Below are positions 1 to 64,000 of a stretch of DNA of 64,000 bases, piece after piece (positions within the stretch are counted from its first letter, which is position 1; each line of letters begins with the position of its first letter). The stretch comes from Plantactinospora endophytica. Its GTDB lineage: Bacteria > Actinomycetota > Actinomycetes > Mycobacteriales > Micromonosporaceae. The position numbers were made by a program, and so were the translations under genes. The stretch covers positions 1-64,000 of the forward strand of contig NZ_BONW01000008.1 in NCBI RefSeq assembly GCF_016862915.1, written 5' to 3'. Under the pieces are notes generated by a model. That model was not told the DNA's origin. It was given only the letters and a program-made list of their open reading frames with translations, and did no database searches.

Positions 1-570
1 AGGATATTGCCGCATCCCCAGCGAACCTTTCGTGCTGAGTGCGGAGGTCGCAGCCTCCACGTTTGGGAGCTCCTCGAACAGGCCGGTATCAACCCGGCAC
101 CCCAGCGCACCGCGACCACTTGCGTTCGCCCCACACCGGCTGACCGACACGATCCACCGGCTCCACGCCGCCTAGTCGGGAGCCGGACCAGCAGCGTCGC
201 GCCGGAGATCGCCGCTGCGAACAAGGTCATTGCCGCGTGTGACGCCAAACTCGTGCAGTATCGGGCCATTGCCGATGCCGGAGGTGACCCCGCCACCGTC
301 GCCGCCTGGATGGCCGAGGTCAACGCTCAACGCGCCGTCGCCATCGTCGAACGCGACAAAGCGGCACAAGGGTCGGCTTCCCGCCGCCTCACCGAGGAGG
401 ACATCCGACGCCTCGTCGGCGGCTTCGAGGACATCCGCAACATCCTGCGCGACGCCGACAGCGCGGATAAAAGCGACGTCTACCGTGAGCTACGGCTCGT
501 CCTCACCTACGACCCCGGCCAAAACAAAATCAGCGTCGAGGCTAAGCCTGACGCTGATTACTGTGGGTAA
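1..570 (+). pseudogene. large serine recombinase, C-terminal remnant (copy 1)
   Basis: The last ~125 codons (from about 195) are a helical C-terminal segment of a large serine recombinase and match the remnant at 2320-2700 almost residue for residue, ending in DADYCG. Upstream of about 180 the homologous reading (HRLTDTI..LHAA in copy 2) lies in a different frame and meets a TAG, so the gene is frameshifted. No resolvase catalytic domain is visible; it would lie left of the window or is lost. The 3' end sits just before a 13-bp core repeated next to the tRNA-Leu. Read as the dead integrase of an island extending left. Confidence 0.7.
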
Positions 571-573
571 CAG

Positions 574-586
574 TACGTGTCCGAGG
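574..586. repeat. att-like core repeat, left copy
   Basis: TACGTGTCCGAGG occurs here just after the stop of recombinase remnant 1 and again at 2705-2717 just after remnant 2, where it overlaps the 3' acceptor end of tRNA-Leu. A core repeated at an integrase gene end and inside a tRNA 3' end is what an integration junction would leave. The att role is inferred. Confidence 0.5.
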
Positions 587-604
587 CCCAACACGAATCA
601 ATTT

Positions 605-2002
605 CGGGTGTGTCAGACGAAGTGTGTAAGCCCTGGTCCTGGCAGGGTGGCGGAGTAAAGACACTCCGCCACCCCGAAGTGCGAAGTGAGAATGACTCAA
701 TCATCTTCCGAAGCCGACATCACCAGTGGTGACGATGTCACCAGCGATGAGGTCGTCAACAGGCTGCTGGCTCAGGCCGACTCGACCGGCCGGCAGCTCG
801 TCGGCCCGGGTGGGTTGTTGACCCAGCTGACGCAGAAGGTCCTCGAACGGGCCCTCGACACCGAGATGGCCGACCACCTCGGCTACGAACCCGGCGACCG
901 GGCCGGCGTCGGCTCGGGCAACTCCCGCAACGGACGCAGCCGCAAGACCGTACTCACCGACATCGGACCGGTCGAGGTCTCCGTCCCCAGAGACCGCAAC
1001 GGGACCTTTACACCACAGGCAGTGCGGAAACGGCAACGTCGGCTCGACGGACTCAACGACGCGATCGTCTCCCTCTACGCCCGCGGCATGACCGTCCGCG
1101 ACATCCGCGCCCACCTCAACGAACTCTACGGCGTAGACGTCTCACCCGACCTGGTCTCGAAGGTCACCGACGCCGTCGCCGCAGAGATCGGCCAGTGGCA
1201 GAACCGGGCCCTGGAACCGGTGTGGGCCGTCATGTTCGTCGACGCCATGTGGGTCAAGATCCGCGACGGAGTCGTCACGAACCGGCCCGTCTACGTCGTC
1301 GTCGGAGTCGACTTCACCGGCGCCAAGCACGTCCTCGGCCTGTGGATCGGCAAGGACGGCGAAGGCGCCAAGTACTGGATGGCAGTCCTCGCCGAGCTAC
1401 GTAACCGGGGCGTGACCGACGTCTGCTGCGCCTGCTGCGACGGGCTGCCCCGCCTACCGCAGGCGGTCACCGCCGTCTGGCCCGAAGCGATCGTCCAAAC
1501 ATGCGTCGTCCACCTGATCCGCGGGTCGATGCGGTACGCGTCGAAGCGGAACATCGCCCTGGTCAACGCCGGACTGAACCGATCTACACCGCACCCACCG
1601 TGCAAGCCGCCGCCGACGCACTCGACGCCCTCGAAGACAGCGTCCTCGGCCGACGGTATCCGGCGATCGTCCGGCTGTGTCGTAACGCCTGGACCGAGTT
1701 CACACCGTTCCTGGCCTACCCCGAACCAGTCCGTCGGGTCATCTACACCACCAACATGATCGAATCGCTGAACGCCCGACTCCGCAAAGCCACCCGCAAC
1801 CGAGGCGCGTTCCCCACCGAACAAGCCGCACTGAAGACCCTGTTCCTCACCATCCGCACCATGACCCGACCCGACGGCGCAGTCGGCGTCACCCGCTCCA
1901 ACGGCTGGAAAGCCACCCTCAACGCGTTCGCCATCCAGTTCGGCGACCGCATCAACATCAACAGATAGACCAGGACCTTACACGCTTAATTGGACAGTCC
2001 CG
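605..2002 (+). mobile_element. IS256-family insertion sequence (degenerate)
   Basis: The element is bounded by imperfect 26-bp inverted repeats at 605-630 and 1977-2002; both ends begin CGGG going inwards, end AAG(T/C)GTGTAAG, and agree at about 19 of 26 positions. Inside is one frameshifted transposase. I see no matching target duplication outside the repeats, so it may have been rearranged after insertion. It separates recombinase remnant 1 and its att-like core from remnant 2. Confidence 0.75.
686..1968 (+). pseudogene. IS256-family (Mutator-type) transposase, frameshifted
   Basis: The protein reads as an IS256 DDE transposase: N-terminal EMADHLGYEPGD block, RNGRSRKTV, first Asp in VMFVDAMWVKIRDG, second Asp in CCACCDGL, and the C-terminal TNMIESLNARLRKATRNRG block with the catalytic Glu. 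The first frame is good to about residue 300 (near 1580) and then turns to nonsense. The correct continuation (IYTAPTVQAAADALDAL...) lies in another frame from about 1585 to 1968, consistent with loss of one base in ctgaa(c)ccgatctac. IS256 elements do not use programmed frameshifting, so the copy is probably inactive. Confidence 0.85.
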
Positions 2003-2727
2003 CCAGCGGCCGAGGCCGCACCGGTACCCAGCAACGAAGGGCGCGCCGCCACTACGTCCTTCGCGGACTCATGCTCTGCGGACTGTGCGGACGCAAGATG
2101 CAGAGCCACCAGGCACATGGGGCCGCTTACTACCGGTGCCGGTACCCCAACGAGTACGCCCTCGCCAACCACGTCCAGCACCCCCGCAACGTCTATGTCG
2201 CGGAACGAGACATCGTCCCCGCCCTCGACAACTGGCTCCTCAAGGCGTTCGCCCCCCCCCCGCACCGGCTGACAGATACGATCCGCCGGCTCCACGCCGC
2301 CCAACCCGAGGCCGGACCCAGCACCGTCGCGCCGGAGATCGCTACCGTGAACAAGATCATTGCCGCTTGCGACGCCAAACTCGTCCAGTAACGCGCCATC
2401 GCCGACGCCGGAGGCGATCCCGCCACCGTCGCCGCCTGGATGGCCGAGGTCAACGCCCAACGCGCAGCCGCCCTCGCCCGACGCGAGAAAGCAGGACGAG
2501 AACCGGCTCCCCGTCGCCTCGCCGAGGACGACATCCGACGGCTCGTCGGCAGCTTCGACGACATCCGCAACACGCTGCGAGACGCCGACAGTAAGGACAA
2601 GAACAACGTCTACCGCGAGCTACGGCTCGCCCTCACCTACGACCCCGGTCAAAACAAAATCAGCGTCGAGGCTAAGCCCGACGCTGATTACTGTGGGGTA
2701 ACTCTACGTGTCCGAGGGGGGACTTGA
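2003..2727 (+). pseudogene. large serine recombinase, zinc-ribbon and C-terminal remnant (copy 2)
   Basis: This begins directly after the IS256 right end with the recombinase zinc beta-ribbon (RGLMLCGLCGRKMQ ... YYRCRYPNEYALAN), then the ERDIVPALDNWL linker and the helical tail. A TAA at 2389-2391 replaces the Tyr codon present in copy 1 (LVQ-Y-RAIADAGG). One extra G near 2697 abolishes the normal stop, so the frame runs into the tRNA. The catalytic N-terminus is absent, apparently removed with the IS insertion. The tail is over 85% identical to copy 1, suggesting two related elements integrated in tandem at the same tRNA. Confidence 0.8.
2705..2717. repeat. att-like core repeat, right copy, overlapping tRNA-Leu 3' end
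   Basis: The same 13-mer as 574-586. Positions 2709-2717 are the discriminator base and 3' acceptor strand of the tRNA, so recombination here would regenerate the tRNA end. The integration role is inferred from this geometry. Confidence 0.5.
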
Positions 2728-2792
2728 ACCCCCACGCCCTATACGGGCACTAGCACCTCAAGCTAGCGCGTCTGCCATTCCGCCACCCGGAC
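2709..2792 (-). tRNA. tRNA-Leu (anticodon GAG)
   Basis: The reverse strand starts GTCCGGGTGGCGGAATGGCAG and folds as a type II tRNA. The acceptor stem GTCCGGG pairs with CTCGGAC (one G-T pair), the anticodon stem CTAGC/GCTAG encloses loop TTGAGGT, the long variable arm includes GCCCGTATAGGGC, and the T-arm contains GGTTCAAGTCC. Anticodon GAG reads CUC/CUU leucine codons. The discriminator is A and CCA is not encoded, as usual in actinobacteria. Its 3' end touches recombinase remnant 2. Confidence 0.95.
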
Positions 2793-2947
2793 CTGCATTG
2801 CGTCGCTCGCCGGTAACCCGGACGATGATCTCGTCCGTTGGCCGCCTGTAGCGCCGCACGGGGCATTACTGTACACGGCGGCGGTGGATCACGCACAGCG
2901 GCATACCCCGCGCCGCCCGGGGACGGTTCGCCCGGAGAATCGGGGCC

Positions 2948-3373
2948 ATGATGATCTCCCGCAGCAGCCCGGACGGTCTGCATGTCACTCCGGGTTACCA
3001 TCACGTCACGGTCGTCTCGGCTGGTCGTACGGCGTATCTGGCGGGGCAGTGTCCGCTGGACGGTACGGGTGACCTGGTCGGTCCGGGGGACTTCGGCGCG
3101 CAGGTGGAACAGGTGGCGGCGAACACCGTGGTCGCGCTCGGTTCGGTCGGTGCCGGCCCCGAGCACGTGGTCCGTACGGTGATCTACGTCGTCAGTGCCG
3201 ACCGGGCGGTACTCGCCGAGGTGTGGCGGCGTTTCCGGGCATCTCCGCTGGCTCCGGCGTTCACCACCGCCAGCACCCTGCTCGGGGTGGTCCAGCTCGG
3301 CTACCCGGGACAGTTGATCGAACTCGACGTCACCGCCGCCCTGCCCGATCAGCCCGCCCCGCCGCCGGCATGA
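2948..3373 (+). CDS. RidA/YjgF/UK114 family enamine-imine deaminase-like protein
   Basis: A 141-residue single-domain protein, the usual size for the family. It has the AGQCPLDGTGDLVGPGDFGAQ segment, the central helix with ALGSVGAGPEHVVRTVIYV, and the C-terminal GQLIELDVTA strand (family pattern IE[IL]..IA). RidA proteins hydrolyse reactive 2-aminoacrylate-type enamines released by PLP enzymes; YjgF relatives also occur in catabolic operons. An upstream GGAGA favours the ATG at 2948, with 2951 the alternative. It is convergent with the flavin reductase of the sulfonate locus, so a link to sulfur metabolism is possible but unproven. Confidence 0.85.
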   Translation: MMISRSSPDGLHVTPGYHHVTVVSAGRTAYLAGQCPLDGTGDLVGPGDFGAQVEQVAANTVVALGSVGAGPEHVVRTVIYVVSADRAVLAEVWRRFRASPLAPAFTTASTLLGVVQLGYPGQLIELDVTAALPDQPAPPPA

Positions 3374-3470
3374 CACCCCTGTGAGCATGACAACGCCGCT
3401 GGCACGACAACTCCGCCGGCATGACAACCCTGCCGGCATGACCGCGTCGAGGTAACGCATGACACGGCCG
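3370..3470. repeat. degenerate ~17-bp tandem repeats after ridA-like gene
   Basis: About five imperfect copies of a unit like GGCATGACAACCCTGCC follow the stop codon (…ggcacgacaactccgcc ggcatgacaaccctgcc ggcatgaccgcg…). No hairpin stands out. Similar short periodic spacers recur in other gaps of this window. Confidence 0.5.
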
Positions 3471-3482
3471 AGGTGGCGGTGG

Positions 3483-3998
3483 TCAGTGCAGGTGGGCGTA
3501 CCGGCCGTTGTGGTAGATCAGCGGCTCGCCTTCGACGTACCGGGTGGCCACCGGCTCGGCGATCATGATCAGGTGATCTCCGGCGGTGATCCGTTCGACC
3601 ACCCGGCACACCAGCCAGGCCAGCGCGCCGTCGAGCAACGGAACTCCGTGCGGGCCGGGCTGCCAGGAGGTCGGCGCCGCGAACCGGTCGATCCCGCTGG
3701 TGGCGAAGGTCCGGGCCAGTTCCGCCTGGTCCCGGCCCAGCAGGTGCACGGCGACGTGCTCGGCGGCCTCGAGGGTCGGTCGGCTCGACGATCCCTGGTC
3801 GAGGCAGAACGAGACCAGTGGTGGCCGCAGTGACACCGAGGTGAACGAGGTGGCGGTGAAACCGGCCGGCGGTCGTCCGGGGGCGGTGATGACGGTCACG
3901 GTTGCGGCCTGGTGCCGGAGCAGGGTACGGAGGTGATCGGCCGTCACCGGCGGGGGCGGCTCGGATTCCGGCTCCGCATCCCCGGTGCGCCGCGTCAT
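3483..3998 (-). CDS. flavin reductase-like (FMN-binding split-barrel) protein
   Basis: A 171-residue protein with the flavin-reductase core: LRHQAATVTVITAPGRPPAG, FTATSFTSVSLRPPLVSFCL (FMN-binding strand), then FATSGIDRF, GALAWLVCRV and GDHLIMIAEPV. Family members reduce FMN/FAD with NAD(P)H and supply two-component monooxygenases. It is divergent from the FMN reductase at 4224 and close to an SsuD-type monooxygenase, so it plausibly feeds reduced flavin to a sulfonate desulfurisation system. Redundancy with the 4224 gene suggests distinct flavin or monooxygenase partners. Confidence 0.85.
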   Translation of the reverse strand: MTRRTGDAEPESEPPPPVTADHLRTLLRHQAATVTVITAPGRPPAGFTATSFTSVSLRPPLVSFCLDQGSSSRPTLEAAEHVAVHLLGRDQAELARTFATSGIDRFAAPTSWQPGPHGVPLLDGALAWLVCRVVERITAGDHLIMIAEPVATRYVEGEPLIYHNGRYAHLH

Positions 3999-4050
3999 CT
4001 GGTCCTCCCCGTGGTCCGGTGATCCATGATACCGACGGGTACCCCTTTAA

Positions 4051-4073
4051 CCTATCGGGTAGATAGGATTTAC
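4051..4073. promoter_or_regulatory. putative sulfonate-locus operator, site A
   Basis: CCTATC-gggta-GATAGG is a perfect 6-bp inverted repeat, followed by ATTTAC. It lies in the divergent region between the flavin reductase (start 3998) and the FMN reductase (start 4224). The same CCTA-N7-GATAGGATTTA arrangement occurs at 7624-7646. The cognate regulator is unknown; none is encoded nearby. Confidence 0.55.
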
Positions 4074-4223
4074 TCGGATCTGCGCGCCGCGACCTCCCTC
4101 GATCCCTTCGGGATCGTGGCGCGCGGCAGCCGTGGCTACAGTGGACGGCCGGGACGGGTGCAGAGCCGGAGGCGGTCGCCGGAACGAGGGCGCCGAACGT
4201 CGGCGCCGGGCGGAGGAGCATAC

Positions 4224-4706
4224 GTGAGCGAGATAGTCGTCATCTCCGGCAATCCGCGCCCCGGGTCGCGTACCCGAGGGCTCGCCGCCTCGGTCGGCGA
4301 GGCGATCGCCCGTCGTGAGCACGCCGCGCCACCCGTCGTCGTCGACCTGGCGGAGTACGGACCGGACCTGCTCGTGCCGGACGACCCCGGCGTGTCGGAG
4401 GGCGTGGCCACGGCACGGGCCGCCCGGGTCCTGGTGGTGGCCACCCCGACCTACAAGGGCAGCTACACCGGGATCCTGAAGGTCTTCCTCGACCGCCTGC
4501 CGCACCAGGCCCTCACCGGAGTGGTCGCGGTACCGGTCACCGTGGGCGCCACCACGGAGCAGGCCGCCCAGTCCGAGCGGCACCTGCGTGGCCTGCTCGC
4601 CGAACTCGGGGCCGAGGTGCGCCCCGGGCTGGCGGTGCTCGAGTCCACCCTGGGCGACCCGGGTCTGGCGAACGCCTACGCCGCGACCCTGCCCGTCCGG
4701 ACCTGA
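4224..4706 (+). CDS. NAD(P)H-dependent FMN reductase (SsuE/MsuE family)
   Basis: A 160-residue flavodoxin-fold protein. The N-terminal IVVISGNPRPGSRTR is the phosphate-binding loop of the NADPH_FMN_red family and VVATPTYKGSYTGILKVFLDRLP is the second FMN-contact block. It supplies FMNH2 to LLM monooxygenases such as SsuD at 7767. The GTG start at 4224 is chosen because GGAGGAG precedes it by 6 bases and the similarity begins immediately; the reading frame extends further upstream only through unlike sequence. Site A lies about 150 bp upstream. Confidence 0.88.
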   Translation: MSEIVVISGNPRPGSRTRGLAASVGEAIARREHAAPPVVVDLAEYGPDLLVPDDPGVSEGVATARAARVLVVATPTYKGSYTGILKVFLDRLPHQALTGVVAVPVTVGATTEQAAQSERHLRGLLAELGAEVRPGLAVLESTLGDPGLANAYAATLPVRT

Positions 4707-4806
4707 CACCGCGAGCCCTTGGTGGCCGGCGGCGGGATCCTCGGCGAGACCTCCGACAGCCGCGCCGTACGGGGGCCCAGCCGCGTCCTGCGGCCGGGCC
4801 GCCCGA

Positions 4807-5562
4807 TCAGGTGCCGGCCGCCCCGTCCTGGTCCGGGCGTACGCCCAGCCTGTCGAGCAGGTGCCGGCGAAGTGGCCCGAAGCCGGGATGGTCGACGGCA
4901 CGTGGCCGGGGAAGCGGCACCTCGGCGTCCTCCACGATCCGTCCACTGTCGAGTACGAGGGTGCGGTCGGCCAGCAGCAGTGCCTCGTCCACGTCGTGGG
5001 TGACCAGCAGCGCGGCGAACCCGTGCTCGGCGTGCAGCCGGCCGAACAGGGTCTGCATCTTCAGTCGGGTGAGCGCGTCGAGGGCGCCGAACGGCTCGTC
5101 GAGCAGCATCAGCGCCGGCTCGCGGACCAGTGCCCGGGCGAACGCGACCCGTTGGGCCTGACCGCCGGAGAGTTCGGCGGGCCAGGCCCGGTCCCGTTCG
5201 GCGAGCCCGACCTCGGCGAGCGCGGCGGCGACCCGCTGCCGTACGCCGGGGCCCGGCACCCCGAGCGAGACGTTGCCGGCCACCCGCTTCCAGGGCAGCA
5301 ACCGGTGTTCCTGGAAGACCACGGCCTGACTGCCCGCTCGGGTGATCTCCCCGGTGGCCTCGGGATCGAGACCGGCCAGGATGCGCAGCAGAGTGCTCTT
5401 GCCGGAGCCGCTGCCGCCGAGCAGTGCCACCACCTCGCCCGGCACGATGGCGAGGTCGACGCCGTCGAGTACCACCGCCGCGCCGAACGAGCGGCGTACG
5501 TTCCGCGCGGTGACGACCGGTCGGGTGGCGGTGCTCAGACCGCCTGTAGTCCGCGTCGCCAC
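4807..5562 (-). CDS. ssuB: alkanesulfonate-type ABC importer, ATP-binding subunit
   Basis: A 251-residue ABC ATPase of the nitrate/sulfonate/taurine class. Walker A is GGSGSGKST (about residues 49-57), followed by Q-loop VVFQEHRLLPWKRV, signature LSGGQAQRVAFARAL and Walker B LMLLDEPFGALD, then the switch His in VTHDVDEAL. It is the last gene of a three-gene minus-strand operon and overlaps the permease by 28 bases, so translation is probably coupled. It energises uptake of the ligand bound by the SsuA-like protein. Confidence 0.9.
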   Translation of the reverse strand: MATRTTGGLSTATRPVVTARNVRRSFGAAVVLDGVDLAIVPGEVVALLGGSGSGKSTLLRILAGLDPEATGEITRAGSQAVVFQEHRLLPWKRVAGNVSLGVPGPGVRQRVAAALAEVGLAERDRAWPAELSGGQAQRVAFARALVREPALMLLDEPFGALDALTRLKMQTLFGRLHAEHGFAALLVTHDVDEALLLADRTLVLDSGRIVEDAEVPLPRPRAVDHPGFGPLRRHLLDRLGVRPDQDGAAGT

Positions 5563-6374
5563 GTCAGGGTCCTCCCTTCCAGGAACCGGATCGCCAGGTC
5601 GGACAGCAGCCCGAGGAGTGCGTAGACGAGCAGGCCGAGCAGCACCACGTCGGTCTGGCTGAACTCACGCGCCTCCATCATCAGGAAGCCGATCCCGGTC
5701 TGCGCGTTCACCTGCTCGCCGACCACCAGGCTCAGCCAGGCGGCGCCGAGGGCCAGCCGCAGCCCGAGGAAGAGCGACGGCAGCGCACCGGGCAGTACGA
5801 CGTGCCGGATCCGGGCGAGCTGGCCGAGTCCGCAGGTACGGGCCGCCTCGACGAGGCGTTCGTCGATGTCCCGGATGCCGGCGTACGTGTTGAAGTAGAT
5901 CGGGAAGAACGCGCCGAGCGCCACGAGGCTGATCTTCAGCGACTCGCCGATGCCCACCCAGATGATCAGCAACGGCACCAGCCCGAGGTGCGGCAGCATC
6001 CGGGCCATCTGCACCGGCGGGTCGACGAGGTCGTCGCCGAGTCGGAGCAGACCCGCCGTGGCACCGAGTACCAGCGCCAGGATGCCGCCGATGGCCAGCC
6101 CTATCCCGGCCCGGGTGAGCGAGTCGAGCAGGTGTACCCCGAGCGTGCCGTCCCGGGCGAGCCGCCAGCCGGTCTGGGCCACCGCAATCGGCGCGGGAAG
6201 CTTCTCCGGCGGCAGCAGTCCGGTCTGGGCCGCCGCCTGCCAGAGCACCAGCAGCGCGACCGGGGTGACGGCCCGTCGCCAGCGTCGCGCCGACCGGGTC
6301 CGACCGCCGGATCGGCGGGTGTCCGGCGCGGCGGCCGGTGCCCCTCGGGCTGTCTCGACCAGGGTGTCGGTCAC
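5535..6374 (-). CDS. ssuC: alkanesulfonate-type ABC importer, permease
   Basis: A 279-residue BPD-type inner-membrane permease with about six membrane segments and the EAA-loop region (VEAARTCGLGQLARIRHVVLP) that docks on SsuB. The GTG start at 6374 overlaps the SsuA stop (GTGA). The family (SsuC/TauC/NrtB) is clear. Substrate is inferred from the neighbouring FMN reductase and SsuD-type monooxygenase, which favours aliphatic sulfonates over taurine or nitrate. Confidence 0.9.
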   Translation of the reverse strand: MTDTLVETARGAPAAAPDTRRSGGRTRSARRWRRAVTPVALLVLWQAAAQTGLLPPEKLPAPIAVAQTGWRLARDGTLGVHLLDSLTRAGIGLAIGGILALVLGATAGLLRLGDDLVDPPVQMARMLPHLGLVPLLIIWVGIGESLKISLVALGAFFPIYFNTYAGIRDIDERLVEAARTCGLGQLARIRHVVLPGALPSLFLGLRLALGAAWLSLVVGEQVNAQTGIGFLMMEAREFSQTDVVLLGLLVYALLGLLSDLAIRFLEGRTLTWRRGLQAV

Positions 6375-7408
6375 CGGAACACCTCGCCGAACCGGTCGTC
6401 CACCAGCGGTGCGATCTCGACCCGCTCGGGGATCAGTTCCAGTTTCGTGAAGCCGTCCGCGATCGCCTGGAGTTCGGCGCCGATCTCGGGGGTCACCGGG
6501 GCGAGCGGCTTGGCGCTGCGGGCCAGGGCACGGGCGGTGGTCGGCTCGTCGATCTTCAGCTCGGGAGCCAGGATCTTCGTCCGCTCCGCCGGGTTGGCGA
6601 TGCCCCAGTCGGTGACCGTCCGGTACGTCTTCAGGAACTCGCGGATCTGGTCGGGCTTGCGTTCCAGTGCCTCGGGAGAGACCAGGATGTACTCGCGGTT
6701 GCTGGCCAGTCCGGTGGCGTCGGCCAGAATCTTCACCCCGGGCTGCTCGGCCAGCGCGAAGTACGGGTCCCAGATGATCCACGCGTCGACCTGGTCGTTG
6801 TCGAAAGCCGGTCGGGCCTCGGCCGGCTTCAGGTACTTCACGTTGATGTCGGCGAGCGTCATCTGGTGCGCTTCCAGGAGCTTGACCAGCAGCCAGTTGA
6901 CGTTCGACCCCTTGTTGAGGGCCACCGTCCTGCCCTTCAGGTCGGCGAAGCTGCGGAAACCCTTGGCCTCCTTGACCAGCACCGCCTCGCCCTGGGGCAC
7001 CGGCTCCGACGTACCGATGATTCGGAACTTGATTTTCCCGGCGGCGGCGAAGACCGGCGGTGCCTCGCCGACCTGGCCGATGTCGATCGCGCCGGCCTTG
7101 AGCGCCTCGGTCAGTGCCGGGCCGCTCTCGAACAGCGACCAGGTGGCGTCCGGGGCCTCGCCACGGGCCTTCACCAGGCTCAGACCGCCGAAGCGCTGGT
7201 AGCCGACGAGCAGCTTGCCGGAGTCGGCGCCCGCACTGTCGTCCTCGCCGCAGCCGGCGAGTGCCCCGGTCGCGGTCAGGGCCACGGCGAGCAGGGCGGC
7301 GAGCAGGCTACGGGGTCGCCGCCCGGTGCGGCTATGGCCGGGCGGACGGCGGTGGCCGTCGTCGGCGGACCGGTGACGATGGGCGGGAGCAGGGGTGCGC
7401 TGGTACAT
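6371..7408 (-). CDS. ssuA: sulfonate-binding lipoprotein of ABC importer
   Basis: A 345-residue solute-binding lipoprotein: basic N-region, hydrophobic stretch LLAALLAVALTATGALAGC with lipobox Cys at about residue 53, then an NMT1/SsuA-like domain (LLVGYQRFGGLSLVKARG, GAIDIGQVGEAPPVFA, GRTVALNKGSNVNWLLVKLL, VDAWIIWDPYFALAEQ). Its N-terminal extension of ~35 residues before the hydrophobic core is long, but AGGAG lies 8 bases before the ATG, supporting this start. First gene of the ssuABC-like operon, divergent from ssuD, with putative operator site B between them. Confidence 0.9.
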   Translation of the reverse strand: MYQRTPAPAHRHRSADDGHRRPPGHSRTGRRPRSLLAALLAVALTATGALAGCGEDDSAGADSGKLLVGYQRFGGLSLVKARGEAPDATWSLFESGPALTEALKAGAIDIGQVGEAPPVFAAAGKIKFRIIGTSEPVPQGEAVLVKEAKGFRSFADLKGRTVALNKGSNVNWLLVKLLEAHQMTLADINVKYLKPAEARPAFDNDQVDAWIIWDPYFALAEQPGVKILADATGLASNREYILVSPEALERKPDQIREFLKTYRTVTDWGIANPAERTKILAPELKIDEPTTARALARSAKPLAPVTPEIGAELQAIADGFTKLELIPERVEIAPLVDDRFGEVFR

Positions 7409-7766
7409 CGGGATGCTCCTGAAGGGGTGGAGTCCGGCCGGCGAGGTCGGTGGGCAGGGCGGGCACGGCGTGCCGGCGGTCGGCTCGAGTCGGGGGTATG
7501 GCGGGCACGGGCGGGCCGCGGTCGAGGTGCAGTCGGGATGGACGGCGGGCGCCGGTGCCGGCCGAGGGAGGGCGGCCGGACGCGACAGGGGTACGTCGCC
7601 GGCCCGGGACCACCGCAGCTTAGCCTACTAAACCGATAGGATTTATGGATAGAGTGTCGGGGCCGGAGATCGGACGGCGGACGGTTCGCCCCGGCGACCA
7701 CCCGCTCTCCGCCCGACGCCCATTCGTTCCACCGCGCCCCGGGCGCATCCTCACCGGAGGAACACC
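7409..7766. other. divergent promoter region between ssuA-like and ssuD-like genes
   Basis: This 358-bp gap holds the operator-like site at 7624-7646 and a good GGAGG ribosome site before ssuD (7756-7760). I looked for and did not see a SAM-type riboswitch or a rho-independent terminator. The ssuA-proximal half is very G-rich without clear structure. Confidence 0.5.
7624..7646. promoter_or_regulatory. putative sulfonate-locus operator, site B
   Basis: CCTACTAAACCGATAGGATTTAT aligns without gaps to site A at 4051-4073 (shared CCTA, then GATAGGATTTA). The inverted repeat is imperfect here. Placement between the divergent ssuA and ssuD genes suits one regulator acting on both directions. Confidence 0.55.
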
Positions 7767-9098
7767 ATGACGCTCACCTTCCACTGGTTCCTGCCGACCT
7801 ATGGCGACAGTCGGGACATCGTCGGCGGCGGGCACGGCCTGCCACCGGGTACCGCCGGAGGCGCCCGGCCGGCCACCGTGGCGTACCTCGGGCAGATCGC
7901 CCGCACCGCCGAACAGCTCGGTTTCGTCGGCGCGCTCACCCCGACCGGCGCCTGGTGCGAGGACGCCTGGCTGGCCACCGCGATGCTCACCGAGGTCACC
8001 GAGCGGCTGAAGTTCCTCGTCGCGTTCCGCCCCGGGCTGACCTCGCCGACGCTGGCCGCCCAGATGGCCTCCACCTTCCAGCGTCTCTCCCACGGGCGGC
8101 TCCTGCTCAACGTCGTCACCGGCGGGGAGTCGCACGAGCAGCGCGGCTACGGCGACTTCCTCGACAAGGACGCCCGGTACGCCCGTGCCGACGAATTCCT
8201 GCACGTCGTACGCGCATTGTGGCGGGGCGAGACGGTCAGCCACGCGGGGGAGCACCTGCGGGTGGAGCAGGCCCGGTTGAACCGGCTGCCCGACCCGGCG
8301 CCGCCGATCTACTTCGGCGGCTCCTCCAAGGCCGCCGGCCCGGTGGCGGTACGGCACAGCGACGTGTACCTGACCTGGGGCGAACCGCCGGCACAGGTGG
8401 CCGAGAAACTGGCCTGGATCCGAGGGCTGGCCGCCGACGCGGGCCGGGAACTCCGGTTCGGGATCCGGCTGCACGTCATCGCCCGGGACACCGCCGAGGC
8501 GGCCTGGGCACAGGCGCAGCGGCTGCTCGACGGCATCGCCGACGCCGACGTCGCGGCGGTGCAGGCCGGCCTGGGGCGCAGCGAGTCCGAGGGACAGCGC
8601 CGGATGCTGGAACTGCACGGCGGTTCCCGGGACCGGCTCGAGGTCTCGCCGAACCTCTGGGCCGGAGTCGGGCTGGTGCGCGGCGGCGCGGGTACGGCAC
8701 TGGTCGGCAGCCACACCGAGGTCGCCGACCGGATCGCCGAGTACCACGCCCTCGGCATCACCGAGTTCATCCTCTCCGGACATCCGCACCTGGAGGAGGC
8801 GTACTGGGTCGGCGAGGGGGTGCTGCCGATCCTGCGCCGGCGCGGGCTGTGGCGGCACCCGTCCGGCGAGGCGCCGGCACCGGCCACCGAGATCCCGTTC
8901 GCGGCCTCGACCGCCGACGGCGGCACCGCAACGCCGAGCGGCACGGAGTCCGCCAGCGGCACCGGAACGCCGAACGGCACCGGGACCGCCAGCGGCGGCG
9001 GAACCCCGAACGGCGCAGGGACAGCGAGTGACGGCGGAACCCCGAACGGCGCCGGAACGACGGACGGTATCGGTATCCCGAACCGCGTCGGACGGTAG
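7767..9098 (+). CDS. ssuD: FMNH2-dependent alkanesulfonate monooxygenase (LLM class) with low-complexity tail
   Basis: Residues ~1-380 form a luciferase-like (beta/alpha)8 monooxygenase: TFHWFLPTYGDSR, AEQLGFVGALTPTGAWCEDAWL, FRPGLTSPTLAAQMASTFQ, NVVTGGESHEQRGYGDFLDKDARYARADEFL, IYFGGSSKAAGPVA and the late EFILSGHPHLEEAYWVGEGVLP. The family cleaves C-S bonds of alkanesulfonates to sulfite and an aldehyde. SsuD is usually ~380 residues; here about 60 extra C-terminal residues are repeats of GT, TPNG and SGG, likely disordered. Start supported by GGAGG. Reduced flavin probably comes from the 4224 or 3483 products. Confidence 0.9.
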   Translation: MTLTFHWFLPTYGDSRDIVGGGHGLPPGTAGGARPATVAYLGQIARTAEQLGFVGALTPTGAWCEDAWLATAMLTEVTERLKFLVAFRPGLTSPTLAAQMASTFQRLSHGRLLLNVVTGGESHEQRGYGDFLDKDARYARADEFLHVVRALWRGETVSHAGEHLRVEQARLNRLPDPAPPIYFGGSSKAAGPVAVRHSDVYLTWGEPPAQVAEKLAWIRGLAADAGRELRFGIRLHVIARDTAEAAWAQAQRLLDGIADADVAAVQAGLGRSESEGQRRMLELHGGSRDRLEVSPNLWAGVGLVRGGAGTALVGSHTEVADRIAEYHALGITEFILSGHPHLEEAYWVGEGVLPILRRRGLWRHPSGEAPAPATEIPFAASTADGGTATPSGTESASGTGTPNGTGTASGGGTPNGAGTASDGGTPNGAGTTDGIGIPNRVGR

Positions 9099-9351
9099 CC
9101 GGGCGGCGACTCCGTGCCGTCCCGGCCGTCGGTGCGGCCAATTCGGATAACGTTCCCGGACGTATCCGGCGGCACTCGGCCGGGGCGGCCTCCCGCCATC
9201 TTTCGGTACGCCCGCGTGTCGCCAAGATTGTTCACAATCTTATTGGCAATAGTGTTGCCCGCACCTATGATCGGTCTGCCTCCGACAAACATGGCGGCTT
9301 CCGCCCGCGACGCCATGCCGCACTGGCGGAACCGCGCGGAAAGGATTGTCG
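9099..9351. other. promoter region of aromatic cluster
   Basis: This 253-bp gap is less GC-rich than its surroundings between 9215 and 9275 and holds the 18-bp palindrome at 9224-9241 plus a smaller repeat GGCAA-tagtg-TTGCC at 9245-9258. The last part carries GGAAAGGA before the ATG at 9352. Confidence 0.5.
9224..9241. promoter_or_regulatory. GntR/VanR-type palindromic operator
   Basis: AAGATTGTTCACAATCTT is a perfect 18-bp palindrome with core ATTGT-N2-ACAAT, the form bound by FCD-type GntR regulators such as VanR. It lies ~110 bp upstream of the GalB-like gene and is the most AT-rich spot in this region. No GntR gene is in the window, so the regulator is unassigned. Confidence 0.6.
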
Positions 9352-10086
9352 ATGACAGCGTCTCCGATCGGGCCGGGTCCGGTCCTTGTGGTAAGCGCAC
9401 ACGCCGCCGATTTCGTCTGGCGTGCGGGTGGCGCCATCGCACTCAGCGCCTCCCGAGGCCAGCAGGTGCACGTGCTCTGCCTCACCTTCGGAGAGAAGGG
9501 GGAGTCGCAGGGGCTGTGGAAGCAGCCCGGGATGACCCTCGACCGGGTCAAGGAGGCGAGGCGGGACGAGGCCGGTCGCGCGGCGAAGGTGCTCGGCGCC
9601 GACATCGAGTTCCTCGACGTGGGCGACTACCCGCTGCGGGCGACCGACGAGCTCTACGACAGCGTCGTCACGACCATCCGCCGGGTGAACCCGGCCGTGA
9701 TCATCACCCATCCGGCCAAGGACCCGTACAACCTCGACCACTCGCTGACCCACGAGATCGTGCTCCGGTCCAGGATGGTGGCCCAGGCGGCCGGACACGA
9801 CCGGGACAGCCAGCCGATCGGCGCACCGAACGTACTCCAGTTCGAGCCGCACCAGCCCGAGCAGTGCGGCTTCGTACCGAACCTGCTGCTGGACATCAGC
9901 CCGGTCTTCGAGCGCAAGGTCGAGGCAATGCGGATCATGGGCGCCCAGGGGCACCTGGTCGCGTACTACACCGACCTCGGGGTACGGCGCGGGGTGCAGG
10001 CGGTCCGCAACGGCGGGGCCAAGTCGATCAGCCACGCCGAGGCGTACCAGCGGGTCTTCCCGGTCGTCGGGGACGAACTGCTGTGA
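9352..10086 (+). CDS. PIG-L family hydrolase/hydratase, 4-oxalomesaconate hydratase (GalB-like)
   Basis: A 244-residue PIG-L/LmbE-fold metalloprotein. The family's first metal motif (usually AHPDD) appears as SAHAADFVWRAGGAI; downstream come GEKGES, ARRDEAGRAAKVLGA, ITHPAKDPYNLDH and H169-region FEPHQPEQCGF. GalB, a PIG-L member, hydrates 4-oxalomesaconate to 4-carboxy-4-hydroxy-2-oxoadipate in gallate breakdown. The call is driven by the overlapping RraA/LigK-like aldolase (next step) and the GalA-like dioxygenase at 19369. The alternative is a generic deacetylase. ATG 9352 has GGAAAGGA upstream. Confidence 0.75.
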   Translation: MTASPIGPGPVLVVSAHAADFVWRAGGAIALSASRGQQVHVLCLTFGEKGESQGLWKQPGMTLDRVKEARRDEAGRAAKVLGADIEFLDVGDYPLRATDELYDSVVTTIRRVNPAVIITHPAKDPYNLDHSLTHEIVLRSRMVAQAAGHDRDSQPIGAPNVLQFEPHQPEQCGFVPNLLLDISPVFERKVEAMRIMGAQGHLVAYYTDLGVRRGVQAVRNGGAKSISHAEAYQRVFPVVGDELL

Positions 10087-10823
10087 CCGGTCACGTCATC
10101 GTCCGCACCGACGCCGCACCCCCGGCCGACGCGGTCGCGCAGCTCGCCGCGCAGGGCGTGTCGACGGTGCACGAGGCGCAGGGCCGCACCGGACTGCTCG
10201 GACCGCTGCTCCGACCGATCTACCCCGGTGCCCGGATCGCCGGTCGGGCGGTCACGGTGTCCGCCCAGCCGGGCGACAACCTGATGATCCACGCGGCGGT
10301 CGAGCAGACCCGGCCCGGCGACGTACTCGTGGTCGCCTTCACCTCGACCAGCACCGACGGTGCTTTCGGCGAACTGCTGGCCACCTCGCTGCGGGCCCGG
10401 GGCGTGCTCGGCCTGGTCATCGACGCGGGCTGCCGCGACGTGGCCGCACTGACCGAGATGGGCTTCCCGGTCTGGTCCCGGGCGGTTTCCGCACAGGGCA
10501 CCGTGAAGGCGAGCCCCGGCTCGGTCAACGTCCCGATCGTGCTCGGCGGCGCCTACGTGCGACCCGGCGACGTGATCGTGGCCGACGACGACGGCGCCCT
10601 GGTCGTGCCGCGAGAGCGGGCCCGCGAGGTGGCCGCCGCCGGAGCCGAACGGGAGGCCAAGGAGGAGGAGAAGCGCCGCCAACTCGCCGACGGCGTACTC
10701 GGGCTGGACATGTACAACCTCCGCCCACTGCTGGACCGGCTCGGCGTCCGCTACGTCGACGCCGAGGGTACGGCGGACGGTGCCGCTCTGGAGACCGATC
10801 CCGGCGCCACCGGGCCCTCCTGA
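10083..10823 (+). CDS. RraA-family aldolase, 4-carboxy-4-hydroxy-2-oxoadipate aldolase-like (LigK/GalC)
   Basis: A 246-residue RraA-fold protein. It has the STVHEAQGRTGLLGP start, GRAVTVSAQPGDNLMIHAAVE, RPGDVLVVA, the ligand loop AFGELLATSLRARGVLGLVI and the catalytic/metal segment DAGCRDV. This set matches LigK/GalC class II aldolases, which split the CHA intermediate to pyruvate and oxaloacetate, rather than bare RraA RNase E inhibitors (shorter, and no RNase E context here). The GTG start overlaps the GalB-like stop (CTGTGA), implying coupled translation. A C-terminal extension of ~40 residues follows the core. Confidence 0.8.
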   Translation: MTGHVIVRTDAAPPADAVAQLAAQGVSTVHEAQGRTGLLGPLLRPIYPGARIAGRAVTVSAQPGDNLMIHAAVEQTRPGDVLVVAFTSTSTDGAFGELLATSLRARGVLGLVIDAGCRDVAALTEMGFPVWSRAVSAQGTVKASPGSVNVPIVLGGAYVRPGDVIVADDDGALVVPRERAREVAAAGAEREAKEEEKRRQLADGVLGLDMYNLRPLLDRLGVRYVDAEGTADGAALETDPGATGPS

Positions 10824-10933
10824 GCCCTACGGCGCTGACCAGCACCTTTCGAATACCCCTGCCTGGGCGCCGGCCGGTCGCGGACCGTCGCGGCCGGCCG
10901 GCGACCTGGCCGCACCGAGGAGGCCACGGCCGA

Positions 10934-11251
10934 ATGGAGTTCCTGGTACGGCAGTTCAACCGGATGCCGGCGGACGAGGAGTCCCGACGGCTCCGCGAGG
11001 AGTTGCGCCCGCGCGAGCGTCAGGTCGCGCAGCGGTTGCGGGAGGCGGGCATCCTGCGCCGGCTGTGGCGGGTGCCGGGCACCCAGCACGCGATCGGGCT
11101 GTACGAGGCCGAGGACGTCACCGTGCTGCACGACGCGCTCTCCTCGCTGCCGATGTTCCCCTGGCTGGAGATCGAGATCGAGCCGCTGGCGGTACATCCG
11201 CAGGAGCGGAAGGCGTCGGCAGCGCCGGCAGCCGGCTCCGGCCCGGAGTAG
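10934..11251 (+). CDS. muconolactone delta-isomerase (CatC)-like protein
   Basis: A 105-residue protein with the compact CatC fold signature: N-terminal MEFLVRQFNRMP, helix with LREELRPRERQVAQRLREAG, then LRRLWRVPGTQHAIGLYEAED, HDALSSLPMFPWLEIEIEPL and the conserved terminal HP. CatC normally isomerises muconolactone in the beta-ketoadipate pathway, but no catA/catB is nearby. In this 4,5-cleavage cluster it sits directly after the hydratase and aldolase and could act as an isomerase or tautomerase of 4-oxalomesaconate, a step needed in gallate breakdown and not otherwise represented. That role is inference. Confidence 0.7.
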   Translation: MEFLVRQFNRMPADEESRRLREELRPRERQVAQRLREAGILRRLWRVPGTQHAIGLYEAEDVTVLHDALSSLPMFPWLEIEIEPLAVHPQERKASAAPAAGSGPE

Positions 11252-11276
11252 TCGGTCGGGCGGCCGGCTGCGTCAA

Positions 11277-11327
11277 ATGACGTAGCCCGACCCGTCCCGG
11301 CCGGCCGGCACGAGCCGTCATTTGCGT
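11277..11327 (+). promoter_or_regulatory. bipartite regulatory element, copy 1
   Basis: ATGACGTAGCCCGACC at the left and CCGTCATTTGCGT at the right form an ATGACG/CGTCAT inverted repeat with 39 bp start to start. The same 51-bp arrangement with identical spacing occurs at 16364-16414. A possible -10 (CATATT, near 11350) follows. It precedes the UGSC relic/85-residue gene/FAD oxidoreductase unit. The NarL-type regulator between the two copies is the obvious candidate to bind, but this is untested. Confidence 0.6.
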
Positions 11328-11416
11328 ATCGACCCGGTCCGCCGGTTTCCATATTTTCTAACCCACGGGACAGGACGGTTGGCGGCACCACCGAATCGGG
11401 GAGGATCGTCACCACG

Positions 11417-11740
11417 ATGGCATTCGAACCACTCGTCCGTCCGATCGGTGCTGGCGAACTGACGGCGAACACCACTCCGGCATCCCGACCGGAAACAATA
11501 CGTGGCCGTACTCTCGGTCTGCCGAACAATACCGAGCCGAATGCGGCCGTCCTGCTGCACAAACCCGGCGGGCAACTCCGACGCGGATACGGCGTATGGG
11601 GGTAGTCCGCTATACCGAGCCCATTTCGGTACGCCCGTCGAACAGACCCGGGTCGAGCGGATCGTGCAGGAGTGTGACCTCGCCGTCGCGGCGGTCGGTG
11701 ATCGAGGCCCGGCACCGGGTGGTCAACTCCCCGGACCCGG
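11417..11740 (+). pseudogene. relic of UGSC-family (seleno)protein
   Basis: Three frames must be joined to read it: frame 1 gives RGRTLGLPNNTEPNAAVLL then LRRGYGV (to ~11600), a short second frame gives VVRYTEP, and a third gives HFGTPVEQTRVERIVQECD followed by LAVAAVGDRG. This composite matches the N-terminal half of UGSC-family proteins, whose motif is GD-U-GSC. At the U (TGA) position the codon is CGA, and the following Ser-Cys is destroyed by a base loss. The C-terminal half is not recognisable. So the gene is dead, with at least three lesions. Family recall is from memory, not a search. Confidence 0.6.
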
Positions 11741-11855
11741 TTGTGGTCGTCGTCGCCGGTGCCGCCGACGCGGGCGTCTCGGCGGTCGCCGACACGCCCG
11801 GACCACGCGGTGGCCACCCGGCCACCGTCGCAGTGCAGGAGCCGAAGGAGAGGCG

Positions 11856-12113
11856 ATGACCACCGAGCAGCAGGCCCCGGACCCGGCCCTGGACGCCGCG
11901 TTCGCCGACATCGTGACCGTACTCGCCCGGGACGGCTACGCCGCCGCCTGGGAGTTGGACCCCGACGGCGCGGTGACCTTCCGGGTCGCCGCCACCGAGA
12001 ACGCCTGCGCGGAGTGCCTGGTCCCGGCACCGGTGATGGAGGCCATCCTGGGCAGCGCCCTGGAAGGCACCGGCTACCACGTCGGTCGGGTCGAACTGCC
12101 CGCCGACCACTGA
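11856..12113 (+). CDS. small CxxC protein, weakly NifU C-terminal-like
   Basis: An 85-residue acidic protein: a helix (FADIVTVLARDGYAAAWEL), strands around DPDGAVTFRVAAT, then NACAECLVPAPVMEAILGS and a final strand. The order helix-strand-strand-CxxC-helix resembles the NifU C-terminal Fe-S scaffold (…C.gCp…), but similarity is weak and a metal or redox role is inference. GAAGGAG at 11844-11850 gives a strong ribosome site. It follows the UGSC relic and precedes the FAD oxidoreductase, so it may have served a redox enzyme. Its stop lies inside one arm of a 17-bp inverted repeat. Confidence 0.6.
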   Translation: MTTEQQAPDPALDAAFADIVTVLARDGYAAAWELDPDGAVTFRVAATENACAECLVPAPVMEAILGSALEGTGYHVGRVELPADH

Positions 12114-12202
12114 ACCTTTTTCAACCTGAACCGCGCGCGGCTCACGCTCCGCGTCTGACCTCGCGGTCGGTCGAACCGCAAGGGGAGGTTGAAAAAGGTT
12201 CA
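12111..12202. repeat. perfect 17-bp inverted repeat around 58-nt spacer
   Basis: TGAACCTTTTTCAACCT at 12111-12127 is the exact reverse complement of 12186-12202. The arms are AT-rich in a very GC-rich setting and the left one contains the stop of the preceding gene. The spacer is GC-rich and can pair further (ccgcgcgcgg). It could be a terminator/attenuator stem in the operon or the ends of a tiny non-autonomous element. No T-run follows. Confidence 0.7.
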
Positions 12203-12262
12203 CTGACCGCGGTCAAGCCGACCGGCCACCGGGGCGACCACCGACCGTGCGAAAGGCGATCC

Positions 12263-13770
12263 ATGGCATCCCGCAACTCCCGGATCCGCGAACCGGAACG
12301 CACCATCCCGGTACGTGGCGAGTACGACGTGGTGGTCGTCGGCGGCGGACCGGCCGGACTGATGGCCGCCGCCGCGTCGGCGCGTACCGGCCGGTCGACG
12401 ATCCTGCTGGAGCGGTACGGCTTCCTCGGTGGCGCCGGCACGATGGGCGGGCTGAGCACGTTCTGCGGGCTGCACGCCCGGGTGCGCGGCGAGCACCGTC
12501 GGGTGATCAGGGGACTCGCCGACGAACTGCTGGACCGGCTGGAACGGATGGACGGGCTGAACGCACCGCACCTGTCGGTCGCCGACCGGATCATGGCGCA
12601 GGCGTTCGACATCTCGGCGTACAAGATGGCCGCCGACGACCTGGTGCTGGCCGGCGGCGGCAGGCTGCTCTTCCACGCGATGGCGGTAGGCGTCTCGATG
12701 GCCAGCCCGACCGAGATCGACGCGGTGATCGTCGAGTCGAAGTCGGGGCGCAGCGCCGTCCGGGGCCGGGTCTTCGTCGACGCCACCGGCGACGGTGACC
12801 TGGCGGCCTGGTCCGGTGCGCCGTACGAGGTGTCGCCGAAACTGCTCTACCCGTCGCTGATGTTCCGGATCAACGGGGTGGACCCGACCGGGCCGGCGAG
12901 GCGTGGAAGACCGTGGCCCGGCTGATGGACGAGGCGGAACGGGCCGGTACGCACACCTTTCCGCGCAAGAAGCCGATCGTCCGGCCACAGCGCAACCCGC
13001 TGGAGTGGCGGGCCAACCTCACCCAGTTGAGCAACCCGGACGGCAGCGCGGTGGACGGCACCGACGTGGACGGGCTGACCCACGGCGAGATCCAGGGCCG
13101 CCGGCAGGTACGCGACGCGTTCGCCTTCATCCGGGACCACACCCCGGGCTTCGAGGACTCGTACGTCGTCGACCTCTCGCCCCAGATCGGCATCCGGGAG
13201 ACCCGACGGATCATCGGGCCGTACCAGCTCACCGAGGACGACATCCTGGACTGCGTCGACTTCCCGGACACCATCGGAGTGAACGGCTGGCCGGTGGAGG
13301 CACACGTCGCCGGGGACGTCGAGTTCCGGTTCCCCCGCGCCGACCTCGCCTCGCGCGGGTTCAACCAGCTTCCGTACCGGATGATGCTGCCGCAGGTGGT
13401 GCAGAACCTCTTCGTGGCCGGCCGGTGCGCGTCGATGACCCAGCGGGGCCAGTCCTCGGCCCGGGTCACCGGCCCGTGCTTCGCGATGGGCCAGGCCGCC
13501 GGCACCGCCGCCGACCTCGCCCTCTCCGCCGGGGTGGCGCTGCGCGACGTCGACGTGGCGACCTTGCAGAAGCGGCTGGTCGAGAACGGCGCCTACCTCG
13601 GCACCGACCTGCCACCGGACACCGCTGCCGCACCTGCCGGCACGGGTGGACCAGGCAGTGCTGCCGCACCGGCCGGCCCGAGTAGATCAGGCAGCGCTGC
13701 CGCTCGCCGCCCGTCCCGGCCGTCGGCTGTGGCTGGCCCGACGTTTACGCCCGCGAGGTCGGACCGCTGA
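12263..13770 (+). pseudogene. FAD-dependent oxidoreductase (FAD_oxidored type), one frameshift
   Basis: Frame 1 (12263 to ~12895) starts with the dinucleotide fold YDVVVVGGGPAGLMAAAASA, followed by GGAGTMGGLSTFCGLH and FVDATGDGDLAAWSG. The continuation (GEAWKTVARLMDEAERAG … SPQIGIRETRRIIGPYQL … NLFVAGRCASMTQRGQSSARV … GPCFAMGQAAGTAADLA) is one base out of frame from about 12895 to 13770. Restoring one C in gggcc(c)ggcgag joins them to a ~500-residue protein. Either a real null mutation or a sequencing slip in a GC run. Substrate unknown; its place between aromatic-pathway genes suggests a pathway redox step. Confidence 0.75.
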
Positions 13771-13901
13771 CCCAGGACACCACCCCGAACGGCCGGTCAG
13801 CTCCGTCGGCGGTCGGCACTTGACGGTCGCCATATCCTGATCGAACGACGTTATCGCTGGTCAGCGCGGCAGTCGCCGGCCGGCGGGGCAGGGAACGGAC
13901 C

Positions 13902-15587
13902 ATGACGACGGCGCTTCCGCGAGCCCGGCCCGGGGATATCACCCCCGGGCCGGAACTCGCACTGCTGCACGCCGTCGGGCAGGTCGTGGCCGGCGGCCTG
14001 GCGCTGCTGGACGAGCGGCACCGGCTGGTGTGGCTCAGTCCCGGCGCCGCCGACCTGTTCGGTGAACCGGCGTCGGCACTACTCGGGCGGGCATGGCCGG
14101 CCGAACTGCCCCCGCTCAACGACGGCGGCCCGGTTGTGTCGCTCGCCGAGGCGCTGGCCGGGCGGGCGTCCGGCCAGCACGACGCCTCGGTCAGCCTGGA
14201 CGCCTCGGTCAGCCTGGACGCCTCGGCCAACCTTGACGCCTCGGTCAACCTTGACGGCTCCGGCGTGCGGCGGGTCGTGCAGTACCGGGCCGGGTGGGTG
14301 CGGGTGGACGGGGTCCGGCGGGTACTCGTGTCGATCACGGACCTGACCGAGACGCGCCGTCAGCAGCGGCGGCTGGCCGCAGTGGCCCGGGCCGCGTCGA
14401 GCGTCGCGGACGCGGGCCGGCTCAGCGCCACCCTCGACGCGTTGGCCCGGGCCGTCTTCGAGTCCACCGGGCTGGCCGCCGTGCAGATCCTCACCCTGCA
14501 CGGCGACGAGCGGGAACTGCGGATGATGGGCGAGGCCGGATTCTTCGACGTCGAGAACTTCAGCGAGAAGCTCGCCGAGTGCCGCCGCCGGGGCGCCGAA
14601 CTCAAGATGCTCGAAGCCGCCGTGCGGTGCACCCCGATCGTCGTACTGCACCGCAAGCCGGACATCATGTCGGATCCCGCCTGGGAACCGCTGCACGACA
14701 TCATGGGCGCGGTCGACTGGGACAGCTTCGTCAGTATGCCCCTGTCGGCTCGGGACTCCTGCGTCGGCGTGCTGAACGCCTTCTTCACCCCGGGCGAGGA
14801 TCCGGGCCCGGCCGAACTGGAGTTCCTGGCCGCCATCGCCGACCAGGCCGCGATGGCGGTCGACTACGCCGGACTGCTCGCCGCCTCCCGTGCCGAGGTA
14901 CGCCGGGAGGAGCGCCAGCGCCTCGCCCGGGACCTGCACGACTCGGTGGTGCAGCGGGTCTTCTCGATGCGGATGCAGTCCACCGCGCTGCGGGCCCGGA
15001 TCGCCCAGCGGGCACCGGAGTCCGTCGGCGATCTCGGACCGATCGCCGACGAGCTGATCACGTTGTCCCGGACGGCGCTGGCGGACCTCCGTGACCTGAT
15101 CTTCGAGCTGCGTCCGGCCGAACTGGTCGACGCCGGTCTGCTCGAAGTGCTCCGGATGCACGTACGCTCGACCGAGGCGCGTACCGGGATGCGGATCAGG
15201 ATCGAGCTGCCGGAGTCGCTGGAGGACGTACCGACCGAGGCGCAGGAGGACCTCTACCGGATCGTCCAGGAGACGCTGAACAACGTGGTGAAGCACGCCC
15301 GCGCGGACACCGCCCGGGTCCGGCTGCGGCGTGTCGGGCCGACCGGCGAGGGGCTCGAACTCGACGTCCAGGACGACGGGCCCGGAGACGGCCGGTACGG
15401 CAACCACACCCTCGGCCTCGGCCTGCTGTCGATGCGGGAACGCGCCCAGCGCTGGGGCGGATCGCTGCACGCCGGCCGGCTGCCCGGCGGCGGGTACCAG
15501 GTCCGGGCCGTCTTCCCCCGACTGCTGGCCGGTGCCGGGCCGGGGACCGACCACCCTGAGCAGAGGAGCCGGCTTGACCGACCGTGA
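13902..15587 (+). CDS. NarL-type sensor histidine kinase (PAS-GAF-HisKA_3-HATPase)
   Basis: A 561-residue soluble kinase without membrane segments. Residues ~20-150 look PAS-like (GGLALLDERHRLVWLSPGA) and are interrupted by four 6-residue repeats (DASVSL type). A GAF domain spans ~165-330. The dimerisation/phosphoacceptor helix has RDLHDSVVQRVFSM with His346, and the HATPase has QETLNNVVKHA, DVQDDGPG and GLGLLSMRERA. It overlaps the response regulator by 14 bases. A cytosolic PAS-GAF sensor inside an aromatic-acid cluster may sense a substrate or intermediate; the ligand is unknown. Confidence 0.88.
   Translation: MTTALPRARPGDITPGPELALLHAVGQVVAGGLALLDERHRLVWLSPGAADLFGEPASALLGRAWPAELPPLNDGGPVVSLAEALAGRASGQHDASVSLDASVSLDASANLDASVNLDGSGVRRVVQYRAGWVRVDGVRRVLVSITDLTETRRQQRRLAAVARAASSVADAGRLSATLDALARAVFESTGLAAVQILTLHGDERELRMMGEAGFFDVENFSEKLAECRRRGAELKMLEAAVRCTPIVVLHRKPDIMSDPAWEPLHDIMGAVDWDSFVSMPLSARDSCVGVLNAFFTPGEDPGPAELEFLAAIADQAAMAVDYAGLLAASRAEVRREERQRLARDLHDSVVQRVFSMRMQSTALRARIAQRAPESVGDLGPIADELITLSRTALADLRDLIFELRPAELVDAGLLEVLRMHVRSTEARTGMRIRIELPESLEDVPTEAQEDLYRIVQETLNNVVKHARADTARVRLRRVGPTGEGLELDVQDDGPGDGRYGNHTLGLGLLSMRERAQRWGGSLHAGRLPGGGYQVRAVFPRLLAGAGPGTDHPEQRSRLDRP
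14181..14252 (+). repeat. in-frame 18-bp tandem repeat (4 units) in sensor kinase
   Basis: Four consecutive 18-bp units, gacgcctcggtcagcctg and variants, encode DASVSL, DASVSL, DASANL, DASVNL within the PAS region. The first two units are identical in sequence, which points to recent slippage. Confidence 0.85.
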
Positions 15588-16248
15588 TGCCCGGATCGGC
15601 GTACTCGTGGTGGACGACCACACGGTGGTCCGCCGTGGCCTGCGCGCCTACCTCGAAGTGGTCGACGGGATCGACGTGATCGCCGAGGCCGGCGACGGGC
15701 AGGAGGCGTTGGACCGGATCGCCCGGCTGACCACCGAGCACCGGCCGCCCGAGGTGGTGCTGATGGACCTGGTGATGCCCCGGATGGACGGGATCGCGGC
15801 GACCCGGGAGATCGCCCGCCGCCATCCGGAGGTCCGGGTGGTCGTGCTGACCAGCTTCGGCGAGGTGGAGCGGGTGCAGACGGCGTTGCAGGCGGGCGCC
15901 GCCGGCTACCTGCTCAAGGACGCCGAGCCGGAGGAGGTCGTGCAGGCCATCTTCGCCGCCGCCCGGGGCGAGGTGCACCTCGATGCGGCGGTGACCCGCC
16001 GGCTGACCCGGCAGATGGTCTCCCGGGACGTCGGACTCTCCGCGCTCACCCCACGGGAACGGGACATCCTCGCGCTTGTCGCCCAGGGCCGGTCGAACCA
16101 GCAGATCGCCGAGCAGTTGGTGATCAGCGAGCGGACCGCGCGTACCCATGTCAGCCACGTACTCAGCAAGCTGAACCTGGCGTCGCGGACCCAGGCAGCG
16201 CTGGTCGCGATCCGGGAGGGACTCGTACCGCCACCCGGGGCCGACTGA
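15574..16248 (+). CDS. NarL/FixJ-family response regulator
   Basis: A 224-residue regulator. The receiver has IGVLVVDDHTVVRRGLRAYL, phosphoacceptor Asp near residue 65 in VVLMDLVMPRMDG, the Thr in VVLTSFGE and Lys in GYLLKDAEPEEV. The LuxR-type HTH follows: LTPRERDILALVAQGRSNQQ, then SERTARTHVSHVLSKL. The TTG at 15574 is taken as start because AGAGGA precedes it and no ATG/GTG lies nearby in frame. It pairs with the overlapping kinase and is the prime candidate to act at the two copies of the 51-bp element flanking it. Confidence 0.88.
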   Translation: MTDRDARIGVLVVDDHTVVRRGLRAYLEVVDGIDVIAEAGDGQEALDRIARLTTEHRPPEVVLMDLVMPRMDGIAATREIARRHPEVRVVVLTSFGEVERVQTALQAGAAGYLLKDAEPEEVVQAIFAAARGEVHLDAAVTRRLTRQMVSRDVGLSALTPRERDILALVAQGRSNQQIAEQLVISERTARTHVSHVLSKLNLASRTQAALVAIREGLVPPPGAD

Positions 16249-16671
16249 CGCCGGACGCGACGGATGACGCCGCCCGGGGCCGACTGACGCCGGACCATGC
16301 CCCGTTGACGCCGGACCGTGCCGAATGGTGCCGGACCCTGCCGGATGACGCTGGACGCGACGGATGACGTAGCCGGACCGCTACAGAGTGTCCGTCGGGT
16401 GCCGTCATTCGCGTGAAGCCCCGGCCCGTTCGGCCGACCTAGTCTCGGCTGCACCGGGGGAGGCAGCCTCCCCTACCAGCCACGGAGGGACTGCGTTGGC
16501 GATGGGACCGGCAGCGCCGCCCCGGCGGCGGCCCGGATGATCAGCTTCTCCCGAGCCCGTGGCGACCGGCTCGTCCGCGACCTCTGAGCCCGTGGCCCGC
16601 GCGATGCCGTCGGCGAAGTGGGGGCGCCCGGACCCGGCCCGGCGTGCCTCGGTGACTCTCAAGGAGATCTG
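16249..16671. other. intergenic region with degenerate repeats and regulatory element
   Basis: A 423-bp gap. From 16249 to ~16365 it is built of imperfect units around TGACGCCGGACC and GCGACGGATGACG. The 51-bp bipartite element follows (16364-16414), then TAGTCT near 16440 as a possible -10, a GGGGGAGGC...CCTCCCC inverted repeat at 16455-16475, and finally AAGGAG before the Rieske gene. No gene is apparent in it. Confidence 0.55.
16364..16414 (+). promoter_or_regulatory. bipartite regulatory element, copy 2
   Basis: ATGACGTAGCCGGACC on the left and CCGTCATTCGCGT on the right, with the ATGACG and CGTCAT half-sites 39 bp apart start to start, exactly as at 11277-11327. The sequence between the halves is not conserved, so the halves are what is selected. 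It sits upstream of the Rieske-hydrolase-SDR-dioxygenase unit. Confidence 0.6.
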
Positions 16672-17712
16672 ATGCCACACGTGCAGAACGGCTGGTACCT
16701 GGCCGCCTGGTCCGACGAGGTCGGGCGGACGCTGACCCAGCGGTGGATCGCCGGTAACCCGGTCTGCCTGTACCGGCTGGGCGACGGCACCCCGGTCGCC
16801 CTGGAGGACCGCTGCCCGCACCGGAAGTTCCCGCTCTCCCTCGGCCGGCTCGACGGCGACGTGCTGGAGTGCAACTACCACGGGTACCGGTTCGACGGCA
16901 CCGGTGCCTGCGTCGGCGTCGCCGAGCAGCAGGACAAGCCCCGGGCCGCGACCCGCCGGTTCCGACTGCTCGAACGGGACGGCATCGTCTGGATCTGGCC
17001 CGGCGACCCGGACCGGGCGGACGAGTCGCAGCTTCCGGACACCTCCTGGCTGACCGATCCGAACTGGACACACGTCAGGGGCGTACTGCCGTTGAAGGCC
17101 CGGCACCTGCTGCTGGTGGAGAACCTGCTCGACCTGTCGCACGAGACGTTCCTGCATCCGTCGACGATCGGCAACGCGGCGGTGGCCGCCACCCCGATCG
17201 AGGTCACCACCGCCGGGCCGAAGGTCTACTTCCAGCGCCGAATGACCGGGGTGCAGGCGCCGCCGTTCTACGAGAAGTCGATGGGGCTGACCGGGCCGGT
17301 CGACCGCTGGCAGGACGGCGAGTTCCACCCGCCGGGCATCTTCGTACTCAACATCCGGCTGGCCGCCACCGGGACCGAGGAGCCGGAGGGCTTCCACATG
17401 AAGGTTCTCTATGGAATGACGCCGGCCACCGAGAACGAGTGCCACGACTTCTACGCGCTGGCCCGGGACTACGCGACCGACGACGAGCAGCTCACCACCT
17501 TTCAGCACGAGCAGCAGCTCTCGGTGATGGCCGAGGACGTGCAGGCGCTGGAGGTCCAGGAGGTCATGTACGCCACCGAGCGGCGCCGGGTGGTCGAGTC
17601 GAGCATCCGTTCCGACCTCGCCGCGCTGCGCGGCCGGCGGGTGCTCCAGAAGATGCTGGCCGCCGAGGCGGCGGAGAAGACGACAGCCGGCCCGGTACCG
17701 GCGACCCGGTAG
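16672..17712 (+). CDS. VanA-like Rieske oxygenase (aromatic O-demethylase type)
   Basis: A 346-residue Rieske non-haem iron oxygenase. The [2Fe-2S] motif is CPHRKFPLSLGRLDGD…CNYHGYRFD (around residues 44-70), the form seen in VanA/LigX-type demethylases. The mononuclear iron region follows: ENLLDLSHETFLHP. VanA-type enzymes use a partner reductase to remove methyl groups from vanillate- or syringate-like acids. No VanB-like reductase is next door, so electrons must come from elsewhere. AAGGAG precedes the ATG. In this cluster it would produce a catechol or gallate-type substrate for the 19369 dioxygenase; the actual substrate is inferred. Confidence 0.82.
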   Translation: MPHVQNGWYLAAWSDEVGRTLTQRWIAGNPVCLYRLGDGTPVALEDRCPHRKFPLSLGRLDGDVLECNYHGYRFDGTGACVGVAEQQDKPRAATRRFRLLERDGIVWIWPGDPDRADESQLPDTSWLTDPNWTHVRGVLPLKARHLLLVENLLDLSHETFLHPSTIGNAAVAATPIEVTTAGPKVYFQRRMTGVQAPPFYEKSMGLTGPVDRWQDGEFHPPGIFVLNIRLAATGTEEPEGFHMKVLYGMTPATENECHDFYALARDYATDDEQLTTFQHEQQLSVMAEDVQALEVQEVMYATERRRVVESSIRSDLAALRGRRVLQKMLAAEAAEKTTAGPVPATR

Positions 17713-17869
17713 GCGTCAGACGGCAGGCGCCCAGTGGTAGGCGTCCACCGCTGGCGGTCCGGCGGTAGACGTCCGGCGATAGGTATCCGGCCGACGGCGG
17801 TTGGCCGGCGGTTGACAGTGGACGGTCGAGGCAGCACGGCGAGCTGGGACGAGACGGGAGAGGACGACG

Positions 17870-17902
17870 ATGGCAGGCAACCTGGTCGGGAGCGCCGCGT
17901 GA
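17870..17902 (+). CDS. possible 10-residue leader peptide overlapping hydrolase start
   Basis: ATG at 17870 with a strong GGGAGAGGA upstream opens MAGNLVGSAA and stops at TGA 17900-17902. That TGA overlaps the GTG start of the alpha/beta hydrolase (GTGA). It may serve for translational coupling or be a relic of a lost gene start. A similar mini-ORF precedes the dioxygenase at 19347. Confidence 0.35.
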   Translation: MAGNLVGSAA

Positions 17903-18609
17903 GCACCTTCGTGCTGGTGCACGGTGCCTGGCACGGCGGCTGGTGCTGGCGCCGGGTCACCCCGCTGCTGCGGGCGGCCGGGCACGAGGTGCTGACGCCG
18001 ACGCTGACCGGGGTCGGCGACCGGGCACACCTGGTCAGCCCGCTGGTCGGTCTGGAGACGCACATCGAGGACGTGGTCCGGTGCGTCGACGCGGAGACCG
18101 ACGCCGACGGCGAGGTGGTACTGGTCGGGCACAGCTACGCCGGACTGGTGGTCACCGGGGTCGCGGACCGCCGGCCGGCGAAGGTGTCCCGGCGGATCTA
18201 CCTCGACGCCTTCCTGCCGTTCGACGGCGAGTCCGGGATCGGCCTGCTGCCCGAGAAGGTCGCCGGGCACTACCGGGAGTCGATAGCCGGTGCCGGGCAC
18301 GGCTGGCTGATCCCGCCCCGCTCGCTCCAGGTGCTCGGCGTCACCGAGCCGGACGACCTGGCCTGGCTCACCCCACGACTGACCCCGCACCCGTGGCGTA
18401 GCTACACCGAACCACTGCGGATCGGTACCGCCGTCGACGAGGTGCCCGGCGCGTTCGTCGAGTGCGTCGACTGGATGCGGGTCTTCACCCCGTACGCCGA
18501 GCGGGCCCGGGAGCGCGGCTGGCCGGTGGTCGAGCTGCCGACCGGGCACGAGGCGATGGTCACCGCACCTCGGGCGCTGGCCGAGGCGCTGCTGCGGTTG
18601 GCCGGCTGA
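17899..18609 (+). CDS. alpha/beta hydrolase (esterase/hydroxynitrile-lyase-like family)
   Basis: A 236-residue hydrolase. FVLVHGAWHGGWCW carries the oxyanion HG motif, GHSYAG the nucleophile Ser, an acidic residue lies around FVECVDWM, and the His is in PTGHEAMV. This small-esterase group acts on methyl esters and similar aromatic esters. In this operon it may liberate an aromatic acid from its ester for the dioxygenase branch; this is inferred. The GTG start at 17899 overlaps the mini-ORF stop and has CGGGAG upstream; similarity starts immediately after it. Confidence 0.82.
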   Translation: MSTFVLVHGAWHGGWCWRRVTPLLRAAGHEVLTPTLTGVGDRAHLVSPLVGLETHIEDVVRCVDAETDADGEVVLVGHSYAGLVVTGVADRRPAKVSRRIYLDAFLPFDGESGIGLLPEKVAGHYRESIAGAGHGWLIPPRSLQVLGVTEPDDLAWLTPRLTPHPWRSYTEPLRIGTAVDEVPGAFVECVDWMRVFTPYAERARERGWPVVELPTGHEAMVTAPRALAEALLRLAG

Positions 18610-18611
18610 CG

Positions 18612-19100
18612 ATGACCGGCGCGCAACGGCTGCGGGGCCGGGTCGCGGTGCTGACCGGGGCGGCCGGCGGGCTCGGCCGGGCCATCGCCCGCCGGCTGTA
18701 CGACGAGGGCGCCCTGGTCGCCGGGCTCGACGTACTGCCGGTCGAAGAGACCAGCCGGGCGGTCAACGTCGCCTCCCGAACCTTCTGCACCGGCAGCCCC
18801 GGCCAGCTCGCGTACGTGGCCAGCAAGGGCGCGCTGGTGGGGACGACCCGGGTACTCGCCCGGGAACTCGGCGAACACCGGATCACGGTCAACGCGGCCG
18901 TACCGGCCGAGGTGGAGACACCCGGTACCGCCCGGCACTCCGGACCCGAGGTGTTCGAGCGAACGATGCGGCAGCAGGCGATCCGGGAGTACGTGACCCC
19001 GGAGGGGTTCGCCGGACTGGTCGCGTACCTGGTCTCCGACGACGCCGTACTGCCGACCGGCCAGACGGTGGTGTACGACGGGGGAGGGCTGCTGCGATGA
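18612..19100 (+). CDS. short-chain dehydrogenase/reductase with internal deletion
   Basis: The N-terminus has a normal TGAAGGLG cofactor loop and reaches LVAGLDVLPVEE. The sequence then jumps to SRAVNVASRTFCTGSPGQLAYVASKGAL, normally ~85 residues further on. The NAG-motif strand and the helices of the lower nucleotide-binding half are missing, giving 162 residues against ~250. Catalytic Ser and the YxxxK pair survive, and the frame is open, so this looks like an in-frame deletion. Probably inactive as a dehydrogenase. It starts 2 bases after the hydrolase stop and overlaps the next gene (ATGA). Confidence 0.75.
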   Translation: MTGAQRLRGRVAVLTGAAGGLGRAIARRLYDEGALVAGLDVLPVEETSRAVNVASRTFCTGSPGQLAYVASKGALVGTTRVLARELGEHRITVNAAVPAEVETPGTARHSGPEVFERTMRQQAIREYVTPEGFAGLVAYLVSDDAVLPTGQTVVYDGGGLLR

Positions 19101-19345
19101 GGAACGGGCCGGGCGCCGGCACGTCGGACGGGCCGGTGGTGGAGGAGTTCTCCGCCACCTGGACGCCCGGCTCGACCGACCTGACCGGTACCTGCTTCTG
19201 CGGTGCCCGGCACCAGGACCCGGACCCGGTCGCGATGTGGGACTGGCTGGACGCGCACCCCGAGGGCCACCACGCCACCCCGACCGCGACCGGCGCCCCG
19301 CACGCGGCCGAGGCCGACGGGAAGAGCCGACAGGAAGGACCGTGA
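19097..19345 (+). CDS. small protein of unknown function with CFCG motif
   Basis: An 82-residue protein, not recognised. It has a central TGTCFCGARHQDPDPVAMWD segment with WLDAHPEGHH, giving two Cys and several His that could bind a metal. The C-terminus is Ala/Thr-rich. The start overlaps the SDR stop (ATGA), so it belongs to the same transcript. Placement immediately before the ring-cleavage dioxygenase suggests an accessory role, but nothing in the sequence proves one. Confidence 0.55.
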   Translation: MRNGPGAGTSDGPVVEEFSATWTPGSTDLTGTCFCGARHQDPDPVAMWDWLDAHPEGHHATPTATGAPHAAEADGKSRQEGP

Positions 19346-19346
19346 C

Positions 19347-19376
19347 ATGAGCACATCGGGGAGCCGGCATGGCTGA
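19347..19376 (+). CDS. possible 9-residue leader peptide overlapping dioxygenase start
   Basis: ATG at 19347 is preceded at good distance by AGGAAGGA and encodes MSTSGSRHG before a TGA at 19374-19376, which lies 3 bases inside the dioxygenase gene. Out of frame with that gene. Possibly a coupling leader; low certainty. Confidence 0.3.
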   Translation: MSTSGSRHG

Positions 19377-20619
19377 GATCGTCGCGGCGGCTGCCGCCGT
19401 CCACGCGCCGCAACTGATCAGCCGGCCGCAGAACGAGGAGCTGGAGAAGCTCGACCGGGGCACCGACGCGCTGCACCGGCTGGGCCGGGTACTCGACGAG
19501 ACGTCGCCGGACGTCCTGCTGGTGATCGGCCTGGACCACCTGGAGACGTTCTGGCTCGGCGCGGCACCGACCTTCACCGTCTTCGTCGGCGAGCACGCCG
19601 AGGCGGACTACGCCGGACGGGTGCACCGGAAGGTGCCGGTGCACACCGACCTCGCGGTGGACCTGCTCAACGGACTGGTCGCCCGGGACTTCGACATGAC
19701 ATTCTCCCAGGAGGGCATCCTCGGGCACGCCTTCCTCACCCCGTTCCAGTACGTCCTCCAGGATCGCCCGATCCCGGTGGTGCCGCTGCTGGTCAACGTC
19801 TACCTGCCGCCGCTGCCGAGCCCGCGCCGCTGCTACGCGCTGGGTCGGGCGATCGCCGACGTCCTGGCGTCCCGCCCCGAGCGGGTCGCCGTACTCGCCA
19901 GCGGCGGGATGTCGCACTTCCCCGGCACCGCCCGCTACCACGACCCGCAGCTCTCCTTCGACGAGTGGGTGTTGCAGGAGGTGGGCGCCGGCCGCTGGCA
20001 GGAACTACTGGACCTGACGCCGGTACAGCTCGACGAGGTGGGGGAGGGGGAGTTGCTCACCTGGTTCGTGATGCTCGGCATCACCGGCGAACTGCCCGCG
20101 TCGATGCTCTCCTACCAGGCGCTCTCCCACCACGGGCACGGCGTGGTGCAACTGGTCCCGCCGGTAGCCCCGGCCGCTCCGGCGCCGGAGCCGACCGTGC
20201 CGCGCTACGGCGGTCACGTCTTCACCCAGACCGACTACCGCTGGTACCGGTTCCCGGAGCCGAGCAGTTTCGCGCTGAACCGCCTACTGCACCAGATCAT
20301 CGTGAACCCGGGCTTCCGGTCCGAGTTCGTCCGGGACCGGGCCGCCGTGGTCGGTGCGGCCGAGCTGACCGATCCGGAACGCCGGGCGCTGCTGGCCGAG
20401 GGCTTCGACGAACTGGTCGGCGTCGGTGCCCATCCGCTGCTCGCACTCTCCGCCCGACAGGTCGTGGCGCTGGAACTGCACCGGCCGGCACCGGTCGCTA
20501 CCAGACCGGCGCTCACCGCTGCCGCGACGGCGCCCACCGCTGCCGCGACGGCGCCCACCGCTGCCGCGACCGCGCCCGCACAGGACGCGGCGCTGACAGC
20601 GGGCGGCGAGAACCCGTGA
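19369..20619 (+). CDS. fused LigB-LigA extradiol dioxygenase, gallate dioxygenase-like (GalA/DesB)
   Basis: Residues 1-~270 are a class III extradiol (LigB) domain: VHAPQLISRP with the first iron His, VIGLDHLETF, GILGHAFLTP and SGGMSHFPG. Residues ~290-385 are a LigA-type domain: YRWYRFPEPSSFALNRLLHQ, DPERRALLAEGFDEL, GAHPLL. This single-chain order is that of gallate dioxygenases GalA and DesB (~420 residues), which open the ring of gallate. LigAB encodes the two parts separately. The GalB-like and LigK/GalC-like genes of the cluster support the assignment. The last ~30 residues are 7-residue repeats (TAAATAP). Substrate (gallate, protocatechuate or a methyl ether) is inferred. Confidence 0.82.
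   Translation: MAEIVAAAAAVHAPQLISRPQNEELEKLDRGTDALHRLGRVLDETSPDVLLVIGLDHLETFWLGAAPTFTVFVGEHAEADYAGRVHRKVPVHTDLAVDLLNGLVARDFDMTFSQEGILGHAFLTPFQYVLQDRPIPVVPLLVNVYLPPLPSPRRCYALGRAIADVLASRPERVAVLASGGMSHFPGTARYHDPQLSFDEWVLQEVGAGRWQELLDLTPVQLDEVGEGELLTWFVMLGITGELPASMLSYQALSHHGHGVVQLVPPVAPAAPAPEPTVPRYGGHVFTQTDYRWYRFPEPSSFALNRLLHQIIVNPGFRSEFVRDRAAVVGAAELTDPERRALLAEGFDELVGVGAHPLLALSARQVVALELHRPAPVATRPALTAAATAPTAAATAPTAAATAPAQDAALTAGGENP
20511..20573 (+). repeat. in-frame 21-bp tandem repeat (3 units) in dioxygenase tail
   Basis: Three near-identical 21-bp units (accgctgccgcgacggcgccc) encode TAAATAP three times at the extreme C-terminus, beyond the LigA-like domain. Likely slippage-derived. Confidence 0.8.
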
Positions 20620-20727
20620 CGGATGGAGATCCGGCGCGGCGAAGGTCCCGCCGGCTCTCCACCACCCGCAGACGAGCGCGGGCGACCCGCACGACGCCTT
20701 CTCCCGGTTCTGGCCGCCTCCGCCCGG

Positions 20728-21963
20728 CTACCGCAGCGAGATCACCAGCTGCTGGGCCCGGTGGTCGGAGACCCCGCCAGTCGGGCCGCCGAACCCGTAG
20801 GAGTGCACCCGGACGGCAGCCGAGACGAAGGCCCAGTCCAACCGCCACCAGCGGGGCCAGCCGGAACTGTCCGACCAGGTCGCCGGATAGCGCGCCGACG
20901 ACGCGTAGCTGGCGTCCCGGAGCCGGTCCGGCACCTTCGCCAGGTCGCCCATTGCCGGGCTGGTGTTCAGGTCACCGGCGACCAGCATCGGATGCGGGTT
21001 CGCCGCCACGTCCCGGGCCAGCGCCCGCCACTGCGGCTCCCGCAGCGTGTGCTGCTCCCGGATCACCCGGTAGAACTCGCCGCCCAGCGGGCTGTGGTCC
21101 GGCACCAACTGCACCGGCATGTGCAGGTTGTACACCGACAGCACCCGTCCCGCCCCCACGTCCAGGTCGGTACGGAGCACCTTGTACCGCCAGTGGTCCG
21201 CCGAACCCCACTTCGGCGGCGGCATGTCCGGGGCGTCCAGCGGCAGCCGGCGCAGGATCGGATGTCGGGACAGCGTCACCAGCTCGCCGGCCACCGCGAC
21301 CTCGAACCCCGGAAACTCGGTACGCAGCCGGGCCAACTCCGCCTCGCCCGGCCCGGCCGAGTGCTCGTACCAGTACTCCTGGAGCAGGTAGACGTCGGCG
21401 TCGGCGGCCCGGAGCTGCGCGTACATTCCGTCGGTCTGGCCGCCCTCGTCCCAGTAGCCGGGGTTCCAACTGAAGATCCGGACCGCGTCGGGCGGGGCCG
21501 GACCGTCGCCGCCGGCCAGCCCGCGCAGGTTCAGCCCGGACAGCGGCCCGCCGAGCAGCAGCGCGGCGGCGGCGAGCATCGCCACCGGCCCGCGCGACCG
21601 GCGACACGGCGAAGCGCCCACGGCCAGCACCACCGGCACGACGAGGAAGGCCGGCGGCGGGATCGCGTCCACCGCCAGCCACAGCCACCACTGTCCACTG
21701 AGCACCAGGTGGGCCACCGTGAACGCCAGCCACAGCCCGCCGGCGGCGACCAGGGCGGTGTAGAGCCACCACCGCCACCCGCGCCGCCGCCGGCCCGCCC
21801 GCACACCCTCGATCGCCGCCGCACCGGCTCCCGCCGCGTCGAGCGACGGGGTGACGCCGGTCGATGCGGTGTCGACGGCCCGTGCGGTGTCGACCCTCGG
21901 GGGGCTGTCGGCGGCCGAGCGGGCGGGCAGCAGTCCGTCGCTGCCGGGGGCGGCGACCGTCAC
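20728..21963 (-). CDS. membrane-anchored endonuclease/exonuclease/phosphatase-family protein
   Basis: A 411-residue protein. A disordered N-terminus is followed by three membrane segments (WWLYTALVAAGGLWLAFTVA; WLWLAVDAIPPPAFLVVPVV; VAMLAAAALLLGG), then an EEP phosphodiesterase domain from ~155: VRIFSWNPGY, LQEYWYEH, GDLNTSPA and final SDHRAQQ. The domain would face outside and could hydrolyse phosphodiesters of lipids or nucleotides. The GTG start overlaps the stop of the glycosyltransferase at 21960 (GTGA), making it the last gene of the glycan operon. Cleavage of a lipid-phosphate-sugar link is one possible role, inferred. Confidence 0.78.
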   Translation of the reverse strand: MTVAAPGSDGLLPARSAADSPPRVDTARAVDTASTGVTPSLDAAGAGAAAIEGVRAGRRRRGWRWWLYTALVAAGGLWLAFTVAHLVLSGQWWLWLAVDAIPPPAFLVVPVVLAVGASPCRRSRGPVAMLAAAALLLGGPLSGLNLRGLAGGDGPAPPDAVRIFSWNPGYWDEGGQTDGMYAQLRAADADVYLLQEYWYEHSAGPGEAELARLRTEFPGFEVAVAGELVTLSRHPILRRLPLDAPDMPPPKWGSADHWRYKVLRTDLDVGAGRVLSVYNLHMPVQLVPDHSPLGGEFYRVIREQHTLREPQWRALARDVAANPHPMLVAGDLNTSPAMGDLAKVPDRLRDASYASSARYPATWSDSSGWPRWWRLDWAFVSAAVRVHSYGFGGPTGGVSDHRAQQLVISLR

Positions 21964-23018
21964 GCCGGACCCCGCAGCGGGGTCGGGTCGACCGGGAACG
22001 AGGCGTCGTAGAGCCGGCGGAACGGGCCGGAGGCGAGCCACTGCACCGCACCGGTGGCGACCCCGGCGGTGATGGTGACGTTGACCAGGAAGTGCAGCCC
22101 GGCGAAGAAGACCAGGAAGGGTACGCCGTGCCGGCGGCGGACGAAGCCGTACATGCCGGCGTCGCAGGCGAGCGAGGCGGTCAGCAGGGCGGCCGGGGCG
22201 AGCAGCCCCCACGGGCCGAGCAGCAGCGGCACCGCCAGCGCCGGCAACACCCCGAACGCGGCGAGGCTGCCCCAGGCCCTGGCGGCGGTCTCGAAGCCCT
22301 GGCCGAAGCGGCGGGCCCGGGCGTACAGCGGAATCCGTAGCCGGCCCCGGTGGAACAGCTTGCGCAGCAGCCCGCGCAGCGCGTGGTCGTGGTCGTGCCG
22401 GCCCCGGACCAGCGAGGTGAGCACCAGGCGGTAGCGCCGGCTCAGCCGGTAGCCGTAGTCGACCTCCTCGGTGTGCCGCAGCTCCGGGTTGAACGGGCCG
22501 ATCTCCTCGAAGACGTGCCGGCGCAGCACGCAGACCGCCGGGAACAGGAACGACACGTCACCTTCCGAGCTGATCGACCAGTAGTGATATTGCAGGCCAC
22601 GATAGCGGGCCACCGCCGTGTCGTGCAGCAGCGGCTCGGGATCCTCGATCCCGCAGACCGCCCCGATCCGGGAGTCGCCGAGGATCAGCCGTACCGCGTT
22701 CGCCACCGCGTCCGGCGCCAGCACCAGGTCGGAGTCGACGTAGCAGATCAGCTCGCCGGTGGTGTGCGCGGCGCCGATGTTGCGGGCCCGGCCGCAGCCG
22801 CCGTTGCGTCCGGTGCTGACCACCCGGACGCCGAGCGCCTCGGCCACCGCCACCGACTGGTCGGTCGAGCAGTCGTCGACCATCAGGATCTCGATGTTCG
22901 GGTACGTCTGGTCCAGGATCGACCGCAGGCACAGGTCGAGCGACTCGGCGTAGTTGTAGTTCGGCACGATCACCGAAACGAGCGGGCCGTCGCCCGGTCG
23001 GGCACCGTTCACCGTCAT
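21960..23018 (-). CDS. family 2 glycosyltransferase with C-terminal membrane helices (paralog 1)
   Basis: A 352-residue GT2: VSVIVPNYNYAESLDLCLRS nucleotide-sugar site, VDDCSTDQS, and the DXD-type CYVDSDLVL. Then an acceptor region with EEVDYGYRLSRRY and RGRHDHDHALRGLLRKLF, and three membrane segments before the end (FLVFFAGLHFLVNVTITAGV). The same architecture, including the His-Asp motif and the FFxxxHFLxN helix, recurs in the genes at 23015, 27633 and 32119, so all four form one family. It acts at the cytoplasmic membrane, presumably on a lipid-linked acceptor. It overlaps its neighbours on both sides. Confidence 0.85.
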   Translation of the reverse strand: MTVNGARPGDGPLVSVIVPNYNYAESLDLCLRSILDQTYPNIEILMVDDCSTDQSVAVAEALGVRVVSTGRNGGCGRARNIGAAHTTGELICYVDSDLVLAPDAVANAVRLILGDSRIGAVCGIEDPEPLLHDTAVARYRGLQYHYWSISSEGDVSFLFPAVCVLRRHVFEEIGPFNPELRHTEEVDYGYRLSRRYRLVLTSLVRGRHDHDHALRGLLRKLFHRGRLRIPLYARARRFGQGFETAARAWGSLAAFGVLPALAVPLLLGPWGLLAPAALLTASLACDAGMYGFVRRRHGVPFLVFFAGLHFLVNVTITAGVATGAVQWLASGPFRRLYDASFPVDPTPLRGPA

Positions 23019-24028
23019 CGGGTGGCCACCTCCGGCCGGTCGTAGAGGCCACGGAACCGGCCCGAGGCGAGCCAGGCGGTCACCCCGGAGATGGCGGCGA
23101 CCGCGATCACCAGGTTAAGGAAGAAGTGCATCGCGACGAAGTAGCCCAGGAACAACACGCCGCGTTCCCGGCGGACGAACCGGTACATCGGCAGGTCGCC
23201 GGCGAGGCAGGCGGCGAGGACGGCCAGCGGCACCACCAGGAACGCCAGGCCGAACAGCACCGGCAGCGCCACGGTCAACACGGTCAGCAGGGCGGCCACG
23301 CTGACCCAGGCGCGCGGCCCGCTGCTCAGCCCGCCGGGAAACTCCGGCTTGCGGGCGTACATCGGGATGTGCAACGCGGTGCGGGTGAAGACCTTGCGGA
23401 CCAGCACGCCGAGGTCGGCGTCGTGGTCGTGCACGCCGCGCACCCGGGGGGAGAGCCAGATCTGGTACCGCTGCGCCAGCCGCATCCCGTAGTCCGCGTT
23501 CTCGGTCTCCCGCAGTCGCGGGTTGAACGGCCCGATCTCGGCGAAGACCCGGGCCGGGACCGCCAGCAGTGCGGTGTAGAGGGTGAAGATCCGGCCCTCG
23601 TCCGCGATCAGCCAGTACGACTGCTGGAGGCAGCGGTACTCCTCCAGCAGGCTGTCCCGGACCAGGGGCACCGGGTCGTAGTTGCCGCAGATCGCCCCGA
23701 TCTCCGGGTCGGCCGTGAGCAGCTCGACCGCGTTGGCCACCGCGTCCGGCTTGGCGGCGACGTCCGAGTCGAGGAAGAACAGGATCTCGCCCTGCGCCTG
23801 CGCCGCGCCCAGGTTCCGGGCCGCCGCCGGTCCGGAGTTGGTCGGGGTACGCAGCACCCGCGCACCGTACGACTCGGCGACCGCGACCGAGTCGTCGGTG
23901 GAGCAGTCGTCGACCACGATCAGTTCCAGGTGCGGGTAGGTCTGCGCCCGCACCGAGCCGAGGCACAGTCCGAGCGCCCTCGCATAGTTGTAGTTCGGCA
24001 CGATCACCGAGACGAGCGGTGTGTTCAT
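23015..24028 (-). CDS. family 2 glycosyltransferase with C-terminal membrane helices (paralog 2)
   Basis: A 337-residue close paralog of the 21960 product: VSVIVPNYNYARALGLCLGS, VDDCSTDDS, FFLDSDVAA, then ENADYGMRLAQRY, RGVHDHDADLGVLVRKVFTR, and three membrane segments ending FLGYFVAMHFFLNLVIAVAA. The two adjacent copies look like a tandem duplication that diverged. Start ATG 24028 overlaps the UbiA-like stop (24025), so the operon is tightly coupled. Sugar donor and acceptor are unknown. Confidence 0.85.
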   Translation of the reverse strand: MNTPLVSVIVPNYNYARALGLCLGSVRAQTYPHLELIVVDDCSTDDSVAVAESYGARVLRTPTNSGPAAARNLGAAQAQGEILFFLDSDVAAKPDAVANAVELLTADPEIGAICGNYDPVPLVRDSLLEEYRCLQQSYWLIADEGRIFTLYTALLAVPARVFAEIGPFNPRLRETENADYGMRLAQRYQIWLSPRVRGVHDHDADLGVLVRKVFTRTALHIPMYARKPEFPGGLSSGPRAWVSVAALLTVLTVALPVLFGLAFLVVPLAVLAACLAGDLPMYRFVRRERGVLFLGYFVAMHFFLNLVIAVAAISGVTAWLASGRFRGLYDRPEVATR

Positions 24029-24993
24029 CGATCCATCCAAGTCAGCAGGGCGGGATAGCGGGCACCGAGTTCCGCCAGGGTCAGCGTGGTGGTGATCAGG
24101 ACGGCACTGGCCACGATCATCCGGTCGCGCAGCAGGGCCCGGATCGGATCCCCGCCGGACTGCCGGACCAGTACCGCCTGGAGATAGCGGAACGCGGCGA
24201 GCAGGCCGAGCGGCACCACCACGGCGAGGGTGGCGGGGCGCCAGGGCCCGAGCGGCGCGTCGGTGTTCAGGTAGAGCAGGAAGGTGGTGCTGGCCAGCGC
24301 CGTGTTCAGCCCCAGCAGGTGGTCGGCGAGCAGCACGTTGTAGCCGGCCAGCGCCGGCCGGTGCGCCGTACCGGCGGTGGCCAGTTCGTGCCGCCGCTTG
24401 CCGAGGATCAGCACCAGGCAGCCGGCGAAGACGGCGGTGAGCAGCAGTCCCGACGGTGCCGCCCCGGTGGCCGCGTACCCTTGGAGGACCCGCAGCACGA
24501 AGCCGGCGGCGACCACGCAGATGTCCAGCATCGGCAGGTGTTTGAGCCACCGGCTGTAGGCGATGCTGAGTCCGAGGTAGCCGACCAGTGGCCACCAGGA
24601 CAGGGCCGGGCCGAGCAGCACCATCCCGAGCAGCAGCCCGGCCAGTCCGACCGCGAGCAGCCAGGCCAGCGGGACCGGGACGAGTCCGGCGGCGACCGGA
24701 CGGTACCGCTTGACCGGGTGGGTGCGGTCCAGCCGGCGGTCCACGATGTCGTTGACGACGTAGATCGTCGAGGCGGCGACCGTGAACACCAGCACGGCCC
24801 AGCCGGTACGCAGCACCGCCGACGCGCTCCACAGTGGTGTGTCGAGCAGCGCCAGCGGTACGGCCAGCAGGTTCTTGACCGCGTGGCCGGGGCGGGTGAG
24901 TACGACGAGTTGCCGGGCCAGCGCGGGCGTCCGGAGACCGCGCGCGGGAACGGCCGGTACGGCGGTCTCGACGACGGTCTCGACGGCGGTCAC
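24025..24993 (-). CDS. UbiA-family prenyltransferase, decaprenyl-phosphate phosphoribosyltransferase-like
   Basis: A 322-residue membrane protein with about eight helices. The first Asp-rich motif YVVNDIVDRRLDRTHPVKRY and the following RPVAAGLV match the DPPR-synthase branch (NDxxDxxxDxxHPxKrxRP), which joins PRPP to decaprenyl phosphate, better than quinone prenyltransferases. The second motif region is YSRWLKHLPMLDICVVAAGF. It would supply a lipid-linked pentose for the epimerase, aminotransferase and GT2 enzymes around it; this pathway is inferred. The GTG at 24993 is preferred because of GGAG upstream. A GTG near 25011 is possible. Confidence 0.78.
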   Translation of the reverse strand: MTAVETVVETAVPAVPARGLRTPALARQLVVLTRPGHAVKNLLAVPLALLDTPLWSASAVLRTGWAVLVFTVAASTIYVVNDIVDRRLDRTHPVKRYRPVAAGLVPVPLAWLLAVGLAGLLLGMVLLGPALSWWPLVGYLGLSIAYSRWLKHLPMLDICVVAAGFVLRVLQGYAATGAAPSGLLLTAVFAGCLVLILGKRRHELATAGTAHRPALAGYNVLLADHLLGLNTALASTTFLLYLNTDAPLGPWRPATLAVVVPLGLLAAFRYLQAVLVRQSGGDPIRALLRDRMIVASAVLITTTLTLAELGARYPALLTWMDR

Positions 24994-25031
24994 CGTCGAC
25001 TCCGATCGATTGAAGACACCTACGACTCCGA

Positions 25032-26051
25032 TCAGAAGAAGATCTTCGCGAGGGAGAGCACGCCCTGCCGCCACGGGTCACGGCTGGTCCGCCCACCCCG
25101 TCCCGGCCGCGCCCGGTGGCGTTCCGCGCGCCACCACTCGTACGTGCGCAGGATGGCGTCCTCGTTGGACAACTTGGGGGCGAAGCCGAGCCGCTCGACG
25201 GCCTTGTCGATGCTGACGTAGGAGTCGTGCCGGAGTTTGTGCAGCAGCCGCCCGTAGACCGGGGAGAGCCGGCTGCGTTCCAGCAACTCCAGGGTGAACA
25301 GCGCCGGCCGGGCGGGTACCCCGACCACCCGCCTGCCGTGCCCGGCGGCGTCCAGCACCGCCTGGAAGTCCTCGCGCAGCGTACGGAACCGCTCGGCGGC
25401 GAGGTTGTAGGTGTCGTTCGCCAACTCGTCCGGTGCGGTGAGCACGGTCATCACCGCGTCCACCAGGTCGTCGACGGCGAACATCTGGATCCGCACGTCG
25501 CCCCGGCCGAGCACCGGGAAGTTCCGGCCCTCCTCGGCCCACTCGAACAGCATCGCGAACAGCCCCATCCGGCCCGGTCCGAGGAAGGTCTTCGGCCGCA
25601 GGATCGCCACCGGCAGCCCACCGGCCCGGTACCGTTCGGCGGTCTCCTCGGCCGTCGCCTTGGCCGCGCTGTACGTGTCGACCGGCTCCCGGGGGTGCTC
25701 CTCCGGCGTCGGCACCTGCCGGGGCAGCCCGTAGACGGCGGTGGACGAGACGTGCAGTACCCGGTCGACCCGGGCCTTCCGGGCCGCCCGCAGCACGTTC
25801 TCCGTCCCGTCGACGATGATCGAGCGGATCTCGGCGGCCGGATAGCTGGGCAGCGCCGCCGCGCAGTGCAGCAGTGCCGTCGCCCCGGAGGTGGCCCGGT
25901 CCATCACCGCCGGGTCGCGGATGTCGCCGACCACGGTGACGCCGGCTTCGGCCCGCAGGTCCACCCCGCGCACCTCGTGCCCGTCGGCGGTGAGCCGCTC
26001 GACCAGCCGGGAGCCGAGCATCCCGGCGGCCCCGGTCACGGTGATCACCAC
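25032..26051 (-). CDS. NAD-dependent epimerase/dehydratase
   Basis: A 339-residue extended SDR. VTGAAGMLGSRLVERL is the NAD loop, VLHVSSTAVYG has the catalytic Ser, and DTYSAAKATAEE the YxxxK pair. The C-terminal half (RIQMFAVDDLVDAVM, NDTYNLAAERF) is that of nucleotide- or lipid-sugar epimerases. It lies between the UbiA-like and aminotransferase genes. It could oxidise or epimerise a UDP-sugar or a polyprenyl-phosphate pentose in the way of DprE2. GTG start at 26051 overlaps the aminotransferase stop by 7 bases. Confidence 0.85.
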   Translation of the reverse strand: MVITVTGAAGMLGSRLVERLTADGHEVRGVDLRAEAGVTVVGDIRDPAVMDRATSGATALLHCAAALPSYPAAEIRSIIVDGTENVLRAARKARVDRVLHVSSTAVYGLPRQVPTPEEHPREPVDTYSAAKATAEETAERYRAGGLPVAILRPKTFLGPGRMGLFAMLFEWAEEGRNFPVLGRGDVRIQMFAVDDLVDAVMTVLTAPDELANDTYNLAAERFRTLREDFQAVLDAAGHGRRVVGVPARPALFTLELLERSRLSPVYGRLLHKLRHDSYVSIDKAVERLGFAPKLSNEDAILRTYEWWRAERHRARPGRGGRTSRDPWRQGVLSLAKIFF

Positions 26052-27454
26052 AGTGAACCCACCTTCTGTGCGACGAACCGGGTGACCAGCTTGTTGAGGC
26101 CCTGGTCGAGCACCTCGCCGAGCGCGTCGGTGGCCCGCTGCACGTCGGCCGGGTCGGTGACCAGGGACGGGCCGAGAATCAGTGGGTTACGGCCGTTGAG
26201 GGTGTAGTAGGTGAAGATGTCGTGGTCGCGGTAGAGCGCCTGGATCACCGCGCAGGTGACCAGCTTCGCCTTGAACCTCGGGTCCCGGGCCATCCCGCTG
26301 GGGGCGAGCCGGGCGACCAGGTCGAGGATCTTCGGCCCGCCGTCGATCTGTACGCCCCAGAGCGCGCCCGCCCCGGCGACCCGACCGACCGCGTCCGGGA
26401 ACTCCTTGGCCAGCCGCTTCAGCGCCGGCTCCAGCACCCGCTCCAACTCGCGGGCGCGCGCCGGGTAGTCGTCCTCCACCACGATGTTGATCGCCTCGAG
26501 CGCGGTGACGCACTCCTCGCCCATGCCGTAGTAGGTGGTACTCGTGCTCTGCAGAAGCGCGTCGGTCAGGTTGTCGTACGCCTTGCGGAAGACCTTTTCC
26601 CGCGCGACGAATGCAGAAATCGATGACTTCCCGCCGCCGAATGACTTCGATGTGGTAAGGACGTCGGGCACCAGACCCGGATACCTCATGAAGTAGAAGA
26701 GGCTGCCGGTCTTACCCCACCCGGTGTAGATCTCGTCGAATATGAGCACGATGTCGTGCCGGTCACACAGCTCGCGAATGCCGCGCAGGAAGTCTTCGTC
26801 GCACCACGTGACCGTCGAGGCGCTGAACGGCTCGACGACAAGAGCGTAGACGTCGCCGGGGTGCGCGGCGATGGCCTCGCGGACGGAGTCCAGATTCCCA
26901 TAGGTAAATGGAACTATGCCGGGAATGGTGGGAAAGTCGAACGATGGTTGACCGGTCAGCCCACCCGATCCGAGCAGCTTTCCGTGGAACCCGCAGTCGG
27001 CCCGCAGGATCGTCCCGCGCCGCCCGCCGTGGTACTTGTACGCCAGCTTCACCGCCCCCTCGACCGCCTCCGCACCCGAGTTGGGCAGGAAGGACATCTG
27101 CAGGTCAGCGGGGAGAAGCTGGGCCAGGTTGTGGCCGAGCGCCGCCAGGTACGGCGAGAAGTACGTCTTGTGCACCTCCATCCGCCGCTGCTCCGCGAAC
27201 CGTTGCCGGGCCGCCAGGATGCGCGGATGGTTGTGGCCGTGGTTGAGTACGCCGACACCGCCGGTGAGGTCGAGGACACGGCGGCCGTCACGCAGCACCA
27301 GGTACGCGCCTTCGGCGTGGTCGACCAATTCCCGGCCGAACCCGAACGAGGTCATCAGGCTGACCTGGCTCGCGTTGACGTAACGACGATAGAGGTCGTG
27401 CACCTCGCGTACGGTGAGTCGATCGCAATCGGACAGGCTGACCAGATTGGGCAT
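26045..27454 (-). CDS. class III PLP-dependent aminotransferase
   Basis: A 469-residue fold-type I enzyme. GGVGVLNHGHNHPRILAA, FLPNSGAEAVEGAVKLAYKY, LIFDEIYTGWGKTG and the PLP-lysine in LTTSKSFGGGKSS (about residue 270) are the class III hallmarks. Relatives include ornithine, diaminobutyrate and sugar or polyol aminotransferases. With a flanking epimerase and glycosyltransferases it may aminate a keto-sugar or provide an amino acid-derived headgroup; the substrate is unknown. It is the first gene of the minus-strand glycan operon (27454 to 20728) and diverges from the GT2 at 27633. The middle of the gene is somewhat less GC-rich than its neighbours. Confidence 0.85.
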   Translation of the reverse strand: MPNLVSLSDCDRLTVREVHDLYRRYVNASQVSLMTSFGFGRELVDHAEGAYLVLRDGRRVLDLTGGVGVLNHGHNHPRILAARQRFAEQRRMEVHKTYFSPYLAALGHNLAQLLPADLQMSFLPNSGAEAVEGAVKLAYKYHGGRRGTILRADCGFHGKLLGSGGLTGQPSFDFPTIPGIVPFTYGNLDSVREAIAAHPGDVYALVVEPFSASTVTWCDEDFLRGIRELCDRHDIVLIFDEIYTGWGKTGSLFYFMRYPGLVPDVLTTSKSFGGGKSSISAFVAREKVFRKAYDNLTDALLQSTSTTYYGMGEECVTALEAINIVVEDDYPARARELERVLEPALKRLAKEFPDAVGRVAGAGALWGVQIDGGPKILDLVARLAPSGMARDPRFKAKLVTCAVIQALYRDHDIFTYYTLNGRNPLILGPSLVTDPADVQRATDALGEVLDQGLNKLVTRFVAQKVGSLW

Positions 27455-27632
27455 GCCGTGACGCTATCGATTGCTACGGGATCTTCTCTGGATCGGTGCT
27501 GTACGCAACCTTGACTACCCAAGGCAACGCTTGCCAGTGGAGAAGCGACTGGATAGCTTGGTCGCGACGGAGTAGATCTCGGAATGTCAATGTCCCGGAC
27601 AGTTGTCCCGCGTAGCCGCTGAGGTGCTGCAC

Positions 27633-28634
27633 ATGTCGCCGACCGTGTCGGTCATCATCCCCGTACACAACGGTTCGAAGACTCTACGCGCGTGCCTGGC
27701 GGCCGTCTACGCGCAGCGACACCCGGTGACCGAGGTGATCGTCGTCGACGACGCCAGCACCGACGACACCCGCGAGATCGCCGCCGAGTTCCCGTGCCGA
27801 CTACTGGTCACCGACACGAACGCCGGGCCGGCCGCCGCCCGCAACCGGGGCATCGCGGCCAGCACCGGCGAGCTGCTCTTCTTCCTCGACTCCGACTGCG
27901 CGCCCGAGCCCGACGCCCTGGGCAACGCCCTGGCGATCCTCACCGCGCAGCCGGACGTCGCCTGCGTACACGGCATCTACTCGCTCCGGCCGCTGCACGA
28001 CGACGGGCCGGTCGAGGCGTACCGGCTGCTGCACGGGCACTACTGGCGGCTGCGCAACGTCGGGCGGGTCCGGACCACCCTCTTCGCGGTCTGCCTCATC
28101 CGCCGGGCGGTCTTCACCGACGTCGGCGGATTCGACGAGCGGCTGCGGGCCTCCGAGGACGTCGAGATCGGCGACCGGATGGGCGACCGGTACGGCATCG
28201 TGCTCACCGACACCGTGGTCTGCCGGCACGACGACGACAGCCACCTGGGCCGGCTGCTGCGCAAGCAGTTCAGCCGCTCCCAGCTCCTCGTCCCGGTCGC
28301 CCTCGCCGAGCGGGGGCCGGCCGGCATCCGGGCCAACAGCCCGGCCGGGCTGCTCACCGCCGCACTGGTGCCGACGACCCTGCCACTCGGCCTCTACACA
28401 CCCGGACTGTTACTGGTCCCGCTCGGCCTGCTGGCCCTCTTCGCCGCCGCCGACCCGGGACTGCTCCGTTTCGTGCTCCGCCAGCGCGGCGCCGGCTTCG
28501 CCGTCTTCTTCTACGCCGTGCACCTGCTGGTCCAGTTGACCGTCGTCGCCGGTGCCGTGGTCGGCGGGCTGCGGCACCTGGTGGACCGGGACTTCGGCCC
28601 GGCCCGGCTGCCCGCCGCGAAACCGCTCCGATGA
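27633..28634 (+). CDS. family 2 glycosyltransferase with C-terminal membrane helices (paralog 3)
   Basis: A 333-residue GT2: VSVIIPVHNGSKTLRACLAA, VDDASTDDT, FFLDSDCAP, GIYSLRPLHDDGPVEAYRLL, then CRHDDDSHLGRLLRKQFSRS and three membrane segments (FAVFFYAVHLLVQLTVVAGA). It is closest in middle-region wording to paralog 4 at 32119 (GIYDLTPL..DGPVESYKLL). ATG 27633 has GAGG upstream; an earlier in-frame start at 27603 is possible. It overlaps the CE4 deacetylase (ATGA), so sugar addition and N-deacetylation are probably linked. Confidence 0.85.
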   Translation: MSPTVSVIIPVHNGSKTLRACLAAVYAQRHPVTEVIVVDDASTDDTREIAAEFPCRLLVTDTNAGPAAARNRGIAASTGELLFFLDSDCAPEPDALGNALAILTAQPDVACVHGIYSLRPLHDDGPVEAYRLLHGHYWRLRNVGRVRTTLFAVCLIRRAVFTDVGGFDERLRASEDVEIGDRMGDRYGIVLTDTVVCRHDDDSHLGRLLRKQFSRSQLLVPVALAERGPAGIRANSPAGLLTAALVPTTLPLGLYTPGLLLVPLGLLALFAAADPGLLRFVLRQRGAGFAVFFYAVHLLVQLTVVAGAVVGGLRHLVDRDFGPARLPAAKPLR

Positions 28635-29347
28635 ACGCGGAGCCGGGCGCCGGACGGATCTCCTGGCCGTACCTGTCGGCCCAGGCCCTGCACTACCTGC
28701 TGTTCGCGCTCCGGGCCCAGCAGTTCGCCACCCGCCGGCCGATGCTCGGCGACGGCAACCGGCCGGTCTTCGGCGTACCCGGACACAGCGTGGCGCTGAC
28801 CATCGACGACGGGCCGCATCCCGAGTGGACGCCCCGGATGCTGGACCTGCTCGACCGGCACTCGGTCCGGGCCACCTTCTTCCTGATCGGCGCCAGGGTG
28901 GCCGAGCACCCCGGGCTGGCCCGCCGGATCCACGACGCCGGGCACCTGGTCGGCAACCACTCCATGTCGCACCCGCAGCCCTTCGCGGCGCTGCCACCGG
29001 ACCGACTGCACGCCGAGATCGGGCAGGCGCAGCGGCGCATCGAGGACGCGGTCGGGTTCTCGCCCCGGCTGTTCCGGGCGCCGGGCGGCAACTGGTCGCC
29101 GACGGTACTGCGGGCCACCGCCGACCTCGGCCTGGTGCCGGTGGACTGGACGGTCAACCCCAGCGACTGGCGCAGCCCCGGCGTGCACCGGATCGTCCGG
29201 CGGCTGTCCCGGAGCCGCCCCGGGCACGTCCTGCTCTGCCACGACGGCGGCGGTGACCGGTCGCAGACCGTGGCGGCCCTGGAGACCGTACTGCCCCGGT
29301 TGCTCGACCGGGGACTGCGGTTCGTCGTACCCGCTGCCGAGCGGTAG
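28631..29347 (+). CDS. polysaccharide deacetylase (CE4/NodB family)
   Basis: A 238-residue protein with the NodB domain: ALTIDDGPHPEWTPRMLDLL (catalytic Asp and metal Asp), HSVRATFFLIGARV, VGNHSMSHP (metal His pair HxxxH), LFRAPGGNWSPTVL and the late HVLLCHDGGGDRSQT. CE4 enzymes remove N-acetyl or N-formyl groups from amino sugars, as ArnD does on a lipid-linked amino-pentose. No signal peptide is evident; the N-terminus is moderately hydrophobic. Coupled to GT2 paralog 3, it probably acts on a sugar transferred by that enzyme. Confidence 0.85.
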   Translation: MNAEPGAGRISWPYLSAQALHYLLFALRAQQFATRRPMLGDGNRPVFGVPGHSVALTIDDGPHPEWTPRMLDLLDRHSVRATFFLIGARVAEHPGLARRIHDAGHLVGNHSMSHPQPFAALPPDRLHAEIGQAQRRIEDAVGFSPRLFRAPGGNWSPTVLRATADLGLVPVDWTVNPSDWRSPGVHRIVRRLSRSRPGHVLLCHDGGGDRSQTVAALETVLPRLLDRGLRFVVPAAER

Positions 29348-29441
29348 GGGACGACGTGCCGATCTGTCGTACGACGACGCCGGGCAGTGCCGCCCGGCCG
29401 TGCGGGGGGAAGCCGCGATGCCTGTCTAGGGGGAAGCGAAG

Positions 29442-30248
29442 ATGCCGGAAGACGACCTGATGATCCTGCTCCTCGGCCCGATCCGGGCCGAACGGGGCGG
29501 TACCAACCTCTATCTGGGCACGCCCCGGCAACGGGAGGTGCTCGCCGTGCTGGCCCTGCGCTGCGGAATGGTGATGTCGGTGCCGCAGATCGTCGACGCG
29601 ATCTGGAACGGACGCCGGCCCGACTCGGTGGAGAACATGGTGCACACCTACATCGGCCGGCTGCGCCGGGTGCTGGAACATCCCGGCCGGCCGCCGGCGC
29701 TCGCCCGGGTACTCCGGTCCACCCGTCCCGGGTACACCCTCGACCTGCCGTCGAACGTCGTCGACATCACCCGGTTCGAACACGACGTGAAGGTCGCCCG
29801 GGCGGCCCGGGCCCAGGGCGACCTGTGCCGAGCCCTCGACTCCTTCCAGGTGGCGCTGGCCCGCTGGTCCGGCCTGGCCCTCCAGGAGGCGACCGGACCA
29901 CTGGCCGAGGCGGAACGGATCCGGCTCACCGAGCTGCGTCAGGACGCCGTGGAGGAGGCCACCGGGGTACGCCTGCTGCTCGGCGACGTCGAGAACCTGG
30001 TCTCCGAACTGCGCTGCATGCTCGCCGAACAACCGATGCGGGAACGGCTCTGGGAACTGCTGCTGGTCGTACTCGGCCAGACCTCGCGGCGGGCCGAGGC
30101 ACTCACCGCCTTCGAGGACGCCCGGATCACCCTGGCCGACCGGCTCGGGGTGGAGCCGGGGCACCGGCTCCAGGACCTGCACCGGCGACTGCTGCGCAGC
30201 GAGCCGGTCACGGTACGGCCGTGGTGGGAGCGGCGGGTCCGGGTCTGA
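29442..30248 (+). CDS. small SARP/BTAD-family transcriptional regulator
   Basis: A 268-residue protein with only the two SARP domains. The OmpR-like winged helix is at ~8-100 (LLGPIRAERGG…GTPRQREVLAVLALRCG…VHTYIGRLRRVLE) and the BTAD helical domain at ~105-255 (ARAQGDLCRALDSFQVALARWSGLAL…EQPMRERLWELLLVVL). SARPs bind 11-bp-spaced direct repeats and activate pathway genes. It lies inside the glycan locus and is a likely pathway-specific activator. Its 3' end overlaps the convergent methyltransferase by 41 bp, so simultaneous expression could interfere. Confidence 0.85.
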   Translation: MPEDDLMILLLGPIRAERGGTNLYLGTPRQREVLAVLALRCGMVMSVPQIVDAIWNGRRPDSVENMVHTYIGRLRRVLEHPGRPPALARVLRSTRPGYTLDLPSNVVDITRFEHDVKVARAARAQGDLCRALDSFQVALARWSGLALQEATGPLAEAERIRLTELRQDAVEEATGVRLLLGDVENLVSELRCMLAEQPMRERLWELLLVVLGQTSRRAEALTAFEDARITLADRLGVEPGHRLQDLHRRLLRSEPVTVRPWWERRVRV

Positions 30249-30966
30249 CCCTCGCGGCCGGATCGGCGGCGCGACCCGGCCCACCAGTCGGCTCGGCGGG
30301 ATCCCACCCGACGGATCCGTCCCGTGCCCGGCCATCGACCCGCTCGGCGTCGTCCGGGCGGGTGAGCACGAAGAAGGCGACAGCAGGACCGTCCCCGAGG
30401 CGCGCGGGGACCTCCTCGGTGACCGAGAGGCCACAGGTCCGGATCACCCGGACGAACTCCTCGGCCCGGGTCACGTCGTAGATCTGCACCACGATCCGAC
30501 CGCGCGGCGTGAGCATCGCGGGCAGCCGGCGCAGCAGCGCGGCGGACTCGTCCTCGGTCAGGTAGTAGATGACCTCACGGAGCAGGATCGCGTCGTACCG
30601 CTCCGCCGTGTCGAAGGTCCGGATGTCGGCCACCTCGAACGACGTGTCCGGCCGGCCGAGCGCCCGGGCCGCCTCGATCGCCCGGGAACTGAGATCGACG
30701 CCGTGGTAGTGCCGGTAGCGGCCGGGCGCCAGCGGCAGGTTGACGCTGGTGCCGCAACCCAGGTCCAGGATCGCCGGCCGGGGCGCCCAGGTCTCGATCA
30801 GCGACAGCGGCATCTCGCCGTCGGACATGCCGTCGAGATAGCGCCAGAACCCCAACCGGTACTGCGCGTTCCACCACACGCTGTTCATTCTGGGATTGGA
30901 CCGGATCAGCACCCGGACGGGAATTCGGAACAGATGTGCCACCGCACGGAGGAATGCATTGGTCAT
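30208..30966 (-). CDS. class I SAM-dependent methyltransferase
   Basis: A 252-residue enzyme. Motif I is ILDLGCGTSVN, then GVDLSSRAIEAAR, the acidic ADIRTFD and post-motif LREVIYYLTEDES. The first ~35 residues are hydrophobic/basic and could sit at the membrane. The last ~40 residues are Pro/Gly/Asp-rich and come from the region overlapping the convergent SARP gene. A methylation target in the glycan or lipid product is plausible from context; O- versus N-methylation cannot be told. Confidence 0.82.
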   Translation of the reverse strand: MTNAFLRAVAHLFRIPVRVLIRSNPRMNSVWWNAQYRLGFWRYLDGMSDGEMPLSLIETWAPRPAILDLGCGTSVNLPLAPGRYRHYHGVDLSSRAIEAARALGRPDTSFEVADIRTFDTAERYDAILLREVIYYLTEDESAALLRRLPAMLTPRGRIVVQIYDVTRAEEFVRVIRTCGLSVTEEVPARLGDGPAVAFFVLTRPDDAERVDGRARDGSVGWDPAEPTGGPGRAADPAARVRPGPAAPTTAVP

Positions 30967-31054
30967 GGTGTCACCGACGTTTCTCGACTAGGAATGGCAC
31001 CGTGGACGTTGCGGGAACGGGCTACCGGGGCGGCGTGTCATCGGGCGACGGCAA

Positions 31055-32122
31055 TTACCCGGTCGCGCCGGTCAGCGCGGGGTCGGCGCCCCGACGGAGG
31101 CCGAGCCGGCGCCGGTGCACGTACTCGGCGATGGCCAGCCCGCCGGCACCGACCGCCACCTCGCTGAGCGCGCAGACCAGCCGGCTGGTCAGCACCACCG
31201 GGGCGGCCACCGCCACCGGCATCACGGTGGCCAGCCCGACCATCAGCACCGCCTCCCGTACCCCGAGCCCGTCCGGGACGACCATGACCAGCAGCCCGGC
31301 CACGGTCGCGGCGGCGAAGCCGGCAACACAGACCAGATAGGAACGCAGCGGCGGGGCACCGGCCGTCACCGCCAGCAGCCACAGGTGGTGCCCGGAGATC
31401 ACCCAGGACAGCGACTGGGTGGTGATCGCCCGCCGGATACCGACCCGGGACGCGCTGACCTGCGGCGGTGGCCGCCGGAGCAGTCGTGCCGACGCGGCGA
31501 GCGCCCGGTTGAGCAGCTCCGGACGGACGAAGAGGGCGACCAGCGGCAGTACGGCGAGCAGCATCCACCCGGCCGTCCCGCCCAGCATCGCCGGCCCGGC
31601 GGCGAGCCCGACGGTCATCCCGGTCAGCGCCACCACCGCCCAACTGAGCAGGAAGACCCCGGCCAGCCGGACGGCCCCGACGTTGATCTCCTTGCCCATC
31701 CTGAGCAGCACCGGCAGCGCGACGAACCGGCCCGGGACGAACTTGGCGAGGAAACCGACGAAGAACAGCCGGGCGGCGGTCCACCGGTCCACCGCCGCGC
31801 CGAGGTCGACGAAGAGCGCCTGCCAGGAGTGGTACCCGAGCAGCAGCCCGACCGAGTTGATCAGCAGCGCGCCGGCCAGTACCAGTCCGACCTGGACCGG
31901 GTCGAGCCGTCGCGCCAGCTCCCGTACCGGGGCCCAGTCCTGGTCCCGCAGGAACAGCACCAGCCCGGTGGTGAGCGCCAGCACGAAGACCACGACCAGT
32001 AGCTGGTTGAGCCGCCGCCATCCGTCGGGGTGCCGCTGGATCAGCCGCCGGACCCCGTCGACGACCCGCCCCGCGAACCCGATCACACCCGCCGGACCGG
32101 TCCCGTCCGTCGGCCGGGTCAC
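31055..32122 (-). CDS. flippase-like/LPG synthase-TM family membrane protein
   Basis: A 355-residue integral membrane protein with about eight helices and the family segments LGYHSWQALFVDLG, RLFFVGFLAKFVPGR, ISGHHLWLLAVT and LLVMVVPDGLGVREAVLMVG. This is the UPF0104/MprF-N-like domain, associated with lipid flipping or glycolipid export. It has no MprF catalytic domain. The GTG start overlaps the stop of GT2 paralog 4, so the two are co-translated. It may translocate the glycolipid made by this locus. Confidence 0.82.
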   Translation of the reverse strand: MTRPTDGTGPAGVIGFAGRVVDGVRRLIQRHPDGWRRLNQLLVVVFVLALTTGLVLFLRDQDWAPVRELARRLDPVQVGLVLAGALLINSVGLLLGYHSWQALFVDLGAAVDRWTAARLFFVGFLAKFVPGRFVALPVLLRMGKEINVGAVRLAGVFLLSWAVVALTGMTVGLAAGPAMLGGTAGWMLLAVLPLVALFVRPELLNRALAASARLLRRPPPQVSASRVGIRRAITTQSLSWVISGHHLWLLAVTAGAPPLRSYLVCVAGFAAATVAGLLVMVVPDGLGVREAVLMVGLATVMPVAVAAPVVLTSRLVCALSEVAVGAGGLAIAEYVHRRRLGLRRGADPALTGATG

Positions 32123-33201
32123 CGGGTCGACTCCGGGGACATCGCGGCGACCCGGCCGGTCCGGGACCGGCGGAGCAGCGCCCGGCCCAGCCCGAGCGCC
32201 AGCCCGGCGAACTCGGTCAGGTGGGTCAGGAACCGCATCACCGTGGCGAACAGCAGGAAGCCCGGCCCGCGCTGCCGCAGCGCGAAACCCAGCAACGCCC
32301 GGTCCGCGACCAGGAAGGCGGCCAGCCCGGCCAGCGGTACGGCCAGCAGCCAGGGCGACCAGCCGGCCAGCGGCAGGCCGGTCACCGCGAGCGCGCTGCC
32401 CAGCAACCCGACGACCGACCCGAGGTCGATCCGGTGCGGCGCCCGCCGCTGCGCGGACTCCGGCCCGGCGGGTGTCGGGGCCGGCGCCCAGCGCGCCGCG
32501 ACGACCGCCCCGGCGTACGTCCGGGCTCGGCGGAAGTGCTCCGACAGGTACGGCCACAGCCGGTCCACGTCGTCGTGCCGGCCCACCACCCGATCGCTGG
32601 TACGGATCTCGTACGACGCCGGCAGGCGGGTGCCGAACTCGACGTCCTCCGCGTCGCGCAGCCGTTCGTCGAAGCCGCCGACCAGGGTGAACACCTCCCG
32701 GGGTACGGCGGTCAGCGCGAACATGGTGGTCGCGGTGACCCCGACGTCGCGCCGCCGCCAGAAGTGTTCGAAGAGCAGCTTGTAGGACTCCACCGGCCCG
32801 TCCGGGAAGAGCGGCGTCAGGTCGTAGATCCCCTGTAGCACCCCGCAGCCGGGGTGCGCCCGCAGTTCCGCGACCGCGCCGGCCAGCGCGTCGGGAGCGA
32901 GCGCGATGTCGGAGTCGACGAAGAACAGCAGGTCGCCGCCGGCCCGGTCGGCACCGGCGTTCCGGGCCGCCGAGACGCCCCGGTTCTCCGGGAACGCCAG
33001 CACGGTGCAGGGGAACTCGGCCGCGATCTGCCGGGACCGGTCGGTACTCGCGTCGTCGACGACGATCACCTCGGCCGCCGGGCTGGTCTGGGCGTAGATC
33101 GCCGTGAGACAGGCCCGGAGAGTCTTTTCCTTGTTGTAGTTCGGAACGATGACCGACACCCGGGACAATTGCGGGCCGACGGTGTTGTCGACTGGGGACA
33201 A
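32119..33201 (-). CDS. family 2 glycosyltransferase with C-terminal membrane helices (paralog 4)
   Basis: A 360-residue GT2: VSVIVPNYNKEKTLRACLTA, VDDASTDRS, FFVDSDIAL, GIYDLTPLFPDGPVESYKLL, then a modified RHDDVDRLWPYLSEHFRRAR and a C-terminal membrane part ending FLLFATVMRFLTHLTEFAGL. It is a paralog of the 27633 product. No ATG/GTG fits the start of similarity; TTG at 33201 with GGGGGTGA upstream is the best choice. First gene of a two-gene unit with the flippase-like protein. Confidence 0.82.
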   Translation of the reverse strand: MSPVDNTVGPQLSRVSVIVPNYNKEKTLRACLTAIYAQTSPAAEVIVVDDASTDRSRQIAAEFPCTVLAFPENRGVSAARNAGADRAGGDLLFFVDSDIALAPDALAGAVAELRAHPGCGVLQGIYDLTPLFPDGPVESYKLLFEHFWRRRDVGVTATTMFALTAVPREVFTLVGGFDERLRDAEDVEFGTRLPASYEIRTSDRVVGRHDDVDRLWPYLSEHFRRARTYAGAVVAARWAPAPTPAGPESAQRRAPHRIDLGSVVGLLGSALAVTGLPLAGWSPWLLAVPLAGLAAFLVADRALLGFALRQRGPGFLLFATVMRFLTHLTEFAGLALGLGRALLRRSRTGRVAAMSPESTR

Positions 33202-33324
33202 TGCGCCGGGTCACCCCCTTTTCCACTCGTGCCGGTAAACGGTAGCAACCGGCGTGGCGCATTTTCTGGAGCCGGCCTGGATTACCGAGTGCGACGGCGG
33301 TGGCCGGCCCGGCGCCGGGCAACG

Positions 33325-33340
33325 GTAAACAAACCGTAAG
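33325..33340 (+). promoter_or_regulatory. SARP-type direct-repeat box upstream of serine hydrolase
   Basis: GTAAACAAACCGTAAG contains GTAA twice at an 11-bp interval, the periodicity bound by SARP/AfsR proteins, and is followed 10 bases later by CACAGT as a weak -10. The same box and downstream spacing (CTCnGCAnAGTGG) occur at 38148-38163. The AfsR-like gene lies between the two boxes. Confidence 0.6.
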
Positions 33341-33450
33341 TCGCCCTCGGCACAGTGGTCCGGTCGCAGCGCGGCGCGACGGGACACGGCGCCGCGCGCG
33401 GCCGGGACCGCCACCGGTGCGGCCGGCAAGCCGAGAGAGGAAAGTACGCC

Positions 33451-34590
33451 ATGGAGCAGCTTCAGAAGCAGGTGCAGGACGTCGCCGACCAACTCGTCGA
33501 GTCCGGTGCCGAACGCGGCCTACAGGTCGCCGTCTACCGGCACGGCGCCCCGCTGGTCGACGTGGTGGCCGGGGTGGCCGACGCGACGACCGGCCGGCCG
33601 GTCACCCCGGACACCCTGTTCCACGTCACCTCGACCGGTAAGGGCGTCACCGCCACCGTGCTGCACGTCCTGGTCGAGCAGGGCCTGCTCGACTACGACA
33701 CCCCGATCGCCCGGCTGTGGCCGGAGTTCGGCGCGCACGGCAAGGACGGGGTGACGGTGCGGCACGCGTTGACCCACACGGCGGGCGTACCGGCGCTTCC
33801 GGTCGACACCACCGCGGCGGACGTCTGCGACTGGGACCGGATGTGTGCCGTCGTCGCCGGGGCGACCCCGTGGTGGGAGCCGGGCACGAAGACCGGCTAC
33901 CACCCGCAGTCGTTCGGCTGGCTGCTCGGCGAGGTGGTCCGCCGGGTCACCGGGGAGCCGGTCTCGCGGGTGCTCCGGGACCGGGTCGCCGGGCCGCTCG
34001 GCATGGCCGACGAGCTGTTCTTCGGCGTACCGGTGCGGGCGCGGGACCGGGTCGCCAAGCTGGAGGATCCGGCGGGCGCCCCGGAGTTGACCCCGGAGGC
34101 GATGGCGGCGATGGCCGAACAGGTGCCGTTCTTCCGGATCGTGGACGGCTGGACCGCGGCGCCACCGGCGGCCCTGCCGACGGCGGCCTACTGCAACCGG
34201 CCCGACGTGCTCGGCGCGGACATCCCGGCCGGCGCGGTGCTGACCGCCCGCGCGATCGCCCGGATGTACGCCGCGCTGCTGGCCGAGGTGGACGGCGTCC
34301 GGCTCGTTTCCGCCGCCCGACTGTCCGAGGTGACCCGTCCGGCGGTCAGCGGCACCGACGAGATCACCAGCTTCCCCGTCACCCGGGGACTCGGCTACGA
34401 CATCGGCTTTCCCGGCCCGCTGGACAGCCCGACCCTGTTCGGAATGGCCGGCAGCGGCGGCACCGCCGCGTACGCGGACACCCGGACCGGAATCGTGGTG
34501 GCGGTGGCGAAGAACCGGGTGACCGCCGGTGACTACGGCAGCTTCCACCGGATCGCCGAGGTCGTCGCCGCCGCGCTGCCGGCGGACTGA
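33451..34590 (+). CDS. serine hydrolase, beta-lactamase/esterase EstB family
   Basis: A 379-residue class C beta-lactamase-fold protein without signal peptide. The nucleophile motif is SxxK in HVTSTGKGVTATVLHVLVEQ, a Tyr motif is likely in KTGYHPQSFGWLLGEVVRRV, and the C-terminal GMAGSGGTAAYAD replaces the usual KTG/HTG box. Family members are esterases, D-aminopeptidases or lactamases; a cytoplasmic esterase is most likely. GAGAGG precedes ATG. The upstream SARP-type box suggests control by the AfsR-like regulator encoded next on the other strand. Confidence 0.85.
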   Translation: MEQLQKQVQDVADQLVESGAERGLQVAVYRHGAPLVDVVAGVADATTGRPVTPDTLFHVTSTGKGVTATVLHVLVEQGLLDYDTPIARLWPEFGAHGKDGVTVRHALTHTAGVPALPVDTTAADVCDWDRMCAVVAGATPWWEPGTKTGYHPQSFGWLLGEVVRRVTGEPVSRVLRDRVAGPLGMADELFFGVPVRARDRVAKLEDPAGAPELTPEAMAAMAEQVPFFRIVDGWTAAPPAALPTAAYCNRPDVLGADIPAGAVLTARAIARMYAALLAEVDGVRLVSAARLSEVTRPAVSGTDEITSFPVTRGLGYDIGFPGPLDSPTLFGMAGSGGTAAYADTRTGIVVAVAKNRVTAGDYGSFHRIAEVVAAALPAD

Positions 34591-34832
34591 TCCGGGGACG
34601 GTCCCGGGCCGGCCGTCCACACCGGACTCCGGCCGGCGGCCGGCTTGAGGTGGGCTGCGAGGGCCGGCGTGCGGCCCGGGCTCGGCCGTCCACACCGGGC
34701 TGCGGCGACCCGGTCTGTGCCGTTCACAGCGGACTCCGACCGGCCCGGGGCCGGTCGGGTACACCGGACTGCGGCCGGGCCGGCCCGGCTCCCCACCCTG
34801 GACGACCGCGATCTTCTCGACCGCCGAGCGGG
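34591..34832. other. spacer with degenerate repeats between convergent genes
   Basis: The 242-bp gap holds four imperfect copies of a unit around GTCCACACCGGACTCCGGCC (near 34615, 34690, 34726 and 34759). No clean terminator hairpin or gene is seen. Confidence 0.45.
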
Positions 34833-37800
34833 TCAGCCGGTGGGCGTCGGCAGCGCCCGGTCGAGCAGTTCCCGGAGCTGTTCGGGATCGAGCCGCCGGC
34901 CCTGCGCGAAGGCGCTGGCGAAGTCGGCCTCGCCCAGTCCGCTCCGGGCCGTGGCGGTCGCCCGGTCGAGGTCGCCCCGCTCGGCGGGAGTGACCGGTAG
35001 CCGCATCGACTCCCGCGCGGAGTCGGCCGCGCCGAGCAGTCGGGCGGCGTCTCCGTACCGGCCGCCGAGCGCGTACGCCCCGGCGAGCCCGGCGAGTGCC
35101 TGGGCGGTGTCCCCGGCGGCGCCGAGTTCCCGGGCCACGGCCAGCGCCGCCAGGTGCCGGGCCACGGCGGCGGCCGGATCGCCGCGCAACTCCTCGACGT
35201 AGCCGAGTTCACTGAGCACACTCGGCACGTACAGCGGGCGGCCCGTTCCGCTGTCCTGCCGATCGGCCGTGTCGAGCAGACCACGCAGGTGGGTTTCGGC
35301 GACGTCGAGGCTGCCCGCCCGGCGGGCCGCGAAGGCGAGCCCCAACTCGGCGAAGACGACCAGCAGCGGTGCGGCCTGCTCGGTGGCCAGCCGCAGGCCG
35401 CGCTGGCAGTACTCCCGCGCCTCCTGGTAGGCGCCGCGCTGCATGGCGACCCAGCCGAGCCAGGAGAGCCGGCCGGAGACATCGGCCCAGAGGTCGAGTT
35501 CCTCGGCCATCCGCAGCCCGTCGCGGTGCAGTTCGGCGGCCCGGTCGTACTCGCCGGTCAGCCCGGCGTGCGCGCCGAGCCACTCGGTGGCCTGGAGCAG
35601 GCCCCACCGGTCGCCGATCTCCCGGAACAGGTCCGCACTGCGCCGGCCGTCCCGGTCGAGCGCGGCGACGTCGCCGGTCACGTGCGCGTGCTTGGCCCGC
35701 AGGCCGAGGGTGGCCGCCACGCCCCAGCGGTCGCCGACCGCCTCGAACGCGGCGAGCACCCGGTCGAGCAGCAGACCGGTGTCGGTCACGTCGCCGAGGT
35801 CGATCTCGGCGTATCCGAGGAACCATTCGGCCCTGGCCCGGCCGGTCGGATCGTCGAGTTCGGCGTAGCCGCGCATCACCGCCGCGTGCCGGGCCGGCCA
35901 GTCCGCGACGTCGCCGCGCAGGAACAGGATGCCGGTGTGCCAGGCCGTCGCCCGGGCCCGGGCCGCCGGGGAGGACCCGCCCGGGAGCAGCAGCGCGGCG
36001 CGCAGCGAGCGTTCCGCCTCGGTCAGCCGGCCACGCAGGAACCAGTACCAGGTCAGCGCGTTGACCAGCCGCAGCGCCAGGTCGGGGTCGGGCGCCCGTA
36101 GCGTGTTGTCCAGCGCGGCCCGCAGGTTCGCCGCCTCGGCGTCCAGCCGGCGCAGCCAGCGCCGCTGGTCCGGCCCGTACAGTTCGGGCTCGGCCCGTTC
36201 GGCCAGCTCTGTGTAGTGCCGCCGGTGCCGGTCGCGGATCCGCCGGACCTCGTCGGCGTCGTGCAGCCGCTCGACGCAGTAGGCGGCCACCGACTCCAGC
36301 AGCCGGTAGCGGGGTTCGTCGCCGGCCCGCTCCGTGACCACCACCAGCGAGCGGTCGACCAGCCGGGCCAGCAGTTCGGGTACGTCCTCGGCCGGCTCGC
36401 CGTCCGACGCGCAGACCGCCTGCGCGGCGGCCAGGGTGCAGCCGTCGGCGTGCACGGCCAACCGGCGCAGTACCCGGCGTTCGGGATCGGTGAGGAGTTG
36501 CCAACTCCAGTCGATCATCGCGAGCAGGGTCTGTTGACGCGGCGGCGCACCCCGGTGACCGGTCGCCAGCAGCCGGAACCGGTCGTCGAGCCCGGCCAGC
36601 AGACCGGGTACGCCGAGCGCCCGGACCCGGGTGGCGGCCAGTTCCAGTGCCAGCGGCAACCCGTCCAGCCGCTGGCACAGGGTGGCGACGGCCGGGGCGT
36701 TGTCGGCGTCGAGCCGGAACCCGCGCGCGGCGGAGGCGGCCCGGGCCACGAAGAGCCGTACCGCCGGGGAGCGGCGTACCGTCTCGACGTCCGGGGCGTC
36801 GGCCGGCCCGGGGACCGTCAGCGGGGGTACCGGCCAGACCACCTCGCCGGCCAGGCCGAGCGGTTCCCGGCTGGTCGCCAGGATCCGCAGCCCCGGTACC
36901 GCCCGGAGCAGCCCGCCTGCCAGCTCGGCGACGGACTCGACCAGGTGCTCGCAGTTGTCCAGCACCAGCAGCAGCCGTCGGGTACGCAGGGCCCGGGTGA
37001 GCCGGTCGACCTGCGGCTCCGGCCGGCCGGCCGGGGCGGTGTCCCGGACGTCAAGCGCCGCCAGCACCATGTCGGCGAGCGGGTCCAGCACCTCCGGCGC
37101 GTCGGGACGGTGCAGCGTGGCGAGTTCGACCAGCCAGGCGCCGTCGTCCTGCTCGGCCCACGGCGCCGCGACCCGGACGGCCAGCCGGGTCTTGCCGACC
37201 CCGCCCGGGCCGGTGAGCGTGACCAGCCGCTCGCGCCGCAGCACGGTGCCCAGTTCGGCCACCGCCTCCTCGCGGCCGACCAGGTCGGTGAGCGGGGCCG
37301 GCAGGTTGCTCGTCGGCCGGTCCGCAGCACTGGCCGGGGTCGCCGGCCCGGTCAGCTCCGGATCCTGGGTGAGGATCGCCCGATGCAGGTCGACCAGGGC
37401 CGGACCGGGGTCCAGGCCCAGCTCCTCGGCAAGATGGTCGCGGAGTTCGTCGTAGCTGCGCAGCGCCTCGGCCTGCCGGCCGGACCGGTACAGCGCCCGC
37501 ATGTGCAGCCCGCGCAGCCGCTCCCGGGACGGATGCTCGGCCAGCAGGCCGGCGAGTTCGGCGGCGACCGCCGCGTGCTCGCCGAGGGCGATCCGGGCCT
37601 CCGACCAGTCTTCCAGGGCGGCGAGCCGCTGCTCCGCCAGTCGCGTGGTGGTGGCCCGGGTGAACGGTTCGTCGGCGAAGTCGGCGAGGGCTGGTCCCCG
37701 CCACAGGGCCAGCGCGTCGGCGAGCAGCGCGGCCCGCTTCCCGGGCTCGGCGGTCTCCCGGGCCCGGCCGGTCAACTCGGCGAACCGGTACGCGTCGACC

Positions 37801-38093
37801 GCCTCGACCCGCAGCGAATAGCCGGGCGGTGGCGACACCACCAGCTCCCGCCCGCCGGGTTCGGCATCCTCCAGCGCCCGACGCAACTGCGAGACCTTCA
37901 CCGACAGCGCTCCGGCCGGATTGCCCGGCGGGTTGTCGCCCCACAGGTACTCGACCAGCCGGTCGGCCGAGACCGGCCGGCCCTCGTGCACCAGCAGCGC
38001 GGCCAGCAGGGCGCGGACCTTCAACCCGGGCACCGGCACGACGGCGCCGTCGGTGGTCCACACCGCCACCGGGCCGAGCACGCCGAACCGCAT
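34833..38093 (-). CDS. AfsR-like SARP regulator with ATPase and TPR domains
   Basis: A 1086-residue regulator. An N-terminal winged helix covers ~1-95 (MRFGVLGPVAVWTTDG, ALLAALLVHEGRPVSADRLV) and BTAD ~97-250 (LRGLHMRALYRSGRQAEALR). An NB-ARC-type STAND ATPase follows from ~290 (VTLTGPGGVGKTRLAVRVA; LLLVLDNCEHLVESV; ILATSREPLG; LPLALELAATRVRAL), and a TPR-like helical region to the end. Such proteins integrate an ATP-dependent switch with activation of nearby promoters. It is flanked by two hydrolase genes carrying matching 11-bp-periodic boxes. The divergent SGNH promoter region suggests autoregulation too. Confidence 0.88.
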   Translation of the reverse strand: MRFGVLGPVAVWTTDGAVVPVPGLKVRALLAALLVHEGRPVSADRLVEYLWGDNPPGNPAGALSVKVSQLRRALEDAEPGGRELVVSPPPGYSLRVEAVDAYRFAELTGRARETAEPGKRAALLADALALWRGPALADFADEPFTRATTTRLAEQRLAALEDWSEARIALGEHAAVAAELAGLLAEHPSRERLRGLHMRALYRSGRQAEALRSYDELRDHLAEELGLDPGPALVDLHRAILTQDPELTGPATPASAADRPTSNLPAPLTDLVGREEAVAELGTVLRRERLVTLTGPGGVGKTRLAVRVAAPWAEQDDGAWLVELATLHRPDAPEVLDPLADMVLAALDVRDTAPAGRPEPQVDRLTRALRTRRLLLVLDNCEHLVESVAELAGGLLRAVPGLRILATSREPLGLAGEVVWPVPPLTVPGPADAPDVETVRRSPAVRLFVARAASAARGFRLDADNAPAVATLCQRLDGLPLALELAATRVRALGVPGLLAGLDDRFRLLATGHRGAPPRQQTLLAMIDWSWQLLTDPERRVLRRLAVHADGCTLAAAQAVCASDGEPAEDVPELLARLVDRSLVVVTERAGDEPRYRLLESVAAYCVERLHDADEVRRIRDRHRRHYTELAERAEPELYGPDQRRWLRRLDAEAANLRAALDNTLRAPDPDLALRLVNALTWYWFLRGRLTEAERSLRAALLLPGGSSPAARARATAWHTGILFLRGDVADWPARHAAVMRGYAELDDPTGRARAEWFLGYAEIDLGDVTDTGLLLDRVLAAFEAVGDRWGVAATLGLRAKHAHVTGDVAALDRDGRRSADLFREIGDRWGLLQATEWLGAHAGLTGEYDRAAELHRDGLRMAEELDLWADVSGRLSWLGWVAMQRGAYQEAREYCQRGLRLATEQAAPLLVVFAELGLAFAARRAGSLDVAETHLRGLLDTADRQDSGTGRPLYVPSVLSELGYVEELRGDPAAAVARHLAALAVARELGAAGDTAQALAGLAGAYALGGRYGDAARLLGAADSARESMRLPVTPAERGDLDRATATARSGLGEADFASAFAQGRRLDPEQLRELLDRALPTPTG

Positions 38094-38147
38094 GGCGGCC
38101 AGGATACGACCCCGCCGGATCACCTTCCGGCCGGTCCACCGACGGCC

Positions 38148-38163
38148 GTAAAGAAACCGTAAG
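38148..38163 (+). promoter_or_regulatory. SARP-type direct-repeat box upstream of SGNH hydrolase
   Basis: GTAAAGAAACCGTAAG has GTAA repeated 11 bp apart and differs from the 33325 box at one base. The following CTCCGCAGAGTGG keeps the same spacing as CTCGGCACAGTGG there. It lies between the divergent AfsR-like and SGNH genes. Confidence 0.6.
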
Positions 38164-38257
38164 GGGTGCTCCGCAGAGTGGGTGACGTCGACACCGGCGA
38201 CGGGGCCGGCGGCATCGGATGCCGGGTCGACGACACCTCCGAGGAAAGGGCGGTTCC

Positions 38258-39595
38258 GTGGGATCTCCGAGAGCACGCGGTGTCGTGGTGGCCGCGATCG
38301 TGTCGGCGGCCGTACTGGCCGTACCGGTGGGCGCCGCCGGGTCGGGCGGGTCGCAGGACTGGTCGGCGGCCTGGGCGACCGGCGTGCACCACCCGGTGCC
38401 CAGCAACGACTGGGACGGGCCGAACTGGTCGGTCGACGGTTTCAACGGCGAATCGGTACGCCAGGTGGTACGGGTCAGTGCCGGCGGCTCCCGGCTGCGC
38501 GTCCGGTTCTCCCACCGGTACGGCAGCCAGCCGCTGCGGCTGACCGGTGCGACGGTCGGCAGTTCCGGTCCGGGCGCCACCGTCCGGCCCGGCACACTGC
38601 GACCGCTGACCTTTGGGCACCGGTCGTCGGTGACCGTCCCGGCCGGGGCGGAACTGGTCTCCGATCCGGTGCCGTTCGAGGTCGCGGCGCTGGACCGGGT
38701 GACCGTCACGCTCTACTTCGCCGGCTCGACCGGCCCGGCCACCTTCCACCAGGGCGGCCTCACCACCAGTTACCGGGCGGCCGGCGACCGGCGGGCCGAC
38801 CCGGGCGACGCGGCGTTCGGCGGCGCCACCAGCCACTCGTGGTACTACCTGGCCGGTGTCGACGTGTCCGGCGTACCGCCACGCGCGGCGGGACGGCCCG
38901 GCGCCGGTGGTGGTCCCGCCGGTCCGTCCGGTCGGACCGGCGGGTCGCTCGGCGCGACCGGCACGGTGGTGGCGTTCGGCGACTCCCTCACCGACGGCTA
39001 CGGCACCACCCCCGACGCCGACAACCGCTACCCCGACCGGTTGGCCGAGCGACTCGTCGCCCAGGGGCGCCGGCTGGGCGTGGTCAACGTCGGGATCAAC
39101 GGCAACAAGCTGCTCGCCGACTCGCCCTGCTACGGCGAGCGGGGGGTGACCCGGTTCCACCGGGACGTACTCGGCCAACCGGGTGTGCGTACGGCGGTCG
39201 TCCTGATCGGCACGAACGACATCGGCGGGGGCGGCTTCCCGGACTTCGGCTGCGGCGCCTCGCCCGTGGTGACCGCCGACGAGGTCGTCGACGGGCATCG
39301 GGCGCTGGTCCGGGCCGCGCACCGGCAGGGGATCGAGGTCGTCGGTCTGACGATCCCGCCGATGAAGGGGGCGTTCGGCTACGACACCCCGGCGAACGAG
39401 GCGGTCCGGGACCGGGTGAACGAGCGGCTCCGGGCCGGTGTCGGGTACGACGCCCTGGTCGACCTGGACCGTCTGCTCGCCGATCCGACGGACCCGGACG
39501 CGCTGCGGCCGGAGTACGACGCCGGTGACCGGCTGCACGTCAACGACGCCGGGGCGGAACTGATCGCCGTCGAGGTCGCCCGGGTGCTCCGATGA
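38258..39595 (+). CDS. secreted SGNH/GDSL-family hydrolase
   Basis: A 445-residue exported esterase. A signal peptide (VVVAAIVSAAVLAVPVGAAG) precedes a ~150-residue beta-rich domain typical of actinobacterial SGNH proteins (SVRQVVRVSAGGSRLRVRFS). The SGNH domain follows: VVAFGDSLTDGYG (nucleophile Ser), INGNKLL, VLIGTNDIGGGG and DRLHVNDAG (Asp-His). It likely removes acyl or acetyl groups from extracellular polymers. The GTG at 38258 is preferred because GAGGAAAGGG lies just upstream and the signal peptide begins there. The SARP-type box lies ~95 bp upstream. Confidence 0.87.
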   Translation: MGSPRARGVVVAAIVSAAVLAVPVGAAGSGGSQDWSAAWATGVHHPVPSNDWDGPNWSVDGFNGESVRQVVRVSAGGSRLRVRFSHRYGSQPLRLTGATVGSSGPGATVRPGTLRPLTFGHRSSVTVPAGAELVSDPVPFEVAALDRVTVTLYFAGSTGPATFHQGGLTTSYRAAGDRRADPGDAAFGGATSHSWYYLAGVDVSGVPPRAAGRPGAGGGPAGPSGRTGGSLGATGTVVAFGDSLTDGYGTTPDADNRYPDRLAERLVAQGRRLGVVNVGINGNKLLADSPCYGERGVTRFHRDVLGQPGVRTAVVLIGTNDIGGGGFPDFGCGASPVVTADEVVDGHRALVRAAHRQGIEVVGLTIPPMKGAFGYDTPANEAVRDRVNERLRAGVGYDALVDLDRLLADPTDPDALRPEYDAGDRLHVNDAGAELIAVEVARVLR

Positions 39596-39966
39596 CCGGT
39601 CCGACGAGCGAGCCGACCAGCGGCCCGGATCTCGACGCGTACGTCCGGAGCACCTACTCGGCCGCGCACCAGGCGATCATCGGGGTGCTGCGCGACCTGA
39701 TGGCCGAGACGGCACCGGGTATCCGGGAGGTGGTCTACAACGGGTCGCTCGCCTGGCGGGGTGACCGGATCGTCGCCATCATCAGCCCGAGCAAAACCCA
39801 CCTCACCTTCGCCTTCGCCCGGGGTGCCGAGTTCACCGACGGGTACGGCCTGCTGGCGGGCGTGGGCAGGACCACCCGGCACGTCAAGCTCAAGAACCCG
39901 GACGCGGTGCCGCAGGACGCGCTGCGCGACTACATCCGGCAGGCGGTGGGCCTGGACGGGCGGTGA
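39592..39966 (+). CDS. DUF1801-domain protein
   Basis: A 124-residue protein matching DUF1801: YSAAHQAIIGVLRDLMAETA, REVVYNGSLAWRGDRIVAII, KTHLTFAFARGAEFTDG, GRTTRHVKLKN and a final helix. The biochemical function of the family is not established. It overlaps the SGNH gene (ATGA) and so shares its transcript; the pairing seems incidental rather than functional. Confidence 0.75.
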   Translation: MTGPTSEPTSGPDLDAYVRSTYSAAHQAIIGVLRDLMAETAPGIREVVYNGSLAWRGDRIVAIISPSKTHLTFAFARGAEFTDGYGLLAGVGRTTRHVKLKNPDAVPQDALRDYIRQAVGLDGR

Positions 39967-40399
39967 ACCGCGCCGAGCAACCCCGCACGCCCGTCGGGCC
40001 AGCCGCACCACCGGCCCGGCGGGCGTCCGGCTGTCGCAGGGGCGGCCACACGTTCCGGAGCAGTCGCCGGCAGTGCGCCGGGAACCACTCGCCGAGCGGC
40101 GGGGCGTCCGGCAGTTGGCGGCAGTGTCATGGCCGCTTGCCGACAGTGTGTACGCGCCTGTTCGGCCCGCCCGGCGGCGCCGTACCGTCGTCCGGCCGGA
40201 CCACCGGACCGGTGCGCCCGAAGCCACTCGGGCACCCGGTTTGTCCACCTCGGACGGTCGGCGACGGCGCCACTCGATCGGCTCGGGTACGGCCACGGAA
40301 AGCGCCCAGGACAATCCGACCGTACGACGGGACGCGCCGTCGTACCCGGGAATGATTGGCGCCAATAACCGGCGTATCTCATCCCGTGGTGGGCGACAA
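39967..40399. other. 433-bp intergenic region with two palindromes
   Basis: No convincing gene. Near its right end are GTACGACGG-gacgcg-CCGTCGTAC (40322-40345, perfect 9-bp arms) and the perfect 12-bp palindrome ATTGGCGCCAAT (40355-40366), about 35 bp before the membrane-protein start. They could be operators or an RNA hairpin. The rest is GC-rich filler. Confidence 0.5.
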
Positions 40400-40837
40400 A
40401 TGACGAGACAGTGGGAAGGCACCGAACCACCCCGCGCCGCTGCCGTGGCCCGGCTCCTCGGCGTACTCAGCGCGATCGGTGTGTTCGTCATCTACCTGGC
40501 CGGCCTGGCGGTCTCCTACCGGGCCGCGGGCGGCCTCAGCGTCGAGGTCTCCGACTCACCGGCCTGGCTCTATCCCGTCGTCGTGGTCGGTCTGGTGATC
40601 GTGGGCAGCCTCGGACTGGTCGCGGCCACCATCGACCCGCAACGCTCCTCCCGGCTCTATCCCTGGATCCTGGTCGCCATCGGCACGATCACGCAGATCG
40701 TCTTCGGCCTCGTACTGACCAAGCAGTCGCTCGACCCGCGCAACATCGCGGTGATCGTGCTGCCGCCGTTCACCGCCGCGCTCTCCATCGCGGAGTTCGC
40801 CCGCGAACTGCGCAACCTGCTCCGCCCCCAGCCCTGA
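40400..40837 (+). CDS. small integral membrane protein, unknown function
   Basis: A 145-residue protein with three or four hydrophobic segments: VARLLGVLSAIGVFVIYLAG, AWLYPVVVVGLVIVGSLGLV, YPWILVAIGTITQIVFGLVL and NIAVIVLPPFTAALSIAEFA. No motif I recognise. The ATG at 40400 has GGTGGG upstream, weak. It stands alone between palindromes and a dead methyltransferase fragment. Confidence 0.6.
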   Translation: MTRQWEGTEPPRAAAVARLLGVLSAIGVFVIYLAGLAVSYRAAGGLSVEVSDSPAWLYPVVVVGLVIVGSLGLVAATIDPQRSSRLYPWILVAIGTITQIVFGLVLTKQSLDPRNIAVIVLPPFTAALSIAEFARELRNLLRPQP

Positions 40838-40876
40838 CCGCCCGCCCGCTCGATCGGTCGCGTTGTGCCGCCCTCC

Positions 40877-40990
40877 CGCCCAGTTTGTCCGGCCAGGGCA
40901 GCCGCTCGGCGTCGCCGATCCGGATGTCGGCGGCGGGCACCCGGGACCGGGCCAGCGCCACCATGCCACTCGGCGTCAGCCCGACTCATG
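40877..40990 (-). pseudogene. fragment of SAM-dependent methyltransferase
   Basis: On the reverse strand LTPSGMVALARSRVPAADIR followed by IGDAERLPWPD matches the segment after motif I of small class I methyltransferases (…VDLSPxMLALARERxPxADLRVGDAExLPWPD). Motif I is absent upstream, where the frame hits a TGA, and nothing follows downstream. About 38 codons of a deleted gene remain. Confidence 0.6.
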
Positions 40991-41071
40991 CACCGCCGCG
41001 ATACCCGGCGACGCCGCCCGGAGGGGCCTCTTCCGCCCCGCCGGCCGGTACCCGGGGGATGTCCACCCGGC

Positions 41072-42820
41072 TCAGTCGTCCCGTTGGCCGATCTCGCGGT
41101 CCCGGCGTACCGTCGCCTTGCGGCCCTTGATGGTGCTCTGCCGGAGCCGGGTGATCACCTCGTTCGCCGCCGACCTCGGCACCTCGACCAGGGAGAACCG
41201 GTCGGCGATCTCGATCGAGCCGATCTCCCGACCGCTGACCCGGGTCTCCCCGGTGATCGCACCGACCAGGTCCTGCGGGCGGATCCCGGCCCGCCGGCCG
41301 ACCCCGATGAACAGGCAGGCCATGTCGCCGGAGCGGGGCCGGCCGCCGCGCCGGTCGTCCCGACCGGCGTCCCGGCCGCCGTCGCGCCGGGGCCGGCCGT
41401 CCCGCTCGGTCCGGAACGCGAGCTGCGGGATGTCCTCCTCCTCGTCGACCGGGCCGCCGGCCGACTCGTGCGCCAGCTTGACCGCTGCCAGCGCCACCTC
41501 CATCACGTCGAACTCGTCGGTGAGGGTCTCCACGATCACCCGGAACGGGTCGAGGTCGTCCTCCAGCAGGCTCTCGTGCAGCGCGGCTCGGGTCATCTCC
41601 AGCCGCCGTGTCCGCAGGTCGGCCACCGTGGGGATCTTGTCGACGAAGATCCGCTGTCCGGTGGTCCGCTCGATCGTCTTGAGCATCCGGTGCTCCCGGG
41701 GCTCGGCCAGGGTGATCGCCACACCCTGCCGGCCGGCCCGGCCGACCCGCCCGATCCGGTGCACGTACGACTCCGGCGCCGACGGCACGTCGTAGTTGAC
41801 CACGTGCGTGAGCTGCTCGATGTCCAGCCCACGGGCGGCCACGTCGGTCGCCACCAGCAGGTCGGCGGTGCCGGCCCGGAGCCGGCCCATCACCCGGTCC
41901 CGCTGTTCCTGGGTCATGCCGCCGTGCAGCGCCTCGGCCCGGTAGCCGCGACCGTTCATCGTCTCGGTGAGCCGGTCGACCTCCTCCCGGGAGCGGCAGA
42001 AGACGATCGCGGCGGTCGGCGCCTCGACGTCGAGTACCCGGCCGAGCGCGGCCGGCTTGTGCGCCCGGGCGACCACGTACGCGGTCTGCCGGACCAGCGG
42101 GGCGGTGCCGGTGGGCGCGGGCTGCCGGCCGATCTCGATCCGGGCGGGATCGCTCAGGTACTGCCGGGCCATCCCGTCGATCCGGGCCGGCATCGTCGCG
42201 GAGAAGAGGACCGTCTGGCGCTGCTCGGGTACGTGTTGCAGGATCGTCTCGATGTCCTCGGCGAACCCCATGTCGAGCATCTCGTCCGCCTCGTCGAGTA
42301 CCACGGTCGCGAGGCTGTCCAGCCGCAGGGTGTCCCGGGCGATGTGGTCCAGCGCCCGTCCGGGAGTGGCCACCACCACGTCCACCCCGCCGTCGAGTGC
42401 CCGCAGTTGCCGGGCGATCGGCTGACCGCCGTAGATCGGCAGCACCCGTACGCCGAGGTCGCGGCCGTACCGGTGGATCGCCTCGGAGACCTGCACGGCC
42501 AGCTCGCGGGTCGGCACCAGGATCAGCGCGGTCGGCGCACCGGAGCTTCGGTCCGCCGGCAGCCGGTGCAGCAGCGGAAGCGCGAACGCGGCCGTCTTGC
42601 CGGTCCCGGTGGCGGCCTGGCCGAGCAGGTCCCGGCCGGCCAGCAGGGGCGGGATGGCGGCCCGTTGGATGGCGGTCGGCTCCTCGTAGCCCAGCGTGCC
42701 GAGCGCGTCCAGGAGTTCGGTCCGCAGCCCGAGGTCGGCGAAGGTGGCGGCGTCGTCGGGGTCGTTCGGGCTCGTGCTGACCGGCGGAGCGGGCGGTGCG
42801 CTTTCGGAACTCATGCCCAT
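41072..42820 (-). CDS. DEAD-box ATP-dependent RNA helicase (CsdA/DeaD-like)
   Basis: A 582-residue helicase. Q-motif YEEPTAIQRAAIP, Walker A AATGTGKTAAFALP, PTRELA, DEADEMLDMGF, SAT and HRIGRVGRAG complete the RecA pair (~25-400). The C-terminus has a DbpA-type RNA-binding domain (MACLFIGVGRRAGIRPQDLV; ISGREIGSIEI-like strand) after a short Arg/Asp/Gly-rich linker. These proteins unwind structured RNA in cold adaptation and ribosome assembly. The start could also be the ATG at 42814. It is monocistronic. Confidence 0.9.
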   Translation of the reverse strand: MGMSSESAPPAPPVSTSPNDPDDAATFADLGLRTELLDALGTLGYEEPTAIQRAAIPPLLAGRDLLGQAATGTGKTAAFALPLLHRLPADRSSGAPTALILVPTRELAVQVSEAIHRYGRDLGVRVLPIYGGQPIARQLRALDGGVDVVVATPGRALDHIARDTLRLDSLATVVLDEADEMLDMGFAEDIETILQHVPEQRQTVLFSATMPARIDGMARQYLSDPARIEIGRQPAPTGTAPLVRQTAYVVARAHKPAALGRVLDVEAPTAAIVFCRSREEVDRLTETMNGRGYRAEALHGGMTQEQRDRVMGRLRAGTADLLVATDVAARGLDIEQLTHVVNYDVPSAPESYVHRIGRVGRAGRQGVAITLAEPREHRMLKTIERTTGQRIFVDKIPTVADLRTRRLEMTRAALHESLLEDDLDPFRVIVETLTDEFDVMEVALAAVKLAHESAGGPVDEEEDIPQLAFRTERDGRPRRDGGRDAGRDDRRGGRPRSGDMACLFIGVGRRAGIRPQDLVGAITGETRVSGREIGSIEIADRFSLVEVPRSAANEVITRLRQSTIKGRKATVRRDREIGQRDD

Positions 42821-43006
42821 CAGCTTTTCACCACGCCCGAACGGGCGACGCGGCGACCGGCGATCCGGCGGGTCCGCCGGGCTTGGTAGCCCGGGGTGCC
42901 GAGGAGGTGACCGCCCTTCCGGTATCGACGGAGGTTGCCGCCCGGCCGGTTGCGGCGAGTCGGGTCCGACCGGGCGGTCCGCAGCGGTCGGGATGGCCGG
43001 GCGGCG

Positions 43007-43044
43007 TTGACGAGGCGTACCATAGTCGGGATAGTATCTGCATC
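43007..43044 (+). promoter_or_regulatory. promoter giving a probable leaderless transcript
   Basis: TTGACG at 43007-43012 and TAGTAT at 43032-43037 (19-bp spacer) place the transcription start at about 43044-43045, exactly where the GTG start of the SDR gene begins. No ribosome site lies upstream, which fits leaderless translation. Confidence 0.55.
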
Positions 43045-43845
43045 GTGAATGCAGAAAGTTTCGGATTCGCGCTGGCCGGCGCGGCCGTGGTGGTGACCGG
43101 GGCCGGCTCCGGCATCGGCGCGGCCCTGGCCACCCGGTTCGCTGCCGACGGCGCCCGGGTGCTCGTCAACGACCTCGACGGCGACGCGGCCCGGTCGGTC
43201 GCGACCCGGATCGGCGGGGAGGTCTTCCCCGCCGACGTGGCCGATCCGGCCGAGGTCGCCGCGCTGGTCCGGCACGCCCGGGAGCGGTTCGGCCGGATCG
43301 ACCTGTTCTGCGCCAACGCCGGAGTGCCCGGCACCGGCGGGCTGGACGCCCCCGACGAGACCTGGGAGCACGCCTGGCGGGTCAACACCATGTCCCACGT
43401 GTACGCCGCCCGCGAACTGCTGCCGGACTGGCTGGCCGCCGGGCGTGGCCGGCTGCTCGTCACCGCCTCGGCGGCCGGCCTGCTCACCCTGCTCGGCGCC
43501 GCGCCGTACTCGGTCTCCAAGCACGGGGCGCTGGCCTTCGCCGAGTGGCTGCGGGCCAGCTACGCACACCGGGGCGTCGTCGTGCAGGCGCTCTGCCCGC
43601 AGGGCGTCCGCACCCCGATGCTGGAGCAGGGCGAGGGGCCGGGCGCCGCCCTGCTGGCCGCCGGAGCGGTCACTCCGGAGCAGGTCGCCGAGCTGGTGGT
43701 GGCGGCGCTGGCCGACGACCGGTTCCTGGTGCTGCCGCATCCGGAGGTGGCGACGTACTACACCCGGCGGGCCGCCGACCCGGACCGCTGGCTGCACGGG
43801 ATGAACCGGGTGCAGCGGGATCTCGAAGGGTCGGCCGATGACTGA
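43045..43845 (+). CDS. SDR-family oxidoreductase
   Basis: A 266-residue classical SDR. VVVTGAGSGIGAALATRFA is the NAD(P) loop, CANAGVPGTGG the NAG motif, LLVTASAAGLLTLLGAAPYS carries the catalytic Ser and the following YSVSK the Tyr/Lys pair. DLDGD after strand 2 favours NAD over NADP. Substrate unknown. The GTG start coincides with the predicted transcription start. It overlaps the TetR gene, which probably controls it. Confidence 0.85.
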   Translation: MNAESFGFALAGAAVVVTGAGSGIGAALATRFAADGARVLVNDLDGDAARSVATRIGGEVFPADVADPAEVAALVRHARERFGRIDLFCANAGVPGTGGLDAPDETWEHAWRVNTMSHVYAARELLPDWLAAGRGRLLVTASAAGLLTLLGAAPYSVSKHGALAFAEWLRASYAHRGVVVQALCPQGVRTPMLEQGEGPGAALLAAGAVTPEQVAELVVAALADDRFLVLPHPEVATYYTRRAADPDRWLHGMNRVQRDLEGSADD

Positions 43846-44467
43846 CCGGTTCGGCGCCACCGGGGCGGAGCCGCCGGCCCGGGTCGACGGGCGCAACGCC
43901 CGGGCGGAACGCTCCCGGGCGGCGATCGTCGAGGCGCACCTCGCCCTGATCGGCGAGGGCGACCCGCGGCCGACCGGGGAACGGATCGCCGAGCGGGCCG
44001 GGGTGTCGCTGCGGACACTGTGGACGAATTTCAAGGACATGGAGACACTTTTCGAGGCCAGCGGCGAGCAGGTGCTCCGGCAGCAGGACGCGGCGTACCG
44101 GCCGATCTCCCCGACGCTGCCGCTGGCCCGACGGGTCGACGCGTACTGCCGGCAGCGGGCCCGGCTGCTCCAGTTGATCGCGCCGGCCGCCCGCGCCGCC
44201 CAGATGCGCGAGCCGGTCTCCGCCACGCTGCACCGCAACCGCCGCAAGCACGTCGACCGGGTACGTGCCGAGGTCGAGGAGCTGTTCGCCGACGAACTCG
44301 ACCGGGCCGGGGCCGGTCGGGAACAGTTGGTGCACGCCCTGGTCGCCACCAGCATGTGGCCGAGCTGGTCGATGCTGCGCGACGGCCTCGGGCTGGGCGT
44401 GGACCAGGCCCGCGCGGTGATGACCCGCACCGTCGCCGCGCTGCTGGCCGACCCCGGCACCTACTGA
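43838..44467 (+). CDS. TetR-family transcriptional regulator
   Basis: A 209-residue regulator. The HTH is at ~25-70 (RAAIVEAHLALIGEG…TGERIAERAGVSLRTLWTNF; the usual xYYHF is LWTNF), followed by an all-helical ligand domain. It overlaps the SDR stop by 8 bases, so it is co-expressed and likely autoregulates the pair in response to an SDR substrate. Confidence 0.85.
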   Translation: MTDRFGATGAEPPARVDGRNARAERSRAAIVEAHLALIGEGDPRPTGERIAERAGVSLRTLWTNFKDMETLFEASGEQVLRQQDAAYRPISPTLPLARRVDAYCRQRARLLQLIAPAARAAQMREPVSATLHRNRRKHVDRVRAEVEELFADELDRAGAGREQLVHALVATSMWPSWSMLRDGLGLGVDQARAVMTRTVAALLADPGTY

Positions 44468-44487
44468 CCGGCGTACGCTCGCGGCCT

Positions 44488-44517
44488 GGCCGCCCGGTGA
44501 CGGGGCACCGGACGGCC
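44488..44517. terminator. possible bidirectional terminator
   Basis: GGCCG-cCCGGTG-acggg-CACCGG-aCGGCC can fold as a hairpin with small mismatches between the convergent TetR and RNase genes. There is no T-run, as is common in high-GC actinobacteria. Confidence 0.4.
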
Positions 44518-44523
44518 GTCGCC

Positions 44524-44563
44524 CGCGTCAGAGCCGGTAGAGGCGCGTCAGAGCCGGTAGAAG
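44524..44563. repeat. 20-bp tandem duplication at RNase 3' end
   Basis: cgcgtcagagccggtagagg occurs twice in tandem (44524 and 44544, one mismatch). It duplicates the last codons and stop of the RNase on the reverse strand, placing a second stop just downstream of the first. Confidence 0.75.
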
Positions 44564-45018
44564 TCCGTGTAGTGGTTCGGGGTGAACCAGGTCGCCCCGG
44601 TGGCCTTGTTGACCACGATCCGGTACGCGTCCCGGGCCGCACCCCGGTTGCGGGGGTAGACGTCGTACTCGTAGTAGGTGGCGTTCGTCGGCAACTGGCC
44701 CTCGCGGTTGAAGTGCTGCCCACCGGCGTAGTTGTAGAGCCCGCCGCTCCAGGAGTACCAGTTCCGTGCGGTGGGGAAGCCCCGGCTGGCCCAGCCGCTG
44801 CGGGCCGTCCGGGCGTCCGCGCAGCGGGCGATGGTGCAGGAGCTGTAGACGGCGGCCGAGGCGGAGTCGGTCTGGGTCGGGGCGACGACCGCCGGGCCGA
44901 CCAACAGGCCGGCGACCAGGACGGCCAGCGTCGCGAAGGTGGTCAGGAACCGCCGGGCCCGGGCCGGGGTGGCCGGAAGCGGACGGGGGGTCCAGTGCGC
45001 AGTGGCGGGTACGGCCAA
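44548..45018 (-). CDS. secreted guanyl-specific ribonuclease (RNase Sa/barnase family)
   Basis: A 156-residue exported protein. The long signal peptide (RFLTTFATLAVLVAGLLVGP…SASA-A) precedes a ~95-residue RNase: NYAGGQHFNREGQLP, the catalytic Glu in YYEYDVYPR, Arg in RDAYRIVV and the final His in FTPNHYTDFYRL. These are the E-R-H positions of RNase Sa. Two Cys in YSSCTIARCADA lie near the N-terminus. No barstar-like inhibitor gene is adjacent. It would degrade extracellular RNA. Confidence 0.85.
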   Translation of the reverse strand: MAVPATAHWTPRPLPATPARARRFLTTFATLAVLVAGLLVGPAVVAPTQTDSASAAVYSSCTIARCADARTARSGWASRGFPTARNWYSWSGGLYNYAGGQHFNREGQLPTNATYYEYDVYPRNRGAARDAYRIVVNKATGATWFTPNHYTDFYRL

Positions 45019-45399
45019 GGTGTCCTCCTGTTCGGACGGAGCCCGCGGGGTGTGCGGGTCGGCTCCATCCTCGACAGTCGGAGCCGCCGCCGGTAGGGGG
45101 TGGCGGTGAAGTTAATCGATGCGCCACCGGCTGTTCCCGCCGAAGATCACTACTCTCCTCGGCGGAAACCACACAAACGGAGATCCCTGTCGGTTTGGGT
45201 CCGGACTCGTCCGTCCTGGTGCAGGCTGCCCGGGTTGACGGACCTCCCGGACCATGCCTGTCACCACGGGCGGTATGTCTCGGATCATGCCGGCCCGGGT
45301 CGCGCAGATGACCGAACTGTTACAGCCGGATGTTGACGGACCACAAGAACGGGCGTAAACAGAAAGCAAGCAAAAACGATCGGGCGGGAGATCTCACGG
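45019..45399. promoter_or_regulatory. PTS operon promoter/operator region
   Basis: A 381-bp divergent gap. Near its right end TTGACG (45333-45338) and TAAACA (45356-45361) form a 17-bp-spaced promoter. AAACAGAAAGCAAGCAAAAACG (45357-45379, AT-rich, repeated AAAC/GCAA elements) overlaps and follows the -10, which is where a DeoR-type repressor would sit. GCGGGAG precedes the regulator ATG. A second TTGACG lies near 45237. The left part (45019-45230) has the RNase promoter and nothing else I can name. Confidence 0.55.
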
Positions 45400-46161
45400 A
45401 TGTACGCCGAGGAACGTCAGCAGGAGATCCTGCGTCTGGCCCGGGAGGCGGGCCGGGTCGACGTGATGGCGCTGGCCGAGGGCATGAACGTGACCGCGGA
45501 GACGATCCGCCGGGACCTGACCGTGCTGGAGCGGGCCGGAGTGCTCCGCCGGGTGCACGGCGGGGCGATCCCGGTGGAGCGGATCGGGTTCGAGCCCGCA
45601 CTCGCCGCCCGGGACGCCGTACTGATCGACGAGAAGGAGCGGATCGCCAAGGCGGCACTGGCCGAACTGCCCGACGAGGGCGCCGTCATCCTCGACGCCG
45701 GCACCACCACCGCCCGGCTGGCCCAGCTCCTGCCCGCCGACCGCGAACTGACCGTGGTGGTCAACTCCCCGGTGCTGGCCGCCGCGCTCGGCCTGAAGCC
45801 CAACCTCACGGTGCTGCTGCTCGGCGGCCGGCTGCGCGGCAAGACGCTGGCCACGGTGGACGACTGGGCGCTGCGACCGCTCGCCGAGCTGTACGTCGAC
45901 GTCGCCTTCATGGGCGCCAACGGCTGCTCGGTGGAGCGCGGGATGACCACGCCGGACCCGGCCGAGGCGGCGGTGAAGCGGGCGATGATCAGCGCCGCCC
46001 GCCGGGTGGTGCTGCTCGCCGACCACACCAAGATCGGCAACGACTACCTGGCCCGGTTCGGCACCCTGGCCGACCTCGACCTGCTGATCACGGACAGCGG
46101 GCTGGACGAGGAACTCGCCGACGACGTGGAGGCGGCCGGCGTACGGGTGGTGCGGGCATGA
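45400..46161 (+). CDS. DeoR-family sugar-phosphate-responsive repressor
   Basis: A 253-residue DeoR regulator. The N-terminal HTH is RQQEILRLAREAGRVDVMAL, then TAETIRRDLTVLERAGVLRR and the family tag VHGGA. The DeoRC sugar-phosphate domain follows (LDAGTTTARLAQLL, FMGANGCSVERGMTT, LADHTKIG). It is the first gene of the PTS operon and overlaps the PfkB kinase, as FruR does in actinobacterial fruRKA operons. The inducer is probably fructose-1-phosphate or a related ketose phosphate. Confidence 0.87.
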   Translation: MYAEERQQEILRLAREAGRVDVMALAEGMNVTAETIRRDLTVLERAGVLRRVHGGAIPVERIGFEPALAARDAVLIDEKERIAKAALAELPDEGAVILDAGTTTARLAQLLPADRELTVVVNSPVLAAALGLKPNLTVLLLGGRLRGKTLATVDDWALRPLAELYVDVAFMGANGCSVERGMTTPDPAEAAVKRAMISAARRVVLLADHTKIGNDYLARFGTLADLDLLITDSGLDEELADDVEAAGVRVVRA

Positions 46162-47102
46162 TCCTCACGGTCACGCTCAACCCCAGCCTGGACCGGGCGA
46201 TGGAGATCGACAGGCTGGCCCGGGGCGAGGTGATCCGGGCCGCCTCCGCACACCTCGACCCGGGCGGCAAGGGCGTCAACGTCTCCCGGGCACTGCTCGC
46301 CAACGGGGTACCGTCCCGGGCGGTGCTGCCGGTCGGCGGCGAGGAGGGCGCCCAGCTCGTCCGGCTGTTGGAGAGCGAGGGCGTCGAACTGCTGGTGGTG
46401 CCGATCGCCGGGCGTACCCGGTCGAACATCACCCTCGCCGAGCCGGACGGCACGGTCACCAAGATCAATGAGTCCGGCCCGGTGCTTACCGGCCCGGAGT
46501 TCGCCGAGGTGACCCGGGCGGTGCTGGCGGCGGCCGACTCGGCCGACTGGGTGGTGGCCTGCGGCAGCGTGCCGCCGGGACTGCCGGTGGCGGCCTTCGG
46601 CGACCTCTGCGCCCGGCTGGTCGACGCCGGGGTGCGGCTCGCGGTCGACACCAGCGGACCGGCGCTGCGGGCCGCCGCCGAGGCCGGGGTGGCACTGGTC
46701 AAGCCGAACCGGGAGGAGTTGGCCGAGGCGGTCGGCGCCCCGCTGCGGTCCCTCGGTGACGTGGTCGACGCCGCCGCCCAGGTCCGCACCTGGGGCGCCG
46801 GCACCGTACTGGCCAGCCTCGGCGCCGACGGCGCGGTACTTGTCGACGCCAAGGGCGTGGTCACCGGCGAGTCGCCGGTGGCGCAGCCGAAGAGCACGGT
46901 CGGGGCCGGCGACGCGCTGCTGGCCGGTTTCCTGGCCGCCGGCGCGCGCGGCCCGGACGCCCTCGCCGAGGGGCTCGCCTGGGGCGCGGCGGCGGTCAGC
47001 CTGCCGGGCAGCCGGATGCCCGGTCCCGCCGACCTGCTCCGGAACACCGTCCGAGTCCACCCCCGGCCGGACCTGGTCCGGCCACTGCTGCCACAGGGCT
47101 GA
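46158..47102 (+). CDS. fruK: 1-phosphofructokinase-like PfkB kinase
   Basis: A 314-residue ribokinase-fold kinase. The start MILTVTLNPSLDRAMEIDRL, then HLDPGGKGVNVSRALLANG and the C-terminal anion hole STVGAGDALLAGFLA are the FruK/LacC hallmarks; NESGPVLTGPEF is typical of FruK. It phosphorylates fructose-1-phosphate to fructose-1,6-bisphosphate; tagatose-6-phosphate is the alternative substrate in this subfamily. It overlaps the DeoR gene (ATGA). No fructose-type EII is present here, which makes its role in this operon open. Confidence 0.83.
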   Translation: MILTVTLNPSLDRAMEIDRLARGEVIRAASAHLDPGGKGVNVSRALLANGVPSRAVLPVGGEEGAQLVRLLESEGVELLVVPIAGRTRSNITLAEPDGTVTKINESGPVLTGPEFAEVTRAVLAAADSADWVVACGSVPPGLPVAAFGDLCARLVDAGVRLAVDTSGPALRAAAEAGVALVKPNREELAEAVGAPLRSLGDVVDAAAQVRTWGAGTVLASLGADGAVLVDAKGVVTGESPVAQPKSTVGAGDALLAGFLAAGARGPDALAEGLAWGAAAVSLPGSRMPGPADLLRNTVRVHPRPDLVRPLLPQG

Positions 47103-47228
47103 GCCGGTCATGTCAGGCAGTCAGCGACAGCACCCCGAACGTCGGCCGACCCCTGAGGCCGACGGCATGACATTCGAACCCGGCCGCGTTCGGTAACGCG
47201 GGCCATACTCTGCGAAGGAGTCCCCCTC

Positions 47229-48419
47229 ATGGCCATGTCATACACACCGCAGGTCCAGGGCAGCGGCTTCAAAGCCCAGGTCCAGCGGATCGGCGGTCAC
47301 CTGGCCGGAATGGTCATGCCCAACATCGGGGCGTTCATCGCCTGGGGCCTGATCACGGCGCTCTTCATCCCGACCGGCTGGCTGCCCAACGAGGACTTCG
47401 CCAAGCTGGTCGACCCGATGATCTTCAGCCTGCTGCCGATCCTGATCGGTTACACCGGCGGCCGGATCGTGCATGGCCAGCGCGGCGCGGTGGTCGGTGC
47501 GGTGGCCACGGTCGGCATGATCGTCGGCGCGGAGATCCCGATGTTCCTCGGCGCCATGATCATGGGTCCGGCCGCCGCGTACCTGATCAAGCTCTTCGAC
47601 AAGCTGGTCGAGGACCGGATCCGCCCCGGCTTCGAGATGCTGGTCGACAACTTCTCCGCCGGCATCGTCGGCGGCGCGATGGCGCTGTTCGGCGTCTGGG
47701 GCGCCGGCCCGGTCGTCGGCCGGCTCAGCGACTGGGCCGGCAGCGGAGTGGACTGGCTGATCGGGCAGAACCTGCTGCCCGTCGCCTCCGTACTCGTCGA
47801 ACCGGCCAAGGTGCTGTTCCTGAACAACGCGATCAACCACGGCGTACTGTCGCCGCTGGCGGTGGCGCAGGCGCAGGAGACCGGCAAGTCGATCCTGTTC
47901 ATGATCGAGTCGAACCCCGGCCCGGGGCTCGGCCTGCTGCTCGCCTTCTTCCTCTTCGGACCCCGCTCGCTGCGGCCCAGCGTGCCGGCGGCCGGCATCA
48001 TCCACTTTCTCGGCGGCATCCACGAGATCTACTTCCCGTACGTGCTGATGAAGCCGCGACTGATCCTCGCCACCATCGCCGGTGGGGCCGCCGGGGTCGG
48101 CACCTTCATGGTCACCGGCGCCGGACTCGTCGCCACCCCCTCGCCGGGCAGCATCTTCGCCTACGCGGCGGTCACTCCGAGGGGCGGCTGGTTCGGCATG
48201 GTGCTCGGCGTACTGGTCGCCACCGTGGTCTCCTTCGTGGTCGCCTCGGCGCTGCTCGGCTTCGGCAAGCTGAACGGGGAGCCGAAGGCCGACGAGGACG
48301 CCGCGGCCGAGACCGACGACCCGACCTCGACCGGCCCCGCGACCGCCGAGCCGACGACCGGGACCCGGGACCGCGAGACCAGCCCGGCCGTGGCCCGCTC
48401 CGCCACCGCCGAGGGCTGA
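47229..48419 (+). CDS. mtlA: PTS mannitol-type EIIC permease
   Basis: A 396-residue membrane EIIC of the fructose-mannitol family. Signatures are [60 protein letters not shown] and the ligand-site loop [20 protein letters not shown]. The last ~50 residues are Glu/Thr/Pro-rich and disordered. In many bacteria MtlA carries fused B and A domains; here they are separate genes immediately downstream. It imports and phosphorylates a hexitol, probably mannitol. Confidence 0.88.
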
Positions 48420-48452
48420 CCAGACCAGCGTACGAACGGAAGGGGTACTGCC

Positions 48453-48761
48453 ATGGGCAGCATCAACGGTAAGGACATCCACAAGGTCGTGGTTGCCTGC
48501 GACGCCGGGATGGGCAGCAGCGTCATGCTCGCCAGCCAACTTCGCAAGCAGCTCAAGAAGTTCTCGGTCACGGTGGAACACACCCCGGTCAACTCCATCC
48601 CGGGCGACGCCGATGTGGTGATCACCCACAACGGGCTGGCCGCCCGGGCCCGGGCCGCCGCACCCGACAAGGTCGTGGTGCCGTTCCAGGTCTTCCTCGG
48701 CGACCCGGCGGTGACCGCCGTGGTCAAGGCGATCGAGTCGGGTGGTGAGGTCAGTGGCTGA
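48453..48761 (+). CDS. PTS mannitol-type EIIB protein
   Basis: A 102-residue EIIB. The phosphocysteine Cys16 lies in KVVVACDAGMGSSVMLASQL, then VITHNGLAARA and a final helix, as in mannitol EIIB domains. It passes phosphate from EIIA to the sugar at EIIC. The stop lies 8 bases inside the EIIA gene. Confidence 0.9.
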   Translation: MGSINGKDIHKVVVACDAGMGSSVMLASQLRKQLKKFSVTVEHTPVNSIPGDADVVITHNGLAARARAAAPDKVVVPFQVFLGDPAVTAVVKAIESGGEVSG

Positions 48762-49212
48762 GTTGACCGGCGACCTGCTCGACCGGCGGGCGATCCGGCT
48801 CGCCGAGGAGGCCGCCGACCGCGACGAGGCGATCCGGCGCTGCGGCGAGGCGCTGGTCGACACCGGAGCGGTGCATCCCGGGTACGTCGAGACGATGCTC
48901 GCCCGCGAGCGCTCGGTCTCCACGTACGTGGGGGAGGGGGTGGCCATCCCGCACGGCACCCTCGCCGGCAAGGACCTGGTGCACCGGGACGCGCTCGCGG
49001 TGCTCCGGTTTCCCGCCGGAGTCGACTGGGGCGGCCAGCCGGTCACCGTCTGCGTGGCGATCGCCGCCCGTGGCGACGGCCACGTCGAGCTGCTGGCCAG
49101 CCTCGCCGAGATCCTGCTCGACGCCGACCGGGCCCGTGCGCTGCGCGAGGCCACCGAACCCGAAGACGTGCTGGCACTGCTGGTGCCGGCGCCGGAGGAC
49201 AGCAACCGATGA
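48754..49212 (+). CDS. PTS mannitol/fructose-type EIIA protein
   Basis: A 152-residue EIIA-2 domain. The phospho-His is His67 in GEGVAIPHGTLAG, with AIRRCGEALVDTGAVHPGYV before it and VAIAARGDGHVELLASLAEI after. It receives phosphate from HPr (50263). GTG start at 48754 overlaps EIIB and has GGTGAGG upstream. Confidence 0.9.
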   Translation: MAELTGDLLDRRAIRLAEEAADRDEAIRRCGEALVDTGAVHPGYVETMLARERSVSTYVGEGVAIPHGTLAGKDLVHRDALAVLRFPAGVDWGGQPVTVCVAIAARGDGHVELLASLAEILLDADRARALREATEPEDVLALLVPAPEDSNR

Positions 49213-50249
49213 AGGCCGTTCGATTCCACGCACCCGGTGACGTACGCATCGAGGACGTGCCCGAGCCCACTCCGGGGCCCGGCGACGTCAAGATCCGGGT
49301 ACGCAACTGTTCCACCTGCGGTACCGACGTCAAGATCTCGAAGTTCGGGCACCACCACATCCACCCGCCCCGGGTGATGGGGCACGAGATCGCCGGTGAG
49401 GTGGTGGAGACCGGGTCCGAGGTGACCGGCTGGGCGCCCGGCGACCGGGTACAGGTGATCGCGGCGATCCCGTGCGGCACCTGCGCCGAGTGCCGGCGGG
49501 GCCGGATGACCGTCTGCCCCAATCAGGAGTCGATGGGCTACCACTACGAGGGCGGCTTCGCGCAATACCTGGTCGTGCCGGCGAAGGTGCTGGCGGTGGA
49601 CGGGCTGAACCGGATTCCGGACGGGGTCGGTTTCGCCGAGGCGTCGGTGGCCGAGCCGCTGGCCTGCGTACTCAACGGACAGGAGTTGGCGCTGGTCGGC
49701 GACGGCGACGACGTGGTGGTGATCGGCTCCGGCCCGATCGGCTGCCTGCACGTCCGGCTGGCCCGGGCCCGGGGCGCCGCCCGGGTCTTCCTGGTCGAGT
49801 TGAACCGCGACCGGCTGGAGATGGCCGCCGCACTGGTGCATCCGGACGCGGCGATCTGCGGCTCCGAGGTGGACCCGGTCGACGAGGTGCTGAAGCTGAC
49901 CGACGGGCGCGGAGCCGACGTGGTGATCACGGCGGCGGCCTCCGGCGCGGCCCAGGAGCAGGCGGTGCAGATGGCTGCCCGGCAGGGTCGGATCAGCCTC
50001 TTCGGCGGCCTGCCCAAGGACAACCCGATCATCTCGCTCGACTCCAACCTGGTGCACTACCGCGAGCTGATGCTGGTCGGCGCCAACGGCTCCAGCCCGG
50101 TGCACAACGCCGAGGCGCTCCGCCTGATCGCCACCGGCGCGGTGCCGGTGTCCGATCTGATCACCCACCGGCTTCCGCTGGACCAGGCGATCGACGCCTT
50201 CGGCGTGGTCGCCCGGGGCGAGGCCATCAAGGTCACGATCGAACCCTGA
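49209..50249 (+). CDS. zinc-dependent polyol-phosphate dehydrogenase (MDR family)
   Basis: A 346-residue medium-chain dehydrogenase. Catalytic zinc ligands are Cys38-region RNCSTCGTDVKI and the following GHEIAGEVV; structural zinc Cys occur in PCGTCAECRRGRMTVCPNQE. The NAD loop is VVVIGSGPIGCLHVRLARAR with Glu in VELNRDR for NAD. Relatives include sorbitol, galactitol-1-phosphate and threonine dehydrogenases. Here it would oxidise the hexitol phosphate delivered by the PTS. It is not the MtlD (long-chain) type normally partnered with MtlA. Overlaps EIIA (ATGA). Confidence 0.83.
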   Translation: MKAVRFHAPGDVRIEDVPEPTPGPGDVKIRVRNCSTCGTDVKISKFGHHHIHPPRVMGHEIAGEVVETGSEVTGWAPGDRVQVIAAIPCGTCAECRRGRMTVCPNQESMGYHYEGGFAQYLVVPAKVLAVDGLNRIPDGVGFAEASVAEPLACVLNGQELALVGDGDDVVVIGSGPIGCLHVRLARARGAARVFLVELNRDRLEMAAALVHPDAAICGSEVDPVDEVLKLTDGRGADVVITAAASGAAQEQAVQMAARQGRISLFGGLPKDNPIISLDSNLVHYRELMLVGANGSSPVHNAEALRLIATGAVPVSDLITHRLPLDQAIDAFGVVARGEAIKVTIEP

Positions 50250-50262
50250 GAGGGAGGCTCCC

Positions 50263-50547
50263 ATGGCTACCCGTACGGTCACCGTCGGTTCCGCCAGCGG
50301 CCTGCACGCCCGCCCGGCGGCGCTCTTCGTCGCGGCGGCGGGGGCGGCACCGGTCCGGGTCACCATCCGGACCGGTGAGAAGCGGGCGGTACCGGCGAAC
50401 AGCATGCTGTCGGTGCTCTCGCTCGGCGCCAAGCAGGGCACCGAGGTGGTACTCGAGGCCGACGGCGAGGGCGCCGAGGCCACCTTGGACAGCCTCGCCG
50501 ACCTGCTCGCCCGGGACCTGGACGCGGAGGAGCCGGCCGATGTCTGA
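50263..50547 (+). CDS. ptsH: PTS phosphocarrier protein HPr
   Basis: A 94-residue HPr. The active-site His15 is in ASGLHARPAALFVAAA, and the regulatory Ser lies in PANSMLSVLSLGAKQG. It accepts phosphate from enzyme I and hands it to EIIA. GAGGGAGG precedes the ATG. Its stop overlaps the ptsI start. Confidence 0.93.
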   Translation: MATRTVTVGSASGLHARPAALFVAAAGAAPVRVTIRTGEKRAVPANSMLSVLSLGAKQGTEVVLEADGEGAEATLDSLADLLARDLDAEEPADV

Positions 50548-52192
50548 GCCGGCCGGACCGGCGCCGCTGCACGGGATCGGGGTCAGCCCGGGGCTCGCCG
50601 GAGGTCCGGTGCTCCGGGTCGCCCCGGTGCCGCCGCTGCCCGCACCGGTGCCGGTGACCGATCCCGACGCCGAGGCCGATCGGGCGGTGGCGGCGCTGCG
50701 CGAGGTGGTCGCCGAACTGACCCGCCGGGCCGACCGGTCCGGGGAGAAGACCCTGGTCGACGTACTCCGGGCGCAGGCCATGATGGCCGACGACCCGGTG
50801 CTGCTGGACGCCGTACGCGAGCACGTGCTGGCCGGGACGGACGCACCGCACGCCGTCGACGCCGCCTTCGCGACCCACCGGGCGGCGTTCGAGGCGGCCG
50901 GCGGGTACCTGGCCGAGCGGGTCGCCGACCTGGACGACCTGCGCGACCGGGCGGTGGCGGTCTGCCTCGGCCGGCCGATGCCCGGAGTGCCCTCGCCGGG
51001 GCACCGGTACGTGCTCACCGCCTGGGACCTGGCCCCGGCCGACACCGTCGACCTGGATCCGGAGCAGGTCGTCGCACTGGTCACCGAGTCCGGCGGCCCG
51101 ACCAGCCACACCGCGATCCTGGCCCGCGCGCTCGGGCTGCCCGCAGTGGTCGCCTGTTCCGGCGCCCGCGACCTGGTCGACGGCACGGTCGTGCTGGTCG
51201 ACGGCACCACCGGGGCGGTCCGGGTCGACGTGGACCCGGACGAGCTGGCCGCCGCCGAGACGGCCGAGCGGGAGCGGCGCACGGCGGTGGCGGCGACCTC
51301 CGGCCCGGGGCGGACGGCCGACGGGCACCCGGTCGCACTGCTGGCCAATATCGGCGCGGCTCGGGACCTGGCGGCGGCCGACGGCGCCGAGGGAGTCGGG
51401 CTGTTCCGCACCGAACTGCTCTTCCTGGACCGGACCCGGGAGCCGGAGCTGGCCGAGCAGGCCGAGGCATACCGAGAGGTCTTCGCGGCTCTCGCCGGGC
51501 GACGGGTGGTGATCCGGACCCTGGACGCGGGCGCCGACAAGCCGTTGCCGTTCCTGCACCAGACCGACGAGCCGAACCCGGCCCTCGGGGTACGCGGCCT
51601 GCGGCTGGTCCGGGAACGACCGGAGCTGCTGCGTACCCAGTTGGCGGCGATCGCCCGGGCGGCCGAACAGACCGGGGCGGACGTCTGGGTGATGGCGCCG
51701 ATGGTGGCCACCCGGGCCGAGGCGGCACAGTTCGCCGACGCGGTACACGAGGCGGGGCTGCCGAAGGCCGGGGTGATGGTCGAGGTGCCGGCGGCGGCGC
51801 TGCGCGCCGGTCAACTGCTGGAGGTCGTCGACTTCCTGAGCATCGGCACCAACGACCTCAGCCAGTACACCTTCGCCGCCGACCGGCAGTCGGGCGTACT
51901 GGCCGAACTGCTGGACCCGTGGCAGCCGGCGCTGCTGCGCCTGATCGCCGAGGTGGGTACGGCTGGCCGCGCCGCTGGCAAGCCGGTCGGGGTCTGCGGC
52001 GAGGCGGCGGCCGACCCGCTGCTCGCCCCGGTCCTGGTCGGCCTCGGGATGACCAGCCTCTCCATGTCGGGCCGGTCGCTGGCCCCGGTCCGGGCGGCGC
52101 TCGCCGCACGGACGTACGCCGACTGCGAGCGGCTGGCCCGGCTGGCCCTGGCCGCCGACGACGCCGAGCGGGCCCGCAAGGCCGTCGCCTGA
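50540..52192 (+). CDS. ptsI: PTS enzyme I (phosphoenolpyruvate-protein phosphotransferase)
   Basis: A 550-residue enzyme I with all parts: the N-terminal HPr-binding helices, phospho-His at about residue 188 in ESGGPTSHTAILARALGLPA, PEP-site Arg in VGLFRTELLFLDR, ALGVRGLRL, FLSIGTNDLSQYTFAADR, and the catalytic Cys in GVCGEAAADP. It starts PTS phosphotransfer from PEP. General PTS genes being inside a sugar operon is common in actinobacteria, and here makes the operon self-sufficient. Confidence 0.93.
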   Translation: MSEPAGPAPLHGIGVSPGLAGGPVLRVAPVPPLPAPVPVTDPDAEADRAVAALREVVAELTRRADRSGEKTLVDVLRAQAMMADDPVLLDAVREHVLAGTDAPHAVDAAFATHRAAFEAAGGYLAERVADLDDLRDRAVAVCLGRPMPGVPSPGHRYVLTAWDLAPADTVDLDPEQVVALVTESGGPTSHTAILARALGLPAVVACSGARDLVDGTVVLVDGTTGAVRVDVDPDELAAAETAERERRTAVAATSGPGRTADGHPVALLANIGAARDLAAADGAEGVGLFRTELLFLDRTREPELAEQAEAYREVFAALAGRRVVIRTLDAGADKPLPFLHQTDEPNPALGVRGLRLVRERPELLRTQLAAIARAAEQTGADVWVMAPMVATRAEAAQFADAVHEAGLPKAGVMVEVPAAALRAGQLLEVVDFLSIGTNDLSQYTFAADRQSGVLAELLDPWQPALLRLIAEVGTAGRAAGKPVGVCGEAAADPLLAPVLVGLGMTSLSMSGRSLAPVRAALAARTYADCERLARLALAADDAERARKAVA

Positions 52193-52213
52193 CGGGTCCC
52201 GCGAGGTCACCTG

Positions 52214-52243
52214 TCGGGGCCGGGCAGTTGTTCCCGGCCCCGA
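52214..52243 (+). terminator. hairpin terminator after ptsI
   Basis: TCGGGGCCGGG and CCCGGCCCCGA are perfect 11-bp arms around an 8-nt loop, 21 bp after the ptsI stop. No T-run, typical of high-GC actinobacteria. Confidence 0.75.
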
Positions 52244-52280
52244 AGAATCGTCCGGCACCGACTGTCCGAGACGCGAGTCG

Positions 52281-52306
52281 GCCCACGCCAGCGTGCTGGC
52301 GTGGGC
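52281..52306. terminator. 26-bp palindrome, second terminator-like hairpin
   Basis: GCCCACGCCAGC-gt-GCTGGCGTGGGC has perfect 12-bp arms and lies between the convergent ptsI and DUF2188 genes. It probably terminates one or both. Confidence 0.6.
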
Positions 52307-52343
52307 CGCTGCGTGGGGGTCCGCCGGGTTCCGGCGGCCGTTC

Positions 52344-52568
52344 TCATCCGGCGGGCGGGAAGGGGTCGTCGCGGTAGGTGTGCTCGGTCTCGATCTGGCC
52401 GTCCTGCTTGTGTACGACGAGCTGGCTCGGCTGGTTCGCCTTGGCCGCGTCGCGGCCGGCGCCGAGCGCGGTCTCCTTGGTGTCGTAGTGGCCGACCACC
52501 GTCGACCCGTGCTCCACCTTCCAGCCGTTGGCCTCGGGAACGACGTGGTATTCGGTTCGGGCCGTCAT
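52344..52568 (-). CDS. DUF2188-domain protein
   Basis: A 74-residue protein matching the small DUF2188 fold: EYHVVPEANGWKVEHGSTVV, YDTKETALGAGRDAAKANQP, QLVVHKQDGQIETEHTYRDD. The family is widespread in actinobacteria and of unknown function; a stress or nucleic-acid role has been guessed only. Monocistronic, with AGGAGGAGCA directly before the ATG. Confidence 0.8.
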   Translation of the reverse strand: MTARTEYHVVPEANGWKVEHGSTVVGHYDTKETALGAGRDAAKANQPSQLVVHKQDGQIETEHTYRDDPFPPAG

Positions 52569-52661
52569 GCTGCTCCTCCTGCTCGATTGTCCGTTGTTCG
52601 AGCTCTACCCAGGGCGGGGCATCGGAAACCACGAATCCTCGGCGCTGCGGATCGGCGTGGG

Positions 52662-52711
52662 TTGACATGCAGCCAATTGGCTGCCTATTGTTCAGGCAAC
52701 CAGTTGGCTGC
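52662..52711 (+). promoter_or_regulatory. ArsR-type autoregulatory promoter with two palindromes
   Basis: TTGACA (52662-52667) and TATTGT (52686-52691) form a near-consensus promoter with an 18-bp spacer. GCAGCCAATTGGCTGC (52669-52684) is a perfect 16-bp palindrome filling that spacer. GCAACCAGTTGGCTGC (52696-52711) is its near-copy covering the transcription start, 27 bp on. Binding there would block the polymerase, so autorepression by the downstream ArsR protein is likely. Confidence 0.75.
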
Positions 52712-52731
52712 ATGTTAGGGGGATGGTCGGG

Positions 52732-53550
52732 ATGGACGAGGTGTTCAAGGCGCTGGCCGACGGCAGCCGCCGCCGGCTGCTGGACAGCCTGAACACCCGT
52801 AACGGGCAGAGCCTGCGGGAGCTGTGCACCGAACTCGCGATGACCCGGCAGTCCGTCAGCAAGCACCTGGCGGTGCTGGAGGCGGCCAACCTGGTCACCA
52901 CGCTCTGGCGGGGCCGGGAGAAGCTGCACTACCTCAACGCCGAGCCGATCAACGCCATTGCGGACCGCTGGATCAACCAGTACGACCAGGGGCGGGTGCA
53001 CGCACTCGCCGACCTCAAGAGGGCATTGGAGCAGGAACCGATGGGCGAGCGCGAATTCGTCTACACCAGCTACATCAACACCACCCCGGAACGCCTCTGG
53101 CAGGCGCTCACCGATCCCGCGTTCACGGAGCGGTACTGGGGAGTCACCTTCGACACCGACTGGCGGGTCGGCTCGGAGATGGCCTGGTTGCACAACGGCG
53201 TACGGATCGCCGACCCGGAGCAGGTCGTGCTGGAGGCGGAGCCGTACCGTCGGCTGTCGTACTCCTGGCACAGCTTCACGCCGGAGTTCGCCAGGGCGTA
53301 CGAGATGGATCCGGCCGAGGTGGCCAAGTTGGCCGACGAGCCGCGCAGCAAGGTGAGCTTCGAGATCGAACCGCGCGGCCGGGCGGTGCGGCTGATCGTC
53401 GTACACGAGGGGTTCGCGCCGGGCAGCCCGCTGCTGGAGACCGTCAGCGAGGGCTGGGCCGAGCTGCTCTCCAGCCTGAAGACGCTGCTGGAGACCGGCG
53501 AGCCGCTGCCGCAGGCCGAGCCGGCGGCGACCGCCTCGGCGGCCGACTGA
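52732..53550 (+). CDS. ArsR HTH fused to AHSA1/SRPBCC domain
   Basis: A 272-residue two-domain protein. Residues 1-~95 are an ArsR winged helix (MDEVFKALADGSRRRLLDSL; RELCTELAMTRQSVSKHLAV; REKLHYLNAEPI) lacking the metal Cys pairs. Residues ~105-250 are an AHSA1-type START-like domain (YTSYINTTPERLWQALTDPA; RYWGVTFDTDWRVGSEM; HEGFAPGSPLLETVSEGW) with a hydrophobic ligand pocket. It may be a one-component repressor sensing a lipophilic ligand through the SRPBCC cavity. ATG 52732 lies 10 nt after GGGGG; ATG 52723 is too close to it. Confidence 0.85.
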   Translation: MDEVFKALADGSRRRLLDSLNTRNGQSLRELCTELAMTRQSVSKHLAVLEAANLVTTLWRGREKLHYLNAEPINAIADRWINQYDQGRVHALADLKRALEQEPMGEREFVYTSYINTTPERLWQALTDPAFTERYWGVTFDTDWRVGSEMAWLHNGVRIADPEQVVLEAEPYRRLSYSWHSFTPEFARAYEMDPAEVAKLADEPRSKVSFEIEPRGRAVRLIVVHEGFAPGSPLLETVSEGWAELLSSLKTLLETGEPLPQAEPAATASAAD

Positions 53551-53554
53551 CCCC

Positions 53555-53608
53555 GGGCGGCGCGGGGTGTCGAACGGGGATTCCGTTCGACACCTGCCCG
53601 CGCCGCCC
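53555..53608. terminator. long bidirectional terminator hairpin
   Basis: GGGCGGCGCGGG-gtgtcgaacgg-ggatt-ccgttcgacac-ctg-CCCGCGCCGCCC: a 23-bp stem with one small bulge, between the convergent ArsR-AHSA1 and phytase-like genes. Confidence 0.8.
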
Positions 53609-53632
53609 GGACGGCGGCGGATCGACGCGGCC

Positions 53633-54838
53633 TCAGTACCGCCGCAGCACCCGCTTGTCGGCGTCGAGGTCGTGGTCCAGCTTGATCACGATGAACTCGT
53701 TGTCGTCCGGCTGCCCCGGCGTACGACCGTTGGAGGACGGGAAGTTGTTGTCGTTCAGCACCGCCAGGGTGCGGTCGTCGAGGATGACGACGTCCTCGAT
53801 GGTCTGGAACGGGAAGGTGAACGTCTTGCCGAAGCCACCCACCCGCTTCGGGTTCGCGATGTCCATCAGGTCGGCGACCAGGGTCTTGTCGAGTTGGCCG
53901 TCGCGGTTGCGGTCCCGCCGGTCGGCCAGGTAGATCTTCTTGACCTTGGCCGTCGCCCCCTCGCCGTTGTCCCGCTCGATGATCAGGAAACGGTCCTTGT
54001 CGACCGCGATCGCGTCGCCGATCGCGTTGCCCGGGGCGTCGAGCAGGTACGTCCAGCGCCGCCCGGTGTAGGCGTTCGTGGCGATGTCGAACTCGTTGAA
54101 CCGCAGCGTCCCGGGGGCGTCACCGGCGACCGTACCCTCCAGCAGCGGATAGAGCGTACGGCCGTCGGGGGACTGCGCCATGCCCTCGAAACCCTTGCTG
54201 CTGTTCAGGTTGGCCGCCGTCCCGCCACGGGTCGCGTTCTCCGGGGCGAAGACCCCCGGCAGCGGCACCGGCGCCGCGAGCAGCCGGCCGGCCCGGTCGA
54301 AGTGCAGCAGCCACGGCCCGAACTCGTCCCCGATCCAGTACGTCCCGTCGGCGGTCCGGCTGATCGACTCGACGTCGAAGTCCGAACCGGTGAGTACCCG
54401 GTCCGGGCGGGTCAGCGGAAACGGCACCTTGCCGTCCGGGTCGGTGAGGGTGATCCCGCCGAGCAGGTCGACCTCACCGGAGTCGAAGTCGGGGCCGACC
54501 CGCTGGATCCGGAGCAGGAAGTCCGCGCTGTTGGCCTTGTTGCCGAACCCGTTGTCGGACAGTACGTCGAACGTGCCGTCGCTGTTGCGTAGTACGCCGC
54601 TGAAGCCCTGCACCGGCTGGTCGGCGAAGGGCGGGACGACGCCGTTGGTGGGCGTACCGCCGAGCAGGGACCCGGCCGGCTCACTGCCCGGGACGAACGT
54701 CTCGGCCGGCAGCGCGGCGAACTTCAGCAACTCGGCGCGGTCCCAGGTGCCCCGGTCGGTGGCGAAGGCCACCCCGGGCACGGTGATCGCCAGTGCGGCC
54801 ACCGCGACCCCCATGCCGACCCGCTTGATCATTCCCAT
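53633..54838 (-). CDS. secreted phytase-like esterase domain protein
   Basis: A 401-residue exported protein: signal peptide MIKRVGMGVAVAALAITVPG…AFA, then the 'esterase-like activity of phytase' beta-propeller domain (GFSGVLRNSDGTFDVLSDNG, DVESISRTADGTYWIGDEFG, EGMAQSPDGRTLYPLLEG, IEDVVILDDRTLAVLNDNNF). Relatives hydrolyse phosphoesters or are of unknown substrate. No lipobox. It is monocistronic with a terminator directly after it. Confidence 0.83.
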   Translation of the reverse strand: MGMIKRVGMGVAVAALAITVPGVAFATDRGTWDRAELLKFAALPAETFVPGSEPAGSLLGGTPTNGVVPPFADQPVQGFSGVLRNSDGTFDVLSDNGFGNKANSADFLLRIQRVGPDFDSGEVDLLGGITLTDPDGKVPFPLTRPDRVLTGSDFDVESISRTADGTYWIGDEFGPWLLHFDRAGRLLAAPVPLPGVFAPENATRGGTAANLNSSKGFEGMAQSPDGRTLYPLLEGTVAGDAPGTLRFNEFDIATNAYTGRRWTYLLDAPGNAIGDAIAVDKDRFLIIERDNGEGATAKVKKIYLADRRDRNRDGQLDKTLVADLMDIANPKRVGGFGKTFTFPFQTIEDVVILDDRTLAVLNDNNFPSSNGRTPGQPDDNEFIVIKLDHDLDADKRVLRRY

Positions 54839-55038
54839 CGGTCCTTCTTTCGTAGCCGGATCTCGCCAGGAGGCTAGGTGTGGCCGGTTAATGCGGGCTG
54901 TCCACGAGGCGCTGATTACCGAAACGGTCTGCGGGCCGCCCGGTCGGTACCCTTTACGCAGTTCAACCGCGAGACGGGTGCGGCGCGGACGGCGACCGGG
55001 CCCGGCGACCGGCCCGGTTCACCAGGAGATCAACTGTT
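54839..55038. other. divergent promoter region
   Basis: 200 bp between the phytase-like and pentapeptide genes. AGGAGA (55024-55029) precedes the GTG at 55039. No operator or hairpin stands out. Confidence 0.4.
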
Positions 55039-56004
55039 GTGTCCAGCACCTCCGAGCACCCGGCACGCCCGTCCGATCCGGCCCCCTCGGGCACGCCGGC
55101 ACCCCCGACGGAACTGAGAGATCCGACGAGTGGGCGGCGGCGGGCGCTGCGCGCCGACTGCGAGCGCTGTTTCGGGCTGTGCTGCGTGGTCCCGGCCTTC
55201 GCCGCGTCGTCGGACTTCGCCATCGACAAGCCCGCCGGCCGGGCCTGCCCCAACCTCCGCGCCGACTTCCGCTGCGGCATCCACCGCGACCTGCGGGAGC
55301 GCGGCTTCGCCGGCTGTACGGTCTTCGACTGCTTCGGCGCCGGTCAGCAGGTCGCCCAGGTCACCTACCGGGGACGAGACTGGCGGACCAGTCCGGAGAT
55401 CGCGGCGTCGATGGTCGAGGTGTTCCCGGTCGTGCGGCAGCTCCACGAACTGCTCTGGTATCTGACCGAGGCCCTGGCGCTGCGCCCGGCCGAGCCCCTG
55501 CACACCGAACTGGCCGCCGCCCGGGTCGCCACCGAACGGCTCGCCGACGGTGATCCGCAGTCGCTCGTCGTACTCGATGTCGCGGCCCATCGCCGCGACG
55601 TCAACGAGCTGCTGCTGCGGGCCAGCGAGCAGGCGCGGGCGCGGGCCGGACGGAAGGGGAGCGACCGGCGGGGCGCCGAGCTGATCGGCGCCGACCTGCG
55701 CGGAGCCGACCTGGCCGGCGCCAACCTGCGGGGGGCGTACCTGATCGGCGCCGACCTGCGCGGCGTCGACCTGACCATGGCCGACCTGACCGGGGCGGAC
55801 CTGCGCGGTGCCGACCTGCGCGGCGCCGACCTGACCGGCAGCATCTTCCTCACCCAGGCCCAGGTCGACGCGGCCAACGGGGACGTCCGGACCGGTCTGC
55901 CACCGGCCCTGCGGCACCCGGCGCACTGGCGCCTGACGATCACCCCGACCCGTCACCAGCCCGCCCCGCGACGCCGCCCGGCCGGCAAACCCCGCCGTCG
56001 TTAG
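55039..56004 (+). CDS. Cys-rich (YkgJ-like) domain fused to pentapeptide repeats
   Basis: A 321-residue protein. Residues ~38-105 are Cys-rich: [20 protein letters not shown], then [24 protein letters not shown] and DCFGAGQQV, resembling YkgJ/zinc-or-iron-chelating domains (CxxCxxxCC). A helical part follows to ~210. Residues ~215-270 are eleven pentapeptides of A(D/N)LxG type ([19 protein letters not shown]…), forming a right-handed beta-helix as in Qnr/MfpA. The tail is basic. A metal site plus a DNA-mimic-like helix is an uncommon pairing. Function unknown; gyrase protection is one possibility. Confidence 0.8.
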
Positions 56005-56120
56005 CCCCGCCGCGCGCCCACGGCGCGGTCGCGCCCGCCGCCCAGCGCGGCGCGTTCGCGCCCGCCGCCCGCCCACGATGCCGCCGTCCTGCCACGGCGC
56101 GGCTCCGGGCAGATCCACCC

Positions 56121-56150
56121 GACCTGTCGCGGCTGCCGCTGCGACAGGTC
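56121..56150. terminator. hairpin terminator between convergent genes
   Basis: GACCTGTCGC-ggctgccgct-GCGACAGGTC has perfect 10-bp arms. It lies ~115 bp after the pentapeptide gene and ~45 bp after the MFS gene. Confidence 0.7.
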
Positions 56151-56195
56151 GTCAGGATCCGACGGCGGATCGAGGAGCGGCGGTCGGGTCGAGGG

Positions 56196-57473
56196 TCAGT
56201 GCGCGGCGGCCGGTACCGGGGTCGGGTCGGCGGTCGGGGTGAGCCGGGCCGGGCGGACGACCAGGAACAGCACGGTCAGCGCGGCCACCATTCCACCGGC
56301 GATCACCACGCCCATCCCGACGCTACCGTTGCCGAGCACGCCGACCAGTGGCGCGAGCAGGGCACCGATGCCGAACTGCACCGCACCGAGCAGCGCCGCC
56401 GCGGTGCCGGCCGCCTCACCGTGCCGGCTCAACGCCAGCGCCGGAGCGTTCGGCATCGCCAGGCCCGACGCGGCGAGCACCACCCAGAGCGACACCAGCA
56501 CCGTGGCCAGGCCGCCGAACCCGGTCGCGGCGAAGGCGAGCAGCGCGAACCCGGCCAGCATGCCGACGGTCAGCGCGGTCACCAGGATCCGCTGCGGCGT
56601 GTACCGGCGCAGCAGCCGCACGTTGAGCTGGGAGGCCCCGATCAGCCCCACCGCACCGGCGCCGAAGACGATCCCGAACTGCTGCTCGTCGAGGCCGAAC
56701 TCCTCCTGGAAGACGAAGGACGAGCCGGAGACGTACGCGAACAGCGCCGCCATCGCCAGCCCGGCGACCAGGACGAGTCCGACGAACGTCCGGTCCCGCA
56801 GCAGCGAACGGTAGACCCGGGCGGTGCCGCGTACGCCGCCGCTGCGTCGACGGTGCACCGGCAGGGTCTCGGGCAGCTTGAACGCCGCCAGGGTTACCAG
56901 CACGATCCCGAACACGCCGAGCGCGATGAACACCCCGCGCCAGTCCGTCCAACCCAGTACCGCACTGCCCAGGGTGGGTGCCAGCACCGGGGCGGCACCC
57001 ATCACCAGCATCAGTCGGGAGAAGATCCGGGCGAACGCGGTACCGCTGAACAGGTCGCGTACCACTGCCATCGCCACCACCGAGGCGGCGGCGGTGCCCA
57101 GCCCCTGCAACACCCGGAGCACGCCCAGCGTCCCGATGTTCGGGGCGACGACACAGAGCGCCGAGGCGACCACGTGCAGCACCAGCCCGGCGAGCAACGG
57201 CAGGCGCCGGCCGATCGCGTCGGAGAAGGGTCCGATCACCAGTTGGCCGAGGGCCAGCCCGGCGAGGGTGCCGGTGAGGGTCAACTGGACCGCCGCCTCG
57301 GCGGTACCGAAGTCGGTGGTGATCGCCGGCAGCGCCGGCAGGTACATGTCGATCGTCAGCGGCCCGATCGCGATCAGCGAGCCGAGCACCAGGACGAGCC
57401 GCAACCGCTCCCGACCGGTCATCAGGTCGCCGGGTGTAGCGGGCACCTCGACGTGCTCGGCGGTGACGGTCAT
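56196..57473 (-). CDS. MFS drug-resistance transporter (Bcr/CflA type)
   Basis: A 425-residue, 12-helix MFS protein. TIDMYLPALPAITTDFGTAE at the first helix is characteristic of Bcr/CflA exporters. Motif A is GPFSDAIGRRLPLLAGLVLH and motif C-like GAAPVLAPTLGSAVLG. It probably exports small toxic compounds by proton antiport. ATG 57473 is taken because similarity begins soon after; upstream in-frame sequence is unlike the family. No adjacent regulator. Confidence 0.87.
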   Translation of the reverse strand: MTVTAEHVEVPATPGDLMTGRERLRLVLVLGSLIAIGPLTIDMYLPALPAITTDFGTAEAAVQLTLTGTLAGLALGQLVIGPFSDAIGRRLPLLAGLVLHVVASALCVVAPNIGTLGVLRVLQGLGTAAASVVAMAVVRDLFSGTAFARIFSRLMLVMGAAPVLAPTLGSAVLGWTDWRGVFIALGVFGIVLVTLAAFKLPETLPVHRRRSGGVRGTARVYRSLLRDRTFVGLVLVAGLAMAALFAYVSGSSFVFQEEFGLDEQQFGIVFGAGAVGLIGASQLNVRLLRRYTPQRILVTALTVGMLAGFALLAFAATGFGGLATVLVSLWVVLAASGLAMPNAPALALSRHGEAAGTAAALLGAVQFGIGALLAPLVGVLGNGSVGMGVVIAGGMVAALTVLFLVVRPARLTPTADPTPVPAAAH

Positions 57474-57789
57474 GAGGTCCTTCCCGTCTGATGGTCGTAC
57501 GTCCGGACGCGCACAGCGAAGATCACACCTGCGTCCAACCGCTGACGGTCCGGCACATTCCCGGTTGATCGAGAGGTGCTCCAGTTCACATCCGCCGGGC
57601 CGCCGCGCTTCGGCCGCCGACCCGCCGCGCTTCGGATACTGATACGAACGTCCGGGACCCGGCCGATCCGCCCCGACACCCGACCAACCGGTACGACCGG
57701 CCTCGAACGTTGCCGTAGTGGTTCCCCGGACCACCCGGGTAGCTTCCGGCGGTAACCGGATCGACGGACGTGGACGCGGAACGAGGGAC
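57474..57789. other. 316-bp divergent intergenic region
   Basis: Between the MFS and DUF2332 genes. It contains a short direct repeat (CCGCCGCGCTTCGG at ~57590 and CCCGCCGCGCTTCGG at ~57622) and no obvious operator, hairpin or gene. Confidence 0.4.
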
Positions 57790-58854
57790 ATGACGACGGC
57801 AGGGGAGATCGACGAACTCGAACGCCACTTCGTGGCCGCGCCGGGAACCTTCACCACCTCCCCGCTCTACCGGGCGCTCTGTCCGGTGGTGGCGCAGGAC
57901 CGGTCGACCCTCGAACTGCTGACTGGCCGGCGGCCGGGGCAGCAGGCGTCGTACCTCTTCTTCGGGGCGGTGCACTACCTGCTGCTCGGCGGGGTACGGC
58001 ATCCGCTGCGGGAGTTCTACCCGTCGCTGGTCGGCGCGTCGGCCGCCGATCCGGCCGAGGCCGGGCCGGTGCTGCGCGACTTCTGCCGCAGGTACCGGGC
58101 CGAACTCGGTCAGCTCGTCCGCACCCGGCTGGTGCAGACCAACGTCGTACGCCGGGCGGTCGCGCTGCGGTACGCGCTCTGGGTGGTCGGGCAGCGGTGC
58201 CCCGGACCTGTGCACCTGGTCGAGGTCGGGTCCAGCGCCGGCGTCCACCTGTACGTCGACCGCTACCGCTATCTCCTCGGCGATCAGGTGTTCGGTCCCG
58301 CCGATGCCCGGGTCACCCTGGACAGCCGGTGGCTGGGCCGGGCGCCGTTGCCCGACCTCGACGACGTACCGGAGATCGCCAGCCGGACCGGGGTGGACCT
58401 GAACCCGGTGGACGTCACCGACGAGCGTGAGCGGCGCTGGCTGCGGGCGCTGGTCTGGCCCGAGAACCAGGACGCGGCGACGCTGCTCGACACCGCCCTC
58501 GACGGGGTGCTGGCGGAGCCGCCGGACGTCGTCGCCGGTGACGCGGTAGAGGTCTGCCCGGAGTTGGGCCGGCGGCTGCCGGCGGGTGAGCCGAGGGTGG
58601 TGTTCCACGCGGCGACCCGGATGCACGTGCCGGCCGCTCGGCGGGCGGCGTTCGACCGGGCGATCGACTCGATCGGTGCCGGCGGCCCGCTCTACCACGT
58701 CTGGCAGGAGCCGCCCTCCGCGCCGCATCGCGGGCACGGCGCCGACCCGCGCGCCGAGCTGGCGATGCACGGCCCGGACGTCGACCAGGTGGTGCCACTG
58801 CTCCGGGTCGACGGCCACCTGCGCTGGCTGGGCCCGCTGGACATCACGCCCTGA
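57790..58854 (+). CDS. DUF2332-family protein
   Basis: A 354-residue protein matching DUF2332: SPLYRALCPVVAQDRSTLEL, LFFGAVHYLLLGGVRHPLRE, LVEVGSSAGVHLYVDRYRYL (SAM-motif-I-like Gly loop), WPENQDAATLLDTAL, VVFHAATRMHVP and a Trp-rich end. The Gly-rich loop hints at a Rossmann-type fold, but the family's activity is not established. ATG 57790 has GAGGGA upstream. Confidence 0.78.
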   Translation: MTTAGEIDELERHFVAAPGTFTTSPLYRALCPVVAQDRSTLELLTGRRPGQQASYLFFGAVHYLLLGGVRHPLREFYPSLVGASAADPAEAGPVLRDFCRRYRAELGQLVRTRLVQTNVVRRAVALRYALWVVGQRCPGPVHLVEVGSSAGVHLYVDRYRYLLGDQVFGPADARVTLDSRWLGRAPLPDLDDVPEIASRTGVDLNPVDVTDERERRWLRALVWPENQDAATLLDTALDGVLAEPPDVVAGDAVEVCPELGRRLPAGEPRVVFHAATRMHVPAARRAAFDRAIDSIGAGGPLYHVWQEPPSAPHRGHGADPRAELAMHGPDVDQVVPLLRVDGHLRWLGPLDITP

Positions 58855-59003
58855 ACCGCCCGAACTCCCTCGGGCTGCCGACCGGCCGGCCGCCAGCAGT
58901 GTTTGTCGCCACTTGCCGGCCTTCCGGACCGCTCCGGCTGTCGCGTCGCGGCGAGCGTTGATCTAGCCTTGCTGCTCGGTGTTGGTGCACATGCTGAGCG
59001 ATA

Positions 59004-59020
59004 GTTGCAAGATTTGCAAC
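59004..59020. promoter_or_regulatory. IclR-type palindromic operator
   Basis: GTTGCAA-gat-TTGCAAC is a perfect 17-bp palindrome 13 bp before the KDG kinase start. Its position near the transcription start and the IclR gene two positions downstream suggest autorepression of the operon. Confidence 0.65.
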
Positions 59021-59033
59021 GGACGGGAGTTCG

Positions 59034-60032
59034 GTGACCCGGGTCGAGACGGCCAACGGCCAGCCCTCGGCACCGCTCGACGTGGTCTGCGTCGGCGAGA
59101 CCATGGCGATGGTGACCCCGACGCCCGGCGGGCGGCTGGACGCCGAGTCGACCTTCGTGCTCCGGGCCGGCGGTGCCGAGTCCAACGTCGCGATGTTCCT
59201 CGCCGCCCTCGGGCACCGGGTCGGCTGGGCCGGCCGGGTCGGCGCCGATCCGCTCGGCGACCTGGTCGTCGGGCAGGTCCGGGCGACCGGGGTGGACACC
59301 TCGCTGGTCGAGATCGACCCGAGCCACCCGACCGCCGTCTACCTGAAAGATCCCGGCCCCGACGGGACCAGGGTCTACTACTACCGGCGCGATTCCGCCG
59401 CCGCCGGCATGGACCTGGCGTACGCCGCCCGGGTCGACGCGGTGCCGGCGGCCGTACTGCACCTGAGCGGTGTCACTCCGGCGCTCTCCGCGAGCTGCCG
59501 GTCCCTGGTCGAACACCTGATCAGCAGTCGGCCGGCGGGGCGGCGGCTGGTCTCCTTCGACGTCAACCACCGGCCCGCGCTCTGGCCCGACCGGTCCACC
59601 GCCGGCACCGAGCTGCTCCGGCTGGCCCAGGCCGCCGACGTGGTGTTCGTCGGGCTGGACGAGGCAGCCCGGCTCTGGGACGTCGAGCAGCCGGAGCAGG
59701 TCCGGGCGCTGGTCGACCGGCCGGGCACGGTGGTGGTGAAGAACGGTGCGCTGGACGTGACCGCGTTCTCCGCCGACGGCGTCACCGTCGAGCCCGCCCG
59801 GCCGGTCGACGTGGTCGAGCCGGTCGGGGCCGGCGACGCGTTCGCGGCCGGCTGGCTCTCCGGCGCGCTGCGCGGCCTCGACGCCGCCGCCCGGCTGAGG
59901 CTCGGGCACCTCGTCGCCGGCGCCGCGCTCGGCTCCGTCTCGGACTTCGCCGAGCTGCCGCCGGTGGACTCGATCTGCGCGGAGCTGGGCATCACCCCGG
60001 ACGCCTGGCACCGGCCCGTCGGACCGGCCTGA
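59034..60032 (+). CDS. kdgK: 2-keto-3-deoxygluconate kinase (PfkB family)
   Basis: A 332-residue ribokinase-fold kinase. GETMAMVTPTPGGRLDAEST and RAGGAESNVAMFLAALGHRV at the N-terminus, YYYRRDSAAAGMDL (the KDG-binding YYR motif of KdgK), and the anion-hole VEPVGAGDAFAAGWLSGALR. It phosphorylates KDG to KDPG, the substrate of the aldolase at 60932. GTG 59034 has GGGAG upstream. It forms an operon with the IclR regulator and aldolase, giving the lower pathway for hexuronates or sugar acids. Confidence 0.87.
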   Translation: MTRVETANGQPSAPLDVVCVGETMAMVTPTPGGRLDAESTFVLRAGGAESNVAMFLAALGHRVGWAGRVGADPLGDLVVGQVRATGVDTSLVEIDPSHPTAVYLKDPGPDGTRVYYYRRDSAAAGMDLAYAARVDAVPAAVLHLSGVTPALSASCRSLVEHLISSRPAGRRLVSFDVNHRPALWPDRSTAGTELLRLAQAADVVFVGLDEAARLWDVEQPEQVRALVDRPGTVVVKNGALDVTAFSADGVTVEPARPVDVVEPVGAGDAFAAGWLSGALRGLDAAARLRLGHLVAGAALGSVSDFAELPPVDSICAELGITPDAWHRPVGPA

Positions 60033-60046
60033 CCGGGAGTACGACC

Positions 60047-60796
60047 ATGTCCCAGACCGTCGAACGCGCCCTGCGGATCCTCGAACTCTTCGCCGAACGG
60101 CCGCGCTCGCTCGGCGAGGTCGCCGCCGACCTCGGCGTGCACAGGTCGACCGCGCTGCGGCTGGTGCAGACCCTCGAACGCGGCGGGTTCGCCCGCCCGG
60201 TCGACGGCCGGTACACCGTCGGGTTCCGGATGGTGGCGATCGCGCACCAGGCGGTGGAACAGCTCGACCTGCATCCGGTCGCCCATCCGCACCTGGTCCG
60301 GCTCGGCGACCGGTACGGCCACACCGTGCACCTCGCCCAGCTCGTCGACGACGAGATCGTCTACGTGACCAAGGTGGACGGTCGGGGCGCGCTGCGGATG
60401 CGATCCCGGGTCGGCCAGCCGGTCGACCCGCACACCTCCGGCGTCGGCAAGGCGGTCCTGGCCCACCTCGACCAGCCGGCCCGGGAACGCTTCCTGGCCC
60501 GGCTGACGTACCCGAGGCACACCGACACCACGATCACCGATCCGGTGGCGTTCCGGGCGGAACTGGCCCGGATCGTCGAGCGGGGCTGGGCCGAGGACGA
60601 CGGAGAGTTCGAGGACTTCGTCAACTGTGTCGCCGTACCGGTGTGGGACGCCCGGGGCCGGGTGGTCGGCGCGGTGTCGATCACCGCGTTGCGGGCACTC
60701 GCCCCGCTGGAGCGGCTCCACGAACACCTGCCGGAGCTGACCGGAACCTGCGCCGCGATCTCCCGCGACCTCGGCTGGCCCGGAGACCCACCGTGA
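60047..60796 (+). CDS. IclR-family regulator (KdgR-like)
   Basis: A 249-residue IclR protein. The winged helix is SQTVERALRILELFAERPRS, then LGVHRSTALRLVQTLERGGF. The effector domain (SRVGQPVDPHTSGVGKAVLA; GWAEDDGEFEDFVNCVAVPV; GAVSITALRAL) probably binds KDG or KDPG. It lies between kinase and aldolase, and the GTTGCAA palindrome upstream of kdgK is a likely target. Confidence 0.87.
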   Translation: MSQTVERALRILELFAERPRSLGEVAADLGVHRSTALRLVQTLERGGFARPVDGRYTVGFRMVAIAHQAVEQLDLHPVAHPHLVRLGDRYGHTVHLAQLVDDEIVYVTKVDGRGALRMRSRVGQPVDPHTSGVGKAVLAHLDQPARERFLARLTYPRHTDTTITDPVAFRAELARIVERGWAEDDGEFEDFVNCVAVPVWDARGRVVGAVSITALRALAPLERLHEHLPELTGTCAAISRDLGWPGDPP

Positions 60797-60943
60797 ACGG
60801 CAACCGACCGTGAACGGCGATCCATCGTGGACGGCAGTCGATCGTGGACGGGGACCGACCGTGGACGGGGAACAAGCGGAAACGGAGATCGACCGTGCAC
60901 GGGGACCCAGCGTGAACGGGGACGACCGACCATGAACGGAGCC
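60788..60943 (+). repeat. 17-bp tandem repeat array spanning IclR stop to aldolase start
   Basis: Eight consecutive 17-bp units (consensus CGACCGTGGACGGGGAC) run from 60788 to 60923, followed by a ninth with a 3-bp insertion whose GTG is ATG: the aldolase start codon at 60932. The first unit contains the IclR stop. Most units carry GTG(G/A)ACGG in different frames. Confidence 0.85.
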
Positions 60944-61561
60944 AGCGTGTCCAATCCATCGACGGCCTACTTCGACGACCTCTTCGCCGGCCAGCCGGTG
61001 ATGGCGATCCTGCGCGGCTTCGATCCGGCCGGCACGGTCGCGCTCTGCGAGCGGGCCTGGGCGGCCGGCATCGACGTGGTCGAGGTACCGGTGCAGAGCC
61101 CGGACGCGCTGCCCTCGCTGCACGCCGCCGTCGCGGCCGGCCGGGACCGGGGCCGGCCGGTCGGCGCCGGCACGGTGGTCACCCCCGACCAGGTGCGGAC
61201 GGTGTACGAGGCCGGCGCCGCATTCACCGTCGCCCCCGGGTACGACCCTGAGGTTGCCGCCGAGTGCTCCCGGCTCGGCCTCGCCCACCTGCCCGGGGTC
61301 GCCACCTCCTCGGAGATCGGCCGGGCACTCCGCACCGGGCACACCTGGCTCAAGGCGTTCCCGGCCAGTGAACTCGGCACCGGCTGGATCCGTGCCCAAC
61401 TCGCCCCGTTCCCGACGGTGAAGTTCGTCGCGACCGGCGGCGTGGACGCCGACAACGCCGAGGCGTTCCTCGGCGCGGGCTGCCGGGTGGTCGCGGTGGG
61501 TTCCGCGTTGCAGGATCCCCGCCAACTCGACCTGCTCGGCCGGCTGACCGCCCACCGCTGA
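60932..61561 (+). CDS. eda: 2-dehydro-3-deoxy-phosphogluconate (KDPG) aldolase
   Basis: A 209-residue class I aldolase. PVMAILRGFDPAGTVALCER begins the barrel, the general-base Glu51 is in VVEVPVQSPDAL, GAGTVVTPDQV follows, and the Schiff-base Lys141 lies in TWLKAFPASELG with VATGGVDADNAEAFLGAGC after it. It cleaves KDPG to pyruvate and glyceraldehyde-3-phosphate, completing the kinase step. ATG 60932 lies in the last 17-bp repeat; GTG 60947 is an alternative start. Confidence 0.9.
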   Translation: MNGASVSNPSTAYFDDLFAGQPVMAILRGFDPAGTVALCERAWAAGIDVVEVPVQSPDALPSLHAAVAAGRDRGRPVGAGTVVTPDQVRTVYEAGAAFTVAPGYDPEVAAECSRLGLAHLPGVATSSEIGRALRTGHTWLKAFPASELGTGWIRAQLAPFPTVKFVATGGVDADNAEAFLGAGCRVVAVGSALQDPRQLDLLGRLTAHR

Positions 61562-61600
61562 CCATCCGCCGGCACCTTCGGGCGAGACGGTCCGGCGCGG

Positions 61601-61704
61601 GCGGCGCGGGACGTGCCTGCTCCCCGCCACCGGTCCGGGTGCGGTAGCTGTCGCGGCGCGGGACGTGCCTGCTCCCCGCAACCCGCCAGGGCGCGGCAGC
61701 TCTC
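61601..61704. repeat. 52-bp direct repeat, two units
   Basis: Units 61601-61652 and 61653-61704 both begin gcggcgcgggacgtgcctgc and end gct(g/c)tc; a third partial unit (gcggcgcgg...) follows. It occupies the gap before the CapA-like gene. Confidence 0.7.
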
Positions 61705-61756
61705 GCGGCGCGGCGCGGGCAGCGCGGCAAGTGCCCTTCCGCGTACCCTTCGGCGG

Positions 61757-62860
61757 ATGGGCGGCGGCGTGGTGCGGGCGTGGCGGGCGGTGCTGGCGGG
61801 CGTGACGGCCGGGGCGGTCCTGGTCGGTTGTTCCGGTGGACCGGACGACGATCCACCGGCCCCGGCGGCCCCGACGAACGGCGCGACCACCGCACCGGCC
61901 ACCCCGGCGACGAGCCCCTCGGCCACTCCGGCGCCCCCGGTCGACCTACGGCTGGCGTTCGCCGGCGATGTCCACTTCACCGGGCGTACGCTGCGGCTGC
62001 TCGACGAGCCGGAAACGGCCTTCAGCCGGATCGCGCCCACCCTGCGGGACGCCGACCTGACCCTGCTGAACCTGGAGACGGCGGTGACCTCCCGGGGCAC
62101 ACCGCAGCCGAAGCGGTTCCACTTCCGGGCGCCGAAGAGCGCGTACGCGGCCCTGCGCGCCGCCGGGGTGGACGCCGCGTCGATCGCCAACAACCACGTA
62201 CTGGACTACGGGCCGGTGGGACTGCGGGACACCGTCGACGCGGCGGCGGAGGCGAGGTTCCCGGTCTTCGGCGCGGGCCGGAACGCCGACGCGGCGTACG
62301 CGCCCTGGCTGACCACGGTACGCGGGGTGCGGATCGCCGTCCTCGGCATGTCGCAGGTGCACGAGCTGTCGGCACAGTGGACGCCGACGGCGACCCGACC
62401 CGGGGTGGCGATGGCGTTCGACGCCGCCCGGGCCACCGCCGCTGTCCGGGCCGCCCGGAGCCAGGCCGACCTGGTGATCGTCTTCATGCACTGGGGGATC
62501 GAGGGCAGTTCGTGCCCGAGCGGCGAGATGAAGAGTTTCGCCGGCCGGATGTCCAAGGCCGGTGCCGACATCGTGCTCGGTACGCACGCGCACACCCTGC
62601 TCGCCGACGGCTGGCTCGGCCGGACGTACGTGCACTACGGGCTCGGCAACTTCCTCTGGTACGGCGACTCGAAGAGCACCGACTCGGGGGTGCTCCGGCT
62701 GACCGTCCGGGGACGTACGGTGATCCGCAACGAGTTCCTGCCCGCCCGGGTCTCCGGTACCGGTCAGCCGGTCCTCGTCTCCGGCGCGACCCGGGACCGG
62801 ATCGAGGAACGGATCGTCGCGGCGAGGCGGTGTACCGGCCTCGCCGCGAAACGATCCTGA
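61757..62860 (+). CDS. CapA-like metallophosphatase-fold lipoprotein
   Basis: A 367-residue lipoprotein. AWRAVLAGVTAGAVLVGC is the signal and lipobox. A Pro/Ala/Thr-rich linker follows, then the CapA/PgsA domain: LRLAFAGDVHFTGRTL, LLNLETAVTSRG, SIANNHVLDYGPVGLRDTVD, VIVFMHWGIEGSSCPS, VLGTHAHTLL and YGLGNFLWYG. Metal-binding Asp, Asn-His and His-Xaa-His positions are present. CapA relatives act in poly-gamma-glutamate capsule assembly; actinobacterial copies outside a cap operon have no settled function. No capB/C here. Confidence 0.85.
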   Translation: MGGGVVRAWRAVLAGVTAGAVLVGCSGGPDDDPPAPAAPTNGATTAPATPATSPSATPAPPVDLRLAFAGDVHFTGRTLRLLDEPETAFSRIAPTLRDADLTLLNLETAVTSRGTPQPKRFHFRAPKSAYAALRAAGVDAASIANNHVLDYGPVGLRDTVDAAAEARFPVFGAGRNADAAYAPWLTTVRGVRIAVLGMSQVHELSAQWTPTATRPGVAMAFDAARATAAVRAARSQADLVIVFMHWGIEGSSCPSGEMKSFAGRMSKAGADIVLGTHAHTLLADGWLGRTYVHYGLGNFLWYGDSKSTDSGVLRLTVRGRTVIRNEFLPARVSGTGQPVLVSGATRDRIEERIVAARRCTGLAAKRS

Positions 62861-62962
62861 TCCCGGGCCGCGCCCCGGCAGTCGATCCCGCCGGTCGCGG
62901 GGTCGATCTCCGCTCGCCCCGGCAGTCGATCCCGTTGACCTCCGGACGCGGTCCCGCTGGCC
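62861..62962. other. short convergent spacer with 20-bp direct repeat
   Basis: CGCCCCGGCAGTCGATCCCG occurs at 62871-62890 and again at 62915-62934. No clear hairpin terminator. Confidence 0.5.
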
Positions 62963-64000
62963 TCAGGAGACCCGGGTCTCCCGTTCCTGCCAGGCGGCCC
63001 GCAGGCTGGTCTTGCCGTTGGTGCGTAGCAGCGACCCCTCGTAGAGCCGGGCCGCGAGCACCAGGCAGAGGGCGGCGGCACCGAGCAGGACCAGCAGCGC
63101 CACGATCGGCTCCCAGGTGGCGGCGTCGCCGAAGAACAGCCGCAGCGGCATCGCGGTCGGCGCGGAGAACGGGATGTAGGAGAGCAGCGTCATCGCCGTC
63201 GGGTTGCCGTTGAGGAAGATCACCAGGAAGAACGGCGCCATGATCACCAACTGGGCCGGGCCGGACGCTCCGCTGATGTCCTCCTGTCGGGTGACCAGCG
63301 CGCCGGTGACCGCCCAGAGCGAGGCCATCAGCACGAAACCGACGACGAAGAACGGGATGAACCAGGCGATGGCCGGGCCGAGCTGAGCCAGCAGTGCGGT
63401 GTCGCCGCCGACGGCCTGCATCGAGACCACCGCGACCAGCGCGATCAGCACCACCTGGCCGAGCGCGAGCGCGCCGTTGCCGAGTACCTTGCCGGCGAGC
63501 AGGGCCCGGACCGGCACCGCCGCCACCAGGATCTCCACGATGCGGGTCTGCTTCTCCTCGGTGACGCTCTGCGCGATCTGCACGCCGAAGCTGATGGAGA
63601 GGAAGAAGAAGACCATCGAGAAGGACATCGGTACCAGGAAGGCAAGTACCTGGTCGACCGCGTCCGGGTCGAGAAGCTGCACCGGGGGAGAGCTGGACAG
63701 CGCCCGGACCACCGAGTCCGGGGTACGGTCCATCGCCAGTACCCGGATCTCACCGAGGTCGTCGCCCGGCACCACGGCGGCGTCGACGTCGCCGTTCCGG
63801 ACCAGTTGCTCGGCCTGCGCCACGTCGGTCGCGGCCACCACCTCCATGCCGGCCCGGTCCAGCGCCGCGCCGACGTCGCCGGTGCCGACCACGGCCACCG
63901 TCGAACTGCCGTTGGCGAAGATCGCCGGCAGCACCGTACTGGCCGCCGCGATCACCAGGAAGAGGATCGTGCCGATCACGAATGCCTTGTCGCGGATCTT
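62963..64000 (-). CDS. ABC-2 type transporter permease, NatB-like (5' end outside window)
   Basis: 346 codons are visible and the frame stays open to the window edge (…KIRDKAFVIGTILFLVIAAA), so the N-terminus is missing. After the first membrane helix comes a large extracytoplasmic domain (SSTVAVVGTGDVGAALDRAG…), then five helices: PMSFSMVFFFLSISFGVQIA, EEKQTRIVEILVAAVPVRAL, ALGQVVLIALVAVVSM, IPFFVVGFVLMASLWAVTGA and LLVLLGAAALCLVLAARLYE. This is the NatB/YhaP pattern. An ATPase partner gene is expected just outside the window upstream. Confidence 0.87.
   Translation of the reverse strand, partial: KIRDKAFVIGTILFLVIAAASTVLPAIFANGSSTVAVVGTGDVGAALDRAGMEVVAATDVAQAEQLVRNGDVDAAVVPGDDLGEIRVLAMDRTPDSVVRALSSSPPVQLLDPDAVDQVLAFLVPMSFSMVFFFLSISFGVQIAQSVTEEKQTRIVEILVAAVPVRALLAGKVLGNGALALGQVVLIALVAVVSMQAVGGDTALLAQLGPAIAWFIPFFVVGFVLMASLWAVTGALVTRQEDISGASGPAQLVIMAPFFLVIFLNGNPTAMTLLSYIPFSAPTAMPLRLFFGDAATWEPIVALLVLLGAAALCLVLAARLYEGSLLRTNGKTSLRAAWQERETRVS

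Follow-up and report, generated by a model that had tools for sequence, protein, structure and literature searches.

A SARP-linked gene set of Plantactinospora endophytica that may build an aminopentose-containing glycolipid on polyprenyl phosphate

Introduction

The polyprenyl-phospho-pentose route has been described for the furanoses of ribose, xylose and arabinose, and in the three-component systems of Citrobacter youngae O1/O2 a polyprenyl phosphoribose synthase (PPPRS) is paired with a TGxxGxxG/YxxxK short-chain dehydrogenase (SDR) that changes the pentose and by itself sets the identity of the pentofuranose (PMC11127046). Amino-sugar glycolipids are made by two three-gene operons, HexSDF in Clostridioides difficile (PMC10128005) and GpgSDF in Pseudomonas aeruginosa (PMC12713373). 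In C. difficile, resistance to daptomycin and bacitracin depends on this glycosyltransferase-deacetylase-flippase module (PMC10128005). Here we analyse a locus of Plantactinospora endophytica, for which we favour, with modest confidence, the reading that a SARP-controlled gene set assembles an aminopentose-containing glycolipid on polyprenyl phosphate and moves the glycolipid outward.

Results

The window, a stretch of 64,000 nucleotides, contains a 12-gene block at positions 20728-33201, in which every gene named by the initial annotation is in place with its frame intact. A Pfam scan of the block returned GT2 (four times), UbiA, NAD epimerase (SDR), Aminotran_3, Polysacc_deac_1 (CE4), LPG_synthase_TM, Exo_endo_phos, and BTAD with Trans_reg_C (SARP), in full agreement with the four paralogous GT2s, UbiA, epimerase, aminotransferase, CE4 deacetylase, UPF0104 protein, EEP phosphodiesterase and local SARP already proposed, while a methyltransferase gene (30208-30966) had been omitted. 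The suggested stop-start linkage was found at six gene pairs (GT2b/GT2a, UbiA/GT2b, GT2a/EEP, GT2c/CE4, GT2d/PF03706 and AT3/SDR), but the genes form three units and not one: AT3-SDR-UbiA-GT2b-GT2a-EEP on the minus strand, GT2c-CE4-SARP on the plus strand, and GT2d-PF03706 on the minus strand, with the methyltransferase downstream of the last.

UbiA (24025..24993, minus strand) is a polyprenyl-phosphate phosphoribosyltransferase-like protein, and its assignment as DPPR-synthase-like holds down to the ligand residues. Searched against structures, a 31-row UbiA profile matched Rv3806c with E = 2.8e-60 (PDB 8j8j) and 1.7e-47 (8j8k), and the best UbiA structure other than Rv3806c reached only 9.5e-9, so that the full-length similarity to Rv3806c stands above that to other UbiA enzymes. 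Thirteen Rv3806c positions contacting Mg, PRPP or the lipid phosphate, taken from PMC10994848, were mapped by hand onto the profile-structure alignment; ten are identical in the window UbiA (R22, K28, Y70, N73, D77, K87, R90, Y138, K143 and K191), eight of them invariant and two nearly invariant across 51 sequences. At the other three, Gln135 (ribose O3) is replaced by Ser/Asn, Lys208 by Pro and Tyr157 by Phe, which counts against our reading, as does a score below the NCBIfam DPPR cut-off (NF008978, 156 vs 207 bits); two sister models of NF008978 also scored below their cut-offs (131.5 vs 234 and 115.9 vs 474 bits). Given the Rv3806c match and the shared ligand residues, UbiA most likely makes polyprenyl-phospho-ribose; its acceptor could instead be some other lipid phosphate. 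The GTG at 24993 is a likelier start than the GTG at 25074, because three relatives have a TGA just upstream of the equivalent position.

The homology to Rv3806c, together with the xylose and arabinose for which whole-cell hydrolysates of Micromonosporaceae are known, would fit housekeeping pentose metabolism, namely cell-wall arabinan or teichoic-type synthesis. We regard this as very improbable, since no Emb-type arabinosyltransferase (PF04602, 0 matches) was detected in the organism's own genome under a search for which the Corynebacterium glutamicum control was positive, the SDR marker is present in just 43 of 150 Micromonosporaceae genomes sampled, several of which carry two or three versions (up to three in G111, G130 and G136), and 40 of 51 related loci hold a SARP-type regulator. 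A gene-for-gene match to an arabinan or teichoic pathway, an outcome raised by the initial annotation, was not found: Emb is missing, and none of the four GT2s reaches the cut-off of any NCBIfam model listed for it.

The extended short-chain dehydrogenase/epimerase SDR (25032..26051, minus strand; PF01370, E = 8.6e-40) and the class III PLP aminotransferase AT3 (26045..27454, minus strand; PF00202, E = 6.8e-59) have conserved catalytic motifs: TGxxGxxG and YxxxK occur in 51/51 SDR sequences (50 loci and the window), and Lys270 and Asp240 in 42/42 AT3 sequences (41 loci and the window). All 36 of the 150 family genomes with AT3 are among the 43 with SDR, in favour of our reading. A draw of 296 genomes from the phylum, searched with a strict AT3 profile, returned the own genome and two others, both of which also carry the SDR, at 67-71%. 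Several observations weigh against our reading: AT3 is absent from 9/51 loci, it occurs in Embleya without the remaining locus genes, and class III aminotransferases act mostly on aldehydes or open-chain ketones and not on ring ketones. To these are added homologues of the SDR, at about 35-48%, from other families, which had none of the other locus genes beside them in 10/10 fetched loci, and a same-genus genome (G006) with no UbiA, AT3 or SDR matches.

Conservation was assessed over 51 loci picked by SDR alone: all 51 have UbiA, 49 have one or more GT2s, 48 the PF03706 protein, 47 EEP and 42 AT3. The gene set is a genuine conserved unit, above chance, and its core recurs in many actinomycetes; the splitting up of the set in relatives, which the initial annotation had named as evidence against itself, was not observed in these loci. 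Pairwise protein distances of UbiA, SDR, AT3, EEP and PF03706 correlate with r of 0.65-0.88 against a permutation maximum of 0.27, which also supports our reading. The core set is present in Nonomuraea gerenzanensis, where CE4 and the methyltransferase are absent. In Streptomyces sp. SAT1, the series SDR-UbiA-GT2-EEP-GT2-PF03706-CE4 lies on a linear plasmid. A Peregrinibacteria contig with an SDR directly after UbiA, 44% identical to the window SDR, is likewise favourable. UbiA loci of other phyla (eight, L017-L024) and weaker ones of relatives (six, L036-L041) had AT3 in 0/14 and SDR in 1/14, against our reading.

A plasmid of Neorhizobium sp. SOG26 (L098) holds in one row a HAD-fused UbiA, an oxidase, an EamA transporter, an SDR and AT3, its relatives of the window proteins being 36% (UbiA, over 140 residues), 26% (SDR) and 34% (AT3) identical; this distant UbiA-SDR-AT3 trio ties AT3 to the lipid-pentose route. 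The oxidase, of the DprE1-type FAD_binding_4 family (PF01565), and the transporter are both missing from the window locus, and tblastn over 20 kb of the plasmid locus found no relative of EEP, PF03706 or the window GT2s. As a Gram-negative trio it is a single record, which counts against our reading.

GT87, a GT-C type family and the one sought in these loci, was seen in or beside 8/51 loci (confirmed by Pfam at two of the eight) and not in the other 43, and the nine GT87 matches of the own genome all lie on contigs other than that of the window. Among the 12 locus proteins, Pfam detected no GT-C, a point against our reading, and no MATE transporter. The GT87 neighbours, the Neorhizobium oxidase and transporter, and the pairing of UbiA with SDR, which is the documented start of the three-component pathway (PMC11127046), would also suit a variant in which the locus supplies no more than a flipped polyprenyl-phospho-(amino)pentose donor, and a GT-C uses this donor outside to modify an envelope glycan built by the GT2s. 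This variant has a limited though real chance of being correct, given that GT-C and MATE are lacking at the window locus, GT87 at most of the others, and that four membrane GT2s exceed the needs of a donor pathway.

The four GT2s fall into two pairs, GT2a (21960..23018, minus strand; PF00535, E = 3.1e-32) with GT2b (23015..24028, minus strand) at 52% identity, and GT2c (27633..28634, plus strand), the CE4 partner, with GT2d (32119..33201, minus strand) at about 50%, and are 36-42% identical across the pairs; most loci carry two to four GT2 genes. In the GT2c model (mean pLDDT 78), the GT-A domain proposed for all four GT2s precedes the C-terminal helices 237-253, 257-273 and 275-320, and a simple hydropathy scan gave at least two hydrophobic C-terminal stretches in each GT2. 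For GT2a, the DXD and Glu residues are invariant in 33 aligned sequences. The comparison with ArnC/ArnD proved weak by sequence (ArnC model, at most 29.6 bits vs a cut-off of 529), and scores below the cut-off were also obtained with the models of mycofactocin MftF (TIGR03965; 91, 108, 126 and 99 bits vs 280) and NodC (at most 43.1 vs 550 bits).

CE4 (28631..29347, plus strand; PF01522, E = 7e-35), a polysaccharide (N-acetyl sugar) deacetylase, scored below the NodB cut-off (161.5 vs 240 bits). Loose patterns of the CE4 motifs matched in 16/16 sequences (15 loci and the window); no signal peptide was seen by eye, nor any hydrophobic stretch. CE4 had been counted as a member of the set and is present in the window, but it lies outside the conserved core, being found in 16/51 loci, exactly those with the class I SAM-dependent methyltransferase (30208..30966, minus strand; PF13649, E = 3.2e-13). 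Because only 16/51 loci carry both, CE4 and the methyltransferase are decorations. That these loci always have four GT2s, and that the HexSDF and GpgSDF operons have three genes and no UbiA (PMC10128005, PMC12713373), would accord with two separate co-located functions: GT2c/GT2d, CE4 and PF03706 would make an amino-hexosyl membrane glycolipid in the manner of those operons, and UbiA, SDR, AT3 and EEP would form a polyprenyl-pentose pathway. We consider such a division distinctly unlikely, as loci lacking CE4 still keep GT2 and PF03706 together with UbiA-SDR, and the PF03706 and UbiA distances correlate (r 0.77).

The PF03706/UPF0104 flippase-like membrane protein (31055..32122, minus strand; PF03706, E = 2.4e-9) is fused to a GT2 in 6/51 loci. 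In EEP, an enzyme of the endonuclease/exonuclease/phosphatase fold (20728..21963, minus strand; PF03372, E = 3.1e-16), residues N167, E196, D331, N333 and H401 are invariant in 34 aligned sequences. From the hydropathy and charge bias of this alignment we predict a membrane anchor of three N-terminal helices with the catalytic domain outside.

The SARP activator (29442..30248, plus strand; PF03704, E = 2.3e-34, and PF00486) is accompanied by three CTKKA repeats in the divergent AT3/GT2c promoter (27488..27514, plus strand). The triple, at exact 11-bp steps, occurs once in the 64-kb window, where 0.00 matches are expected, and is conserved in relatives, and 11-bp SARP repeats have been described (PMC5930380); we propose it as a candidate SARP operator. 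With a local activator, a candidate operator and a conserved gene set, the product should be directly findable. A speculative and rather unlikely extension is that the products are SARP-controlled specialised metabolites assembled in the manner of a cell-wall precursor, amino-oligosaccharides grown by GT2s on polyprenyl-phospho-aminopentose, flipped by PF03706 and freed outside by the EEP phosphodiesterase. If so, the cell would need no dedicated drug exporter to release a small aminoglycan, whose length would depend on how many GT2 genes the locus has, and multiple loci per genome would make different members.

Discussion

In the favoured glycolipid pathway, UbiA would transfer 5-phosphoribose from PRPP onto polyprenyl phosphate at the cytoplasmic face, and SDR would oxidise or epimerise the furanose ring. 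AT3, where present, may capture the keto sugar to give polyprenyl-phospho-aminopentose, and in loci lacking it the route would end at the epimerised pentose. The membrane-bound GT2s would attach further sugars; in window-type loci GT2c may add an N-acetyl sugar that CE4 de-N-acetylates, and the methyltransferase may decorate the glycolipid. The PF03706 protein would flip the lipid. The outward-facing EEP would hydrolyse a phosphate ester or diester, at the pentose 5-phosphate or at the lipid-sugar link. Families, intact catalytic residues, conserved linkage and the candidate operator can be read from the sequences; we infer all substrates, which carbon is aminated, in what order the steps occur, the flipping direction, the final acceptor and the EEP role.

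No published description of this gene combination was found, each enzyme family itself being known. Rv3806c, the DPPR synthase of Mycobacterium tuberculosis (8j8j, 8j8k; PMC10994848), is likewise a UbiA-type membrane phosphoribosyltransferase, homologous over its full length. The DPA pathway has DprE1/DprE2 and the Rv3807c phosphatase, neither DprE being among the 12 locus genes, which include SDR, aminotransferase and EEP instead. In E. coli ybhN-clsB-ybhP, PF03706 and EEP proteins are also near each other with one gene between; unlike the window locus, it holds cardiolipin synthase B and no glycosyltransferase, and EEP matches YbhP marginally, in its C-terminal part (hhalign probability 57%).

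The initial idea of an amino-sugar glycolipid has published precedent in the combination of glycosyltransferase, deacetylase and flippase-like protein (HexF MprF-like, GpgF UPF0104/YbhN; PMC10128005, PMC12713373). GpgS, however, belongs to GT4 and HexS carries the annotation MGDG synthase, whereas the window has GT2s, the operons lack UbiA, SDR and aminotransferase, and the acceptor is hexosyl-diradylglycerol or phosphatidylglycerol. Because the glycosyltransferase families differ, the likeness is one of module and not of membership. With the three-component systems the locus shares a PPPRS and an auxiliary SDR, by family and motifs and not by ORF13 sequence. It lacks their MATE flippase, in whose place it has PF03706, their GT-C and their HAD phosphoribose phosphatase, and goes beyond them in its class III aminotransferase, four GT2s, PF03706, EEP and SARP. 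ArnC/ArnD is a more distant template than HexSDF/GpgSDF and the three-component pentofuranose systems (PMC11127046), and our reading may be viewed, by analogy, as three-component pentofuranose chemistry combined with a HexSDF/GpgSDF-like module; if it is right, amination has been added to the polyprenyl-phospho-pentose route and joined to a glycosyltransferase-deacetylase-flippase module.

Gene content and conservation of the locus

The locus at 20728-33201 belongs to a type that is real and widely conserved, and its predicted product is a lipid-linked, probably amino-substituted pentose glycolipid. Examination of frames, starts, overlaps and domains in this 9.68 Mb genome confirmed every gene listed in the initial annotation, including a class III aminotransferase (AT3), an SDR, a UbiA-family protein, four GT2 enzymes (GT2a-GT2d), a CE4 deacetylase, a flippase-like PF03706 protein and a membrane-anchored EEP-fold enzyme, but a methyltransferase (30208-30966) had been missed, giving a total of twelve genes arranged in three transcription units.

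A first search with UbiA covered 41 genomes, and 20-kb regions were then compared. Five genomes of the same genus contain the whole set in the same order, as does a genome from another genus except for the EEP gene, which is shifted to the GT2d end, while more divergent and shuffled versions were found elsewhere; one same-genus genome (G006) gave no match to UbiA, AT3 or SDR. A second sample was selected by SDR alone, to avoid a UbiA-based choice. SDR (E ≤1e-60) is present in 43 of 150 Micromonosporaceae genomes, and all of the 36 genomes with AT3 (E ≤1e-80) are among these 43. SDR occupies 51 places in the 150 genomes; removal of the window's own and of one in G080, outside the examined set, left 49, which together with two loci from family f18 gave the 51 loci examined, two further loci without SDR (L067 and L081) being excluded from the count.

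The following presence counts are lower bounds, as genes may be missed where a 20-kb cut or a contig ends. UbiA is present in 51/51 loci (at ≤300 bp in 48), PF03706 in 48, EEP in 47 and AT3 in 42, all 42 at ≤300 bp, with AT3 missing from nine. At least one GT2 is found in 49 loci and at least two in 45. CE4 is present in 16 of the 51, the methyltransferase in those same 16, and a SARP-type regulator, counted as any SARP-domain match within the 20-kb cut, in 40. Eight loci contain or adjoin a GT87 gene, as assigned by blastp grouping with two of nine confirmed by Pfam; GT4 counts were incomplete and hence left out. Some genomes (G111, G130 and G136) carry three different versions of the locus. 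For the five core families, protein distances are correlated at r 0.65-0.88, whereas permutation gave at most 0.27. The proposal that these genes form a recurring unit is thus borne out by both the SDR-selected loci and the correlated distances. With a strict AT3 profile, the matches among 296 genomes of the phylum were the own genome and two f18 genomes, both with SDR.

Several neighbouring genes were also noted. An aldo-keto reductase (e.g. L065 4335-5342), possibly a further tailoring enzyme, lies inside or adjoins 14 examined loci and is also found at the locus on the linear plasmid of Streptomyces sp. SAT1. A different, second UbiA-family protein beside a two-component system adjoins two locus versions (L031 13258-14310 and L061 14531-15754). 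Upstream of the window locus, 12913-20619 encodes a sensor kinase, a response regulator, a Rieske-type protein and a hydrolase, all assigned by eye, together with a LigAB-type extradiol dioxygenase identified by Pfam, a set that looks like aromatic compound degradation. The dioxygenase was rejected as a part of the locus because it is never beside EEP in the 20-kb cuts of the close relatives (Plantactinospora mayteni L016 and L025-L030), occurring only in L016 and L029 at some 4-6 kb from EEP. A beta-lactamase-fold neighbour was likewise rejected, its gene not being found in the same cuts.

SDR and AT3 outside the family

SDR matches occur in 27 other genomes of the phylum, of which ten were examined; the ten loci, from other families, encode SDRs of about 35-48% identity and contain none of the remaining locus genes. 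In family f32 (GC 67-70% in the two genomes examined), many genomes encode SDR orthologues (44-48%; L084-L088 and L093) without UbiA or other locus genes.

Among plasmid records, UbiA matched in five, of which those of Nonomuraea and SAT1 were examined, and AT3 in three, all examined. AT3, SDR, UbiA, two EEPs, four GT2s, PF03706 and two SARP-domain matches are grouped in Nonomuraea gerenzanensis on a record of 11.85 Mb labelled plasmid, and this locus lacks CE4 and the methyltransferase. The SAT1 plasmid locus (L097 8969-16680) reads SDR-UbiA-GT2-EEP-GT2-PF03706-CE4 in a single direction; a further class III aminotransferase nearby shares 27% identity with AT3. In Embleya sp. NBC_00888, AT3 is found at 60% identity with no other locus gene in the roughly 11 kb to each side, arguing against a strict dependence of AT3 on the other genes.

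A candidate SARP operator

SARPs bind repeats spaced at 11-bp steps, according to PMC5930380. The divergent AT3/GT2c promoter (27488-27514) contains three CTKKA repeats with a period of exactly 11 bp, the sole such site in the window. This ladder was found in 11 of 65 intergenic gaps from 53 loci, all 11 being AT3/GT2c promoters, and, with the window included, in 12 of 17 aligned AT3/GT2c promoters. Given that the motif was picked after the alignment had been viewed, the chance figure for the ladder is too favourable, and the conservation of the ladder across divergent loci carries more weight for the candidate operator. A large SARP (34833-38276), containing ATPase and TPR regions, adjoins the locus and was considered as its possible regulator; similar proteins are found at many divergent locus versions, and none was found in the close relatives.

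Proposed formation of a lipid-linked aminopentose

The UbiA profile matches the solved M. tuberculosis DPPR synthase Rv3806c (PDB 8j8j) over its length (E 2.8e-60), other UbiA enzymes scoring far worse; the window protein falls below NCBIfam cut-offs. Thirteen Rv3806c residues binding Mg, PRPP or lipid phosphate, taken from PMC10994848, were mapped by hand on the alignment. The window UbiA shares ten of these: eight are invariant in 51 sequences, K87 is retained in 50, and K143 is retained in 48. The differing positions are Gln135 (Ser/Asn), Tyr157 (Phe) and Lys208 (Pro). Because of this similarity and the retained ligand residues, UbiA is predicted with moderate to high confidence to be a polyprenyl-phosphate phosphoribosyltransferase.

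In Citrobacter, as described in PMC11127046, a synthase and one SDR are taken to yield polyprenyl-phospho-xylose, and deletion with complementation showed that the SDR determines the pentose. The SDR motifs TGxxGxxG and YxxxK are present in 51/51 sequences of our set, and an SDR of 44% identity directly follows UbiA on a Peregrinibacteria contig, one of eight UbiA loci from other phyla.

A Lys and an Asp, which we take to be the PLP lysine and aspartate, are present in all 42 AT3 sequences. AT3 is absent from 14 further UbiA loci that do not belong to the set. The most informative case outside the set is a plasmid locus of Neorhizobium sp. SOG26 (L098 4991-10739), a single record retrieved via AT3 and possibly a Gram-negative aminopentose donor locus. 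It encodes, in order, a HAD-UbiA fusion, an FAD-binding oxidase, an EamA transporter, an SDR (26% identity) and a class III aminotransferase that shares 34% identity with AT3; the oxidase is putatively of the DprE1 kind, as judged solely by PF01565 and resemblance. AT3-type aminotransferases thus lie beside lipid-pentose enzymes in two phyla, and the simplest inference from this placement is that AT3 would aminate a keto-pentose on the lipid carrier. The Neorhizobium locus also has a phosphodiester glycosidase after the aminotransferase, and GT2-like and flippase-like frames, seen by eye, on the other side.

Glycosylation, deacetylation and membrane steps

The GT2 paralogues form two pairs (52% and about 50% identical), and their DXD and catalytic-type Glu positions are invariant in 33 aligned sequences. 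A PDB fold search with GT2c returned PcManGT and hyaluronan synthases at the top, with query TM-scores of 0.42-0.64 among the 50 matches listed; at the level of the predicted structure, this confirms a membrane GT-A fold and says nothing on the substrate. The GT2c gene overlaps that of CE4, and a natural reading of this overlap is that CE4 may deacetylate the sugar added by GT2c. HexD of Clostridioides difficile and GpgD of Pseudomonas aeruginosa each deacetylate the sugar added in their own systems, as stated in PMC10128005 and PMC12713373, respectively. GT2-PF03706 fusions in six of the 51 SDR loci tie glycosylation to the flippase-like protein; in the one fusion checked by Pfam, PF03706 scored 25.6 bits, under the 33.4 cut-off. 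In P. aeruginosa, an MprF protein has been reported to act as a lipid scramblase (PMC11980842).

Catalytic-type residues of EEP are invariant in the alignment, their role being presumed from the DNase-I-like fold. Its catalytic part is predicted to lie outside, because the N-terminus contains three hydrophobic stretches with positive flanks. The EEP structure model had a mean pLDDT of 51 and served for no fold search.

Comparison with known pathways

Nod-factor-like synthesis was rejected, with NodB and NodC below cut-offs, and several generic models matched the methyltransferase better than NodS. MftF-type cofactor glycosylation was dismissed because the GT2s scored under half of the cut-off, and mycobacterial arabinan synthesis because the genome lacks Emb. 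In E. coli, a PF03706 gene (ybhN) and an EEP gene (ybhP) likewise stand in one row, but YbhP is only marginally similar to the locus EEP, which was therefore not regarded as its orthologue. No description of a pathway with this gene set was found in the openly licensed PMC papers searched, where absence is weak evidence. The enzyme families are all known and the sub-modules have precedents; it is the union of the modules, above all an aminotransferase on a polyprenyl-phospho-ribose route, of which those papers gave no description.
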